A stretch of 64,000 bases of DNA from Lineolata rhizophorae (taxonomy: Eukaryota > Ascomycota > Dothideomycetes > Lineolatales > Lineolataceae). The stretch covers positions 562,049 through 626,048 of the forward strand of contig MU001673.1 in the NCBI GenBank assembly GCA_010093515.1, read 5' to 3'. Position numbers and translations under genes: made by a program. This document shows, piece by piece, positions 1 through 64,000 of this stretch (its first letter is position 1; each line of letters starts with the position of its first letter). Under the pieces are notes generated by a model that made no database searches, was not told the origin of the DNA, and saw only the letters and a program-made list of their open reading frames with translations.

Positions 1-706
1 CCCGAAAACCACTCAACGAATCTCCAACTTTGAATACGTAACCCGCAGTCAGAGTCAGGAATAAAAAGGATTGAAGATAACCCCAGATCAAAAGTAGATT
101 ATCAACATAGTCACTGATGCCATTTGGCTATTTGACTGTACACTGCCTGGAGGAGTCAACAGTGAGTACGTTAGGCAACGTAATCGAAAAGACGAAGTAA
201 ACTTTCGTGTAGTGTAGTAATATGATCTTAATTTGCTATTCTTGCTTGATAGAATGGCCTTATGCCACATTATCACGGGACCAATTACATGGGGTATACT
301 CACGTAGCATGCCTAAATGTCATTTCAACTCTACCAGAGCTCTTTCATTCACATTCTCTCAGGCTATGGTGACCGAGGGACGATGTGTGTCAAGGTACTT
401 ATCGCCAAGTTGAAAGGTGACCGTTAGCTAACATTACTCGATCCACTCCAAACAAATGACACCCGAGAAAAGGACTCGCGCAAAACCTATAGTAAATGGG
501 AATCCTTTTACTTCGCCCGCAAGTAGCAAGCGCTATGAACATTGACCAGTGTACCAACACATTCGCCGCCAGATTAGACTTCAACCACAATCAACACAAG
601 CACTCAGATCCAGCACACCCAAAGCCATCGAAGGGGAGTCTATTCATACAAAAGCTATTTACACACACCAAACCCATCCTATATACAACTCATTCCAGAA
701 GCCCAC
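1..706. other. Left-end stretch without a supported gene
   Basis: AT-richer than the sequence that follows. It contains only short open frames with no recognisable domain. The part nearest 706 is presumably the 3' UTR of the minus-strand GTPase gene. No repeat, tRNA or transposon end was recognised. Confidence 0.5.
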
Positions 707-3300
707 TCACTCCCCTTTCGGCCTCCTCCTCGCTTTAACCGCCTTCATGCTCAACCTCGGTCTCTTCTTGCTCGTTTTGGGGTTCTTCTTCGGGGCGGCA
801 ATGATAGATCCGCCCATGGGCCGTCTCACACCGATGAACTTCCCCTCCGGAGTAAACACGTCGACTTCGGGATACACGCCCATGCGCTCCGCCTCCTCCA
901 CCACCATCTCCTTGAAGTCTTCCTCCGAGACACCCTCCGGCAAGATGGCCTCATCCGGAGCCTCGGCGGCAGCCAGCCAGCCGTCTTCCTCGCCCTCCGA
1001 CTTCGCAGCAGCCGCCGGCTTAAATGCCACAGTCTCCCCGCCGCCACCGCCTCCTTCCCGCTCCTCATCCGCCAGCTTTTCAACCCCCTCCCCCGCCTCC
1101 AAATTCGCCCTCACCCTCCTCTCCGCCTCCCTCAGCCCGTCCTCCACCCACCTCCTCCTAACCTGACACCCAACCTCGACCCACCCCACCCCCTCGACCA
1201 ACACATCCGCGGCCCAAACCACAAACGGCAGCCTCGCCGGCTTCAGCCTCAGCGCCGCCTTGCTCGTCAGCGGGCCCGCCTGCGCCCTCGTGACGTCCCA
1301 CCTGAGGGGCACGGTGCGGGCCTTGCGGGCGGCGGCGGCGACATGGGGCGGGACGGCGTCGGGCGGGAAGACGCGCGGGGGCAGGGCGCGGCGGCCGGCC
1401 TGGACGGCGACGGCCTTGGGCGTGGCCGTGACGTGCGGCCCCAGGCGCGGCGGGACGAACGCGTGGGCCCACATGTCCGGGGGCCGGCCGTCCTGCGCCG
1501 CCTCGTCGGCCGCGGCTTCCCCCCCGCCTTCGCGCCCGTCCCTCCACCGCGTCGTCGTCGCCCGCGGCGTGATCCGCACGAGCGGGCCCCCGAGTAACAG
1601 GCTCTGGCCGCCTTTGATGGCCGTCCGCGGCGCCGCCACCCGGCTCGTCATGACGAGGTCTTCCTTGTAGGGTCTGGCGATGCAATCGGCGAGCGAAGGG
1701 CGGGCCAGACCGGGGAGATCGACGAGCTCGCCGCGGCCGCGGCCGAAGGGGAGGCGGATGGGGGAGGCGGTCGTGCCGGGGAGCGGGGATACGGTGGGCA
1801 TAGGCGGATAAGGGGTTTCGGATGGAGCCGGCGGCAGGAGAGAAGATGAGGGGTTGGCGGATAGTGGGAAGAAGTCCGACTCGTTGCTCTCTTGCTGTTG
1901 GAGCTGCGGAGCCAGAGCGTCGCCGTCCGGATCCGCCAGCGCCGCCTCGCGCTCCGCGTCGCCGCGCAACCGGTCAAAGTCGACGGCGGCCCCATCGCTG
2001 CGGCCCTTGGGAAACACGACTTCGAACAGCCTACTCTTGCCCACGTTGACTCTACCTACGAGCCAGCCGCCGCCACCCCTCTCCCACACCTTCTCCTTGA
2101 CTTCGCGCGTCCACCACCCCCTATGCGCGCTCACGCACCGCACGTCGCCCAGCCGGACTCTCCTCCCGCTCCTACCCAACGCGTCCCGCAGCACCTCGCT
2201 CACCCACGGCATCAGCTTGTCCAGCATCTCCTTCTTCGGCACCAGCAGATCGGCCCGGGTGATGACGAAGCTAACCTCGTCCACGGGCCGGCCCCTGTTC
2301 CAGCGCACGCTCTTGCTGCGGCGGTTCTGGCCGCGCAGGCGCGCTACGCGGTCAAGGTGGCTGGTCAGGTCCGGGATGAGCGAAAGAGGGAAGTCGGCCG
2401 CGTCGACGACGTGGTAGATGTGATTGCGGCGCCAGGGGGAGGACGAGAGGACGGCGCGGAGAGAAGACATGGTCGGGTGGTAGATGGGGGTTTGAGCAGC
2501 GGAGCCATGGTGCAGGAGAGCGTGGCAGCGGTCGCAGGGAGGGGGCGCCGGGTTGTCTTCAGGAGTATTCGAGGGAGTGCTTTGTTCTTGGGAGAGGGCT
2601 GGGGGAGATTCCAATTGAGTTAGAAATATAGCCGAATTTGGTAGAAACGTTATAAGCTGTACGGTTCATGCGACGGCTCACCTTTGACGCTCTCCCTATC
2701 CAGCCCCATCTTCGCCAGAAGGCCGTCGTCCGCATTGCCCAGCGCACTGGCGAACTTCTCATCCTCGGCTTCTCTCGCCTGCCGCCGTTCCGGCCGCAAC
2801 CAGTTCCTCACCGCCGCCCTCCGCAGGTTGTAATAGCCTGCCTCGTCCGGAGCCACGCTCTGCGTCGGTGCGCCGCATCCGGGACACGATGGCGGGAGTA
2901 CCCGCCTCGTCGATTCTCCAGTCTCTCCACTCCCTCCACTCCCCTCTTCTCTCCCGCTACCCCCGACACCGCCGCTGCTGCCGGCGCTGCTCTCCGCCAG
3001 CGCAGCCGACTCCGGCTCCTCGACGTGAGGAAACGTCTCCAAGGGATCAACGTCGCGGGCCTCGTCCTCGTGCTCCCTCGGCGCCGCTGCGGCCCGAGCC
3101 GTCGCGAAGCGCCTTGTCGGCCTGGTCAGCGGCGTCACTCGTCCGGTCCGGCCACAGTGCCGCGTCGTCGCCAGCGCAGGGCACAGGAACACCGGCAGCG
3201 CGGCGTGCTGGCCGGCGGCAACCCAGTCCCGCGATGTCGTCGGCGTCGCTGTCGCGGTGTTGGCCGCGGCCCGCCATAGTGGGCGCAGGCCCCGCTGCAT
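707..3300 (-). CDS. GEP3: Mitochondrial circularly permuted GTPase, Gep3/YqeH-like
   Basis: Two exons, 3300-2682 and 2598-707, joined in phase 1, give 836 aa. The intron has a GTGAGC donor, a CTAAC branch site and a CCCAG acceptor. The N-terminus is Arg/Ala-rich and looks like a mitochondrial presequence. A split zinc-finger follows: CPGCG in exon 1 and CDRCH just after the intron. GTPase motifs come in permuted order: a G4-like TRAD, then the P-loop GRVNVGKS, then G3 as DLPG. This order, with a zinc finger, is that of the YqeH/Gep3 family, known for roles in mitochondrial ribosome assembly and genetic interaction with prohibitins. The segment between G1 and G3 is enlarged by Pro/Ser-rich low complexity, so the protein is longer than yeast Gep3. 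It is divergent from the aminotransferase gene, about 0.5 kb away. The family call is firm; the exact role is inferred. Confidence 0.85.
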
Positions 3301-3813
3301 GGTCGGACTGATGCCAGCCACGTGCCCCGGGGGGTGTGGGTCTGGGTATGGTGAAGCTCGACGTCCGGCAGACTCGAGAACGGGAGGGCACAAAAACTGC
3401 TCGGCGGCGGTGCGCAGTGGTGCCAGGGGACTCGCGACTGGCGAAGGCGTTCGTGCGTGGCGACGTGAGTGGCCGAAGCAGCCGTGCGGCAGCTCGGCAG
3501 CTGCACGCTGGCCCAAGCTCCCGCGCTCACGGGCCGTCACTTGCCCAGCGCGGGCGAAACGGAGCGAAAATTTCCTAAACGGTGTGGAGCCACCGGGCGA
3601 GAGAGGAATAAGTAGGGTAAGGGGGGTGAAACAACACCACCACCACCACCACTCCGGCACTCCCGTGACATCTTTCTGGGGAAAACACAGGACGCTCCTT
3701 CTTGTTGCCGAGTCTACCCCCCCTCCTCTGCTCCGTCCTACGTCTGCTTGGGCCTGTCTGCGCTTCCACCCCCCCCCGGAGCTTCGCGGATACTGCTACA
3801 CTCGTCGCTCGCC
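3301..3813. promoter_or_regulatory. Shared divergent promoter region, GEP3-like / aspartate aminotransferase
   Basis: This 0.5 kb interval separates two divergent starts and must hold both promoters. It contains a CAC trinucleotide run at about 3634-3652 and pyrimidine-rich stretches just upstream of the plus-strand ATG at 3814. No clear TATA box was seen. Open frames that cross it are extensions without start codons. Confidence 0.5.
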
Positions 3814-5761
3814 ATGTTCACCGCCGCAAAGGGAGCCGGCGGCGCTGTCCGCCAGCTCGCCGTCCGCCAGCAGCAGAATGTGCGCACCGCGCTCGTTGGC
3901 GCGCGCGCCGCGAGCACGTGGGCCAATGTTCCACAGGGACCTCCCGTATGTCCATCCCATGTTTAGAGCTGGACCTCGATGCGCAAACCATGGTGTTGAT
4001 TTGCATAGCTAATGGCTGACCGGCTTATACGCAGGATGTATGTTTCTAGATACCCGCCTTCATGTGATGTTTGAGAATGGCATCTCGTCCGATATGCACA
4101 AGGCCATGGTTGACACTATGTGCTCACTGTTGGATGATTTGCGTGCTTTTTAGGCTATCCTAGGTAGGTTGCGCCGGGACTCCGCGGTTAGTATGAGTGA
4201 CACTGACAATGTCTATATAGGCATTACCGAGGCGTTCAAGAAGGACAGCCACCCCAAGAAGATCAACTTGGGTACGTTTGATGTGAAGTTTTTCTTTTGG
4301 TCTTTGTTAGCCGTCTATCCGTCCAGGGATCTTGCTGGCATCTCTGCTGTCCTGTCGAGGATCCGAGTTATCTGTCATCGGATTAAGAGTACTATTCGGA
4401 CACCGTTAAATCCCGGAATGAAAGAATAACTTCCGCCTCTTAGAGTCTCGTCTTTCTTTGCCATTCTCCTCTGCCCAAAGCTAACCCCTCCACCCAAGGC
4501 GTCGGCGCCTACCGCGACGATGCTGGCAAGCCCTACGTCCTCCCCTCTGTGCGCACCGCCGAGCAAAAGGTCGTCGATGCGCGCCTCGACAAGGAATACG
4601 CCGGCATCACCGGCGTGCCTTCGTTCGTCTCGTCCGCCATCAAGCTCGCCTACGCCGACTCGCTCGACCCGTCGCGCGTGTCGGCCACGCAGTCCATCTC
4701 CGGCACGGGCGCGCTGCGCATCGGCGGCGCCTTCCTACAGCGCTTCTACCCGGGCGTCAAGACGGTCTACATCCCGAACCCGTCGTGGGCGAACCACACG
4801 GCCGTCTTCTCGGACTCCGGCCTCAAGGTCGAGAAGTATCGCTACTACAACAAGGAGACGATCGGGCTGGACTTTGAGGGTATGGTCGAGGATATCAAGA
4901 ACATGCCCAAGGGCAGCATCGTCTTGCTGCACGCGTGCGCGCACAACCCGACGGGCGTGGACCCGACGCAGGAGCAGTGGCGCGCCATCAGCGACGCCGT
5001 CAAGGAGGGCGGCCATTTTCCCTTCTTCGACATGGCCTACCAGGGCTTCGCGTCCGGGGACACGGATAGGGATGCGTTTGCGCTGAGGCACTTCATCAAG
5101 GAGGGCCACAACCCGTGCCTGGCGCAGAGCTTCGCCAAGAACATGGTCCGTCTCACCCATCCCCTTCTTTCTTCTCAGTTCCATCCACCTAACGCGACTC
5201 CCTCCTCGTCCAACAGGGCCTCTACGGCGAGCGCGTCGGCGCCTTCTCCATCGTGACGGCGTCGCCCGAGGAAGCGGCGCGCGTCGCCTCGCAGGTCAAG
5301 ATCCTGGTGCGCCCCCTGTACTCGAACCCGCCCGTGCACGGGGCGCGCGTGGCGTCGGCCATCCTCGGCGACGCGCAGCTCAACGCCCAGTGGCTGGCCG
5401 AGGTCAAGGCCATGGCCGACCGCATCATCGACATGCGCAAGCTGCTCAAGCTGAACCTCGAGAGGCTGGGCAGCCGCCGCGATTGGAGCCACATCACGAG
5501 CCAGATTGGCATGTTTGCCTACACGGGCCTGGGGCCCGAGCAGATGGAGCTGTTGGCTAAGGAGGTGGGTCGAGTTTCTTTCCCTTGGGGGCGGGGACGG
5601 ATCGGTCGGATCAAGGGCTACTCGGTTCGATCGGTTCAGGGGCTGACTTGACTTCGTAGCACTCCGTCTACGCCACCAAGGACGGCCGCATTTCCGTTGC
5701 GGGCATCACTACGGGCAACGTTCAGCGTCTCGCTGAAGCCATTCATGCCGTTACTGGTTAA
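3814..5761 (+). CDS. Aspartate aminotransferase, mitochondrial
   Basis: Seven exons: 3814-3945, 4035-4037, 4154-4163, 4221-4271, 4499-5145, 5217-5564 and 5660-5761, giving 430 aa. The enzyme is a fold-type I PLP enzyme interconverting aspartate/2-oxoglutarate and oxaloacetate/glutamate. The N-terminus (about 30 residues, Arg/Ala/Gln-rich, no acidic residues) is a mitochondrial presequence. Visible motifs are NPTG near residue 215, FFDMAYQGF near 243-250, and the Schiff-base lysine in SFAKNM at about K279. The second exon is only three bases (GAT, one Asp) and the third only ten. Both are needed to rebuild the conserved VPQGPPDAILG-ITEAFK segment, and each is bounded by good GTATGT/GTAGGT donors and CAG/TAG acceptors. 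Intron 5 uses an unusual GTCCGT donor. The enzyme assignment is very secure; the 3-nt exon rests on splice signals plus protein conservation. Confidence 0.93.
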
Positions 5762-6764
5762 AGCGTCCCTGCCGGAGACTATGTTCGCCAACTCCTTGTG
5801 CAGCGTGGAGTGGACATGATGGAGTAGAAGGTGGATTGGAGAGAAACGGCGGGTTTCCTTGCAAATGGAAGAGGAATTTCCCCCTTTTCTCTGAGTTGTC
5901 AACGCACCGCACCATTCACACTATGTGGGGCGTTTTCTGGGGCTTTGTAGAAAGGGCGAGGATGCTTAGCGCGGTTCGACTACCCATGGCTGGTGGCGGA
6001 TAGGGAGGTCCTCTTTAAGGTCTATGTACGATAAGCCACACAAAAGGAAAACGCACCAGGCGATTCTGAACTCACCTGCTGTTCTTGGATGGAAGCTAAG
6101 AAGTGATGTTTTGGCGTTGGTTTAGCAGAGCCAAGAACATCTAACATAGAATCACGCAACTTCGACGGGTTCCAACCTCTTGATCATCACGAGGGACCAG
6201 AGTAGCCACATCACGAACATTGCCCAATCACGCATCTTCTCGCAAGTTGAAGAAATGGGTAATAAACTTGAACTAACGTTCGGAATGCAGAAGTAATACT
6301 AGTCTCCTAAGGGGATGAGTCGTGGACGGACAAAAGGAAAAGGGAATAGTAATATAAGAGATGTAAAACTCAACTCCACGCTCTCACCGCACGGCCAAAC
6401 CACTTAGCTGATGCTATCTGTCCTGACCTTTGAAAAGTAGACTAGTTCATCCGCTAGCTCACGTTAATCCACCTTCACGTGGCTCCTATCCCCTATTCCT
6501 CCTACCACAACAGCACCACTTTCCACCTGCCTCTCATTCACCTATCACTTCTGCCACGGGAAATTCCATTCCCGTAGCGGCTACGCAAAGCATCCGGATA
6601 TCATCCTCAACCCTGCATGCCTGCCGAGCAATCTCCCATCCGCCAAACCTCATAGCAGTCCTCCCCACAACCACCAACCAGCCAGCCAGCCCCTCACTCG
6701 CTCTCCCCTCGGCCCCTCCACAACCCCCCCGAGCCATTACCGCACCCATCGACCCTCGCCGCGC
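5762..6764. other. Intergenic region between converging genes
   Basis: This 1.0 kb interval lies between the 3' ends of the aminotransferase (plus) and YPD1 (minus). It presumably holds both 3' UTRs. No conserved open frame, tRNA or repeat was seen. The stretch 6430-6764 is CA/CC-rich and codes only for low-complexity Pro/Ser peptides. Confidence 0.5.
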
Positions 6765-7617
6765 TCACGAAGATTCGTCCCTATAGAACCTCCGCAGCAG
6801 GCGCTCGATCTCGTTGAATTCCTGCTTCGCGTCGTCGATGGTGGAGCGCAGGCGTCCGAGCAGGAGCTCCTCGTCCGACTCGTCGCGCGTGCCCGTCTCG
6901 TCCTTGCGCTTGCCGTAGTGCTGGATCTTCTCGCAGGAGTCCTTGAGTTTGGTCAGGCCGAGGGTGGCGGAGGAGCCCTTGAGGAAATGGCCGAGGTCGG
7001 AAAGCTGGGGGAAGTCGCGTTTGTCGCTGCAGGGAGGAGTTGGACCGGTCGGTCAGTGCGAACTTCAACATGGCACGAGATGTGGGCAAAGGCTTGGTGA
7101 TGGGACGTATCCTTGAGGGCATAATGGAGATGGCAGTGTTGGTGTCGAGAATCGGTAGGAGAGAGAAGACGTCTTACAGGCTTGTATCCATCTTGGTGAA
7201 AGTGCTCTGGGCCTGCTGAAAGTAATCGTAGACGATGGACTTTGAGAAGTCCCTATCATCATCGTCGTCCATCTCTAGAATTTGCTCGAAAGTCGTGGTA
7301 TCGATCGAGTCGCTCTGCTCGAGCATCGAGGAGTCATCGCCACCCTGCAAGGCATCGTGGTAAAACCGCAACAATTAGCGACATCGCCATATTCCCTCCC
7401 GGAAAGAGGAAAAAACCACTCGAAGCAAACGCCACACCCTTTCGGTCCCCCGTTATCCATTCAAAATACCAGGCGCGGTGATCGCATCTGGTCATTGCGG
7501 TCCTGTCATTCCACTCCCATAGGACTGGGGAGCAGGAGGAGCGGGGCGCTTCGAGGCTTTGTAAAACTCCCAGCACTGGCTATGTGGACCTACCACGTCA
7601 TCGCGGTCCGGCGCCAT
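6765..7617 (-). CDS. YPD1: Histidine-containing phosphotransfer (HPt) protein, Ypd1-like
   Basis: Three exons, 7617-7594 (8 codons), 7344-7178 and 7026-6765, give 150 aa. The protein relays phosphate from hybrid histidine kinases to response regulators of the Ssk1/Skn7 type in the fungal osmotic and oxidative stress pathway. The HPt signature HFLKGSSATLG lies in exon 3, with the phospho-accepting histidine at about H77. Upstream is the family's FEQILEMDDDD-xx-FSKSIVYDYFQQA helix region, and downstream a KIQHYGK segment. Introns have GTAGGT and GTAAGA donors, and the last has a CACTGACC branch site before CTGCAG. The start is the first ATG in frame; the open frame runs on upstream without an ATG, so a longer spliced N-terminus is possible. 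Fungi usually carry one such gene. Confidence 0.9.
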
Positions 7618-10600
7618 GATGATCTGGTTATCAGCGTCGTCGGCAAAGTGAACGGATCGCACTCCCTTTTTGGCAGAGGAAGAACCCAGCTTGGCGGCTG
7701 GGCGCGGATGCGAAGGACGGAAGGAAAAGGTCGGCAAAGGGTAAGGAAGGTCCTCAAAACCAAGGTAGGTGTTGGGGATCCTGGGTCGTTTGCTCGAAGA
7801 GGGCTTTCTATATTAACGGAGAAACGAACAGTCAACAAGCGAGGCAGACACCGAAAGGAAGAACAGGTCCTAGGTGAATGCGATCGCGCAGCCGGCCGTG
7901 TGTGATAGGGTAGTGTTACTGTCCCCAATACAAAGCTGAAGGAAGAGAAGAACGAGGTTCCCAACAACGGTGAAGCGCGATGGGCGCAGCGTCGCGTAAC
8001 CCTCCCGCTTTTCGATTTCGCTTTCGACCCGCGATTTCTTCGAATCCAATGGATTCCTGCTGCCGTTTCTCGGATATGCCAAAAAGGAGACAAGAAGGCG
8101 TGATGGCCTCTTTTCGCGTCTTGACCGCCGATCCTGTCGGGGAGCCCGCGAGCCTGCCTGAGGAGGGAAAAAAAGTGGCGACTGCCCCGCGCTCGAAAAA
8201 AGCTGGCGAGTCAACCCGGTCCTAGGCGGAGGAGGGGCACCGCGCGTTTCGTTCGTCAGTGCTAAACACAGTCCCAAGATGAATCCTGAGTAAGGCAGGG
8301 CCGCTAGCGTCCGCAGGGGCCCTCGGCCGCTCCCGTTTCCCTTCTTCGAGGAACGAATTGGCCAAGGACGTTTCTGCGAGGGTCTGGAGGCCGGGGAGGA
8401 ATCCCAGACCAAGAAAGAAACAACCTGAGTGAGGAGAGCCAAACAGGCCACAAAATGGACAGTTGACGTTTGAAGCGGGAAGGTCTGGAGAGACGACGAT
8501 TAGGAACCAGCCCAGCAGGCCAGCTACTGGATACCTATTGCTGTCACGAGGAGTATATGGGATGGCGAGTGCAACAGCTCAAGTCCCAAGATGGCCGGGT
8601 CGACGGCAGGAAGGGAAGACGGAGAGGGGACCGTTTCGAATATGAATGAACAACAGTCAAGACCCTCGGACAAGCGAGGGCCCTCAAGACTGGAACGGTA
8701 GCAAAAGACCGAGGCCGTTATTTTTCTGAGAAAGCGCCTTTTCTCAGGCCACGCATACAGCACGCGCTCGCCGTTTGCAAGGTTCTCCTGCACGAGGAGG
8801 GTCTGGATGTCAACTGGTGGGGGTGTGACGACCTCCCGACCACGAGGAGAACTAGAGTCTTAGGGAACCTCCGGGCCGCGTTTGCCGTTCTCGAGCTCAA
8901 AAAGCAAGCACCAAGCAGACCAGTTCCCCGAAAACTAGGCAACGAGCAAGAAAAGAAATTCGAACAGTCCAAGTCCGGAGATTGATGGGCAGACTCGGCC
9001 TCCTAGGTAGGCATTCCGCGCCTCCTAACCTGCCGCCTCAATCGAACGGTCAATCGCTGCCCAGCCGCCGTCTAAAAGGACTAGAATAAAAGTAAAATTA
9101 AAAAAGGCAGGAAAAAGGGATGTTCCAGCTGGTACAACGCGTCACTACTGGCGGGGACAGGAGGCCAGGAAGGGATTGGCACGCGGCGGACGAGCGTTGG
9201 GAGCAACCCGGGGGGCAGTGAGAGACGCAGAACAAAGGAGGAAGGGCAGAGCCAAGAGGAGGGACGGCCAGCCCCACCAAGCCCGCGATGACGATGATGT
9301 GCTCGGGGGAGGGGGGCCGCGTCCGTGCGAGCCCACCCGCACCACTGCAGGCTCTCGAAGCTACTCCCGGTAGGGCAAGTCGGTGGGAGCGGCGGTTGAT
9401 CAGCGCCCGGAGCCGCGGCCGCGCTCCGAACAGAGCGTCGACGCCCGGCCGTCCCTGGCTCCTTATGGGCTCCCTGCGCCCCCCGGGCCGCGGCGGCGAC
9501 AAGGACCGGACGGCGCGAGGCACACCCGACGAGAGTAGGCGAGAGACGGGGGGCCGGCGGGCTACCAGTGAGGGAGGTGTCTGCGGCCCAGCGCTCGTCA
9601 GGTTCGCTAGCGACGGTGGGGTGGGCGCGGTGTGGATCCGATGTGAGCCGAGAAGGGCCCGGAGCCCAGCGAGGACGGACGGAAAGGGGAACACCTCGGC
9701 CGCAGGGATGGAGAGGTGCTCGCAAAAGGTGGGTATACCTATGAGCAGGTAGGTGCTGAGCGCGGGAAAATGGGATGGGAGAAAGGAAGCCGTTTCTAAG
9801 AGGAAACCCGGCTCTGGCTAGGGGCCCTGACTGCGAATGTCCCTGAAAAAAAGGGCAGCTTTATCCGAAGGTCGACACGCGAAAGTAAGACAAGCTCGCC
9901 GGAAGGACGTACCGCAGTGCATGTGTGCACGGGAGGGGTGGAGCGAGTGATTAAGGGTCGGGACAGTAGCGTACGGGCGACCAGGAGTCGAAGATCTGCA
10001 AGAGTATCTGTGAACTTAAGCACAACGCCAGGCTAGAGCGAGTCCGAGGCAAGTATGCAGAGAGAATGACTGCTCTTCGCGAGCAACCGACAGTTCTGGT
10101 TGGCGGGTTTTTAATCTTATTAGATGGCGATATGTAAGAGCATGTATGGGCTCATTGTCAACCCCCAGTGGAGAGGGTGGCACCACTTGATGGGAGGAGA
10201 GCACGTAGGTCTCTCCGAGCTACCTACATAGCTACCTCGCTAAACCTCCTTAACATTTCGGCATGTATAAGACAAGCCGGAATCCTACGTTGGCCCAGAG
10301 AATGGTGGATGGGGAAGTCGTCCTTGCGGCGAGTTCGGCTGGCGGCAGCTTTGCACGCGAAGCCGATATCGCCGGCCGAATGAAGGTGTGGGAGGGAATA
10401 CTCTCGCATGGTGGGCATTGGCGCTGCACGAGGAGAGCGGTTCGCACGACTGAGTGCAGTCGTGCGCCCCTTGGCATCTGCTCCATTGCGTGGCTCAGCA
10501 GCTGAATCCAACGCGGGACATACCTGCAAGCGCAGAGCCGCCAGGGCGGTCACACAGTCTGCTAGCACATCTTTCTTGCGGCTATCGTGGCACGCGAGCG

Positions 10601-11562
10601 TGCAAAGCACCATATTTGGACGCCATGTTGTCGACGCCACAGTAGTTCTAGAAAGCGTCGTGGGACCACTCAAGTCATCCGTCTGGATTCGACATAGTTT
10701 GGTAAAGCTATGTTTTAGAAGAAACCTCAAGGGAGTTTTGCGTGTCTGTACAGAGTAAGTGGTGCAATGAGTATTAGTGGTGGCAGTACCCCATGCACCT
10801 GCAATTACGAGTGAAGTCCTTTGTTTATCCGCTATTGGTTGAGAGTGAAGTGAACCGAACTGACACTGCTGAGGGATCGACCACAGCATGAAGACATCGG
10901 CAAAGGGGAAAAAAAGTGGAAGGAAAAACAAAGCCAGGCAGAGCAGAGCGGAATCCCCACGGCACCTCAGTGCTGACAGGCTGCACCCCTACTACATAAG
11001 TGTAATAGGCTGCAAGCCAAGGCCTGCGCTGCGGGTTGCCATGCGCTTCGCTGCAAGCACCAGGTCTGGGCGCCCTTAACGTCACCGCCGTAACCTTAAT
11101 TCCTTTGCGTGGGACAGCCCAAGGGAGACGGACGGCCTGATGCGGGACCGACCCCGCAGCGCACGCTGCTCGTCGAGGATTTGGGACTCGACAGCTGTTT
11201 TCTCTCGTCGGGCAGCCAGCCGAGCTGGTCTGCTGAGCGGCAGGGCAGGCGATAGGGCTCCAACCGGCGGGCGAGTCTCGAAACCCGACGAACGCCCTAT
11301 GGTGGATCCGGAGGGTTTATGTATATAGTGTAACACGTTATAGGGCTAGGGCAGCCCTCCTGCTACATCCAACAGACAGCCAGCTCGACTCCAAAACAAT
11401 CCCATCCTCTCCCGAACTTGTTCCACTTCACATCCGAACACGCACGCCCCTCTATATGCAAGCTCGCCTAACCCCCCCTGACTACTACCAACGAAAACTC
11501 TCCTCTCTCCCCACTCCTCCGAGCTTCTGCGCCCGTCTCCTACACTTCCCGAACCGTGCATC

Positions 11563-11583
11563 TACATACTACGTACGTATGTA
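11563..11583. repeat. Short inverted repeat centred on TACGTAC
   Basis: Seven-base arms TACATAC and GTATGTA flank TACGTAC. Related TACGTA/ACGGAGTA-type motifs recur in other gene-free parts of the window (near 12168, 17158, 22918, 43761, 49126 and 59708). It could be a protein binding site or simple sequence; nothing here decides. Confidence 0.4.
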
Positions 11584-13767
11584 GTACATATTCCACCTCC
11601 GCCAAAACGCCCCTCCCCCTCCCCCTGCCCCCGCCAACCGGCCCCGATCCGAGCGCACCATGCAGCAAGCCAACCGAGTCCCCACCCCATGTCCGCGGGA
11701 GCCTCACGGGCTGGGAATTGCGCGCCTGCCCGCGCGCGCCGCCCGAGCCGACGGGCTGGACCTATGGCGGAGAGCGGAGAGAAGGGCAAGGCGCTCGGCA
11801 TGCATGCACGCGGACGAGCGTGTGGTTCATGGGAAGGTGTATGCGGTTGCGTCAAAGCCTAGTGACCAATGCCGAGAACATTGAAAATGCACGTAGCGTT
11901 GGCTAAGCTGCCTGGCGCGTTGTTGTGTTGTATCGGGATGTTGTGCTTTTTGTTGCGGTAGCGCTGCTGGGGAGGTAAAAGAGCACTCGAGTTGCGCGAC
12001 ACTCCTGGAATAGGTAGGTGGGTAATGGCAAGCTGGATGTTATTGTAGCTGTCAGAGTCTTAAAACAGAGCAGACAGTGTTCCATTCGCAGCCAACCCGT
12101 TGCTCAAGCTGGCTGGCCGACCACATGACCACTCGAACATTTCTTCTATCTCGCGGCTACATAGAGTATCTACCTACGTAGTGCCCGGGTTGGAAGATTG
12201 ATGGTGAGTCGTCGGCGACAACCAGGAGAAGGTTGGGCAGCATTAATTATAGTGGTGGTTCAGGTTCGTTCTCCCGCTGCAGGAAGGGAAGCAAGCACGT
12301 CGATCATTTCCCACAAGGAGTTAATTCTACACCACTTCCAAAGCTCAGGCTCTTGCTCGACGAATTACAAGCATCTCCATTGTACCACCACTAAATACCC
12401 AAGAAACGCCAACACTCAGGCCCAAGCTCGGCCTTGCATCTCTTGCATGCTCGAGCCATCGAAAGAAACTTAGGAAAAACCACCTGTTGCACGACCACTC
12501 GGTTCGATCGTCCCCGGACCCTACCTAACACTAGACACCAACCAGCGCCCCCCATGCAGTAACAATCCTCTATTTGCTTCTCCGCGGCGTCGAAGCGCAG
12601 CGCGTGTCCGCCAGTTTCCCTCTTAGCAGCAAGTCTAGCCGTCGCCCACACCGGCCTAACCCCTATCAGGCAACCGGCAACGCAGCTTCGAGAGCCCGCA
12701 AACCATGGCTCGAGGGAGCCCAGGCACCTCTCGGCCGGGATGATCGTGCATGGCGTAGGACTAGAGCAGAGACGTCGATTGTGCCCGAAATGGGGCAGAA
12801 GAGGATTGCCTGGGGGGGAGCCCAAAGCCTGTCTCTCTCTCTCTTGCACACTTTCTAGAGGACGAAAGAGAAAAGCACAGAGAGGACCCGCCTAAGCACA
12901 ACAGAGGAACCGGATATGAAGGTGGAGTTGAGAGGGAAGGCTAGCTCGTATGCTCTAGCGGCAAGACTGTGAGCATGTACATAGAGCAGCAACAGGCCAA
13001 AGACATCTGTTCTGATAATGTGTACATGAGAGATACAGAAATAGGATTGTCACTGAGCTGATATGCAACGAACCAACGTTTCTTTGCAATTCTTAAATCC
13101 ACTAGCTTCACTTGGTGATTAGCTGAGTACTCATTGGTTTGCCACTTATATATACCAATCAAACCGTTTCCTCAGTGGTTGTATGACGTGTCTATCATTC
13201 ACATCGAGCACATAAGACGGTGGTATGAAAAGTCACACCAACAGTCCTCCACATTTGCCTTGCACCCCATTGATTAGATAAACCAAGCAAGAGGGCACTC
13301 CCGATAACCAAACATATCAAGGGTCCTTTTGCAACCCGTCCAGCCACCATCTTCCGACCAGCTCGACACCTCCAGATTCCACGTTCCGCGCGCATCTTCC
13401 ATCTAGGACCAGCCAGCATCTCAGTGTTGAGTCAATCTGTCCATCCTTTCGACTCTTCGCAATCGGCCAACCCAACAACGCCCTTTCGCCAAAGAGACCA
13501 GTAGACGGACTCCACGGCTTCCACCCACTCACACGACGAGTCAACCAGCTACCAATGTGGTTCCTACCCCATCTGTCGATCGCCCGATGATGTATTAGCA
13601 GCACTACGCTTGCCCGCACGCCCGGTCAATCGACCCAGAGCCGTCGAACCCATGAAGTATCGGCATTGAAAGAAACAGCAACTATAGCCGTCTAACCCAA
13701 AGCCGAGAAACCCCCGTCGTAGCGTACCCGTCATCACCACTGAACACACTTACCACTCTCCCACGCC

Positions 13768-13911
13768 TCACTCGCTCGCTCGCTCACTCACTCACCTTAC
13801 CTACCTACCAACACCAGCGCTGTCCACATTCACCCCAGCCCGAGTCCGTCCGTCCCTCCACTCGCGCCACCCCATTGCCCACGCCAAACCACACCACACC
13901 ACACCACACCG
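13768..13911. repeat. Simple repeats (CTCG/CTCA tetramers and ACACC pentamers)
   Basis: CTCG and CTCA tetramers at about 13768-13795 and ACACC units at about 13888-13911 are separated by C-rich DNA. They look like microsatellites in the region downstream of the small minus-strand gene ending at 14744. Confidence 0.6.
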
Positions 13912-14743
13912 CACCCATACTTCCCCCTCTCCTCCAGCTCCCTTCCAGCCCCATCATCACACCGCGCCTTTCCATACCAACGCGCCCGAGCGATCCCTCT
14001 TCGCCGGTAATCGCTCCGCACTCCGCACCCCACACTCCGCACTCCACGCTCCCGCTCCTCCTCATCCCCTCGCGCCTTGCACGAGCAGCATCACCAGCAT
14101 CACCAGCAGCATCACCAGAATCACGAAACGTTCCAAAAAGTGGTAAAAATATAAAAACAGCCAGGGGAAAAAACCCCATTTCCCACGCGATTCTCACCCC
14201 TCCCGGCCTACCCCTTTTCATAGACGTTGCAAGCTAATGGATATATCCAATTCCCTCCCCCCACCCAAACCCCCCTCCCCCCCCCGGAGGCCTCACGGCT
14301 TGTCTACTCTATCAATCAACCGCACATCCCCCCCCTCCCCCCCCTTTCGTTCCCGACACACCATCCCTCCTCCTCCCCTTGACGACGGAGCTCGTTGCTT
14401 CCCGATCCCAACTCACTCACTCATTTCAGCACACCCATACACAAAAAAAATGGAGGTAGGGAGGGGGGCCCGCAGCGCAGCGCAGCGCAGCCACGCACAC
14501 GCATCCCACACATCTACACGCCCCACACGCTCCACTCGCATACGCAGGCAAGCGTACGTGCTCCCTTTGCAGCCGCAAGCCACGCAGCAATTCCAAGCCG
14601 TCAAAACCCAAGAAAACCAAAAAAAAAAAAAAGGAGGCGCAATCAAATTATGATAATCATAAACAACTCCCGACAACCACACCGCACCGCACCTCACCCC
14701 ATTCATCTCAACCAGGCACTCCTTGCCTCTCTCCCCTCTCCCC

Positions 14744-15540
14744 TCACGCCTCCTCCTTCCTCCTCCCCTTCGACGGGTGCGGACTCGCCGGCAACGGCAC
14801 CTTATCCGGCGCTTGTCCCGCGCCCGCGCCCGTGCCCGCGCCCGCCACCTCCAGCGGAAACGCCTCGCTTAGCGGGCTCCGCCTCTGGCCATTCTTCCTC
14901 ACGCCCAGATTATTTCCGTTCTGGGCCGGCATGGGGGCAGCGGAGGCGGCGGCACCGTTTTGTTTCGACGACGTCGACGACGACGACGGGTCGGAGGGAC
15001 CGGCGGCGGCGGCGGCGGCAGTGCCGGGGGCGGGCTTGGCACCGGCTTTCTTGAGGCGCTCTTCGGTTTCGCGGAGGCGCGCCTCGAGGGCTTCGAGTTC
15101 TTGGTTGCGGGTGACGACGTCGATTTTTCTGGAAAGAAGGAGGGGGGGTTCAGTTAGCGTGGAAGGGCGTGAGGGAGGGAGGGAGGATGCGAGGGGGGGA
15201 GTATCGGTGGTTGAGGAAGGGTTATTGGGAAAAGAAAGGGTGGGGGAAGACGGGGCAAAAGGGAGAGAGAGAGAGAGAGGAGGGGAATGTTTGTGGTGTG
15301 AGGTAGAGCGAGCGATGTTTGTGTTTTGGTGAAAAAGGATCGTGGGGGGTCGAGAGTCGACGGGCTTGTTTGTGTTTGCGTATTGTGGTGGGGAGGGGTA
15401 GGCGAGGCGAGAGGCTGCGGGCGGGAAGAGGTATGAACGTTGTTCAAGACGTACTTCTGGTACACGTCGCGAGAGAGCTCGTCGAGATCATTGTTCATGC
15501 CGAACATTTCGTCCAGCGTGGCAGAGAAGTTGCGGGCCAT
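14744..15540 (-). CDS. Small coiled-coil protein, unassigned
   Basis: Two exons, 15540-15455 and 15128-14744, give 156 aa; the donor is GTACGT and the acceptor CCAG, joined in phase 2. Residues 1-29 begin MARNFSATLDEMFG and continue as an acidic helix. Exon 2 opens with KIDVVTRNQELEALEARLRE, a heptad-rich, charged segment extending to about residue 55 that should form a short coiled coil. The rest is low complexity (Ala, Pro, Ser, Gly) and ends in a basic GRRKEEA tail. The reading frame continuing cleanly across the intron supports a real gene. I do not recognise the family. A small adaptor or subunit of a larger coiled-coil complex would fit, but this is inference only. Confidence 0.7.
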
Positions 15541-16740
15541 GGTTCTGTTTCGGGCGGAAAAAAGCGCCGAGGGAAAACGGCGGTCCGATCGTCAGCTTTT
15601 CGGTGTGATGCGGGGGTGGGAGCAGCGGCTTTGGTGCGTCGTCGACGAGAAGAGAGATGGTTTGGGGGGGTTGGAAGGGGAGAGGTGGAGGGAGAGGCAA
15701 GGAAGGTAAACAGCCAGGAGCGAGGCGGGGAGAAAAGGAGCGAGTCTGGGGGGCCCCGTCGGCGTCGGCGGGCGGAGAAAGGGGAAGCGCGAAGCTCTGC
15801 GTGCCTGCGGGCCGTTGCGCTGCTGGCAGGAGCAACGGGCAGCACCGCAAGCAGCAGCAGCCACGGGCCCGGTCCCGCCTGCCGCCGAGCCGCCCTGGGC
15901 GCCAAAAGTGGGTACTACGTACGACTGCGGCCGGCCGCTGGGCTTCCAGCCGGCGTCGGGGTCCTCCATCGACGCCATCCTGCTTGTTCTCGTCTTCACT
16001 TCTTTTCTTCTTCTTCGCTTATGGATGCCTTTGCGCGGGCGCGTGCTTCTCGGGCGAAGGACGAGGCGCGGCGAGGGGAGAAGGACAGCGCGGGTATCTA
16101 GGCAGGTGCAGGCGCGCGGGGTTGTACGGCCGGGGGAGAAGGGTCGTCGAGCCGGGGCGGTATATAAGTGCTGAGGAGCGGTCGCGGCGCCCGGCGGCGA
16201 CGGGGGCAGAGGTAGCGGGACTTCGTGGCTTGTCAGCCGACGTTGGCGACGTGGACCGGCGGGCGCGCGCGCGCGCGCGCGCTCACGAGGGTTCGAGCGG
16301 CGGCGCTGGTCTCGGACGGCGTGAGACGCTCGACGGGCGCGCGCGCGCTGCGGGCACGACTCACGAGCGCGGCCGGGGGCGGGCAGGCGCGAGGGCCAGC
16401 GGGCGGGCGGCAGGAAGGAGCGATGACGTGCGGAGTGCGTGGCAGCCTGGACGCCTGGGCGGTGAGCGCAAAGGAACGGGCGAGCAGGCGCGACGGACGC
16501 CGGTCGTGGGCGCCTTTTTGGACCGGCCTTGGTGCGGGAGGCAATCGCGACCTTGGAGGCTCAGGTGGGTAGGTGGCGGTGGATGGATTCCCTTAGGCCG
16601 ACAGGCTCCCCGACGGCGGAGCTGCGGGCGCGCCCGGGGGCTCTCACGCAACGCACAGGCACGGCTTCGCTTGCTTTGCTCGCTTGCTTTCCTGGCGCCG
16701 GGAAGGTCCGAATTTAGGCGGCGGGCATGAAGAAGGAGAG

Positions 16741-16782
<42 letters not shown>

Positions 16783-18266
16783 TCAGCAGCAGCAGCGTGG
16801 CAGCTCTTTCAGTGTCTCTCCCCTTGGTGCCAAAATGGTCTCCTGTCAGATCCCAGGGGCCCACCGCGGTGGCCTCCACTCGAGGGCCCGAAAAAGGAGG
16901 CCCTGTGGTCGTTTCGGTCGGACTGGCCCGTCGGGTTGCGAACGACTCGAGCCTTCTCCTGCCTTGGGCCCATTCCGACTCATTTCCGGGCGCGCCATCG
17001 CCCAGGCGGGCCCAGACGACGTAGGTGGCTCCGCAGGCTTCCTTGTCATTCGCCCCAGCTGGGATGCGGGCTTGGTGACGTTTTTCGCTGCGGACCAGTG
17101 GTCTGTCTTCTTCCGTGCATAACGCAAACGCATGTATCGGGCAACTTCTCCATCCTGCTACATACGTATGTACGACGTGCCGGATTGCTGGGTTGAGACG
17201 GGCGCGGTGAATGACGGAGGCCAAAAGGGGGGGAGCGGGGCGGGGTGTGGTGCCCCAAGAGGATGCGGCTGGAGGCTTGTGCGTCCCTTCCGTCCCCCGC
17301 ACTCCGACGCTCTCAGGCGCTGCAGGCATGAAGCTCGTAGAGTCTCCAGCAAGCGGCGGCGAGTCAGGGACCTGAAATGAAGGGTGCCCCGGGGCCTGCG
17401 TAAAGGGTGGCTCATGCCGCGCCGTTGGCCCGTTGTGCATGGGGCCCGTGCACGTGAATACATAGGTACGTGTGTACCACGCACGTACCCAATTTCCGTC
17501 TGCACGTGACGGGCAGGCCAAGGTGACCGAGGGCGGACTGGCGCATCACGTGAACAGCGGAGGCTCGTTGCCAAGCCGGCTGCAGCGGGGCGGACTCGGC
17601 ATTTCCGCCCTGTCGCTCCTCTGGGTTCGCGGGTTGAAGCGAGATTGGCCGAGGTCTGGCAGCGGAAGGTGCGCACGGCCCGACGGTGCCGCCGAGAGGC
17701 TCTCCTCCCTTGCGCTCGCCGGGGCAGGCAGCCAGGCAAAAACCGGCCGCAATCGGTCTCCAGGCACCCCGACCAACCCAGCGCTCTCGCCCACTCGCCC
17801 GCCCTCTCCTTGCACCACCGCATTAACCGCTCGCCCGCCCCGTCGAATTTTCATCTCGAAAAATCCCAGCCGAGCCCGCGGGCGGCTCCCGGTGGATTTC
17901 CGATAGCATCGCCGCGATAAGAGGGCACGCATCGGGCGTTTTCACTTCCTCCCCTTGGCCCGGTCGCGCGCGTCGGTCGCTGGCGCTCCCGCCCGCAAAC
18001 AGCCCCCGGGCGCGTTTTCCTCTCCTCGCTAGGCCGCCTGTGTCCGCCCGGTGGCCGCCCGCACCCCCCCGAAATAACGCGACTGGCAGCGCTGCTTGCT
18101 GGCGCGCCCCCGGCCGACCGCGACGACCAACCGCTTCTCCAGCGCCCGCCTCGCGCAGCCGCCGCCGCCGCCGCCGCCACCACCACCATTGCGAGCAACA
18201 GGCCTTCGATCGACCCCGGCAGGATTTTTTTTTTTTTTCACCCTCTCTCGTGCTGGAGGCCGGGCG
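15541..18266. other. GC-rich intergenic region with repeats and a TATA-like box
   Basis: This divergent interval lies between the coiled-coil gene (minus) and the bromodomain gene (plus). It contains a TATATAAG sequence near 16157, a GC dinucleotide run at about 16263-16281 and a CAG tract at about 16744-16796. Several long open frames cross it on both strands, including a 386-codon one at 16361-17521. They are made of Arg/Pro/Ala/Ser low complexity typical of GC-rich non-coding DNA and show no domain. Confidence 0.45.
16744..16796 (+). repeat. CAG trinucleotide repeat
   Basis: About 13 CAG units are followed by TAT and four more CAG units. The tract is open in all frames and would read as polyglutamine in one, but no conserved protein surrounds it. 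It lies between two divergent genes, about 1.2 kb upstream of the coiled-coil gene start. Confidence 0.8.
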
Positions 18267-21200
18267 ATGCCTGCGGACCTCAGCGCCTACACCCCGCTCG
18301 AGTCGCTGCTTCTGTTCCAGTCGCTGGCCGCCTACGGCATCGAAGCCCAGACCTTCAGCCGGATTTCGGACACGCTCGGGAAGAACCCTTACGTGCGCCA
18401 TGGCGCGACCTTCGACCGCGGCCGCCTGAGCCCCGACGCGCTGCGCGAGCTCTACCTGCGCCTCCTGCGCGAGGAAGCCCTGACCGAGCACCGCCAGCTC
18501 CACCTCCATCGGCCGCAACAGCCCCCCAGCAAGAACGGCGGCAGGGCCGGCAGCGAGCCCGCCGAGCCCGCGAGCCCCGATGGAGACGCCCGCGCCCCGT
18601 CCCCTCCTCGCCCGTCCGCCGCCGCCGCCGACGGCTCCCACCAGCTCTCGTCCCGCAAGCGCAAAGCCCCCAGCCCGGCGCTCCCGTCGGTCCACGAGGC
18701 CGCCAGGCACGCCCACCTCATCCCGCACCTCGTGGCGAAGCTCTACGCCCGCTACCGCGACCACGTGGTGCGCGAGATCCGCGACGAGGAGCGCAGGCAC
18801 GCGGCGCTGCAGCGCGAGATCGACGAGATCGCCCGGGGCGGGTGGGACGAGCGGTTGCGCCAGGACGTGGAGAAGGCCGCCGCGGGCGAGGACGAGGATG
18901 CTGGGTGTCGGGAGCAGCGGCGCGGAAACGAGGGGGAGGAGGGGGAGGAGGAGGAGGAGGAGGAGGAGGAGAAGGACGGGGGAGAGGGGGAGGATGGGCA
19001 GGACGGGGAGCAGCCGGAGCAGCATGTTCATTTGCTGCCGAACGGGAAGGCGCAGGACGAGCGGGATGCGAAGTCTCCAAAAGCAGAGGGCGCACCGCCC
19101 GTGCCTGCCCAGGACGGCCCCAAGCTAGACTCACCGGAGCGGGCAAGCCCCGCCAAGTCGCCGGCTGCGCAGGCTGCTGCGGAAACTACTACGGAAACTA
19201 CTACGAAAACTACTCCCGCTGCACCTGCTGCAGCTCCTCCGGAGGAGAAGCCGCAGGTCGCTCCCGTCAACGCGGAAGCGCACGTTCCTCCTGCAACTGT
19301 CGCTACCGATCATGCGCCTACGGCACCTCCAGAATCGAAGCCAACGGAGCAAACTGCCGCCGGCCATCCGGCTTTCTCGCCCGCAGAAGCTGCCGAACGC
19401 CCAGGCTCCAAGTCCCCAAAGAAGACGAGGAGACCCTCGCAGCAGCCGGCCGGTCAAGCTGGTGCTCCCGCAAAGCAACAGGCTCCGCGGCCTCAACCCC
19501 CTCAACCTCCGCCTCAGGCGCTCCAACCTACTCCATCTCCGGGTCCGCAACAATCTCCGTATGGCGCTCCGCCCACTGCGTACGGTCCTATGCTTGGCCC
19601 GGCTGCCAGCCCTATTCAGCAACATGGTGTCCCAAACCAGGCGCAACTACAGCAACGCTCGCCCTCTTCTCCAAACATCATGTCACCTCATCCCCCTAGC
19701 TTGGCCTTCCCGCCTCCTCATCCGGGCATCTCTCCCTCGGACACTAATGCCCATCCAACCCCCCAGGCAGCAGGGAGATCCCCGCAGCAGCGAAAGAAAC
19801 AGCCTCAACAGGCACTGTCTCCATCGCAGCGCTTCTCTCCGATGCCGACCGGCCAAGCTGGCGGAAGGTATCCCAATTCCGCCGCGCCACCAACTCCAGG
19901 ACCGCCGCAGATGCAGCCCCCGGCGGGGTTCCCCCAGCATCCAGCATACCCCGGACAGCACCCGCCTCCGCACGGAATCTACTCGCCTTCTCCACATCAC
20001 CAGCACCCTCCTGTGCCTCCGCACTACGGTGGGGTCATGCTCCAACCTTTCCAGGTCACACCGCAGACCCCCATGCAGCAACACCACCAGCAATTCGCGG
20101 CTCAGACTACGCCGGCGCAGCATCCGCAGCGGACAACAGCAGCAAGTGCTCCGCCAAAACCAGGGCCTGCCCCTTCTGTCCCGCAACCTCACTCAGTTGG
20201 ACTCCCTATTCCCCAGCCAACGACACCTCATGGCGTGCCGCCAGGCCAGTTCGGTCCTCCGCAGGTTATGCAGGCTTGGCAACAGGCCGGCGGCGCTCCT
20301 CCCCTCTGGCTGCGACCGGGAGGACAGCAGCCGCACGCAACGCCTCTAGTGCCCGCTACCGCACCGGCGGCGCCACACCGGAAGTTCACGGTGTGGAAGC
20401 ACCCGAAGCGCGAGTCGCGTTCGCCCGTCAGGCCCTCCGATTTCGAGTCCATCGACGACATCGAGCAGGCTCCGCCTTCGCCCGCGACCACTCGGCCATC
20501 AAAGCAACCGCGCAGGGGCAAAAAGGACGACGTCGGCGCCGTAGAGTTGCCTCAAGAGACCAAGGAAAAGAAGCCGCGGGGACGAGCAGCCAAAGCCAAA
20601 GCGAAGGACAAGGAGCAGCACGAGGCCGCCCAACAACCCGACACTGCGGAGGGAACCCCAACGGACATGTCTCCTCCGCCACTCCCGGACAGCCAAGCGC
20701 ATCCGTCAGGGCCCACCCCGAAGGCCAAAACGCCCGCGGCCCGCGGAGGCCGCCGCAAGACCGCTGCCGCGACCTCAATCACGCCCGCCCCCGCCGCAGG
20801 CACGTCGCGCACCACGCGCGCCACCAGCACGGCCTCGTCGGTCCTGACGGCCTCGGTCGGCGCGGGCGGTGGCCGCGGCCGCACGCGCTCCACCTCGGCC
20901 GCGTCGCCCGACGCGGGCGGCGTGGACGTCGAAAACGCGCCTTCGGTGGGCGCCGGCGGGCCTAGCTCCGGCACAAGGCGCGCCACGCTTATCAAAAACG
21001 AGCCGAGCACGCCGGCCGCCGCTGCTGCCGCGTCCGCGCCGCCGAGCATCCCGGAGGAGTCGCCGGCCGCCATGGCGGCGGATCTGGAGGCCACGCCGGC
21101 GGCGGCGACGAGGCGCGCGGGGAGGAGGCGCGCGGGCACTGCGGCGGCGGCCAAGGCGGAGGCGGCCAAGACGGCCAAGGCCGAACAAGAAGCCAAGGCG

Positions 21201-22346
21201 GCTGCCACGGCTTCGGGTGCCAAGGCGGCGGGGCCAGCGGCGAGGTCTCGGCGGAAGCGTCGCCGCGGCGACGATAGCGATGACGAGCTGCTTGCCGCAT
21301 CGACGACGGTGTCGGCGTCGTCGACGGCGAAGCGGTCGCCGGGTGGTGGCGGCAGCGCGAGAAACCTGCGCTCGCCGACGGCGGACCCAGCATCATTTGC
21401 TGCCGGTGCTGCCGGTGCTGCTTCGACTGGCCCGACCGGCCGTGGCGCATCACGCACGTCTCTCCCGCCGCCTCCGCCGCGGCCACCTCTAGCTCCACCT
21501 CGGCCAGTCGTCGCGCCCGCCAAAGCGCCGACGCACGTGGTGGCGGCCCGCCAGTTCCCCAAGATGAGCCAGCCGGTGCTCAACGACATCCTGAGCCACA
21601 AGCACGCCAGCCTCTTCTCGAACCCGGTCAAGGACAAGGACGCGCCCGGCTACTCGGACATGATCCGCCGGCCCCAGGACCTCAAGAGCATCCGGGCCGC
21701 CATCGCGGCCGGGGCCCGGGCCGTCCAGGCCGCCACGGCGCCGTCGTCGGCGGGATCCCCCGCCCCGGGCACCCCGACCCCGACCCCGACCCCGGCCCTC
21801 GCCCCGTCCGTCGTCCTCCCCGCCCACGAAGACATCGTGCCCCCGCGCGGCATCGTCAACTCGGCCCAGCTCGAGCGCGAGCTCATGCGCATGCTGGCGA
21901 ACGCGGTGCTGTTCAACGCGGGCGGCAACGGGGGGCTAGCGGCGTGGGTCGGGGGGGGCGGTGCCGGCGCCGGCGCCGGCGCCGGCGGATCCGGCGGCGG
22001 GCCCGGAGGCGGCGGATCCGGCGGCGGCGGCGACGGTGGTGGTGGCGGCGGCGGCGGCGGCAACGAGCCGGACGCGGCGGCCGCGACGGCGGCGGCGGAC
22101 GGCGGCGGCGAGGGCGTCGTGCGCGACGCGCGCGAGATGTTCGAGAGCGTGCATGCGTGCGTGAGTAATTGGCGGGGGGCGGAGCGGACGGTGGAGGAGA
22201 GCCAGGTTGTGGCGCAGGGGGTGGCGGCGGAGAGGGAGAGGGAGAGGGAGAGGGAGAGGGAGGGGGAGGAGGATGGGGAGGGGGAGCGGGGAGCTGGGGG
22301 CGGGGGAGGTGGGCCGGCGAGAGCGGCGAAGAGGAGGAAGGTTTAG
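18267..22346 (+). CDS. Bromodomain protein of the Bdc1/BRD8 (NuA4) type
   Basis: A single exon of 1359 aa. The ATG at 18267 is chosen because MPADLSAYTPLESLLLFQ starts the conserved-looking N-terminal block. A helical, charged segment (about residues 150-230) follows, then a long Pro/Gln/Ala-rich disordered middle (about 230-1090) with basic patches such as SRRKRRRG. A C-terminal bromodomain starts near residue 1096 (FPKMSQPVLNDIL, SNPVKD, PGYSDMIRRPQDL) and includes NAVLFN near 1211, whose final Asn is where the acetyl-lysine-binding Asn lies. The protein ends in KRRK, a likely nuclear signal. Bromodomains read acetylated histones; BRD8 and S. pombe Bdc1 are NuA4 acetyltransferase subunits with this layout. 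Two insertions of low complexity interrupt the bromodomain. The call as a bromodomain protein is secure; the NuA4 assignment is inferred from architecture. Confidence 0.8.
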   Translation: MPADLSAYTPLESLLLFQSLAAYGIEAQTFSRISDTLGKNPYVRHGATFDRGRLSPDALRELYLRLLREEALTEHRQLHLHRPQQPPSKNGGRAGSEPAEPASPDGDARAPSPPRPSAAAADGSHQLSSRKRKAPSPALPSVHEAARHAHLIPHLVAKLYARYRDHVVREIRDEERRHAALQREIDEIARGGWDERLRQDVEKAAAGEDEDAGCREQRRGNEGEEGEEEEEEEEEKDGGEGEDGQDGEQPEQHVHLLPNGKAQDERDAKSPKAEGAPPVPAQDGPKLDSPERASPAKSPAAQAAAETTTETTTKTTPAAPAAAPPEEKPQVAPVNAEAHVPPATVATDHAPTAPPESKPTEQTAAGHPAFSPAEAAERPGSKSPKKTRRPSQQPAGQAGAPAKQQAPRPQPPQPPPQALQPTPSPGPQQSPYGAPPTAYGPMLGPAASPIQQHGVPNQAQLQQRSPSSPNIMSPHPPSLAFPPPHPGISPSDTNAHPTPQAAGRSPQQRKKQPQQALSPSQRFSPMPTGQAGGRYPNSAAPPTPGPPQMQPPAGFPQHPAYPGQHPPPHGIYSPSPHHQHPPVPPHYGGVMLQPFQVTPQTPMQQHHQQFAAQTTPAQHPQRTTAASAPPKPGPAPSVPQPHSVGLPIPQPTTPHGVPPGQFGPPQVMQAWQQAGGAPPLWLRPGGQQPHATPLVPATAPAAPHRKFTVWKHPKRESRSPVRPSDFESIDDIEQAPPSPATTRPSKQPRRGKKDDVGAVELPQETKEKKPRGRAAKAKAKDKEQHEAAQQPDTAEGTPTDMSPPPLPDSQAHPSGPTPKAKTPAARGGRRKTAAATSITPAPAAGTSRTTRATSTASSVLTASVGAGGGRGRTRSTSAASPDAGGVDVENAPSVGAGGPSSGTRRATLIKNEPSTPAAAAAASAPPSIPEESPAAMAADLEATPAAATRRAGRRRAGTAAAAKAEAAKTAKAEQEAKAAATASGAKAAGPAARSRRKRRRGDDSDDELLAASTTVSASSTAKRSPGGGGSARNLRSPTADPASFAAGAAGAASTGPTGRGASRTSLPPPPPRPPLAPPRPVVAPAKAPTHVVAARQFPKMSQPVLNDILSHKHASLFSNPVKDKDAPGYSDMIRRPQDLKSIRAAIAAGARAVQAATAPSSAGSPAPGTPTPTPTPALAPSVVLPAHEDIVPPRGIVNSAQLERELMRMLANAVLFNAGGNGGLAAWVGGGGAGAGAGAGGSGGGPGGGGSGGGGDGGGGGGGGGNEPDAAAATAAADGGGEGVVRDAREMFESVHACVSNWRGAERTVEESQVVAQGVAAEREREREREREGEEDGEGERGAGGGGGGPARAAKRRKV

Positions 22347-25063
22347 GGGGAGGGGAGATTTGTGTGTACGAGGTTGTGGATAGTGGTGGGTGTGAGAGGT
22401 TAGTGTTGGCGGGCAAGGAAGGGGGTGTGCTTGCTAAGTCTTGGGTTTGTCTTCTCTTGAGGGAGGGAGAAGGGGGCTCGGGGAGGGGGGTGGGCCAAAA
22501 GTTCTTCCTATGGTATTTTTTCTGTTATATATTTTGTGGGAGGGGTTTTTTTTGGGTCTGGGGTCGGGTTTGGTTTGGTGGGCTGGGGATAGGGAATTGG
22601 GACGCGTGGGTGTGGATGGATGGTCGTGGGATCTGAAGGCGGAGAGCGGCGAGGTCGACTGATGCCGTCTGCCTAGCCGGAGGTAGATGCGAGTTACCAG
22701 AGGTGAGGGGGAGAGGGAGGGGTTGGTAGCTAGCGGTGGGCGTGGGCGTGGGCGTGTTGGAGGAGGTTGGTAGCTTGGTCGGTAGGAAGAAATTCGAGGG
22801 GATCATGAAGTTCTCTCGCGTCGATTTTGATCGCTTTGGTGACGGGACGCCCTAACTCAGCCCGTGTCCCATTCAGCGGGGGATTCGCAGGCGATGCGGG
22901 CACTTGCGCCCCGTGTCTACGTACGTGGTAGAGCGCTCTGGGCTCGCGCGCTTGTGCCGTACACGCGATGCGGTGGTTAACGGAGCGTGGTGGAGAGGCT
23001 CGCTCGCTTTCTGTTTCCCCGCTAGCGTGGTGGTCAGGCTGGCCGCTGCCTTCATCCGGCACTCTCGTCGCCGTCGCGGAGCGTCTTGCGTGGGTGGATG
23101 GATGGGTGGTCCTTTTCTTTATTTTTTTTTGCTTTTATTTTTATTTGTTTGTTTATTTTGGGTCTCTCTGCAGATGACAAACGTTGCACCGCCGCTGATC
23201 AAAGACTTTTGATCGACGCGGACGCGTGACGACTGAGAACGACTCGGCCGATTGCCCTCGAAGCTACTGCTAACGGCCTGCTGCTGGACGATCGCCGCAC
23301 GCTGGCAACGCGGCCGTTGATCGAACCTGGCCTTGCTGGCCGCGGGCGGCCTGATCGTTGGGAAGCCGGCAAGTGGACGCGTCGTCGTCTTTCGAACTCG
23401 AACTCGTCGTCGCTTTTCAGACCTACTTTTGGGGCGTTGGAATCTTTTGTCGAAACGTCGGCAAACTAAACAGTGACTTCCAGCAACGGTTCTGTCAAAC
23501 CAACCAGCAAAGCTAAGGACACAAGAATGGCCGAGGTACGTTGGCCCGTCGCGCGCTTGCAATTGGCTCGAATAGCCCGCGATACCGTGCGACAATGGCG
23601 CCGTGGCCGAGTTGCATCCCGGGATTCCGCGCGAGAACCGCCTCCGGTGGACATGAATTCCTTTGATGCGATCTACCGGAGAAATTCCCAAACCACATGA
23701 CGATGCCTCCTCGCCCGCCAGCGCGCCCTGCGTCATCCTCGCAAACTCGAGGTCTCGGCTCCAGTCGATCTGATAGAGAACGTTTTCATCCCCGACACGC
23801 TCCCACGAGGGCCCAGTCGCCCTGGCCGTTGGGTGCTGAGCCCCGCAATCCGTCTCGGGCTGCGCTCCGCCGCCGTCTACATACATGCCCATCGAACGGT
23901 TATCGCGCAAGTCTTTCCGCCTCCGGGCGCTGGCAGCGACGCCTGATCTTCGCCCTTGTCATGTAGGTCCAAGCGGTCCGCCAGGCAGTCGTATCCCAGC
24001 CGAACGCACCCAGTATGTGTGGCAGAAGCGCGCCAACAACCTAGAACAAGTTGCGCTTCCCCCTTTGACCACGCGTTCCGCGCACGCACACAACAGCTAT
24101 ACACAGTCCCAAGCCGACGACGAAAGCTCCCTGGCAGACAACCACGTCCACCCCAGCGCCCTCCGGCGGAGCCCTACGTACGGCCCACCACCACCCTCCA
24201 CTAACAACCCCCTTGCCCCCTCCCCCCGGACCCCGCCGCATGCGCCATCCACCCAACCAACCACGGCCGCGCCCACCAGCCTGAAACATCCTGCCTCCGG
24301 CGCGACCATGTGCCCACGACGATCGACGGCGCGCGCCCCGCCGCCGGGGAGGCGGCGAGCTGCATTGCCGGACTCCGCCCGCAGGTGCTCCCGACGGGGG
24401 CACGTATGTACGGTCGCCCGCGCACGCCGGCGGAGAGACGCAGCTTCGCTACGTCTCTGCGCGAGACGGCTGGGGAGGGGAGAGGATGGGGGGCTGATCG
24501 GCGCGCTCGGGTCGCCACCGTGCGGAGCGAGCTGAGACGGAGAGGCCCCGTCGATGTCGATGTGGACGAGGAGGAGGAGGAATGCGGTGTGCCGGGGCCG
24601 GCGGTGCGAAGGAACGAGGAGGGCCTTGCCGTCCAGCCCTCTCCGTCGTGTTCGAGAGAGGTGTGCATATCCTCCTGGGCTGCCAGCGCTCCCGCTCGGC
24701 CGTTTCGCCCTTTTGTACCCCCCGTTCTCGCACCCTCCTTCCTCGTTCCGCCGGCCTTGCTCTTCGCTCTTCTTTTCTTTTCTTTTTTTTTTTTTTCCTG
24801 TTTTGCCTCCTCCGCAATTGCGATCGACAGCGCTTCTCTGGCGGGGCTGCCGCGTCCCCGCGGCCCGCTTGTCAGGGTCTCAAGTTTAGCCCCCCCGCCG
24901 CCACCGGACCCAAGTCCGCGTCCCCGGCGGCCTCGACCAACACGTCCGCGCCTTGACGATAAAGGAGGCTTCCCGCGGCGCGCGGGCGTGGCCGGCGAGC
25001 GGCGCTGGCGCCGCATTTAGTGCTGCGTTGCTTTCCTCTGCTTCCCCCTACCGGGCTGCCGTC
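22347..25063. other. Intergenic region upstream of the tetraspanin gene
   Basis: This 2.7 kb interval holds the 3' UTR of the bromodomain gene and the tetraspanin promoter. Open frames of 263 codons (23119-23910, minus) and 271 codons (24201-25016, minus) have no domain and end or start in homopolymer-derived Lys/Glu tracts, so I do not call them. T-rich tracts occur near 23118-23155 and 24775-24797. Confidence 0.45.
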
Positions 25064-26961
25064 ATGGCATATACCAGGTTGCAAATCGGAAGGGTGGCCA
25101 GCTTGGTGGTGAGCGTTGAATCCTCGAGCGAGAATGTGGCTGTGGACATGGATTGTTGTCCGAGGGGAAACTGAATGTCTGAATGGGATCCAGTACTTGT
25201 TGGTGCCAGTCGTGGTAGCGAGGTAGGCCGAGTTCGCTGTTCTTTTGGGGGATAATCTTCGTAGATCACGACACTCCTTCCGCCATTCTAGCTCCGATGA
25301 ATCGCTTCACCAAACACATGTTTTCATTCAAGCAGTTTCAATCGCCCTCCTCGAATGGAATTTCCTTCAGAAGTCTTCTCATGCCTTCCAACGTCTCGTT
25401 CCGAGCCAAACCAACAATCCAACTAACAACGACCGCCCTCCTCCCAGCTACGCCCTGCACACTATCCTAATCCACTCGCTCCCCATCCCGCGCGCCTTCG
25501 CCGCCCTCGCCCTCGCCCTCCCCTTCCTCGCCGCCCTCGCCATCGAAACCATCTTCTACCTCGACCGACGCAGCACCGCCCTCCGCCGCTCCAGCGCCAG
25601 CAGCACCGGCTCCCGCCCGCAGCGCAAGCGCAGCAGCGGCACCGGCCCCCACAGCGTCGCGACGGCCGCCTCGCACGCGACGGCCGTCCTGACAGGCCCC
25701 GCCGCGACCACCCAGCCACGGCGGCCCCGGCGCGGGAGCGCCAGCGGCGGCCCCGGCGGCGGCGCGCACGCGCCCGACGCGTCGCCGCTCTCGTCGCCGG
25801 CGCGGCGCTGGCCGGCCAAGGCGACGCTCGGGCTGGTGGCGGCGCTGGCGGCGCTCGAGGCGGCGCTGGTCGGGCTGGCGGGGCCGTACGCGGGGCCGGC
25901 GGGCGCGTCGCCGTCGCCGCCGCTGCGCGACGCCGTCCTGGGCGCCGCGTGGCAGGCGCTGTTCGACGCCGGCGACGGGGCCGCGCTGCGCCGCGTCCAG
26001 GACGCGCTCGCGTGCTGCGGCTTCGCGGGGCCGCGGGATCGCGCTTGGCCGGTCGCGGGGGGGGGCGGCGACGCGCGGACGTGCGCGGGGGCGACGGGTA
26101 GGACGGTGGGGTGCTTGGCGGGGTGGAGGGCGGAGGTTAGGAGGGTGGCGGGGGGGCTGGTTGTGGTGGTGGGGTTGGTGGTTTTGTGGGAGGTGAGTTT
26201 CGGGGAGGGGGGAAGGGCAAGGGGGTTGGGGGGTAGAGGGGTGTTTTTGCCCCCATTTCGTTCCCTTGCTCGGGTTTCCGCAGGCGGTGCTGCGCCTGCG
26301 GTGTTTTGAGCAATTCCACCCCGGGGAGGGGGGGGGCGGGGGGGGGGGGAAGCCCCCTTTTAATCATCGTCCACGCGCAGACTGACCATCTCGCATCGAA
26401 CCAACGCGCAGTTCACGATCCTCCTCTTCCCCGCCCGCCGCCCTCCCTGGCTGCGCGCCCACGTCCTCGGTGCCGCGCCTCCCCCGCCGGCCGCTTCCCC
26501 GCTCGCCGCCGCCGCCTCCCCGGACGTCGAGGCCCAGCATCCCCGCCCGCGCCCCGTCGGCCACGTGCGCGAGTCCCAGGCCGACGCCGCGGCCTACGCC
26601 GACGACGACGACGACGACGAGAGCGAGGACGAGGACGAGGACGAGGACGTCCAGGTCGTGGACGACGACGGGCGCTTGTTGGTGGGCGAGGACGCCGCGC
26701 GCGCGCGGGAGGAAGGGGCCAGGGGCGAGGACGAGTGAGTCTTGCCTCCGAGACGTTGGTTCTGTTTGTTTGTTTGTTTGTTTGTTTGTTTTTTTTTTTT
26801 TTTTTTGGGCGGCCACGTGCGGGACTTGTGGAGTGTTGATGCTGACGTGGGCGGGCCCCGGGCGCAGGGCGATGTGGTTGGTTCCGAGCCATGAGCAGGA
26901 CTCGCTGGAGCGGCGGGGAGGAGGGGACGCGGGACAGCCTCAGCTGCGGCGGGGTGGCTAG
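25064..26961 (+). CDS. Tetraspanin-family membrane protein, fungal Tsp3-like
   Basis: Five exons, 25064-25108, 25194-25222 (29 nt), 25448-26192, 26412-26734 and 26868-26961, give 411 aa with consistent phases; donors are GTGAGC, GTAGGC, GTGAGT and GTGAGT. TM1 is rebuilt across exons 1-3 (VASLV-YLLVPVVVA-S-YALHT). TM2 is in RAFAALALALPFLAALAIE, TM3 in ATLGLVAALAALEAALVGL, and TM4 in VVVVGLVVLWE-FTILLF. The large extracellular loop carries the diagnostic CCGF motif and two further cysteines (TCAG, VGC). The loop between TM2 and TM3, usually a few residues, is about 80 residues of Ser/Arg/Pro-rich sequence. The cytosolic tail is highly acidic (about 25 Asp/Glu) and ends in AMWLVPSHEQDSLERR. Fungal tetraspanins act in membrane organisation, polarity and host entry. 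Exon 2 and the skipped 26284-26300 segment are my splice choices. Confidence 0.8.
26763..26806 (+). repeat. GTTT tetramer and poly-T tract inside an intron
   Basis: About seven GTTT units run into roughly 17 T residues within the last intron (26735-26867) of the tetraspanin gene. A GCTGACG branch-like site and a GCAG acceptor follow. It is simple sequence and could affect intron length between strains. Confidence 0.75.
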
Positions 26962-27918
26962 GGCGTGGAGGGAGGGATGCGTGCGGGGTTTCCTGGGTTG
27001 GAGTGGTGAGGCGAGATGGGGGGAGTGAAGGTTAGAGCGACGGGGTAATTTTGGAAAGTCGGAATGGTATGGCAAACTTTGGTATTCAGGCGGCGGCCAT
27101 TTTCATCTACTGATGTTGCGCTACGGCTATATCTAGAGGTGCTAGGACATGCGGTATCGTCGTTGCTACAGGCGAGCATCTGTACCTTTATCTTTTCTTT
27201 TCCCCCTTTCTCCTTTTTGATCTCACTCACAAGCGCCTCCCTTCTATGTCCCTGTTCTTCTGCAATCATGCGTTCGACGGCGAAACTTGAGTTTGGAGGA
27301 ACTCTGTGAAGGAAAGTCGAGCTGTGCCTTTCTAGTTCCTATTCAGCCTCCTAAAACCCGTTGCGGGGATCCCGACAGCGTGAGTCGACGGGCTCGTACC
27401 ATCTTCAGAAGAACCCGAGCGGTGTCTTCACCGCTGTTTGTCGGGGCACCAATTGCGCGCACCACTAGATCAAGCACGCAGCCGCGTTTACCGCGACGTG
27501 GCCCCTTTGACAGACCTCTTTACCTGAGGTAGGGGTCGTAGTTTGATGGCATACTATTATCCTCTGATGCCCATGGGCAAAAGCTCAAGATTTGGTTGCA
27601 AGAGCTTTTTGAACGTACAATCCATGTCAAACAATCCTGATACAATGCACCAAAGCGAGCAGGTGATCTAATCGACAAGTATTCGATACACAATGCGTAT
27701 GCGCTTGCACCGTTTATGCCCTATTCAATTCCGCGCCCAACAGTTTTCAGCCCAAAGCGAAGCATTCCAAGACCGAACAGTGAAGAAAACTAAATCTTTC
27801 CCACGTACGCGAGAAGAACGCATCCCTATTATTACATCCCTTCCCTCTGCCCGATGCATCAACCAACCCCCTCCACCCCACCTAGTCGTACACCACCCCC
27901 AACCCCACTCTCACCTCC
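26962..27918. other. Intergenic region between converging genes
   Basis: This stretch holds the 3' regions of the tetraspanin (plus) and the App1-like phosphatase (minus). Only short open frames occur, without recognisable domains. No repeat or RNA gene was recognised. Confidence 0.5.
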
Positions 27919-30900
27919 TCACTTCCCCCAACTCTCCTTCTCGTTCAACCCCCTCTGCACCTCCTCCACAACCCGCACGCACTCCTCCGCCACGTCCTCG
28001 CCCACGCGCCAACTCCTCAACACGACCCCCTTCGAATCCAGCACCTCCTTCGCCCTCGCCCACCGCCTCCGCCACGTCTCCTCGCGCTGCTGCTGTTGGC
28101 GCGCCGCTCTGCTCAGCTGGACTGCGGCCTGCTGCTGCTGTTGCTGCTGCTGCTGCGCGGACGCCGCGCCTGCCAAGCCGGCGACGGCGGGATCGGCCGC
28201 GGCTTGGCCCTGGCCCGCCGAGCCCGCCGTGCTGGCCGCGGACGCGCGGCGAGCGCCGGTGCGGGCCGCGCCATTGTCGCCGTTGTTGCCGGCACCGCCG
28301 CCGGCGGAGATGGCGCCGACGGGCTGCGCCTGCGCGCCCGAGGCGGCGTTCCAGGCGCTGCGGACGCCCGACCCGGCGTACGAGGCCGCGGCCGCCGGGT
28401 ACGAAGTCAGGCCGCGACGGGGCGGCGGGGGCGGAGGGGCTGGCTTGCCCGGTTGGGTGGGCGGGGAAGGGGCGGCGGAGGAGGAGCGGGGGGCGGGCTG
28501 GCTGGTTTGGCTGTTGTTGGGGCGGCTGGTTTGGCTGGCTGGTCTGTTGCTTCCGGGTATGTGAGCGGAGGCTGGAGGGAGTTGGTTGTATGCCGACATG
28601 AGTTTCTCCCGGGCAGATGAAGCGTAGGATTGTGATTGCTCCTGGGTGGAGCTGTCTGTTTGCGCTCGGACTGGAGTCTGTGACGAGGATGGTCTGTCGG
28701 AGTTGTTGGCTCGAGTAGGTGACGAGTGTGGTTGCGATGTCACACGCGAAAGAGACGTCGTCGGTTGTCCGGTATGCGGGGCGCTACGTCGCGGAGGTGG
28801 TGGTGCTGGCACTGGTTTTCTCACTGGTGTTGATGACCGAGACGAGGGTGCTTCGCCGGGTTTCTGTTTTGTCTCGCTCGACCCCGAACGCAGGGCGGTA
28901 GGTTTCTTGGGCGGCGTTGGCGCTGGCTTCTTTGCGCTAGCGATTGAGGCTATAGAGTTGCGCTTGGGAGAAGCGGTAACTTCTGAGATGCCGTCGGGAG
29001 CGGTCCGCATGTTCGATGGAGATTCAGATAATCGATGCGGCTCTTCGCCATTAGAAAAGTCGACAAGTTTGCCCATTGGAGGATCCATCTGATGTCTTTG
29101 TGGAGCAGCCGGTTCAGTAGGTCTGCGTGGTGGCAGTCTCGGCGGTTTCTCCTCCTTGACATCCCCATTTCGAGCCTCGCGTTCTTTCCGTTCTTGCTCT
29201 TCGAAGTCTCGAAGAGATGCCTCAATCGCAGCTTTGAGTTCTGGATCGTCATCTTGTGCGTTGGACAACGGATCGGCAGCCTGTTTGTTGCCGGCCGAGA
29301 AACCTTGCATATTGTCGTCATTGTTTGAGATCCGATCGCCGGTTAGCGGTCCCATGGAAGAGTCAAAGAAGCCCTGGGTTTGAGGGATAGTGACATCCCT
29401 GATATACACACCAAGGACTCGACCGGGGTTTTCCTGAACGAATTGCGTGTACACTTCTAGGTCTGCCTCGCCGCTATCGCCAACGAGGATGAATCTCCTC
29501 TCCGGGAAATCACTCGCAATCTTATCAAGCGTGCCTTTCTTGCGTTCCGCAACGGGTTCAAATATCCCTTGAAGCATGCCGCTGTACTGTTTGAGGTGGA
29601 AGGACCCAGGAGGCAAGCCGGCTAGTGAAAAGAACTTCGTCAAAACGGGGTAAAGCTGCCACGGCGAATTGGAGACGTAGTGAAACTTGACGCCCATCTT
29701 GGCGAGACGAATGTACCACTCCTTAACCCCTTCAATTGTTAGGTCGGCCAGATCCCTGATGAAGGCGTTGCGAAATATCTCCCGAGCTCCAGCGCTTATA
29801 GCAGAATGTTTGATGGTATCGTCAATATCACTAATGACGCTAACACCCTTAGGCTCGGTAATAAGGACTCGCTCAGTGACTGATAGATTCTCAGAAGCAA
29901 GAATACGAACGTGGGTTGGCACAAAATCCAGAGCGGCACGAATTGCGAAGTGGCCGTACGGATTAGTCATTATGGTCCTCTGCCGGGACACACTCTCGTT
30001 ATAGAAGAATGCGCTTATAGGAGTGTTCGCTAGCGGGTTCGATAGAAACGGTTTCAGTCGGGCCATGAGATGAGCATTTGCAGTTGCCAGCTCAGCGGGA
30101 CTCATGTTCGCAGGCTGTACCCACGACTCCCTCCTCTTGATAGAATTGACTGGGCTATCTCTGCCCGGAGAGTCCGTGTTGCCCGGACTTTGCTGACCTG
30201 GCCGAGAAGATGCCATCTGCGAGCGGCCTCGATTTTCGGGCATGTCAACGCTGTCCGCATCAGATGCTTTGTTTGGTTGCTCGCTAAATCCTCCGCGTGA
30301 AGCTACATTTGCCTCCGATTCGCCTTTCTTCATGATCGATTCCGCTTCCTTCGACGCTATCTCGTCTATCCGTTGGGAAGACTTGGCATCGGCGCGCTGA
30401 CGTAGTCCCTGTGGACTCGGATTCCGACTCGATGCTGCGCTTCCGGTTTGGCTCGACTCATATCCTGAGGGCGCAGGTATTCCCACCAATTGCCTAGCTA
30501 GGCCAACAAATATGCGCTGCTTCCTATTCATAGCGCCCCTATGTGGTGAGTATACCCATCCCCGGATATCAACATCCACTATAGCGTTGTCGTCTTCGTA
30601 TTGCTCCCATTGTTTTCGCCAAAACTCCGCATCGCCAGTTCCATTCGTATCTCGAACGTCCCTTCCATCGCCGGACGACTGTTGTATGGTACCTGGCTCT
30701 GCCGAGGGCTGAATGCTATTAGAAAACCTAATTATCGCCGTAAAAGTCTGGCTCCGCGTATACGAACGACTTGCCTTCGACTTTATATGCCTTCTCGCAT
30801 AGCTCGGAAACAAAATCATCTCCTCATCTCCGCTCCTCACCATGGCGGCATCCGGCCACGCCCCCGGCGCCTGCTCATCATACGGTTCCGTCACCTGTCT

Positions 30901-31101
30901 CTCCCTGTTTCCCCAGCCCGACGAATAGCTCTGCTGGTACGACTGCCGCAGCTCGTTCGCCGCCTTCAGATAGCCCGCCAACTTCCTTCTCCTCGCCCCG
31001 GGCTCCCGGCCTTCGCTCCTGAGCCCACCCATTGCCGCGGACGTATCTCGCCGTCCATCGCCGACACCACCACCACCACCACCGCCCGCAGAGCTTGTCA
31101 T
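27919..31101 (-). CDS. APP1: Phosphatidate phosphatase App1-like, actin-patch associated
   Basis: A single exon of 1060 aa from the ATG at 31101. The N-terminal block AGYLKAANELRQSYQ is the usual start region of this family. A conserved core follows: DVDIRGWVYSPHRG, then the HAD-like catalytic motif DIDDT at about residues 425-429 (preceded by VISD), then FHYVSNSPWQLYP, and ERRFILVGDSGEADLEVY, which holds the later HAD motifs. The family dephosphorylates phosphatidate to diacylglycerol; yeast App1 sits at cortical actin patches. The C-terminal third (about residues 700-1060) is Pro/Ser/Gln-rich with PPxPPR-type stretches fit for SH3 binding, matching that location. Upstream of 31101 the frame stays open for about 530 bp but has no ATG, so a longer N-terminus would need an upstream spliced exon. 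Confidence 0.9.
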   Translation of the reverse strand: MTSSAGGGGGGGVGDGRRDTSAAMGGLRSEGREPGARRRKLAGYLKAANELRQSYQQSYSSGWGNRERQVTEPYDEQAPGAWPDAAMVRSGDEEMILFPSYARRHIKSKASRSYTRSQTFTAIIRFSNSIQPSAEPGTIQQSSGDGRDVRDTNGTGDAEFWRKQWEQYEDDNAIVDVDIRGWVYSPHRGAMNRKQRIFVGLARQLVGIPAPSGYESSQTGSAASSRNPSPQGLRQRADAKSSQRIDEIASKEAESIMKKGESEANVASRGGFSEQPNKASDADSVDMPENRGRSQMASSRPGQQSPGNTDSPGRDSPVNSIKRRESWVQPANMSPAELATANAHLMARLKPFLSNPLANTPISAFFYNESVSRQRTIMTNPYGHFAIRAALDFVPTHVRILASENLSVTERVLITEPKGVSVISDIDDTIKHSAISAGAREIFRNAFIRDLADLTIEGVKEWYIRLAKMGVKFHYVSNSPWQLYPVLTKFFSLAGLPPGSFHLKQYSGMLQGIFEPVAERKKGTLDKIASDFPERRFILVGDSGEADLEVYTQFVQENPGRVLGVYIRDVTIPQTQGFFDSSMGPLTGDRISNNDDNMQGFSAGNKQAADPLSNAQDDDPELKAAIEASLRDFEEQERKEREARNGDVKEEKPPRLPPRRPTEPAAPQRHQMDPPMGKLVDFSNGEEPHRLSESPSNMRTAPDGISEVTASPKRNSIASIASAKKPAPTPPKKPTALRSGSSETKQKPGEAPSSRSSTPVRKPVPAPPPPRRSAPHTGQPTTSLSRVTSQPHSSPTRANNSDRPSSSQTPVRAQTDSSTQEQSQSYASSAREKLMSAYNQLPPASAHIPGSNRPASQTSRPNNSQTSQPAPRSSSAAPSPPTQPGKPAPPPPPPRRGLTSYPAAAASYAGSGVRSAWNAASGAQAQPVGAISAGGGAGNNGDNGAARTGARRASAASTAGSAGQGQAAADPAVAGLAGAASAQQQQQQQQQAAVQLSRAARQQQQREETWRRRWARAKEVLDSKGVVLRSWRVGEDVAEECVRVVEEVQRGLNEKESWGK

Positions 31102-34100
31102 CTTAGGCCAGTCCGCCACAGCAGGCGCATCTTTGCCGCGGGTCGGCGGCGGCAGCGGTGTGCGCGTTCCTAGCCAAAGCCCGAGGCCTCGCCAGCGGAG
31201 CGCCTGCAGCAAGCCGACGAAGGGACGTCTACCGCCCGCTGCGGCTACAGCTGCAGCGGAAGCGCCTCCCTTCGCCCTAAGGAGCCGGTGCTGCTGCTGC
31301 CGCTGCTCCCGTAGCGCCTGCCGGTAGAGGATGTAGCGGTAGATGCGCGCCTGGGCGCGGTGTCGCAGCGCGTGGAGGGTTTCGTGGCGGAGCTTGGAGA
31401 GGTGCGCGCGGGCGCGTTGGCGCGTCTGCGGAAAGAGGTAGCGGAGGAGCGGGGCGAGGGCGCCGCCGCTGGTGCGTCGGCGAGGCGCGAATGGGTGTTG
31501 GTGTGGAGGTCGGCGGAAGGGGCTAATATGGCTGGGGAGGAAGCTCTTGCGGCGCAAGAAGCGGAATCGCGGAGCCAGGGTTGGTTGTTTTAGGTGAGCG
31601 AAAACTTTCGGAAGAGCTGAGTAGGTGGGCAAGGACCGGTAGCTTCTAGGATGGAGCGAAAAGGAGCGGTAAAGTGTCTGGTTAGTGCGATTGAAGAGAT
31701 GCGAGAGAGAAAGAGAGTGAGAGAGAGAGAGGCGTCGGGGTGACCACGCGTATGGCTGGTAGCGGTCACCTGCAGCTAAGACGGTCGTTCGCAGGCGTCA
31801 GCATGGCGAAGCGAGTGCGTCCTCCTGCAGTGGCACGTCATTCTTCCGGGCTCCTAAAACGTTCCTCCGTCTCCCGAAACACTTTCCCAACGTCCTCCTT
31901 TCGAAGCCATCATCTGACTTTTCCGCCGGTTGGTACCGTCGAATCCCCCACGCACGCGGTCTCAAGAATGCTAAGGACTGGTATCTTCCATCACAAAATT
32001 CGAGGGCACAGCTGCCTTGTGACGCAGAAGAACCGTACACAAGACAAATCAATAGTGAAGCTCAAGTTGAATGGAACCATTAAACGACTAAACATTACAA
32101 GGCAATGCATGCTACAAGATCCTATACTGCCGAGGATGTGGTGCACATGTCAGGCCTGTCCATGCTGCCAAATACATCCTACGAATCCCCAGTCTCTCCT
32201 CGACCCTGGCAGGTGTTCCTTGCACAGTCTACTAGGTAGGTATCTGCCGAGCTGCTTCCAGTTTATCCCTCCACCTCCGACCTCACAACTGGCTCTTGGA
32301 AAAGTATGAGGCTTGAAGTGGAAGGCCATTCCACGGTCCTTCGTCACGGACGAATCTTAGCGTCGAATAGCTGCTATGTCCGGGCTGGACATAAGCTGAG
32401 TCATTCGTCATTACTTTCTTGAAATCGCATGCCTTCGTCTCGGTACACTTTGTGCATCCGCTACGCTGTTTATTTTCTTTCAAAGGCCCGGTGGAGTTCG
32501 GGCAGTAGCATGTCGTTGGGGACGTATTCCCTTGATCACTATATGTACGCGCAAGTACTCGTTAATGTCAGACATTGCTCGAAGTGTCGTAACGTGGAAA
32601 GAGGGTTCTTGCCTCGGAGCCATATCGACAGTTCGTTCCCAAGTAATGCACGGTGTCTTGAGTCGCTCTCCCTGGTCGAAAGACGATGTGCTGGTCGTCT
32701 GATGATTCCCTATACGGTAGTTCAGTCAGTGACGTCTTGTCGTTCCATCCGTAATCAGCCAGGTACCTAGTCGATTCAAGATTTTATTTCCACACTCAGC
32801 TACAATTGACTTGACAGAAGAGATTGTAAACTTTCGTTCACCTCCGTAGCAGCAAGTAACCGAAGTTATCGAGGCGGGAAAGCAAGACCGAAAGAGACGC
32901 AGCAGAGAGAAGACTCTTATTGCATTTATAGTGGGCCGACCTAACTCCTGGTTCGAAACAATATCCTAGAGGGCATCGACAGCAATTTATACACAAGAGG
33001 AGGCGGTAAATGGGCACTTGGAGGGAGAGAGCTGGGCGGAGGCAACGGCAATCCAAGAGCCTCCTGTTTCACTCGGGTCGGCATGCCATCAAGAGTGGCG
33101 AGAGGAATCTTTGGAAAGGGCTGCAGAAGGCAACCGAAAGGGACACAATATCGGGAATGGAAACGAGCCATCAGATGGAAAAGCCATCGCCGCCGGGCTC
33201 CGATTCGTCGTACGTTTCGTTTCTACTTGTTTCGAGGGAAGCACGCTTAATCGCGTGGGGTTTCCGAAACACCATGCCCGAGACTTGCTGTCTGTAAGTT
33301 GACCCGCTCCTTGGGCAGACGCTTCTGTTCTTGCGTTCATAGTTCTAATTGACAACTAATTATTTCCGTCCCTCGTATTTAGGGCGTTACGGCGGAGCGT
33401 TTCTCGGTCAGACAAAGTGGCTTCGGCGAAGGACCTGCGGCCTGTTCCGGCTTCGCGTGGCATTAACAGTCTGCTAAGACAATGATCGATTAATGCAGCG
33501 TTAGGAGGTCTTTCAAAGGCCTTACCATGTGGTCAAGCTGACAAAGATTAAGAAAATCTCATCGGTTAAACCTAGTGTGGACTGATATCTTATGTGAATG
33601 GATTATGATTTGCTCTTTGTATTCCATAATGTCAATGACACTGTCTCACTATCTGAACACTTAACAATACCGACTTTCTAGGCTCCTCAGGCATTGTGTA
33701 GACCGGAATTTTCCCGCACAATAGGATCTACCGGCCGCCGTGCATCTCCCCCACACTACAATCTTGGAGAGAACTGTTTAGACGTTAATCGCCTGAAACA
33801 TTTGCCAACGCACGCCATCAGTAGGATCCACATCGACTGCAAGATTGTATGTATGCAAGATCCATTGTTGTGGAGCCGAAACTATTGTCCAGGCGACATC
33901 CTAGATCAAAAAAGCAAATCGTCAAGTGCGGAGTCGCTTGCTCCTCAGGGATCATCCCACGCCACCTACTCGATGCGGCCAGCGAACAGCAGCCGTCCAT
34001 GGCCGACGTCTCATGAGTTTCGAATCCTCTTCACACCGCTCTTTGATAATTGACTCTCGTGGCAGCGCTAGGCGAGTGCAGCCTCACCACGCATGTATTT

Positions 34101-34988
34101 GCCCGATGCGCCTGGGGCTTAGTTCCCGCCCCCGTTAGCAACGGCCTCGGCTCACTACGTGAGATCCGAGGTGCAGCCTTGCTGCTTAATATAGCTTCTC
34201 CCACCGCCTATGCGTGCCGCTGCGTTAAAAGTTCCTCGCACCTGCGGCTCCGGCAGCCATAGTTATCGGGAGGACCCACATTGTTCGCAGAATCAGCGCT
34301 GCTCGGCTGGGATGTTCGGTGTGCCTCATCACGCCGCCAGGTCTCAACATGTTACACTTATGATCTTTCTCGCCTTTGGAAACGAGCCAAGTTGTCCAGA
34401 TAATCATGTGTGAAGCAAGGCCTGTTCTGTCCAAACTTCACATTCTGGCATTCACCGACGTTTCAAAACTCACTTGTCTCCATCCCGCCCGTCAGCACTA
34501 GACCAAAGTAGCTACGAGCCAAACCATGTTGAGTTGCCGTGAAGATAGAACTGTGTACTCTCATACATTGTGCACTCTCATGCCGTCGTAGAGACGAGAA
34601 TTCGGCCCGAGAAGCTGTTTCCCGGATTCCTATTTATAGGACCAAGAGGCTGTCTGCACAGGGCAGGCGAGTTTCAGCCTTGTCGAAACACCGAGCCGGA
34701 TGCCCGCGGCCGCGCATCACATACCGCTTCTCCAGCCATCGACAACAGGACTCAGCTGATATGGATGGACTACTCGCCAGCCCCAAATAAGGAACCCGGG
34801 CAATCCCGCAAGATAGAGCACTGAGAGCCTGCCCAAAGCCTCATTTTTTACCGACACAAATACGACATCCATTTTGCACGCGGAGCCTAAGATAACGGTC
34901 CGCACACCGGCCAGCCCCTTCCACCGTTCCATGCCCGACATCCACCCGCACACACAACGCACCCGCCAACCTCACCGCCCCTCCCCTC
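31102..34988. other. Gene-poor interval upstream of App1
   Basis: From 31102 to about 31632 the App1 frame continues open with an Arg/Gln-rich reading but no ATG; this is either 5' UTR or part of an unrecognised upstream exon. From 31633 to 34988 the sequence is less GC-rich, with only short open frames (up to about 190 codons on the strand opposite the App1 extension, shorter elsewhere) and no recognisable domain. A GA/TC-rich microsatellite-like tract lies near 31705-31733. No transposon ends were recognised. Confidence 0.45.
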
Positions 34989-36183
34989 TCACAAAGCACT
35001 CCGTCCAGCGCCCGCTCCCGACCCCCCAAACAACGCCCTCGCATTCCCACACTCGATCCTCGCCGCCATCCCCTCATCAAACAGCTCCCTCAACCCGACC
35101 CGCATCCGCTCCGCCAACCCCACCACGCTCGGCCGGGGCGTGTACGGGAAGTCGCTGCCATACAGCATCCTGTCGGGCCCGACCAGCCGCAGCAGGCCGT
35201 GGATCTGGTCCGGGAACGGGAAGCCGGCGAGGTCGAAGAAGAAGCGGTCGCGCAGGACGCGCTTGACGCCGTCGCCGCCGGCGAGCCCGCCGGGGGGCTG
35301 GGCCCCGTAGATGACGGAGGCGAACTGCCCGAAACGCTCCGCCAGCGGCGGCAGCGCTGCCCCCGCGTGCGGCGCGATGAAGGTGATGCCCGGGCACCGC
35401 GACACCGTGCCGGAGAGGAGCAGGTTCGCGACCGCCCGCGTCGTGTCGAAGAAGAACTCGAGCATGGGCGACGGGTACTGCGCGAGGGGTCGTATGGCGT
35501 CCTCAGCGCCGTCGTCGACGGCGGTGGCGGCGGCGTCGGCGGATCCCCCGGAGGGACCTCGTAGAGGCGCGTGCGCCGCGTGGCATGTCGTGGGGTGCAT
35601 GAAGACGACGGCTTGGCGCGCGCTCAGGGCGTCGAAGATGGGATCGAGCGCCTTGTCGCCGAGGTACGCGCCGTGGGCGTTCGTCATGAGGCAGAAGCCC
35701 GCGACGCCGGGCAAGGGGTTGTCCCCGAAGACGCGGTCGATCTCGGCGAGGGAGGCGGGCACGTCGGGCAGCGGCAGCGAGGCGAAGAAGGAGAAACGGG
35801 AAGGGTGGGCGGCGCAGATGGCGGACAGGGCGTCGTTGGTGGCGGCAGTGAGGGACGCCATTTCGGACGAGGCGAGGCGCTTGAGGTGCGTGCCTGGGCT
35901 GGTTATGCTGAGGATGGAGCGCGTGATGGAGAGTTCGTCCATGAGAGCGAGGTGGGTAGTGGTGTCCCATTGCTGAGTTGTGAGGGTAAATGGGTCAGCG
36001 AAGGGAGGGAATTTGATGAGAGTGAGCGAGGGTCGAGTGAAGCGAGTGCAGTGAGGGGCGTGAGAGAAGTGAAAGACGGACCGGGATCGCAGGCATGCCG
36101 TCCGGACAGCCGTGGCCGTATTTAAGGCAGGCTTCCCGCCAGACGTCGGGGACGCAGTGAACATGGGTGTCGATTCGCTCCAT
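34989..36183 (-). CDS. Amidohydrolase-2 family protein (ACMSD/decarboxylase-like)
   Basis: Two exons, 36183-36082 and 35972-34989, give 361 aa. Exon 1 starts MERIDTHVHC, where H7 and H9 are the first metal ligands of the TIM-barrel amidohydrolase fold. Further ligand positions are visible: FMHPTT (about H160), APHAGA (about H236) and YGSDFPY (about D308). This set, with the ITSPGTH segment near residue 60, fits COG2159 enzymes such as ACMSD, gamma-resorcylate decarboxylase and fungal 6-methylsalicylate decarboxylase, which remove CO2 from aromatic or muconate acids using Zn or Mn. The substrate cannot be read from the sequence. The intron has a rare GTCCGT donor and an ACTCAG acceptor, in phase 0. 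It is divergent from the zinc alcohol dehydrogenase, about 0.9 kb away. Confidence 0.85.
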
Positions 36184-37118
36184 GACTTGAATGAGGGACT
36201 GCCCCGATTTGATTTGACTGAATTGATGGCGCCAAGCGAAGCAAAGAAAGATGGCTTCTAGCTCAAGAACGAACGAGTCGATCGTGAAAGCTTGGTCCTG
36301 AAGTGCTTTTATGCTTCACAGGCCACCCTGGCGTCCGAGCCGCTAGGGCCCGACTTCACCGTAACCCCGACGTCCGAGGCGCAAGGCCTAACGCCATCCG
36401 GCGCTCCGCAGCGGTACGACAGGTCGTCGTCAGATCTGTCTCCTCGACGTTGCTGCAGCGCATGTGTAAGACAAGACCAGTAGCGGTGCGTCGTGCCGAC
36501 GTTCGGTCCCTCCCGAGTACGAAGACCGTGCGCCGGCGCCCGTTCTTTCCCCACCGCACGAGCGTGCTTGGACCCCGAGGGAGACCGGCCTGGCCGCATG
36601 ACGTGCATATCGATTGGATTGGCGCAGGGGGTTCCTGACGGGCGGCGGCAGCACACGGCTGGGGCCAATTGTCGATCGATCGGACAGTTCTCGGCGGGCC
36701 GGCACTGGGTGGACGAAAAAAGAATGCGGATACAGCCGAGGACGGAGAGGACGGCTCTATTTGTTTTCTACTTGTTTTCTAGTGGCTTTAGCACAGCTTT
36801 AGTCCTCGTAGGGATCAAACGAGTTGCCAATGAAGAGGGTGGGAGAGGCGGGGATCCCAAGGAAATAATAGTGCCCCACATGGATAAGGACAGGCGGCAA
36901 TTGGATCCGGGGATGATCTCGGCCCTTTTATTTCTTCCCATTTTCCCTCTCCCTTGATTTGAACATTCAACATCCGGAAGGAGCGGATTTGTTTGTTTGT
37001 TTGCTTGTGTCTGATTCGGCGCTGACCTCTTCTAGTTTATTTACGTAGTCTCCATCCCCATTTCAAATTGATCATTTTTTCATATTCATACTCAAAGTCA
37101 AAAATTCCCCGACCAACA
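36184..37118. promoter_or_regulatory. Divergent promoter region, amidohydrolase / alcohol dehydrogenase
   Basis: A 0.9 kb gene-free interval between two outward-facing starts. AT content rises from about 36780 to the dehydrogenase ATG at 37119, with a TTTG-type run near 36990-37008. Arrangement suggests possible shared control; no specific operator was identified. Confidence 0.45.
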
Positions 37119-39083
37119 ATGCCCGGGACCCAAACCTGCGCGTGGGTCGAGAAGCCGGCCAAAGACGCCCGGGTCGAGATCAGGTCCGACCACCCGATGC
37201 CCGCCGACCCGGGACATGGCGAGGTGCTGGTCAAAGTCGAAGTGACGGGCGTGTGGTATGTACCTAGGCGCGCTGGACAGAGGGACAGCGCACCAGGCTC
37301 ACGGGCATTGGAACAGCCACTCGGACTGCCACAACATCTACGGGGAGACGCCCATGCATGTGCACATCGCGGGCCACGAGGGCGTCGGCCGCATTGTCAA
37401 GCGTAGGTCGCTCGCCGCTGTTGCGCGCGAGAAAGAGTGAAAGGATGGAACACGGGTGAAACTTCGGGGCTGACGGCTACTATATGACGCAGTGGGGGCC
37501 GGAGTGGATCCAGGGCTCATGAACAAGAGAGTCGGGCTGCCGTACGTTTCTTCTAGCTTTTCTGCTCTGCACGCTTGCTCCGGACCCCCCGGCGCCGATT
37601 GTCCCAGTGGTTGTTGCGTCGTGTCGGTTTACTGATTTGTGCGCTCATCGCGAGGGCGTGTGAAGGTGGATCCTGAAGTCTTGCGGCGACTGCGAGGTTT
37701 GCGCCGTGGATCCGTTGTGCTGCCCGAACCAAGTGAACCACGGGAGAGTAAGCGAGTTGCTCCGCGAAATCCAATTGTCCGAAACAGGAATGCTAAGAAG
37801 CCGCCGCAGAATACCGAAGGTTGCTTCCAGCGTACGTCTCTTCACCGTGGACATTCTGGTCTTGCGCTACGGATAGACATTGACGGCATGTCGGCTGCCT
37901 AGAATATGTCCTTGCTCCCGCAAGAGACATCCCCAAGCTCCCGGAGGGCCTCGCGGCCGAGATAATTGCGCCTCTGCTCTGCGGTATGCACCAGACCTAC
38001 CTACTCCTCTTCAAACACGTTCACTAAACTCTGTTCCTGGTGCAGGAGGAGTGACTACCTACTCTGCCATCAAAAAGGCCAATTTGCGGCCGGGCAACTT
38101 CCTCGTCATTCCCGGCGCCGGCGGCGGGTTGGGACATCTGTGAGTCTCTTGGAATTCAATTCTTATATCGTTCTGTTCCGGCAGCTATATTGGATACTAA
38201 CTGAGCGGATCCAGTGGGCTGCAGATCGCCAAGGCCCAGGGAATCCAAGTAATCGCGATCGACAGGTAAACCAATTCTCGACCACGTTCAGCCGCCAATA
38301 TACGAGAGACCAGCTCACACAAAGCCTCCACATCCAACAGCGGCGCCGAGAAGCGCGACCTGTGCAAACGGCTAGGTGCCGCGCATTTCATCGACTTCAA
38401 GGACAGCGATGTACGTGCCGCACGCATCCCCACACTCGCCTCCCCCCGCCCTATGTCCCTCCTCGCTCCACTCTTCACCCAATTCATCCTACACACCCCC
38501 CGGACTAACCGCAACCGCACGTGACGCAAACAACAGGTCGTCGCCAAAGTCAAGGGGATAACCGGCATGGGCGCGCACGCCGTCGTGGTGGTGCCGGGCT
38601 CGCCCCAGGCCTACGAGCAGGCCCTGCCCATGCTGCGCAACCGCGGCGTCATGGTGTGCGTCGGCTTGCCCAACGCCGAGTTCGCCATCAAGGTGCGGCC
38701 GATCCAGATGGTCGTCATGGGTACGTTTTGTTTTTGTTTACAGGGTTTCTTTTTTCTTTTTTTTCTTTGGTTTTTGTGATTCCCCACAGCTTAGACTCCG
38801 CTTCTTCTTTGTTCTTCTTCCTTTTCCCCTTCAAACCAGAAGAAAATGGCCCATCGGACATAACGAAGTGCGCTGATCCCGCATCCCATCCCGCCCAGGC
38901 CTCACCATCGTCGGCTCCTCGGTCGGCTCCCACAACGACATGGCCGACCTCATCTACCTGGCCAGCCAGGGTGTCGTCGTGCCCGAGATCGAGGTCTACG
39001 AGTTCGCGCAGCTCGAGGAGGTGCTGCAGAAGTTGATGCGGTACGAGGTCAAGGGCCGGGCCGTCGTCCGGCTGCCCGCGTAA
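37119..39083 (+). CDS. Zinc-dependent alcohol dehydrogenase, MDR superfamily
   Basis: Eleven exons: 37119-37255, 37317-37402, 37493-37541, 37666-37747, 37810-37831, 37903-37983, 38046-38139, 38215-38265, 38341-38410, 38537-38720 and 38899-39083, giving 346 aa, close to the usual 350 of yeast-type ADH. Catalytic zinc ligands are visible as C46 in CHSDC and H66-E67 in GHEGVG. Structural-zinc cysteines are C97, C100, C103 and about C110 (CGDCEVC...LCC). The NAD-binding Rossmann turn is GAGGGLGHLG. The enzyme should oxidise an alcohol or reduce an aldehyde with NAD(H). Intron density is extreme, with a 22-nt exon 5; each junction keeps phase and restores family sequence (for example CFQ-QYVLAPARD). 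It converges on the thiolase and diverges from the decarboxylase-like gene. Confidence 0.92.
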
Positions 39084-39565
39084 GGCGAAAAGCAAGAGTG
39101 AAAAAAAAAAAAAGAAAGAAAGAAAGCGTGCAGTCGGTCTATGTAAAATGGTGCGGATGAGGTTAAAGCGAGCTACCGGGGTGCACTAGGTATTGATTTG
39201 AATGTATAGTCGCCATGCAAGTAGCGTTGGTTAGGTGTTGCTGAGGCTAGCTTCCTTCATAACGTTAACAGTTTCAAGTACAGATACATTCAAGATTAGC
39301 CTCCCATCAAACATCATGGAAAGCAGTTCACGAGCTTGGCTAAGAAAACACAGGAATCGTGGCAAGTATTCTAATACTAACAAAATGCTATGTGCTTCCA
39401 ATTGCTTGGTAGATTATGTCGGTCCATCGTACCCATCCATCTAGCTAACCATTCCATTTTTTTTTTTGAATGCACCTCGACGTAGCGACGCATCGAAACC
39501 ACACCGTCTAATCGATACAAAACCCCTTCTCTTGCCCCTGGTGACCACCTAGCCTACTCCGCCAC
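39084..39565. other. Intergenic region between converging genes
   Basis: Contains the 3' ends of the alcohol dehydrogenase (plus) and thiolase (minus). A poly-A/AAAG run lies at about 39100-39126 and a poly-T run at about 39459-39468. No gene was seen. Confidence 0.55.
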
Positions 39566-41044
39566 CTACTCCGCCACCCACACCGCCGCCATCCCCATCC
39601 CCGTCCCCACGCACATGCTCGTCACGCCCACCTTCTTCCCCGTCCTCCGCAGCTCCGTCAGCAACGTGCTCACCTGCCGCGCGCCCGTCATGCCCAGCGG
39701 ATGGCCGAACGCGATGGCGCCGCCCTTGGGATTCACCTTCTCCTCGGGGATGCCCAGCTCGCCGCAGCACCAGAGGCACTGCGACGCGAAGGCCTCGTTG
39801 ATCTCGAAGACGTCCACGTCGGCGGGGTCGAGCCCGCCGGCCTTGGCCAGCGCCGCGGGGATCGCCTTCCAGGGCCCGACGCCCATGAGCAGCGGCGCCA
39901 CGCCCACCACGGACGCGGCCACGAACTTGCCGACGACGCGCTGGCCCAGGCGCTGCGCCGTGGAGCGTTTCATGAGCAGCACGGCCGCGGCGCCGTCCGA
40001 GATCTGGCTGGCGTTGCCGGCCGTGATGCTGCCGGAGCCGTCCTCCCCGGGGAAAGCCGGGCGCAGCTTGGCAAGGCTCTGAGCCGTCATGCCGGCGCGG
40101 ATGCCGTCGTCGGCCGACACCGTCACCTCCCTGACCTCGTCCGTCTCCGGGTCCGTCAGCCTGACCGTGACGGGGGCGATCTCGGCGTCGAAGAGGCCCT
40201 GCTTCTGCGCCCGCTCCGCCTTCTGGAAGCTGTGGGCCGCGAAGGCGTCCTGGGCCTCGCGCGAGACGCCCTTGTCGCGGGCCATGCGGTCGCTGAGCGC
40301 GCCCATGGGCACCTTGCACTCCTTGGCCACCGGGACCGAGTCGAGCAGCTCGCTGAACTCGCTGACCGCCTGCGGGCCGTACTGCGTGCTCATGCTCTCG
40401 ACGCCGGCGCCCACCCCGACGTCGATCATGCCCGCCTTGATCGCGTTGGCGATGTCGACGCACGCCTGCAGCCCGCTGCTGCACTGCCGGTTCAGCGACT
40501 TGACCGCCGTCGTCACGGGGAAGCCGGCCGCGAGCGCGGCGGCCCGGAACTCGGTCGCGCCGCCGCCCGGCGCCAGCACGTTGCCGACCGCGATGTCCTC
40601 GACGAGCGAGGCGTCGATGCCCGAGCGGGATAGGAGCGACGTGAAGGCCGAGTGCAGGAGGTCGGACGCTTGCGTGTCGCGGAAGGCGCCGCGGCCGCCT
40701 TTGGTCATGGGCGTGCGGAGCGCGCAGGTCACCACGATCTGTGAACGGCAGCTTAGCGGGCATATTACGAGGCGGGCGAAGGGGCGAATGAAGGAGCTGG
40801 TTATGTTGGAATTGGAAAGGGAGAGAGATGGGGGGAGGAGGACTTACGTCGTCAGGGTGCTGCTCCAGCAGGGCCGCCCTGCCGCGCTTCTGCGACGAAA
40901 GGTGCCCGCTCACTTGGGAGAGGCGTTCCTGAGCTAGATGGGACGAAGGGATCGTCAGCTAAAGCCGCGAACCGGCAACATGAAGCTCGGGGTCGATTGG
41001 CATCGTCGCATACCGGAATCGCTGCGACCTGTTTGGTTTGCCAT
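39566..41044 (-). CDS. 3-ketoacyl-CoA thiolase, peroxisomal
   Basis: Three exons, 41044-41014 (31 nt), 40933-40848 and 40738-39566, give 429 aa. The enzyme cleaves 3-ketoacyl-CoA with CoA in the last step of beta-oxidation. The N-terminus, recovered only by joining exons 1 and 2, contains RLSQVSGHL, which fits the PTS2 peroxisomal consensus. Catalytic residues are visible: the acyl-enzyme Cys in NRQCSSGLQA, the His in GHPLGMTGARQ, and the second Cys in CVGTGMGMA; NEAF is also present. Donors are GTATGC and GTAAGT; acceptors are TAG and CAG. Exon 1 was chosen because it alone gives an ATG and the phase needed (G+CT) before QERLSQ. Converges on the alcohol dehydrogenase. Confidence 0.93.
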
Positions 41045-41901
41045 TTTGACGGAGTTGTTTCAGTCCTTTCTAAATTTCAGTTACCGAAGACGAAACCGCA
41101 CGCGCGAGGCGGGCCTGGCTGAGCCCTGGAACTGGTTATAGTCCAAAGAATGGAAGATGCGGAGAAGAGGAGAAATCGAGGCAGAGCGAAGGTCGGGCTG
41201 GGTGCACAATCCCGGGCGGAGCTTTATGATGTCGATGGCCGCCGCCTGCCGAGGCCGAGGCATTGCCGCTTCGGGCCTAGCCACTTTCACATGCTACGCC
41301 GCCACTGGCCGCAGCCGTCACATGGCCCACAGGGGGTTTGCACCGCGTGCCAGCACGAAAGAACAGTCCATGCAAGCAATCCGGCTTTTTCCTGTCTAGG
41401 GCCAAAGGCTTGTGAAAGCGGTGGGATGAAGTAGACGCAACATAGACTGAAGAGAATAGCGCAGATCATACGCAGGAAAGAAGAAGATAAGTAGATAAAA
41501 GGAGGGAAAGAAGAGTCTTTCATCCCGGCATGAACGCCCCGTTCCTCGCTGAACCCAAAAATAAGCCAGAGACATGCCTTTAAACTACACCTCCTCCCTC
41601 GCTCCCCAAGGGCGATCCGTACCTGTGCCTATCCATCCACCCCCAGCCAAACCTCTCCCTCCCACCCACCGCGAGCCCGCCGAAAATGAACACCCCGACC
41701 CGAGCCAAGGCCGCCCCGTGTTTCCCACCTAACCCCGACAAAAACGCCCAGCCAAAAATGACCGCTTCGAGACCGTTTTATCCTCCCCCGGCGACTCCAT
41801 TCCCACGTCGGGCCGCGATTTTCAGCACCACGACCCTCCCTCAAGTCCGAACCACACCCACACCCCTCCGCCTTCCCGCCTTCCCAAAACGAACAAAAGA
41901 A
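41045..41901. other. Intergenic region between thiolase and GRAM-domain gene
   Basis: Holds the thiolase promoter and the 3' UTR of the GRAM-domain gene; both are on the minus strand. Only short open frames without domains occur. Confidence 0.5.
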
Positions 41902-43034
41902 TCATGACGCCGACCCCCTCGAATCCGCCCTCCTCAGCCTCCTCTCCAACTCGTCCGCCACGCTCTCAATCTGCACCTCCTCGTACCCCGGCGGCGGCTC
42001 CGCCGGCGCGTTGAAGCTCTCCTGCCTCTGATGCGGACTCCGTCCGCTCACGGACAAGCCAGCCGCACCACCTCCGTCCGTCCCACCGTCACCACCACCA
42101 CCACGACGTTCTCCTCCTCCTCCTCCTCCTCCTCCCCTTCCCCCTCCCCCTCCTCCACTATCCGGGCTCGTCCCCAGCCCCGAATCCGGCCCATCTGCGC
42201 CGCTATTCCCGCGCCCCGCGAACGCCGGCGCCGGCGCCGCCGGCGAGCTCAGGCCCGACGCGTGGGCGTCGTCCCTCTCCTCGTAGCGGGGCAGATCCTC
42301 GAGGTGGACGCCGTTGAGGCTGACGCCCTCGAGGGCGCCCTCGCCGCGGCCGCGGCCCGTCTCCTCGCCCTCGCCCGCCACGGCGACGCCCGACTCGCGC
42401 GCCGCCTCGATGGCCTGCACCAGGCGCTCCTTGACCCGCTCGAAGCACGTGTGGAAGTCGAACGCGCCGCCGTCTTTGAACGTGAGCTTGACTTCGGGGA
42501 GCGCGGCCGGCGCGGAAGAGGACGACGGGACGTGGATCCCACCGCCTTGGACAGGGAGGAGTGAGGCGGTCCATACGTTGGGGCCGAAGAAGGGCGCCGC
42601 GACGTGCGTGTCGCGAAGGTTGAGTATGGGCGAGGTGAATGACTGGAAGGTTGGTGTGGGGCGGGAGGGTAGGTAGACGATCTGTGGATTCGAGGCGGTA
42701 AGTGTCAGAAGGGGCTCCTAAAAGCTGGGCGAGTGAGTTGGAAGGATGTTTGGGGAGGAAACGCACTCGTCGGTTAGTTAGGTAGACGCAACCTGTACTG
42801 CTCTGTACGGAGAAGGGCTCGTTGCCGGGATACTGGTTGGGTGATTTGATGGAGAGGCTAGTGCGCGCGGGGGACTTGTACAGCTTTTGCTCGCCGGGCA
42901 AAGGGGTGAAGTCGTCCCGGTCGGACAGCATTACCCAACTACGTATTGTGGACACGGTCAGCCTCATACAGATCTATATTGTGTGAACTGGGGGAATAGA
43001 ACAGAAAGCAGGACTACCCAGCATCCGCGGCCAT
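41902..43034 (-). CDS. GRAM/PH-like domain protein, WBP2-like
   Basis: Three exons, 43034-43018 (17 nt), 42938-42767 and 42681-41902, give 322 aa. The GRAM core is rebuilt across intron 2: PFSVQSSTGCVYLTNRR then IVYLPSRPTPTFQSF, SPILNLRDTHVAAPFFGPNVW, and LTFKDGGAFDFHTCFERVK. This is the domain order of WW-domain-binding protein 2 and its fungal relatives. The C-terminus is Gly-rich and carries PPPGYEE, a PPxY motif able to bind WW domains such as those of Rsp5-type ubiquitin ligases, consistent with the family. The start is inferred from a short exon whose phase gives MAADAG-WVMLSDRDD; donors are GTAGTC and GTGCGT. GRAM domains bind phosphoinositides, so a membrane-adaptor role is likely. 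Confidence 0.85.
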
Positions 43035-43309
43035 GTTACTGTCCAGAAGTTCTCAACACGCCAGACATTTGAGGAGCAATCCTACCTGCCACGAAGAACA
43101 GAGCAAGGCAAAGACGGATACACTCACTTTATTGACATGCTGGGCAACAAGACCTAGCCCGACGTTTCTCCTCCAGGCGGGACACAAAAAGCCGGGCCCT
43201 AGCAGGGCGAAGGACGGGAAAGGTTGCGGGAGAGGCGTTTGTCGAACAAGTGAGGCGGGTGAGCCCAGCAGATCACGACACAACAGCCGCAGCAGCAGGA
43301 CCAGCGCCC

Positions 43310-43351
<42 letters not shown>

Positions 43352-44856
43352 CAGGTACACCACCGCCGCTGGGGGGCAGGCCGAGCGAGCAGGCCAGAGC
43401 AAACAGCGCCAAGCGGCGAGCTGCCGGGCCCTGTCCGCGCGGGTATGTACGTATCTGGCACGCTCAGGGCAGCCCGTCCGCCGCCTCCGAAGCCGAAGCC
43501 AGTCGGGGAAAATTTATACTACGACGGGGCCCCGCCCGCACGCGCGCGCGCGTTCTCGAGCCAAAGGGGAGAGAGAAGGCTCAACAGACGTCCGTTTCGT
43601 CAACCGGTCAGTTCGGCGGCGATCCGTCGTCGGCAGAGCACTAGGATGGGAAGAAGAGGGAGACAAGAAAAGTACTGCCCGCGAGAAGGAGGGAGAAAGG
43701 GAAAAAAAAAAAGGTGGAAAAGTTGAGGCAGGATGCAAGGTTAGCCGTGTGCATGCGTGTACGGAGTACGTAGTATGGATGGCTCCGGCCGCCGCCGCCG
43801 CGGGGGCGCGCGAGGTCTCCGAGGCCTGGACCCTTGGTTGGGCCCGGTTTTTGCACACCCCCCCCCCCCGGGGCTTGGCGGGGCCTGTCACGTGAAGGCC
43901 ATCTGATGCGCACAACCCTAACTCTAACTGTACCTAACCTGTCGGACACACCTCCGTACAAGGCCAGCACAAACGGGACGAGTTATAGACCTCCTACTCG
44001 CACAAATTGATTACGCATGCTATCCGAAATAGGACACTCTTGTCCACTTCTACCCATTCGCGCCCTCCCTTCCCCGCGCGAGAACTGCAGTCCTGAGGCA
44101 GCAACACTCAACACAGCCAAGCCCACACCCACATCCCCTCCACATGCCCCACAGGTCTGACAGTGACGACGGCGGCAGCAACACACGAGCAATGCAGTAG
44201 CGCACAATATCAGCCATACAATGGAATCAAGCGACGGCCCAACGCCATCACCTGCACAACATATATTCACTGTTCTCGAACAGGCAAGGAGGTAAAGTGA
44301 AAATCACCCACGAAGCCCATCAATACAAAATGAAAGAGAAAAGGCGAACCTCAGCGATCCGCGCACAAGCTTACAGAGACGGGTTCCATCCACGTTTGCC
44401 CCTTTCCGGGGACCCTCAATACACTGACCCTCAACTTCCCTTATCGATACTTCGAATACTCAATACCTTCCTTTGCCTTAACATGTGGAACAAGGAAAAA
44501 GGGGAATAATACTTCCCCCCTGATTACTCGGCGCCAGCCACCCGCCCGCCTCACGCACAAACTCACCGCTTTCTCCACAACTGCCACCACCCAGCCTTCT
44601 TCCCATCCACTTTGTCCTCCTCAAATTCACCCTTCTCCCTCGGCACCTCCCCGCCCGCCACAGCCATGCTCGCCGCCGCCTGTTCTGTCCGCTCCGGCAG
44701 CGCCTCCGCCGCGTCCGCGTCTGCATCCGAGTTGGTCTCCTGCGCGTCCGACTCATTACCCTCGATCATCTCCGCCGCCTCTGCCTCGATGTGCTCCGCC
44801 TTCTTGCCGCCTCCGTCGCGCGCCTCGCCTTCGCCTCCGCCGCGACTGCCATCTAG
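43035..44856. other. Intergenic region with CAG repeat and telomere-like scrap
   Basis: Upstream of the GRAM-domain gene and downstream of 2-oxoglutarate dehydrogenase E1. It contains a CAG tract, a TACGGAGTAC motif near 43760, a run of about ten C at 43859-43869, and a degenerate CCTAAC-like string at about 43915-43942. The stretch 44500-44856 reads as Pro/Ala/Ser low complexity and is probably the E1 3' UTR. Confidence 0.5.
43309..43351 (+). repeat. CAG trinucleotide repeat
   Basis: About 13-14 CAG units (CTG on the strand of the nearby gene), roughly 280 bp upstream of the GRAM-domain gene start. It lies outside any supported coding region and may be in its 5' UTR or promoter. Confidence 0.8.
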
Positions 44857-47800
44857 TCATTCGCCCTTGAGCTTGTCCTGCTTGACCGCCCACGCCATCT
44901 CCACCAGCTCCTTCTCCTCCTTGATGTGCACCGCCTTGAGCCCCGTCGCCACCGACGCGCTCGGGTGCCGCCCCGCGTACAGCACGTGTCGCCGGTAGTG
45001 GTGCTTCGTCTCGTTGAGCAGCGTCTCGATGCGCGGCTGCGTGAAGGACCACGCGCCCGCGTTGAGCGGCTCCTCCTGCGCCCACACAATGTTCTTGGCG
45101 TTGGGGTAGCTGTCCAGGTTCTCGCGCAGCTGCGCCCACGGGAACGGGTGCAGCTGCTCCAACCGCGTGATGGCCGTGTTCCGCAGCCCGTTCTGCTCGC
45201 GGTGCTTGTGCAGTGTCATGTATACCTGTCCCGTGCACAGGATCACCCGCTCGATCTTGTCGTGCGGCTCAATCTTGCCCGTCTCGTGCTCCGGATCCGG
45301 AATTAGCCACTCAAAGTGAGAGTCGCCCGTGAACTCTTCGATCGAGGAGCGTGCCATCGGGTGGCGCAGCAGGCTCTTGCTGAAGAAGATGACGAGTGCT
45401 ATGAGGCCAACGTTAGTATTGAAGCAAACTCCCACTAGGTCTGGAATGAAGAAGGGGTTACTCACGTTTACGGAACTGGCGGTTCATCTGCCGTCTAAGG
45501 ATATGGAAAACATTGGAAGGCTTAGTGAGGTAGGCAATCTGCATGTTGCAGTCCTGGTGCTGGCGCTGCAGCTTGTCCTCGGGCGGGAATATCCGCGGAT
45601 CCTCGTTGCAAAGCTGTAGGTAACGCTCCATACGGCCGGACGAGTGCTCCGGACCCTGTCCGTCGTAGCCATGAGGGAGATTCATAACCAAACCGGAACG
45701 CTGTAGCCACTTGACTTCACCTGAAGCAATAAACTGGTCGATGACGCACTGCGCATTGTTCGCGAAATCGCCGAACTGCGCCTCCCACATCACGAGAGCG
45801 TTCGGAGACGATAACGAATAGCCGTATTCAAAGCCCAGACTGTATCTAATCGTTAACTGAAGACTTGAATCAAGAAGTAGAATTGAAAGGGAGGAGGAGG
45901 GGATAAAAATAAAAATAAATACGAAGGCTTACACTCCAAATTCGCTCAGCGACGAGTTGGTGATGACAAAGTGCGCTTGATCCGGGCTCAAGCTATCGAG
46001 CGGGATGTACGTGTTCTCCGTCTCCTGGTCATGGAGCACCGCATGCCTCTGCGAGAAGGTGCCGCGCTCGACATCCTGGCCCGAAACGCGCACATGATGG
46101 CCGTCCAAGCAAAGCGTTCCGAAAGCTAGCGCCTCTGCCGTCGCCATGTCGATGTTCTTGCCCTCCATGACCGTCTTCGTGCGGTTCTGGAGGATACGCT
46201 TCAGGTTGCGGTGGATGGTGAAATCCTCGGGCGAGGAACCGATCTTCTCGCCCACAAGCTGCAGCGTCTTCTGGTCGACCGAGGTAGGGAGATGGGGCAG
46301 GACCTCGGTAGCCAGCTCCTTGGGCGACTTGAAGCCGTTCCACGCGGACGTGAGCCATTCCTTGGCCGTGGGCTGATAGTCTTTGCTACGCTCGAAGCTC
46401 TCGTCTAGCATACCCCACACCCAACGTTTGTGTTCGTCGATGTCCTCCGTAGTAAAGGTGCGCTCCTCCACGAGCTTCTCCACGTACCGCACCAAGCTCG
46501 ATTTCACCTCCGCGATGCGCTTGTACATCAACGGCTGCGTGAAGAAGGGCTGGTCCGTCTCGTTGTGTCCCTGCTTACGGTAGCATACCATGTCGATGAC
46601 GACGTCCTTCTTGAACTCGGCCCGGAAGTCGGCCGCCAACTGGCAGACAAAGTTGAAAGCTTCCACATCATCGGCATTCACGTGGAACACCGGTGCATCA
46701 ATAGCCTTGGCGATATCGGAACAATACGGCGTAGACCGAGCGAAACGCGGATCCGTGGTGAAGCCAATCTGGTTGTTCACGATGATGTGGATCGTGCCAC
46801 CGGTGTGGTACTTAGGAAGGGAGTGGAAGCCCATCGTCTCATACACTACGCCCTGACCGGCAAACGCAGCGTCGCCATGGATCAGCACGCCCATGGCGGT
46901 GCGCGCCTCCTGCTCGTCGTTGTTGTAGTGAAGAATAGCACGAGTTTTGCCGAGCACAACAGGGTCTTCAGCTTCCAAGTGAGACGGGTTGGCCACAAGC
47001 GAGAGTTGGACGCGCTTTCCAGACGGCGTCGGCCGCTCAAAGTTCATTCCCAGGTGGTACTTCACGTCACCAGAGCCCTCGTCCGACGGGTCCGCAGTGC
47101 CTGCGAATTCGCTGAAAATAGACTCATTCGGCTTGCGCACCACGTTGCTAAGCACGTTCAAACGCCCTCTATGAGGCATGCCGATCACAATGTCCTTAAC
47201 ACCGTAATCGACGCTGCGGTCGATCAACGCCTTCATGCCTGGAATCAACGACTCGCCGCCCTCGAGACCGAAGCGCTTGTCGTTCGGATACTTATGCGCT
47301 AGGAATGCTTCGAAGCTAGAGCCCCAGATGAGGCGATCCAGGATGCGGCGCTTCTCGTCCACGGAGTACTTATACGGCGTAGGAATCTCGAGGCGCTCGC
47401 GCAGCCAGTCGCACTGCTCCCGGTCCGGGATGTGGATATACTCGACGCCGTAAGCGCCACAGTAAAGCTTCTCGCAGGCGGCGATGATCTCGCGTAGCGT
47501 CATCTTGTCGCGCGTGTCCGTCTTGAAGCGCGGCAGGATACCGGGCCCCAGGGTGAACTCTTGGTCCATGTCCTTTTCCGTGAACTGGTAGTGGCTTAGC
47601 TCGAGCTCCTTAGGCTTCGTGTATCCGAACTGTGCCGCCTCGGTGCGGATGCCCAACGGGTCGATCTTGGCCTTGTGATGCCCGCGCGCCTGGTACGCGC
47701 GCACCAGCAGTTGCACCTTCAAGTGGTTCATGACGTCGGAGCCCTGGCCGACAGCCATGCCGAGGCCGGGCGTGAACGAGGGCACGCCGCCCGTCGGTGT

Positions 47801-48424
47801 CGGAACGATGGTGGGAGGCGGCTGAAACGCTTGCGATATGGGCATGTCGCCTTCCTCCATGTTGCGGAAGTAGACCTGCCATGACACGTGCACGCTCGAC
47901 GGGTCGTTTTTCCATTGCATATACATCTCATCGATATAATTCGCCGTATTGCCCTGCAGGAACGCATCATTCGGGTCCTGCATTAGAACAATCACGAGTT
48001 AGCCAATCTCCCTCGAGGCGGCACAGATGTCTACAGCTTCAGTGTGCCAAGCTCATCCGAGTTGAAAAGAAAACAACCGCAGCGGCTGACGCCACCATCT
48101 TCGACGCTCTCAAGCCGAGCTTCTCTCCAATTTCAAGGGAGGCATTAAAGCCACCAGCGTTTATCCGAGGGCTGCTTGCGGTGCATTGAAGCTTAAACTT
48201 ACCACACCCTTGTCAGTGTCCTCGGCGGAAACGGCGTAGGATCTCGCCTGCGGGCGGTTCACCAGCGCCAGCGCGCGGCGCGTCGACGCCACCGCGGAGC
48301 CGCTGCTCTCTCGCAACGACGGCCTCGAGGCGGCGGCGGCGGTCGAGAAGCTCAGCCGGCAGCCGCAGCTCGAGGGCGAGCGCAAACCGCCGCGGGCGCA
48401 TTGGCGAAACGACAAGCGCAGCAT
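44857..48424 (-). CDS. KGD1: 2-oxoglutarate dehydrogenase E1 component, mitochondrial
   Basis: Four exons, 48424-48203, 47977-45933, 45839-45466 and 45398-44857, give 1060 aa, as expected for the family. It is the thiamine-diphosphate-dependent decarboxylase of the 2-oxoglutarate dehydrogenase complex of the TCA cycle. The first exon of 74 codons is an Arg/Ser/Ala-rich mitochondrial presequence. Exon 2 opens with [19 protein letters not shown], the E1o N-terminal motif. Further motifs are [27 protein letters not shown] (ThDP/metal binding), [14 protein letters not shown], and, after intron 2, LGFEYGYS and [11 protein letters not shown]. The C-terminus ends [14 protein letters not shown]. Introns have GTAAGT, GTAAGC and GTGAGT donors. 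The aminotransferase upstream in the window shares its product/substrate 2-oxoglutarate, but the genes are 40 kb apart. Confidence 0.96.
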
Positions 48425-50217
48425 AGCGGCTAGAGGAAGAGGGGACGGCAAAACGGCGGGGGCGGCGAGCGTGATCTAAAGGACGGGCTTCGTCACGACG
48501 GGGTGAGGGGAGGCGGGTGAAGATGAAGCGCAGACATGCAGAAAGGAAAAAGTGAGTGAGAGATGGATGGCAGTGAGGGAGAGAGAGAGCCAATTGCTGC
48601 AGCGGCGGATGCGGAGACGGCGGCAGTTGCTGAGACCGGTGGACGTCAGGGCCACCTCTTTTGTTACTTAAGAGGCGGGCCGGCCCTGCCTTGTTCGGGA
48701 CTAGCGTCGGGCCGGGCGCGCTGTACCGCAACCACTCAGCACGTTTTATTTCGGCTAAATAATCGCGCTTCCAAGCGCCGCTGGAGAATGCAGACGCTGA
48801 CGCCCAAGGTAAAGCGCGAACACCGGTTTTTGAGGCAATTATCGGACCAAGCGGCATCAAGAGAACCTACGGATCCCTTTGTGCCTGCCAAACAGCTGCA
48901 CCCGCCCCGTCAACTGAGCCGAGAATCCGAAAGTCGAGTATTTTATCCTCCGTAAAGAAAACCGCACCTGCGACACCTTTTCCTGGTGGTTGCTGCGTAG
49001 CGCGCTAAGCATCGGTAGTGGACGCCACCGGCGGCGGCTGCGGCATTTTCATTCGCTCAGCGGCTCCGCGATGAGGAGTGGTGGGCGCCCCTCGCCGCAG
49101 GAAAAGGCGTTATGTACATACGGAGTACGGAGTACTCCGTAGGAATCCGGCGAACCGGGCTGCCGCCGTTGCGAATTCCTTTTGCTCTTCCGCTGCTTTT
49201 TACTTTTGCCCCAACGGCTATTTCGTACATGGATGAAGGCGGTGGCCGTCGTCATCTGTGGCTGGTGCGAACTAAATTCCTTCCCGCCCGCCGACGATCC
49301 TTGCTCGCGCTGCCTCGCCTTGCGCGTGGCCCTTCGCGATCGCAAACCACGGGATCATCTAGGAGAGAGTCATCTCGGCACAACAGCCCTTCGCCCGGCC
49401 GGAATCGCTTGGTCAGGCGCCACCACCCGGGTTGCGTCGGGCTTTGCATCGCACATTCGCCATCGAGCATGTGGCCAAGCCTGGGCGCTTGCGCCAGGCT
49501 ACGTAATACTTGAAATTTTGGGAAAGATCGATATCGAAACGCCGGGCACACTGTAGGCAACGCGTTATTCGTCAAATGCAAGTCGCGGCCAAGGTTGCTG
49601 CATCTCATCCTGCGGGCTTCGGTGAATGAGAGCATCGTGGTCCTCGGTGCGGAAGCATGCACCCGCGACTGCCGAGCACCGGCCCCATCCGGATTGATTG
49701 TGCAGAGCCTCGTCCGTAGGCGACGTTAGCGCCTTCGTTACACCGTAAGCCAGAGATATTTGTGATACTTAGCTCGTATTTTCAGGGTGGGTGAGCAAAA
49801 AGTTCTTGTATTGCAGCATGCCTAGAACCTATACTAGGGACGAGAAATCCTCATACACTCGCTAAACGTCCATCCGACTCAAATCGCAGAATCTGAGGCA
49901 CATTCCGAGTAAGGTTCCCTATTGGCTCCATATCACTTAGGGAATGCTGCGGGCCAAAAAGTTCTTGCCATCACGAGAAGACCAATAGAGTAAAATATGT
50001 CCTTGCCGGTGGATTGGAGCTTATAGACCGAGCATAATCATTCGACCACGCGTAGTTTCAACGCCTTTGCTATGCTAACCGCCTGGTCTGTCAAACTCCT
50101 TAGGAAGAAAACCTTTGAATGCCGGGAACCATCCAGGTTTGATAGCCGAGAAACCTATGCCACCGTAACGCCTTGTCCATCTACAATGAACTGGAACGAG
50201 AGCCACCAAGCCCAAGA
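48425..50217. other. Intergenic region upstream of KGD1
   Basis: Holds the KGD1 promoter and, near 50.2 kb, the 3' end of the J-protein gene. GA-rich simple sequence lies near 48562-48594. A 16-bp perfect palindrome is listed separately. Short open frames have no domain. Confidence 0.5.
49119..49141. repeat. TACGGAG direct repeat ending in a 16-bp perfect palindrome
   Basis: TACGGAG (49119-49125) is followed by TACGGAGTACTCCGTA (49126-49141), which is its own reverse complement. The half site recurs near 43761-43769 and, reversed, near 59708-59716, all outside genes. It could be a dimeric transcription-factor site or a dispersed genome-wide motif. Confidence 0.6.
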
Positions 50218-51325
50218 TCAAGCCTTGGCTTTGGTCTTCTTCGAATGGCGGGTCTTCCTACGCGAAGGTCCCTCATCCTCAGCAGCGTCATCAGCCTCCC
50301 CCGTCTCCTCCGTTTCCTCTGCAAGAACTCCATTCTTGTCTATCTTAGCTTTCTTCTGCCTCTCGGCCGTCTTCTGGAAGGCCTCCTCGGGCGGCTCATC
50401 CATATCAGCCATCTCGCGAGTCCGCTTGCCTTTCTTTCCCTTTGGCGCATACTTAGCCTCAAGATTGGCCAAGAAGTTCGAGGCGCGTGACTGATGCTTC
50501 TTCTGAATCATGGCCATGAGCTCTACCGTGCCGTTAGCCGACTCATCCTTCTTCGCGCCCTTTTTTGTGCTACCCTTGCCCTTCTTGCCGCCGTTCTTTT
50601 TCTTCTCTTCCAACTCCACAGCGAGCACCTCAGCCTCTTTAGCCTCCTTACCGGCCTCGTCGACGCGACGTTTGCGGCTGCGCTCCGACTCCTGGGTGTA
50701 CTGGGGGAAGGCTTCGACGTCGCCCTTCTTGATGGCCTCGTCGAGGATGGTACGGAAGCGTTCGTCGTCGTCGATAGGGTTGCTGAGCATGATGACCTCG
50801 TACATCTTCCTCATGTCGCCCTTGAAGCGCTCGTAGGCAGCCAGCAAGTCATTGCGCTCCTCCTCAGAGCCCTTGTACTCGCTCGCGAACTGGTTGATAC
50901 TGTCGAAGTTGACCACGTCCTCGAACTGCTCGCGGTAGAACTCGGTCCAGTTAAAGTCGTCGTCAACGTCGTCCGGGTGCAAAGTCTCCTCTGTACGGCC
51001 GGTGGCATCGTAGCGAGAACGGCGACGCGGGTCCGAGAGCACCGCGTACGCGAAGGCGACCTCTTGAAATTTCGCATGCGCGCCCTCCTTCTCGTCTCCG
51101 GCGACCTTGTCTGTCGCGTCCTCCCGTCTAATTAGTCTGAAGAATGAGTCCACATGAAAATAACCAGCGACAGCATTGGCACAAACCTGGATGCGTCTTC
51201 AGCGCGGCCTTGCGATACGCCGACTTGACCTGGTCGGCCGAGGCGTCGTGCTCGAGGCCCAACACGGCGTACGGGTCGATTGAGCTAGGCGGCTCGTCCG
51301 CAAGGTCCTCGAATTTCGGCGCCAT
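50218..51325 (-). CDS. J-domain protein, DNAJC9-like
   Basis: Two exons, 51325-51187 and 51110-50218, give 343 aa. The J domain occupies about residues 16-85: DPYAVLGLEHDASADQVKSAYRKA, then the HPD tripeptide whose Asp codon is split by the intron (G in exon 1, AC in exon 2), then KFQEVAFAYAVLSDP. This fixes the acceptor at GACAG/AC. Nearer AG sites give a stop or the wrong frame. After the J domain come DDVDDDFNWTEFYREQFEDV and a helical region (about 100-190) as in DNAJC9, an Hsp70 co-chaperone that binds histones H3-H4. The C-terminal third is Lys/Glu-rich with basic clusters (KKGKRTRE, RRKTRHSKKTK) expected for nuclear localisation. The family call is good; histone chaperone function is by homology. 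Confidence 0.87.
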
Positions 51326-52076
51326 GGTTAGCTGTTCGAGACCGTTGCGGGAGGATTGTGCGCGCGACGCGGTTTAGTGCGGATGGTCGCGAGGTTGGCT
51401 TGACGCGGTGAGACGCGACGCTCGCCCGAGAGCGCCCGCTAGGAAGCGCGAACCTGGGGCGGGCCGGAGCTCGGCTACCCGGAACAACTATGATCCGCGG
51501 ATTTGATGCGCCGTCGACATCCACGGCTAAACCTTCATCATGGGGTTTGGCGTGCAACAACTCCATAGCAGTACCTTACGAACCAAATCTGACTCTGGAT
51601 TTAGGCCTTACATACTTACTTGACTGTATACTTGAAGCTAAGAAAATTTGCTGAACGTAGCGTGTTGCTGAAGGGATTCAGGAGATCAATTTGGAAGTCC
51701 TTCCCTAGGCTGCGATTTTAAAGGCAAAGGGGCTTACCGCGCTTCTCTTAACACCCGGTTCCACACCTAAGAAAACAGTTGTTCCAATGTCTAGCCGTTG
51801 GTGGGGTATTACAGTTCTGGTGTTTGTGGTGAATCAAGAGCGCCAAGCCTAGGGGTGGGGAGGTGCGCCACCAAGCGGGAGCTTCCCGCCCGGACTTAAG
51901 GTCCGGAGATCGACCAGCCAGTGACGACTTGATGGGTTCCTTCGCAATGGTTAGCCAAGCGCAGTAGAGCCAGGCTATGAATCTTCGAGGTAAATCCGTA
52001 CTCTTAGTCTTGAACTCTTTAATTTTCCTGTAGACGCCATCTCAGCCACCATCGTCGCTTCGTTTCGCCGGTCTGT
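51326..52076. promoter_or_regulatory. Divergent promoter region between two DnaJ-related genes
   Basis: A 0.75 kb AT-richer interval between the minus-strand J-protein start and the plus-strand DUF1992 gene start. No open frame with a domain. An imperfect inverted repeat (GCGGGAGCTTCCCGC with CCGGAC/GTCCGG nearby) lies around 51877-51906 and could form a hairpin. Confidence 0.45.
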
Positions 52077-54215
52077 ATGACCCTTCCCTCAGCCGTTGCA
52101 CCACGGGCGCGCCACATTTGTGCTCGTTGCTCTCGACGAGCCCGCCACGCTCTCTCACCCTACCATCTCTCGCCTTTATCTGCGCGCCACCTCTCGTCGA
52201 GCCGGAGTTCGCCACCAACAGAGGATCCCGCCGACACGACATCAACCGGCCAGGATGGCAGCAAGAACGACAATGGCATCGCCGCCGCCGAGACGAGGCC
52301 CGCCGAGCAACGGGACCGGCAAGAGGAGGACGGCCCAGACCTCGGAGCCATGTCCGCGCGCCTAGCGCAGATGAGCGAGGAGAGCCTAGAGCAAGGCAGC
52401 CGGAGCGCGCGCCGGGCCGTCGGGGAGGCCGGTTTCGACCAGGACCTCCTCCGGCAGCTCGAGGATCGCATCGCCGGCGCCAATTTCCGCAACGAGCACC
52501 CGCAGGCCTTCGCCCAGGCCGGACTGCGAGACGGCGCGGGCTACGGCACGCGCGACATGGCGGGCGCGAGGCCCTGGACGGGCGACGAGGCCGTCGAGGA
52601 CACGGCGCTGCGCATGCTGACGGACGCGCACAAGCCGCTTCGAGGGGGTGGAGGAGGAGGGGGGGGAGGAGGGTCTGGTGGGTCGGGGTCCAAGGTGCCT
52701 TCACCGCGTGGGGTGCCCAGGAAAGTAGACACTGGACGGCCGTCGGCGAAGGGAGGCAAGGGAGGGTCATCGGGAGTGCGGCTGGCAAACGCCAGGGATC
52801 GGTCATCGTTGTACAGTGTGCTAAAGGACTCGTCGATGAGCGAGCAAGAGAAGGAACAGTACCGACGCGAGATGAAGGAGCGGTTCCAACCTGGGGGGCG
52901 CACCACGCCCGCAACTATCCAGGGCTTGACAGCGCTCGCAAACCAGCGCATCGAGGACGCCATCGCCAGGGGTCAGTTCAAGAACCTGCCGCGGGGCCAG
53001 AAGCTCGAGCGCGACTACAATGCCTCGTCGCCTTTCCTCGACACCACCGAGTACTTCATGAACAAGATCATCCAGAAGCAGGAGATTGTGCCGCCGTGGA
53101 TCGAGAAGCAACAGGAACTCGTAGCCACGGCCTCCAGGTTCCGCGCCCGCCTTCGTAGCGACTGGAAGCGTCACGCCGCCCGCGTCATCGCCAGCCGCGG
53201 CGGCTCTCTCTCGGTGCAACTCGTCCGCGCCGAGGCATACGCTGCCGCCGAGGCCATCGACAACCCACCCAGGACAAAGGTCGCCGAGACAGTCAACTCC
53301 ATCACGCCGGAGGGCCACCTGTCGCAGATCACGCTGGCGGGCGAACTCAAAGTCTCGCCGTCCCAGCAAGAACAACAGCAACCTCAACCGGGACCGTCGA
53401 TGACGGCAGTACCTGAGACTCCACCACCCGAAACGGACGAGGGCGGCGGCGAGAGAGAGAGCACAACACACATCACGATCACGGAGGAGACTATACCTCT
53501 AGATAGTGGATCTACGGGCGCGGCATCCGGCATGCCGACCACAGCAGGACCGCGTTCTTCGGAGACGATCGGGGGTGACGGGGCCACCCCGGCGACAGCC
53601 GGCGAATCTGCCGCAATGAGCCCGACTGCTGCCGCATCGGCACCGCATCCGTCGTTCCCCGACCCGATAACAGCAACTGGTGCAGACGACTCGGAAGCGC
53701 TCCATTCGCAAAAGGAACCATCCAATTGGACGCCGACAGGACCAACATCAACAGCAGCGCCTCCGCCAACCCCGACAACGGCCACGAGTAGCAGCACGAC
53801 CTCCCCCTCCCCCACCGGCCCCGTCCGTCCGCGAGCTCTCCCCCCTCCCTTCCGCGACCCGGACTGGCTCCGCACCGAGCAGTCGTACCTCTCCCTCGCC
53901 ATCGACAACCTCAACGCCCTCACCCGCTCCTACAACCTCATGGCCCCCGACCTGGCCAAGAAGCCCTACTTCAGTCTAGACCGCGAGCTGCGCGCCTGCT
54001 ACGCCGACGTGGCGCCCCAGCTGCCGGCCGCCATCCGCGAGCGCGCCCTCGCCCCGCCGCCGCGGCGCCCCGACGCCGTGGGGCACAGGCCCGGGGGCGT
54101 CATGCAGCGCTTCGGCACCGGCGAGGGCGTCCGCGTCGCCGACGAGCGCTCCGAGAGGAGGTACGGCTTCAGGGAGTTTTGGAGGGATTTGTTCGCGGGC
54201 GGAGGGGCGTCGTGA
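52077..54215 (+). CDS. DUF1992 / DNAJC28-type protein, probably mitochondrial
   Basis: A single exon of 712 aa from the ATG at 52077. Residues 1-45 are rich in Arg, Ser and Ala with almost no acids (ARHICARCSRRARHALS) and look like a mitochondrial presequence. The conserved block at about residues 275-365 contains TIQGLTALANQRIEDAIARG, FKNLPRGQKLERD, FLDTTEYFMNKIIQKQEI and PPWIEKQQEL, the signature of the DnaJ homologue subfamily C member 28 conserved domain. No J domain or HPD is present, which is usual for these fungal proteins. The region 430-600 is Thr/Pro/Ser low complexity. The C-terminus (about 600-710) is ordered again (RTEQSYLSLAIDNLNALTRS, KPYFSLDRELRAC). The molecular function is unknown. 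Confidence 0.8.
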   Translation: MTLPSAVAPRARHICARCSRRARHALSPYHLSPLSARHLSSSRSSPPTEDPADTTSTGQDGSKNDNGIAAAETRPAEQRDRQEEDGPDLGAMSARLAQMSEESLEQGSRSARRAVGEAGFDQDLLRQLEDRIAGANFRNEHPQAFAQAGLRDGAGYGTRDMAGARPWTGDEAVEDTALRMLTDAHKPLRGGGGGGGGGGSGGSGSKVPSPRGVPRKVDTGRPSAKGGKGGSSGVRLANARDRSSLYSVLKDSSMSEQEKEQYRREMKERFQPGGRTTPATIQGLTALANQRIEDAIARGQFKNLPRGQKLERDYNASSPFLDTTEYFMNKIIQKQEIVPPWIEKQQELVATASRFRARLRSDWKRHAARVIASRGGSLSVQLVRAEAYAAAEAIDNPPRTKVAETVNSITPEGHLSQITLAGELKVSPSQQEQQQPQPGPSMTAVPETPPPETDEGGGERESTTHITITEETIPLDSGSTGAASGMPTTAGPRSSETIGGDGATPATAGESAAMSPTAAASAPHPSFPDPITATGADDSEALHSQKEPSNWTPTGPTSTAAPPPTPTTATSSSTTSPSPTGPVRPRALPPPFRDPDWLRTEQSYLSLAIDNLNALTRSYNLMAPDLAKKPYFSLDRELRACYADVAPQLPAAIRERALAPPPRRPDAVGHRPGGVMQRFGTGEGVRVADERSERRYGFREFWRDLFAGGGAS

Positions 54216-55034
54216 GAGGCGGTCGAGCAGGGAGGCCGCGGCCGCTGCGGTGTTAGGCCCAACCGAGGAAGGGGATCAAGTTGGCGATGGCGATGGCGAC
54301 ATTCTTCGGCGAGACCGATGACTTTGAAGGCGGATGTAGCGAGAGCGGTCTAGACACGATTCCCCGCTAAGACTTGTGACCTGCCAATCTCTTCGCTTCC
54401 CGACAGGATGACCCCTGTTTAAATATGCGCTTTTTGTTTTGTAGTTATTGCTTTTTTTTGCAAAAAGAATAGGAAAAAGTATTAGCAAATAATTGAAACA
54501 GTTTTTGTTATTACTGATAGTGGCAACTGTCTACTGTTGTTGGTCCCTTATGCCTATCGTGGGACGTTGAATGTGTATTTGCGTGTATGGGTTGTGGAAA
54601 AGAGTCGAGTCACTCTTTGCGATTTCCACCCAACCTGTCCGTGCCACGACGATCAATCGGGCGACAATTAGAACAATGCTAACGCGTCACCGTTTATCAA
54701 TAGCCAACCAACGTCAAGAGGAATGATCCCCCGCTGCACCCCGCTTTCATTCGTTCCCTGATTCTCAACGCCATCGCAGGGTAGAAGTTCGTGGTGCCCG
54801 ACTCAGCCTCGCGAAGCTTGCGAAACTCATTAAGAGCACTCCTCCTTCTAGCATACGTAATCATCGACACAGCCCTAAAAATATTCATCCTCCAGTCGAT
54901 CGGATCCGGCCGAGAGAACTTCTCTCGCTGATCTCCGGGCTCCGCAGGCTTTTTTCAAAAGACACTAAAAGAGAGATAGACAGGATTTCCAAGGTCACCT
55001 GAGATTCGAAAATCGCTCCCCCCCCTTTTTTTTT
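54216..55034. other. Intergenic region between converging genes
   Basis: AT-rich interval holding the 3' UTRs of the DUF1992 gene (plus) and the serine-rich orphan (minus). T-rich tracts lie near 54450-54460 and 55027-55034. No gene recognised. Confidence 0.55.
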
Positions 55035-57434
55035 CTAGTCCTCCCAGGATGAATCCGGCTGGCAAAAGCAGTTCCGCAAAACCCAACGCACCGTCTCGTT
55101 CCCTCTATCCTCGACACGACACTTCCAGCAGGGCTGGCCGCTGCTCGCTAGGCGACGCTGAACCTGTCCAGCAGCTTGCGCTCTCCCTCGCCCCCTCCCC
55201 CCTGCAGAGCAGTTCTCACACCCGGCCCTTGCCCGACTCCGCTCCTCCTGGATGAACCTCACCAAGGCGTCCGACGTCGAGGAAGCCCTGAGCAGCCCCC
55301 CTCTCCTCCCATGCCCGGCGCCGTCCCCATCTTCTAGCTGCGGCCGAATAATCCGAAAGTCGTCGCCTCCATTGACTACGCTTCCGCTTCCGCCGCCGCC
55401 GCCGCCACCACCATGAGAGCCCGATGAGTGACTGCGACTGTTGCCCGCTATGAAAGCGATGGGCCGGCCAGTTGCGGGTGAAAAGCGCACCGGGCGGATG
55501 ATGCCTTCGGACGCGGCAATAGGGAGCAGCGAGGGCAGGGCAGCGGATTGCACGCGGCGGACGCGGACCGCAACTGCGGATGTTGTGCCGGTGGAAGTTC
55601 TCTCGGTGAACGCGGAGCCTCGAGAAGTGCGTGGGAAAGAATGAGCCTTGAAGCCACTGTTGTTGCAGCCGCTAGGATTCCTGGTAACGATGCCGCGGGG
55701 GAGAGAGGCGCGACGGCCGAGCGGACACGCGTTGTCGTCGGCGACTGTTCCTGCTAGTGACGGCTGCGTGCTGGGAGTCAGCAGCCTGGTGTTATGGTGA
55801 TCCTCGACGGCCAGCAGAGAGTTGGCATCGGCGCGATACAGGGGAATGCCGTCGGCGGTATAGCGAGTGGTGGTATCGTCGCGGTCTGTTCCCGCACGCG
55901 GAGTCGAGAGTCGCGGCTGCTTTTCAGGGTCCCCCTGCCGTGGCTGAACAGCCGAGCGGTCAGAACTGACCATAGAATGCTCAGTGCCGCCCTGGGCGTG
56001 AGTGGGAACCACCAACGTCGTAGGTTCTGCTGTTTCTGTAGACGAAGTGCTTAAGTGTCTAGCTAGACTAAGTGTACGAAGAGGCGTCGTTGGAACCGGG
56101 GAAGTTCGATATGCGTTTCCCGCACGTCTGGTGCGATTCTGCGCAAGCGTAACTTCATGATGTTCCCTTCTATCCTCCTGAGATGCATTCGTTCTAGTTG
56201 GACTCTCTGCACGCGCACCTTGAGACTTTCTGCTGTGAACTTTCTCGGGGTAGGCGAGGCGTTGCGAGTCATCTGAAGCCGGCAGCCCTCCGGCGGAATG
56301 GGAAGCCGCGTGAGGTCCTGCCGATGAAGACGGAGCTGACTCTGCAGCAGTGTTCACGTCTCGCTGGTCTCGATCACCATCGCCGCGATCAGAGCTCTCC
56401 TCTTCGCTCAAAGTGTAGAAAGGATGCCTCTCGAGCCGCTCGACTCCATGCGCGCTCCTTGGCGGGGTCCAATACGCGCGTCCTGTCCTAAGCTCCCTGG
56501 AGTGCAGCTCAATGTTGGACTCGCTCTGCGTCTGGCTCGTACCTGATTCGTCTCGTGTCGGATTAAGCCACCGCAGCACGCCGCTAATCAGTCTCCTCGA
56601 GCGTTGTCGCGGCCTATGGATACGAACGGTGGACGTTGGGAGGTCGCCGGGCCATCGGGGCGAACCCGGCGGTGTATCTGCGCGGACGAACGGCGGCTCA
56701 GGAGGTGAGGCCGCTCGAATCACGATGTCATTTATAGGCTCTGTGTCACTGCAAGATTCGGTAGCAGTAGTGGTAATTGAGCCTCTGGCCGCTCCGTTGG
56801 TTCTAAGATGGCGTAAAGCCACCTCATCTAGACTATGAGATCGCTTGTGAAGAAGAATAGATCCATTTTGATTTGTAGAAGTGCGCGTATCCTGCGTGTT
56901 CGCACTTGAATGGGTCAAGCGACCCAAGTTGGTCGCCGAAACAGAGCGGTTCGTTCGCAACGTTAGGTACGACTTCTGTTCGACTATAGGGGCCAGCGGC
57001 GTGCCGTGAGGCCGATTGACAAAGCGAACCGCAATACCCATGGGATTTTCTTGCGTAGAATGCTGATTCTGAATGCCCTGGGCGCCATTGGGACCGACAG
57101 CGTGGATGGTCGTGCTGCCATTTCCATTGCCACGTTTTGGCAAAGATGGCCCCACCGGCAGGATATCGGTGGTGGTGGTGTCCGCACAGTGGTCGTCCGA
57201 CAAGCAGCGCCGAGCGTCGTGGAACGAGCTATGATCGCTAGGCGTAGCTTCGGACGAGTCCAGGTCCGGGTAGAGCAGACATCGCTTAGATAGGCGCTGT
57301 CTGCGAAGAGGGCGGCCCGTCGCGGCAGCGGGCTGAGGCACTTCCGCCCGTAACGGCGGTGAAGGCGTCCGCGACTTGTTGCTCCGGTCCGAGAGCGGCG
57401 GGCCGCCACCCGGGGACGACTGGCTGTTTCTCAT
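55035..57434 (-). CDS. Serine/arginine-rich protein of unknown function
   Basis: A single exon of 799 aa from the ATG at 57434. Most of the chain is predicted disordered: Ser, Thr, Arg, Pro and Gly dominate, with RSRTPSPP-like phosphorylatable stretches near the N-terminus and a Gly run (GSHGGGGGGGGSGS) near residue 675. A few short blocks look ordered: QRLSKRCLLYPDLDSSE near 50-65 and RQRSRRLISGVLRWLNPTRD near 280, the latter a possible amphipathic helix. The last 60 residues carry a cysteine cluster (ENC, CWKC, CFC) and end in DSSWED, perhaps a metal-binding or redox element. I do not recognise a family. The long uninterrupted frame with mixed composition supports a real gene. Confidence 0.65.
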   Translation of the reverse strand: MRNSQSSPGGGPPLSDRSNKSRTPSPPLRAEVPQPAAATGRPLRRQRLSKRCLLYPDLDSSEATPSDHSSFHDARRCLSDDHCADTTTTDILPVGPSLPKRGNGNGSTTIHAVGPNGAQGIQNQHSTQENPMGIAVRFVNRPHGTPLAPIVEQKSYLTLRTNRSVSATNLGRLTHSSANTQDTRTSTNQNGSILLHKRSHSLDEVALRHLRTNGAARGSITTTATESCSDTEPINDIVIRAASPPEPPFVRADTPPGSPRWPGDLPTSTVRIHRPRQRSRRLISGVLRWLNPTRDESGTSQTQSESNIELHSRELRTGRAYWTPPRSAHGVERLERHPFYTLSEEESSDRGDGDRDQRDVNTAAESAPSSSAGPHAASHSAGGLPASDDSQRLAYPEKVHSRKSQGARAESPTRTNASQEDRREHHEVTLAQNRTRRAGNAYRTSPVPTTPLRTLSLARHLSTSSTETAEPTTLVVPTHAQGGTEHSMVSSDRSAVQPRQGDPEKQPRLSTPRAGTDRDDTTTRYTADGIPLYRADANSLLAVEDHHNTRLLTPSTQPSLAGTVADDNACPLGRRASLPRGIVTRNPSGCNNSGFKAHSFPRTSRGSAFTERTSTGTTSAVAVRVRRVQSAALPSLLPIAASEGIIRPVRFSPATGRPIAFIAGNSRSHSSGSHGGGGGGGGSGSVVNGGDDFRIIRPQLEDGDGAGHGRRGGLLRASSTSDALVRFIQEERSRARAGCENCSAGGRGRGRAQAAGQVQRRLASSGQPCWKCRVEDRGNETVRWVLRNCFCQPDSSWED

Positions 57435-57791
57435 GGCCAAGGGCGGGCCTAGTGACCGGCCTTGGGGTGGGTTCTAGGCGCAGAGAAGAAGGGCCGACAC
57501 TGGTGGCCCCTTGTTTTTTTGCTATTCCAAAAAGTAAATGCAAGGTGAGAGAGGAATAAAAGCTTGACTGAGCACCTAGTCTATGCACGAGGCACGCAGT
57601 GTAATACTGACACCCAAGCCACGCGAGGGACGGCACGGAAACAAGAGGTTGACAAGAAGCGATTGGTGCTCTCTATACTCCCTGTGTTCCCCTCCTGCCT
57701 CCTTTGCGGGCCAACGTCCGCTGGGGCCCAACCTGCGGGTGGGCGTCCCTTCCTTGTCACCTGCATACGGCCTTTTGCGCCACCGATTTCA

Positions 57792-58208
57792 TCAGGAATG
57801 CTCCATGGCTCGGCGCTCCCATGCCTGCCAGGCCGCATCGTGGCAGGTTTGTACGACCAGCCTAACGGGCGTATCCGCGATGCGATTCGGCCCAGGGCGA
57901 CCTCGTGGCCCGCTGCTTCCTCCGGCAGCATGCCATAGAGGTTGTGTTACGTTGCCCTGGATGGCGCGGTCACATATGTAATTGGCGGCGACCGCCTTGT
58001 TTCCAGCGGTTATGCTGCAAGTGTGGTAGGCGGGCTTTCGGATAGTGGGGATCGCGACGAAGCCTGGCGGGTACATAGGAGGCGAGCCGCTGGGGGGCCG
58101 AGAATTGCCCGCGGCACCTGGGTTGAATCCCTGGGTCGAAATTTCGGGGCTGTTTCCTTGTCGTGATGTAGAGCCTTCCCCATGCAGCTGGGGGTCGAAT
58201 GGTGGCAC
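57792..58208 (-). other. Open frame fragment, doubtful coding
   Basis: A 138-codon open stretch without an ATG at its upstream end. Its composition is more protein-like than its surroundings (VPPFDPQLHGEG, PPMYPPGFVAIPTIRKPAY, TAGNKAVAANYICDRAI). It could be an exon of a small unrecognised gene, but no convincing start exon or splice pair was found and no family is recognised. Confidence 0.2.
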
Positions 58209-60739
58209 CTCGTCGACCAGGCAAAAGCAACGCCTTTTGCCCCTCCAGATAGGGGCATCGCCTCGCTATAGCCTTCCCAGTAAAGCAGTCCCTGCAGGTT
58301 CAACCCACCACGGCTGGGGGGCCGCGCCTGCGGTTAGTGGGCTGTGTAGAGGTTCTGCCCGGTAGCTCCAAACGCATCGACTCAGGGATGTCTCTCGTGG
58401 GGCGATTATTTGAGTTGGAGTGCCTCGTGGTTGCCGATCGCGCTGAAAAAATAAGACATGTTTTTGTTATTATGTATGCGTAGCAGCTACCCGTGTCTCA
58501 GGATCTCGGTAGAGTGAAGTCGACGTTTGAACGGCATGCTAGTAGTTGCTAAGCTCTAGGTAATGTCCGTTGCTCTCGCCGTCTCGACGAATTTTGATGT
58601 GCCCGCAAAGAGGCCCTTACACTTCTTCGTCGGGGAGTCAGGCCCACACCATGGTTGTCGTTACGGGGTTGTGAGCCTCCCCACAAATTGGCTGTGGCAC
58701 TTGCAAGCGCAAATCCATCGAAAGCCGGCACGGCGGCCTGGAACGGGGCATCGGACGGGCAGTGCGGCGTAAGTCATCGAAGGCGATAGAAATGGCCCAT
58801 TTCAGATCTCGGGGGCACAGCGCGGTGCGGCGGCCGGGCCATGCGAATCTTCTAATGGCGGGGGATCGCATCGCGTCCAGAGAAGATCGCCGTCGCCGCG
58901 AGGTTGGCCCGGTACTGCTACCTGCAAGGCCGAACGGCTCGGTACGACTTGTCGACCAATCTCCGGCCTCGTGCGCCTTAGCCGGCGTACGACGACCTTA
59001 CCTAGGAGCAGAAGCTCGAGGGTTCCAATTTGCGTTTGGACCGCGCCGTCGACACCACCTAGGTTCGCTATTGCAGTCTGCAGGCAAGGTTGGGCCTCGA
59101 GGACGCCCCGTTGCCAGCTCCAACCACATGCGCCCGTCCACCCTGTCCTATGTGCACCATCGATGTGTCTGTGGTTCTCCTCGCTGCACAGGTGGGGGAG
59201 CTAGCTCCGTGACCCGCTTGCCGCGGGGCTTTAGCCCGTCCATCGCGCCAAACGCCACAAGCTCGAAACCAAACTCGATGAACCACCGTGCCGCGGCTAG
59301 GCAAGAGCGGCCCGAGGCCATCTCCTCCATCTCTGCGGCTGGGAGCCGGCGCCCAGCGCCCAGCCTCAAAGCCCGGATCGACGACGGTTTCGAAGCACGC
59401 CCGATCCGGACAAGGTGGCCCGCGGGGGGGAGAGAGGGGTGGAGCAATGAACGTCCGGAGCGGGCTCACGGCCCTCGGCGCCACCCCGACGGCAACGAGA
59501 GAAAAAGAAAAGAAAACGCTTGCGCCTGACAGGTCGTGACAGGCGCGGCAAACTGGGGTTTTCTTGCAGCGCTGCGAGACAAAAAAAAACGACACGCCAA
59601 GATCTAGAAGCTGCGCGCTATTTCCTATAGCGTTGAGCCACCCTGTGGGTTGACACCGCCTAGGCTTCTTCTTTGCTCTATCGGATTGCGTCCCGAATTA
59701 CACCCACGTACTCCGTACATAGGTACGCACATATAAAGCGACGTGCCCCGGCCGCAATCGAGCGTTAATCACACGCCACGATGGGTGCGCGGTCATGGAT
59801 TACTCACACCCGGATCGTCGGTAAGGTACTGGCGCGGGAAGAGCAGGGAGGGTTTGATCGGATCGTAGATTTGGGGTTCCGGCTCCCAGCTACGCCTATG
59901 TAGGTTGTTGTCGATGGCTCTCTCTCTACTCCGTAGCAGCTAAAAGACCGCGCTGGGGTGTATGCAGGGTCTTCCGGAACTAGACCTGGGCTAAGGAAAG
60001 CGAAAAGCTGCAGTGCCAGAAGCGACACCGTTTGATTCGGTCGAGCTCGCGAGGCGGTTTTGTAATCGCGCGAGGGCATCTCCACCCGGGAAGCCACCGA
60101 AGCTAAGGGTGCCGATTCATTTGATCTGATGCCGCGGCGCGGCGTCAAAGCGTTGGCTGTCAACTTTCGATGCTGCATGCCACTTGGGCACTTCCTTGCC
60201 GCTTTCTCCGACGAGTGCTGCAGCCAGCGCCGATCGCACCCACAGAGCCGACGCTGGTGTGGAAAAGGCGTTCTCCCAGCGCCGAGCCGAAGGAGTTGAA
60301 CCCCATCCCCCATCCCCCCCCCGGCCCATCTAGTCGACATCAGCCCACACGGGCAACGCGGGCGTGGCTCGGGCTGGTGTCGACGTGCAGCAGCCGGACG
60401 TCCATGGCCTCGAGGCGGTCTTGTTTTACCCCTGAACGGGTTGGGAGCCAGAGCGCGCGCAGGCGGCGGGCAAGAACGCGCCCCGACGCCGCCCGGTGGC
60501 GCGAACGGCGAAAAAGGCCAGATTGGAGCCCAAGCGGACGGGGCCCGCGCCCCTCTCTCCGCCGAGAAACGCATGCACGAGGCGGCTTTCGGTGGGCCGA
60601 GCAGGCCGAGCTCGTCGCCGGCCGCAGGTCAAGCTCCGTGCGGACGGAGCGGAGAAGGCGGAGGAGGGCGTGTGCAGGCAAGCAGGCCGGAGGGCGATCG
60701 GCAGCGGCCCGGTCACGGGTCCCGGCGCTGCTCCCAGGC

Positions 60740-60835
60740 GGGCGCGCCTGCCCGGACTCGCGCGCCTGCCCAGGACTGCGCCTGCCCAGGATCGCGCCTG
60801 CCCAGGATCGCGCGCCTGCCCGCCCAGGACGGCGG
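60740..60835 (+). repeat. Tandem repeat of a GCGCCTGCCCAGGATC-like unit
   Basis: Four to five imperfect copies of a roughly 16-bp unit (GCGCCTGCCCAGGA followed by TC, CT or CG variants) sit in very GC-rich DNA. It is a minisatellite-like array outside any supported gene. Confidence 0.7.
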
Positions 60836-61621
60836 CCCTACGTGCGCCGCGGGCCGCGGCCGTCGGGCCCCGCCAGATAAGCGCAGCGCGCGCCAGCGGG
60901 TCGCTGCCAGTGCTGGCCGGATGCAGCAGGCAGCGATGGTGCCACGAGCCCGGCCCGTGGTTGGATTCTGGGGCCGCTTCCGCTCCCAGATCATGGGGCT
61001 CTCCCGCCGCGGCGCCTGGGCGGGGCCCAACCCACCCCCAAGGGCAAATCAGCCCCGCCAGCGGGGTGGTTTTTCCCTGGCCTGCGCCGCCCGCCATCCC
61101 TGGTTGACGGCGACGGCCTGGTGATGCGGATCTGCAGCCTGTGCCGGCGGCCGCGCCCTTAGCACGGCCCAACCCGGCCTATTGGATCGGACGGCGGCGG
61201 CGGCGCAAGGCGTGATTTGCGTGGTTCTGCTCGAGTGGGTCGAAGAACGGCCAGGTCTGGTTGCAGGCTCCTGCAGCTTCACTCTTGAGGGCCCGCGCCG
61301 CGGCGCAGCCCGTCGACAAGGTGCCCGGTTGCAGAAGCGCTTCGCGCGGGATTGCCCCCGCCGCCGCTTCGGGCCAGGGGGTCGCTGGACGCTGGAGGCG
61401 ACTCGCTGGGCTGGGAGATACCGCGTCACATGACTCCGCTCTAGTGAGGACGTTAATTAGACATGTCTTCCCACGGAGAAGGGGGGACCGAGAGACACAG
61501 ACTAACCTGCGGAGGCCCATAGACCGGGCCGGCTCCATAATCCCCCCAGCGGCAGACCTGCCTCTCTTGCATCCCTCCAACTTCTAGGTTGACCCACGTC
61601 TAATGAAAGAGCGAGGCAGGA

Positions 61622-62235
61622 ATGTCATACCCCTCGACGCCCATAATCCCCTATCTTGCCCCAAGCAGCTCCAAGGCCCTGTTCTTCAGCCGCCTCGGAT
61701 GGAGGCAGGACGACGACTGGGCCCGCGAACTCTACCGCGAAATGAAGGTAAGGCGCGCCCCTTTGGCCGGATAGCATGACGACCGCGTATTTACGCCGAA
61801 CTCCACCAGTACGAGGCCGTCAAGGGCAGGGCTAGGACGAGCCAAAATCCGGACAATCTGAATCCGCATGCCCGTGCGGATCCCAACGTCCAGCCGCCGT
61901 ATTCGTCGAACCAGATTTCCGAGACGGCGATGCACAGCGAAATCATGAACATCTTCGTGCTATCCCAGGGGAGGGTGCGAGAATGGTTCGAGAGGGGCCA
62001 CTACCAGAACGGCCCGACCCAAGACAATTGGATCATCCGCTGGCTCCTTTGGCACGTCTTCCGATACAGAGATAACAGGAATCGACGTAGGTCTCGCAGC
62101 GGTTCGGTCATGACGGGCTCAGAAGTTGATCTTGATGTAGGAGGGCCGGCTGTAAATAATAATGCCGCTGGTACGACAGTCCCGATCCAGAGATTCGACT
62201 CGATGGAACTAATAAGCGTGATTAGGAACCGGTAG
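61622..62235 (+). CDS. Small protein of unknown function
   Basis: Two exons, 61622-61747 and 61810-62235, joined in phase 0 by an intron with a GTAAGG donor and a CACCAG acceptor, give 183 aa. The N-terminus is MSYPSTPIIPYLAPSS, followed by a Trp/Arg/Glu-rich helix (RLGWRQDDDWARELYREMK). The middle has a compact ordered stretch, IFVLSQGRVREWFERGHY then NWIIRWLLWHVFRYRDN. The C-terminus is Arg/Ser-rich then low complexity and ends ELISVIRNR. There is no signal peptide. Trp/Arg-rich segments could be membrane-associated or protein-binding; I do not recognise the family. Codon phase across the intron and an ordered middle support a real gene. Confidence 0.6.
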
Positions 62236-64000
62236 CTCGAATACATACTACGATCCAGTGCGGGATGCTTGATGGTCAAGGAACGACCGGCGCCAGGGAC
62301 GGCTTTCCTTTAGGCTTTCCATTCTTTATTGTTCTCCTCTCCAAATGCCGTTAGAAGGTCGGCCTGTGCAAACTTCCGGACGCGTTCTTCTATGGTGTCT
62401 GATGAGGCATGTATTGACGGTCTATTCTCGTTTCCTTCGACGACGGCTCGTATAGCTCTTCGTTCGGCCGGCTCACGGGGGCACGCTATTTTTAAAGTCT
62501 TCCGATATCTTTCGGTGTGAGTGAGTCCTCACACTGAGATTCTCAAAACCCTTGGATTTGTGTTCCCCCCAATGCCACTATAGTATCATCGAGCTTGTGG
62601 TCAATGTATGGAGTATAAATCCATTTGTTTCAGAACTCTCTGAGATCCACGCGGCCTTGACTATAAAAGAAGGAAACCCGGACTGCGGAGAACTCCGCAT
62701 GAGAACTCGTTCGACAAGTTGTGTGGTTTGGACAAAAATGAACGCATGCACTTTCATTAGTGTCTAAAACACCAACTCTGGCGCAGACACTGAGACGTTT
62801 AATAAGGAGAGCATTTTTCTTACCTGATGGTGGCGAGTAGTATGTGGCGAGAAACCGAATGGCGGGAAAGTGTGTCACTAGGAAACAACCGGGGGGAAAT
62901 AGACGTCTTATGAAGGATGATATCCTAAGGTACCGCACAGTAACGTACAACAAAGCGAGAGATATTGTAAGGCGAAATAGCGCCTGGAAGCGCACTGCTA
63001 TTTTGTTCCACATTCTGCTGATCCCCGGGCTCGCAGATCGGTATCCACAGCCAGCTGTCAAAAGCCCCCATGTCGGGTCGACTCTCCTGCAAGCCCGTGA
63101 TGTCAGCGCGGCGACACAACTCAAATTCGCGCTTAAAGGTCGCCGCAATTCGCGAGGCCCACGGCGGCGAAAGCAGAAGAGAAAAAAAACACAAGGCAAG
63201 ACGGACTGAAACGCCAGCGCGTCGATCCAAGCGAATGCAGGGAACAAGTTAAAAGAAAGGAAAAGAGTTCCTTCCCTCAGGGTTCAGCCAAAGAAGTCGT
63301 CAGCCTCCCGAACAGCGGCACCGCGATTTTGTCGCCATCCACTGGGCGCAGGCGGACTTCTGCCTGCAGCTGCTGGGGCCCGCGGCCGGCCGATCAGCCG
63401 ATCATAGCTACGTTGGACTCAAGGGCCGCTCGTCTGGCGCACTCGCGATCCCTCCTTTCGCCCTCGACAAGCTCAAACCAACGCAACGCGAAAAGACGCA
63501 CGAGAGAGGTCGACAAAGATCGCATCCGGGCCAAACTCCCCCCCTCCATCCCTTTTTGTACCCGCCTCGGGGATACGTGAGGACGACGGAGAAGGGGGAT
63601 TTCCCCCAACCGGAATAAAACGTCCGGATTGCCGTCTCCGCCTCGCGCCCATCATGCCCCAAAAGACGTCCCTACCCCATTGCCCGTTCGAGCTAGGCAT
63701 GGCGGCGCATGCCCGGGGTTCAGGAACCGGGTTGCGAACGCGGCCGGCCGAGCGCGGGCGAATGGTGGACGCTCCGGTTTGCAGCCCTTCGATTCGTGGC
63801 ATACACCCCAGCAGCCCCGGCGTTTTCGGGTCCCTAGGTACACGCTCGTGCGACGGAAATCTCTCCGGAGTGGCTCGGTGCAGACGAGCCACACGGGAAC
63901 CTCGTCCCAACGGTCCCCCGCAACGGCTGCCGGGTACATGTGTGCCAGGCACCAGGCATCGCCTTAGCCCGCTACCTCGGCCCTTTCCCCCGTACGAAAA
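62236..64000. other. Right-end stretch without a supported gene
   Basis: Open frames reach about 205 codons (62630-63247, minus) but have no domain and mixed, random-looking composition. The end nearest 62236 is presumably the 3' UTR of the small orphan. No repeat or RNA gene was recognised. Confidence 0.45.

Follow-up and report, generated by a model that had tools for sequence, protein, structure and literature searches.

A probable one-codon exon in the mitochondrial aspartate aminotransferase gene of Lineolata rhizophorae

The gene located at positions 3814-5761 (+) of the 64,000-nt stretch of Lineolata rhizophorae contig MU001673.1 analyzed here (hereafter the window) raises the question of how an aspartate near the N-terminus of its product is encoded, and whether the trinucleotide GAT at 4035..4037 may constitute an exon in its own right. 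A preliminary description of this DNA had proposed such an exon within a gene for mitochondrial aspartate aminotransferase and had placed a 10-nt exon downstream of it. The coordinates and letters given there, from 3945 to 4221, all match the sequence.

Structure of the gene and its surroundings

The assignment to mitochondrial aspartate aminotransferase is borne out by sequence comparison: the closest solved relative of the product is the mitochondrial enzyme 8skr_A (E 9.7e-164, residues 26-429 aligned), and the Pfam family PF00155 is matched with an E value of 2.8e-87. The seven exons encode 430 residues with no internal stop, and this run of codons, free of stops and frameshifts, rules out a pseudogene. 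These data support the view that the locus is an ordinary nuclear gene whose predicted product is the mitochondrial enzyme.

Exon 1 (3814..3945) contains the start codon and encodes a probable mitochondrial presequence, an Arg/Ala-rich leader ahead of STWANVPQ; its residues 26-44 fall within the 8skr_A alignment. It reads through to ..NVPQGPP, its last codons (CAG GGA CCT CCC) ending at 3945 on a codon boundary (phase 0). Intron 1 (3946..4034; 89 nt, GTATGT..ACGCAG) is followed by the proposed exon 2 (4035..4037), in which GAT specifies Asp45, by intron 2 (4038..4153; 116 nt, GTATGT..CTTTTTAG) and by exon 3 (4154..4163), a 10-nt micro-exon of sequence GCTATCCTAG that encodes Ala-Ile-Leu and the first base of a Gly codon (phase 1 exit). 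After intron 3 (4164..4220; 57 nt, GTAGGT..TATATAG), exon 4 (4221..4271) opens with GCATTACC, completes the Gly codon, encodes 16 further residues and ends in phase 1. In the only coding solution found, GAT and GCTATCCTAG both lie between GT-AG introns and would be micro-exons as this term is defined (internal, approx. 3-30 nt).

The remainder of the gene, likewise on the (+) strand, consists of intron 4 (4272..4498; 227 nt, GTACGT..CCCAAG), exon 5 (4499..5145), intron 5 (5146..5216; 71 nt), exon 6 (5217..5564), intron 6 (5565..5659; 95 nt) and exon 7 (5660..5761), which includes the stop codon TAA at 5759-5761. The acceptor of intron 4, CCCAAG, is of the non-YAG type, and a good branch site (GCTAAC) is located 15 nt ahead of exon 5.

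Elsewhere in the window, a long open frame at 45932-47998 (-) matches dehydrogenase E1, the 2-oxoglutarate dehydrogenase N-terminus and a transketolase pyrimidine-binding domain, and one of 1292 codons at 27922-31797 (-) contains the catalytic domain of phosphatidate phosphatase APP1. The sole Pfam match of a 1422-codon frame at 18078-22343 (+) is a partial bromodomain (residues 1167-1209). A frame with DnaJ and DNAJC9 HTH domains (50221-51198, -) lies near one with a DJC28 conserved domain in the opposite orientation (52023-54212, +), the frame at 34992-36257 (-) matches the amidohydrolase family PF04909, and that at 710-2665 has a single Pfam match, which is under the curated cut-off. In the Pfam comparison of ten long open frames no match was found for 55038-57473, 39552-40958 or 16364-17545.

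Evidence for the exon

In order to determine how far the splicing pattern is dictated by the protein, we enumerated the possible paths through the region, with the start codon at 3814 and the downstream frame fixed, donors at position 3901 or beyond, between one and three introns per path, none shorter than 30 nt (GT-AG, GC-AG or AT-AC), and no restriction on exon length. Within these bounds, the conserved 15-residue string composed of QGPP and DAILGITEAFK is produced by one of the 48,009 stop-free in-frame paths, namely that which joins GAT to GCTATCCTAG, and to this extent the original statement that there is no other way to continue QGPP correctly can be upheld. A 13-residue string from the Asp region is present in 32 of the paths; the other 31 were rejected, as the residues before Asp are lost, replaced or interrupted by insertions in them, and many use GC or AT donors.

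The consequences of departing from this pattern differ between the exons. Skipping of the 10-nt exon GCTATCCTAG causes a frameshift, and retention of intron 1 or intron 2 leads to an early stop. When intron 3 is retained the frame stays open and 19 residues are added, and when GAT is skipped (a single intron of 208 nt, 3946-4153) it also stays open, yielding a protein of 429 aa from which Asp alone has been lost.

Asp occurs ungapped at this position in all 12 distinct loci that cover it (bacterial ones plus one eukaryote-like contig), which were found through similarity to this very protein and are not independent of one another (L006, L010 and L012 belong to one genome; L003, L004 and L005 are from Hydrogenedentota). 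They remained from 17 gathered loci after removal of L009, L011 and L017, which repeat L001, L003 and L006, of L002, whose alignment starts at residue 51, and of L008, a chance match to a DNA pattern in viral contigs that is not a relative. Among bacterial and archaeal genome contigs, 44 stretches fit a pattern and seven of these encode a relative (six bacterial loci, and one eukaryote-like contig in which PPDPILG is uninterrupted). In viral contigs 3 stretches fit a pattern, none of which encodes a relative, and in a 56-genome sample from the class of one of the source genomes (G002) a match at E <= 1e-70 was obtained in 5 genomes.

The eukaryote-like sequence (L007, positions 935-2382 of JAIYDP010000342.1) is filed as part of a Verrucomicrobiaceae MAG and comprises an aspartate aminotransferase gene with apparent introns, which is probably a contamination. 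It has no intron at the place considered here and is too distant to bear on the micro-exon.

The residue is also present in all five PDB alignments listed out of 88 matches, all of them close mitochondrial-type relatives of one another. Cytosolic aminotransferases have a different residue at this position. The NCBIfam profile NF006719 scores the protein at 458.9 bits with Asp and at 451.3 bits without it, and its match to the Asp-less protein begins at residue 45 rather than 37, with loss of the residues before Asp; on this comparison the profile favors Asp moderately.

Two kinds of randomization were used to judge whether a site of this type might arise by chance. On the two strands of the window there is a single occurrence of YAG-GAY-GTRNGY, at the GAT site, against an expectation of 0.38, and when the whole window was shuffled 100 times the pattern turned up at least once in 31 cases; that it is present somewhere in the window is therefore unremarkable, and what is unusual is its placement. 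With 20,000 dinucleotide shuffles of 3946-4153 as the null for a 3-nt exon, a GAY exon flanked by an AG and a GT of whatever quality appeared in a fraction of 0.017, one with combined site scores as good as those of the proposed exon in 4 of the 20,000 (0.0002), and an exon of any sense codon with such scores in 0.0051. By our own score the donor after GAT ranks in the top 0.34% of the 6,529 GT sites of the window, and the acceptor before it is middling (top 11.1% of 7,755 AG sites).

The same exons were obtained from gene models that make no use of protein information. A simple semi-Markov model run over the whole window predicted the exons of the aspartate aminotransferase gene with GAT included; this gene had contributed exons to the training set, and the sites of the model were re-estimated from what it had itself predicted. 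In a second model, applied to the gene alone with start and stop fixed, the gene was excluded from training and no re-estimation was performed. Its donor weights are close to the frequencies reported for four Fusarium species (PMC5677156), and the acceptor and branch weights of the models are mostly our own consensus values. This second model returned the same exons (score 129.16 with GAT, 125.64 without), a preference of only 3.5 nats, which is modest, and neither model penalizes short exons. The choice of exons was stable at intron penalties of 6.5, 8 and 10, and at a penalty of 12 one intron spanning 3946-4231 was favored instead. It had been predicted that automatic annotation would drop the Asp residue; this is plausible, although a simple model that lacks an exon-length penalty recovered GAT.

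Taken with the reading frame, these observations suggest that GAT is probably a real one-codon exon.

Splicing of the region and alternative readings

The branch sites of the three introns are of unequal quality. It had been stated that CTGAC or CTAAT precedes the acceptors, which holds for intron 1, where GCTGAC (branch A 4019) and GCTAAT (branch A 4012) are candidates, and for intron 3, with ACTGAC (branch A 4206), but not for intron 2 (4038-4153), where no CTRAY site was found near the acceptor and the best candidates are GTTGAC (A at 4113, 41 nt before exon 3) and GCTCAC (A at 4126, 28 nt before it). The combination of a donor, a CTRAY or TTRAY branch site and a YAG acceptor is thus found in introns 1 and 3, with GTTGAC or GCTCAC as the only options in intron 2. 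In four Fusarium species CTRAY is present in 91% of introns, and TTRAY and CTHAH are rare (PMC5677156; 4.99% and 3.96% are assigned to these two in opposite order in its table and its text). TTGAC is a rare branch motif with EST support in Fusarium, and CTCAC fits CTHAH as written and is absent from the variants listed in that paper (PMC5677156). Intron 2 may consequently be slow to splice. The lengths of introns 1-3 (89, 116 and 57 nt) lie inside the range of 42-529 nt (median 57) given for the introns of the four species (PMC5677156).

The explanation in which we have good confidence is that GAT and the 10-nt exon are both constitutive, that introns 1-3 are each recognized across the intron, and that intron 1 and intron 2 leave the transcript consecutively. 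According to this model, three spliceosomal introns falling within 13 coding nt would cut the N-terminal coding sequence in such a way that an exon of 3 nt (GAT, Asp) and one of 10 nt remain, and introns 1, 2 and 3 would each be defined as a unit. Splicing complexes should be too large for U1 on the donor and U2AF/U2 on the acceptor of a 3-nt exon to be bound together, and since such an exon should be unable to hold both at once, introns 1 and 2 would have to be excised in succession; the 10-nt exon would likewise keep its flanking introns 2 and 3 from being excised simultaneously. Because of their good branch sites, introns 1 and 3 would most likely be removed first and intron 2 last (CCC-GAT|GTATGT to TTTTTAG|GCT). 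What the analysis shows is the sequence, its reading frame, a single solution inside the search bounds, the quality of the sites and the presence of Asp in relatives; the inclusion of GAT in the mRNA, the steric exclusion and the order of splicing are inferred.

The preliminary description had also argued that so small an exon compels splicing by intron definition. This mode does operate in filamentous ascomycetes, in which the excision of stwintrons demonstrated that intron definition governs how splice sites are paired (PMC5639578); small exons therefore need no special mode, and intron definition would be nothing peculiar to an exon of this size.

Since GAT can be skipped in frame, an Asp-less isoform is possible, and GAT might be a cassette exon, with Asp-plus and Asp-less forms both made in notable amounts, perhaps under regulation. 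The result would be two mitochondrial enzymes differing by one residue near the mature N-terminus, the choice being set by a race of two identical donors for one weakly specified acceptor. The omission of three in-frame bases without a frameshift, the hexamer GTATGT shared by both upstream donors that would compete for that acceptor, and the weak branch region of intron 2, which could slow its removal, are all compatible with this. However, the donor after GAT outscores that after exon 1 (3.70 vs 1.44 in the site score; 3.79 vs 2.50 in the gene model trained without this gene), and we know of no benefit of an Asp-less aspartate aminotransferase, so that we regard substantial production of both forms as unlikely. 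We consider it very unlikely that GAT is no exon at all, i.e. that 3946-4153 is a single intron, the enzyme (..QGPPAILGITEAFK..) lacks Asp and the splice-like flanks are due to chance. Such an intron would use the same outer donor and acceptor as the micro-exon model, its 208 nt are within the Fusarium range (PMC5677156), it alters nothing else in the 429-aa product, and it is just 3.5 nats behind when protein information is withheld. It would, however, remove a residue found in 12 of 12 distinct covering loci and worsen the fit to the family profile NF006719 by 7.6 bits, and equally good flanks around GAY were seen in only 0.0002 of the shuffles.

The anatomy of the region differs by only three bases, those between an acceptor and the next donor, from that of a donor-disrupted stwintron, in which an internal intron sits inside the donor of an external one and no exon separates the two. 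Stwintrons are known from filamentous ascomycetes and have to be spliced out in consecutive steps (PMC5639578). Here, however, the next GTATGT starts three bases on after removal of 3946-4034, so that GAT would stay in the mRNA; moreover, the [D1,2] type begins with two Gs (PMC5639578), whereas CCC precedes GTATGT in this gene. As one codon remains between the introns, this arrangement, the sole form of stwintron considered, was ruled out, and we attach almost no probability to it. The constitutive one-codon exon thus remains the reading that we adopt.

Comparison with known ultra-short exons

The exon had been described as near the lower size limit known. It is indeed near, but does not mark the limit, which is passed by a 1-nt exon with supporting reads in Fusarium CYP621A (PMC12940212) and equaled by two 3-nt exons in the duplicated lipase genes lipS of Dactylellina haptotyla (PMC5639578). 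The CYP621A case resembles that of GAT in that it concerns a filamentous ascomycete, the tiny exon restores a conserved motif, and it came to light through manual annotation of the gap between exons. It differs in length (1 nt vs 3 nt), in the effect of skipping, which breaks the frame in CYP621A and keeps it for GAT, and in its basis, i.e. RNA reads and 20 orthologous genes (PMC12940212), whereas the GAT exon is predicted from the sequence of its gene. The lipS exons share with GAT their size, a nuclear gene and a filamentous ascomycete host, but belong to another gene and another fungal class, and are covered in PMC5639578 by a single sentence without detail.

A 20-nt micro-exon of Xlr2 in Trichoderma, again a filamentous ascomycete, was missing from the automatic gene model (PMC11121469). 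This exon is longer than GAT and is regulated by glucose (PMC11121469), whereas constitutive inclusion appears likelier for GAT. Outside the fungi, exons of one codon, like GAT, are found in Drosophila homothorax and in troponin T and NCAM (3 bp each; PMC7392893). The homothorax exon, which serves as an alternative version of one of 48 bp, differs from GAT in that it comes from an animal and has experimental support (PMC7392893). In plants, 1-nt exons have been reported in APC11 and VPS55 (PMC8831610). Stwintrons are similar to the GAT region in that two introns practically abut and splicing must be consecutive, but in stwintrons an interruption splits the second donor and leaves no exon behind (PMC5639578), whereas the GAT region keeps a codon. 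A search of the open-access literature found no report of a micro-exon in an aspartate aminotransferase gene.

Because shorter exons are already in print, the general picture of splicing is unchanged by the present case. It serves as a warning that gene models may miss single residues with no frameshift as a sign of the error. If confirmed, this one-codon exon, located beside one of 10 nt in a gene of core metabolism, would join the few ultra-short exons that we found described for filamentous fungi, and would provide a natural test of the removal of individually recognized introns whose sites sit too close to be bound together.
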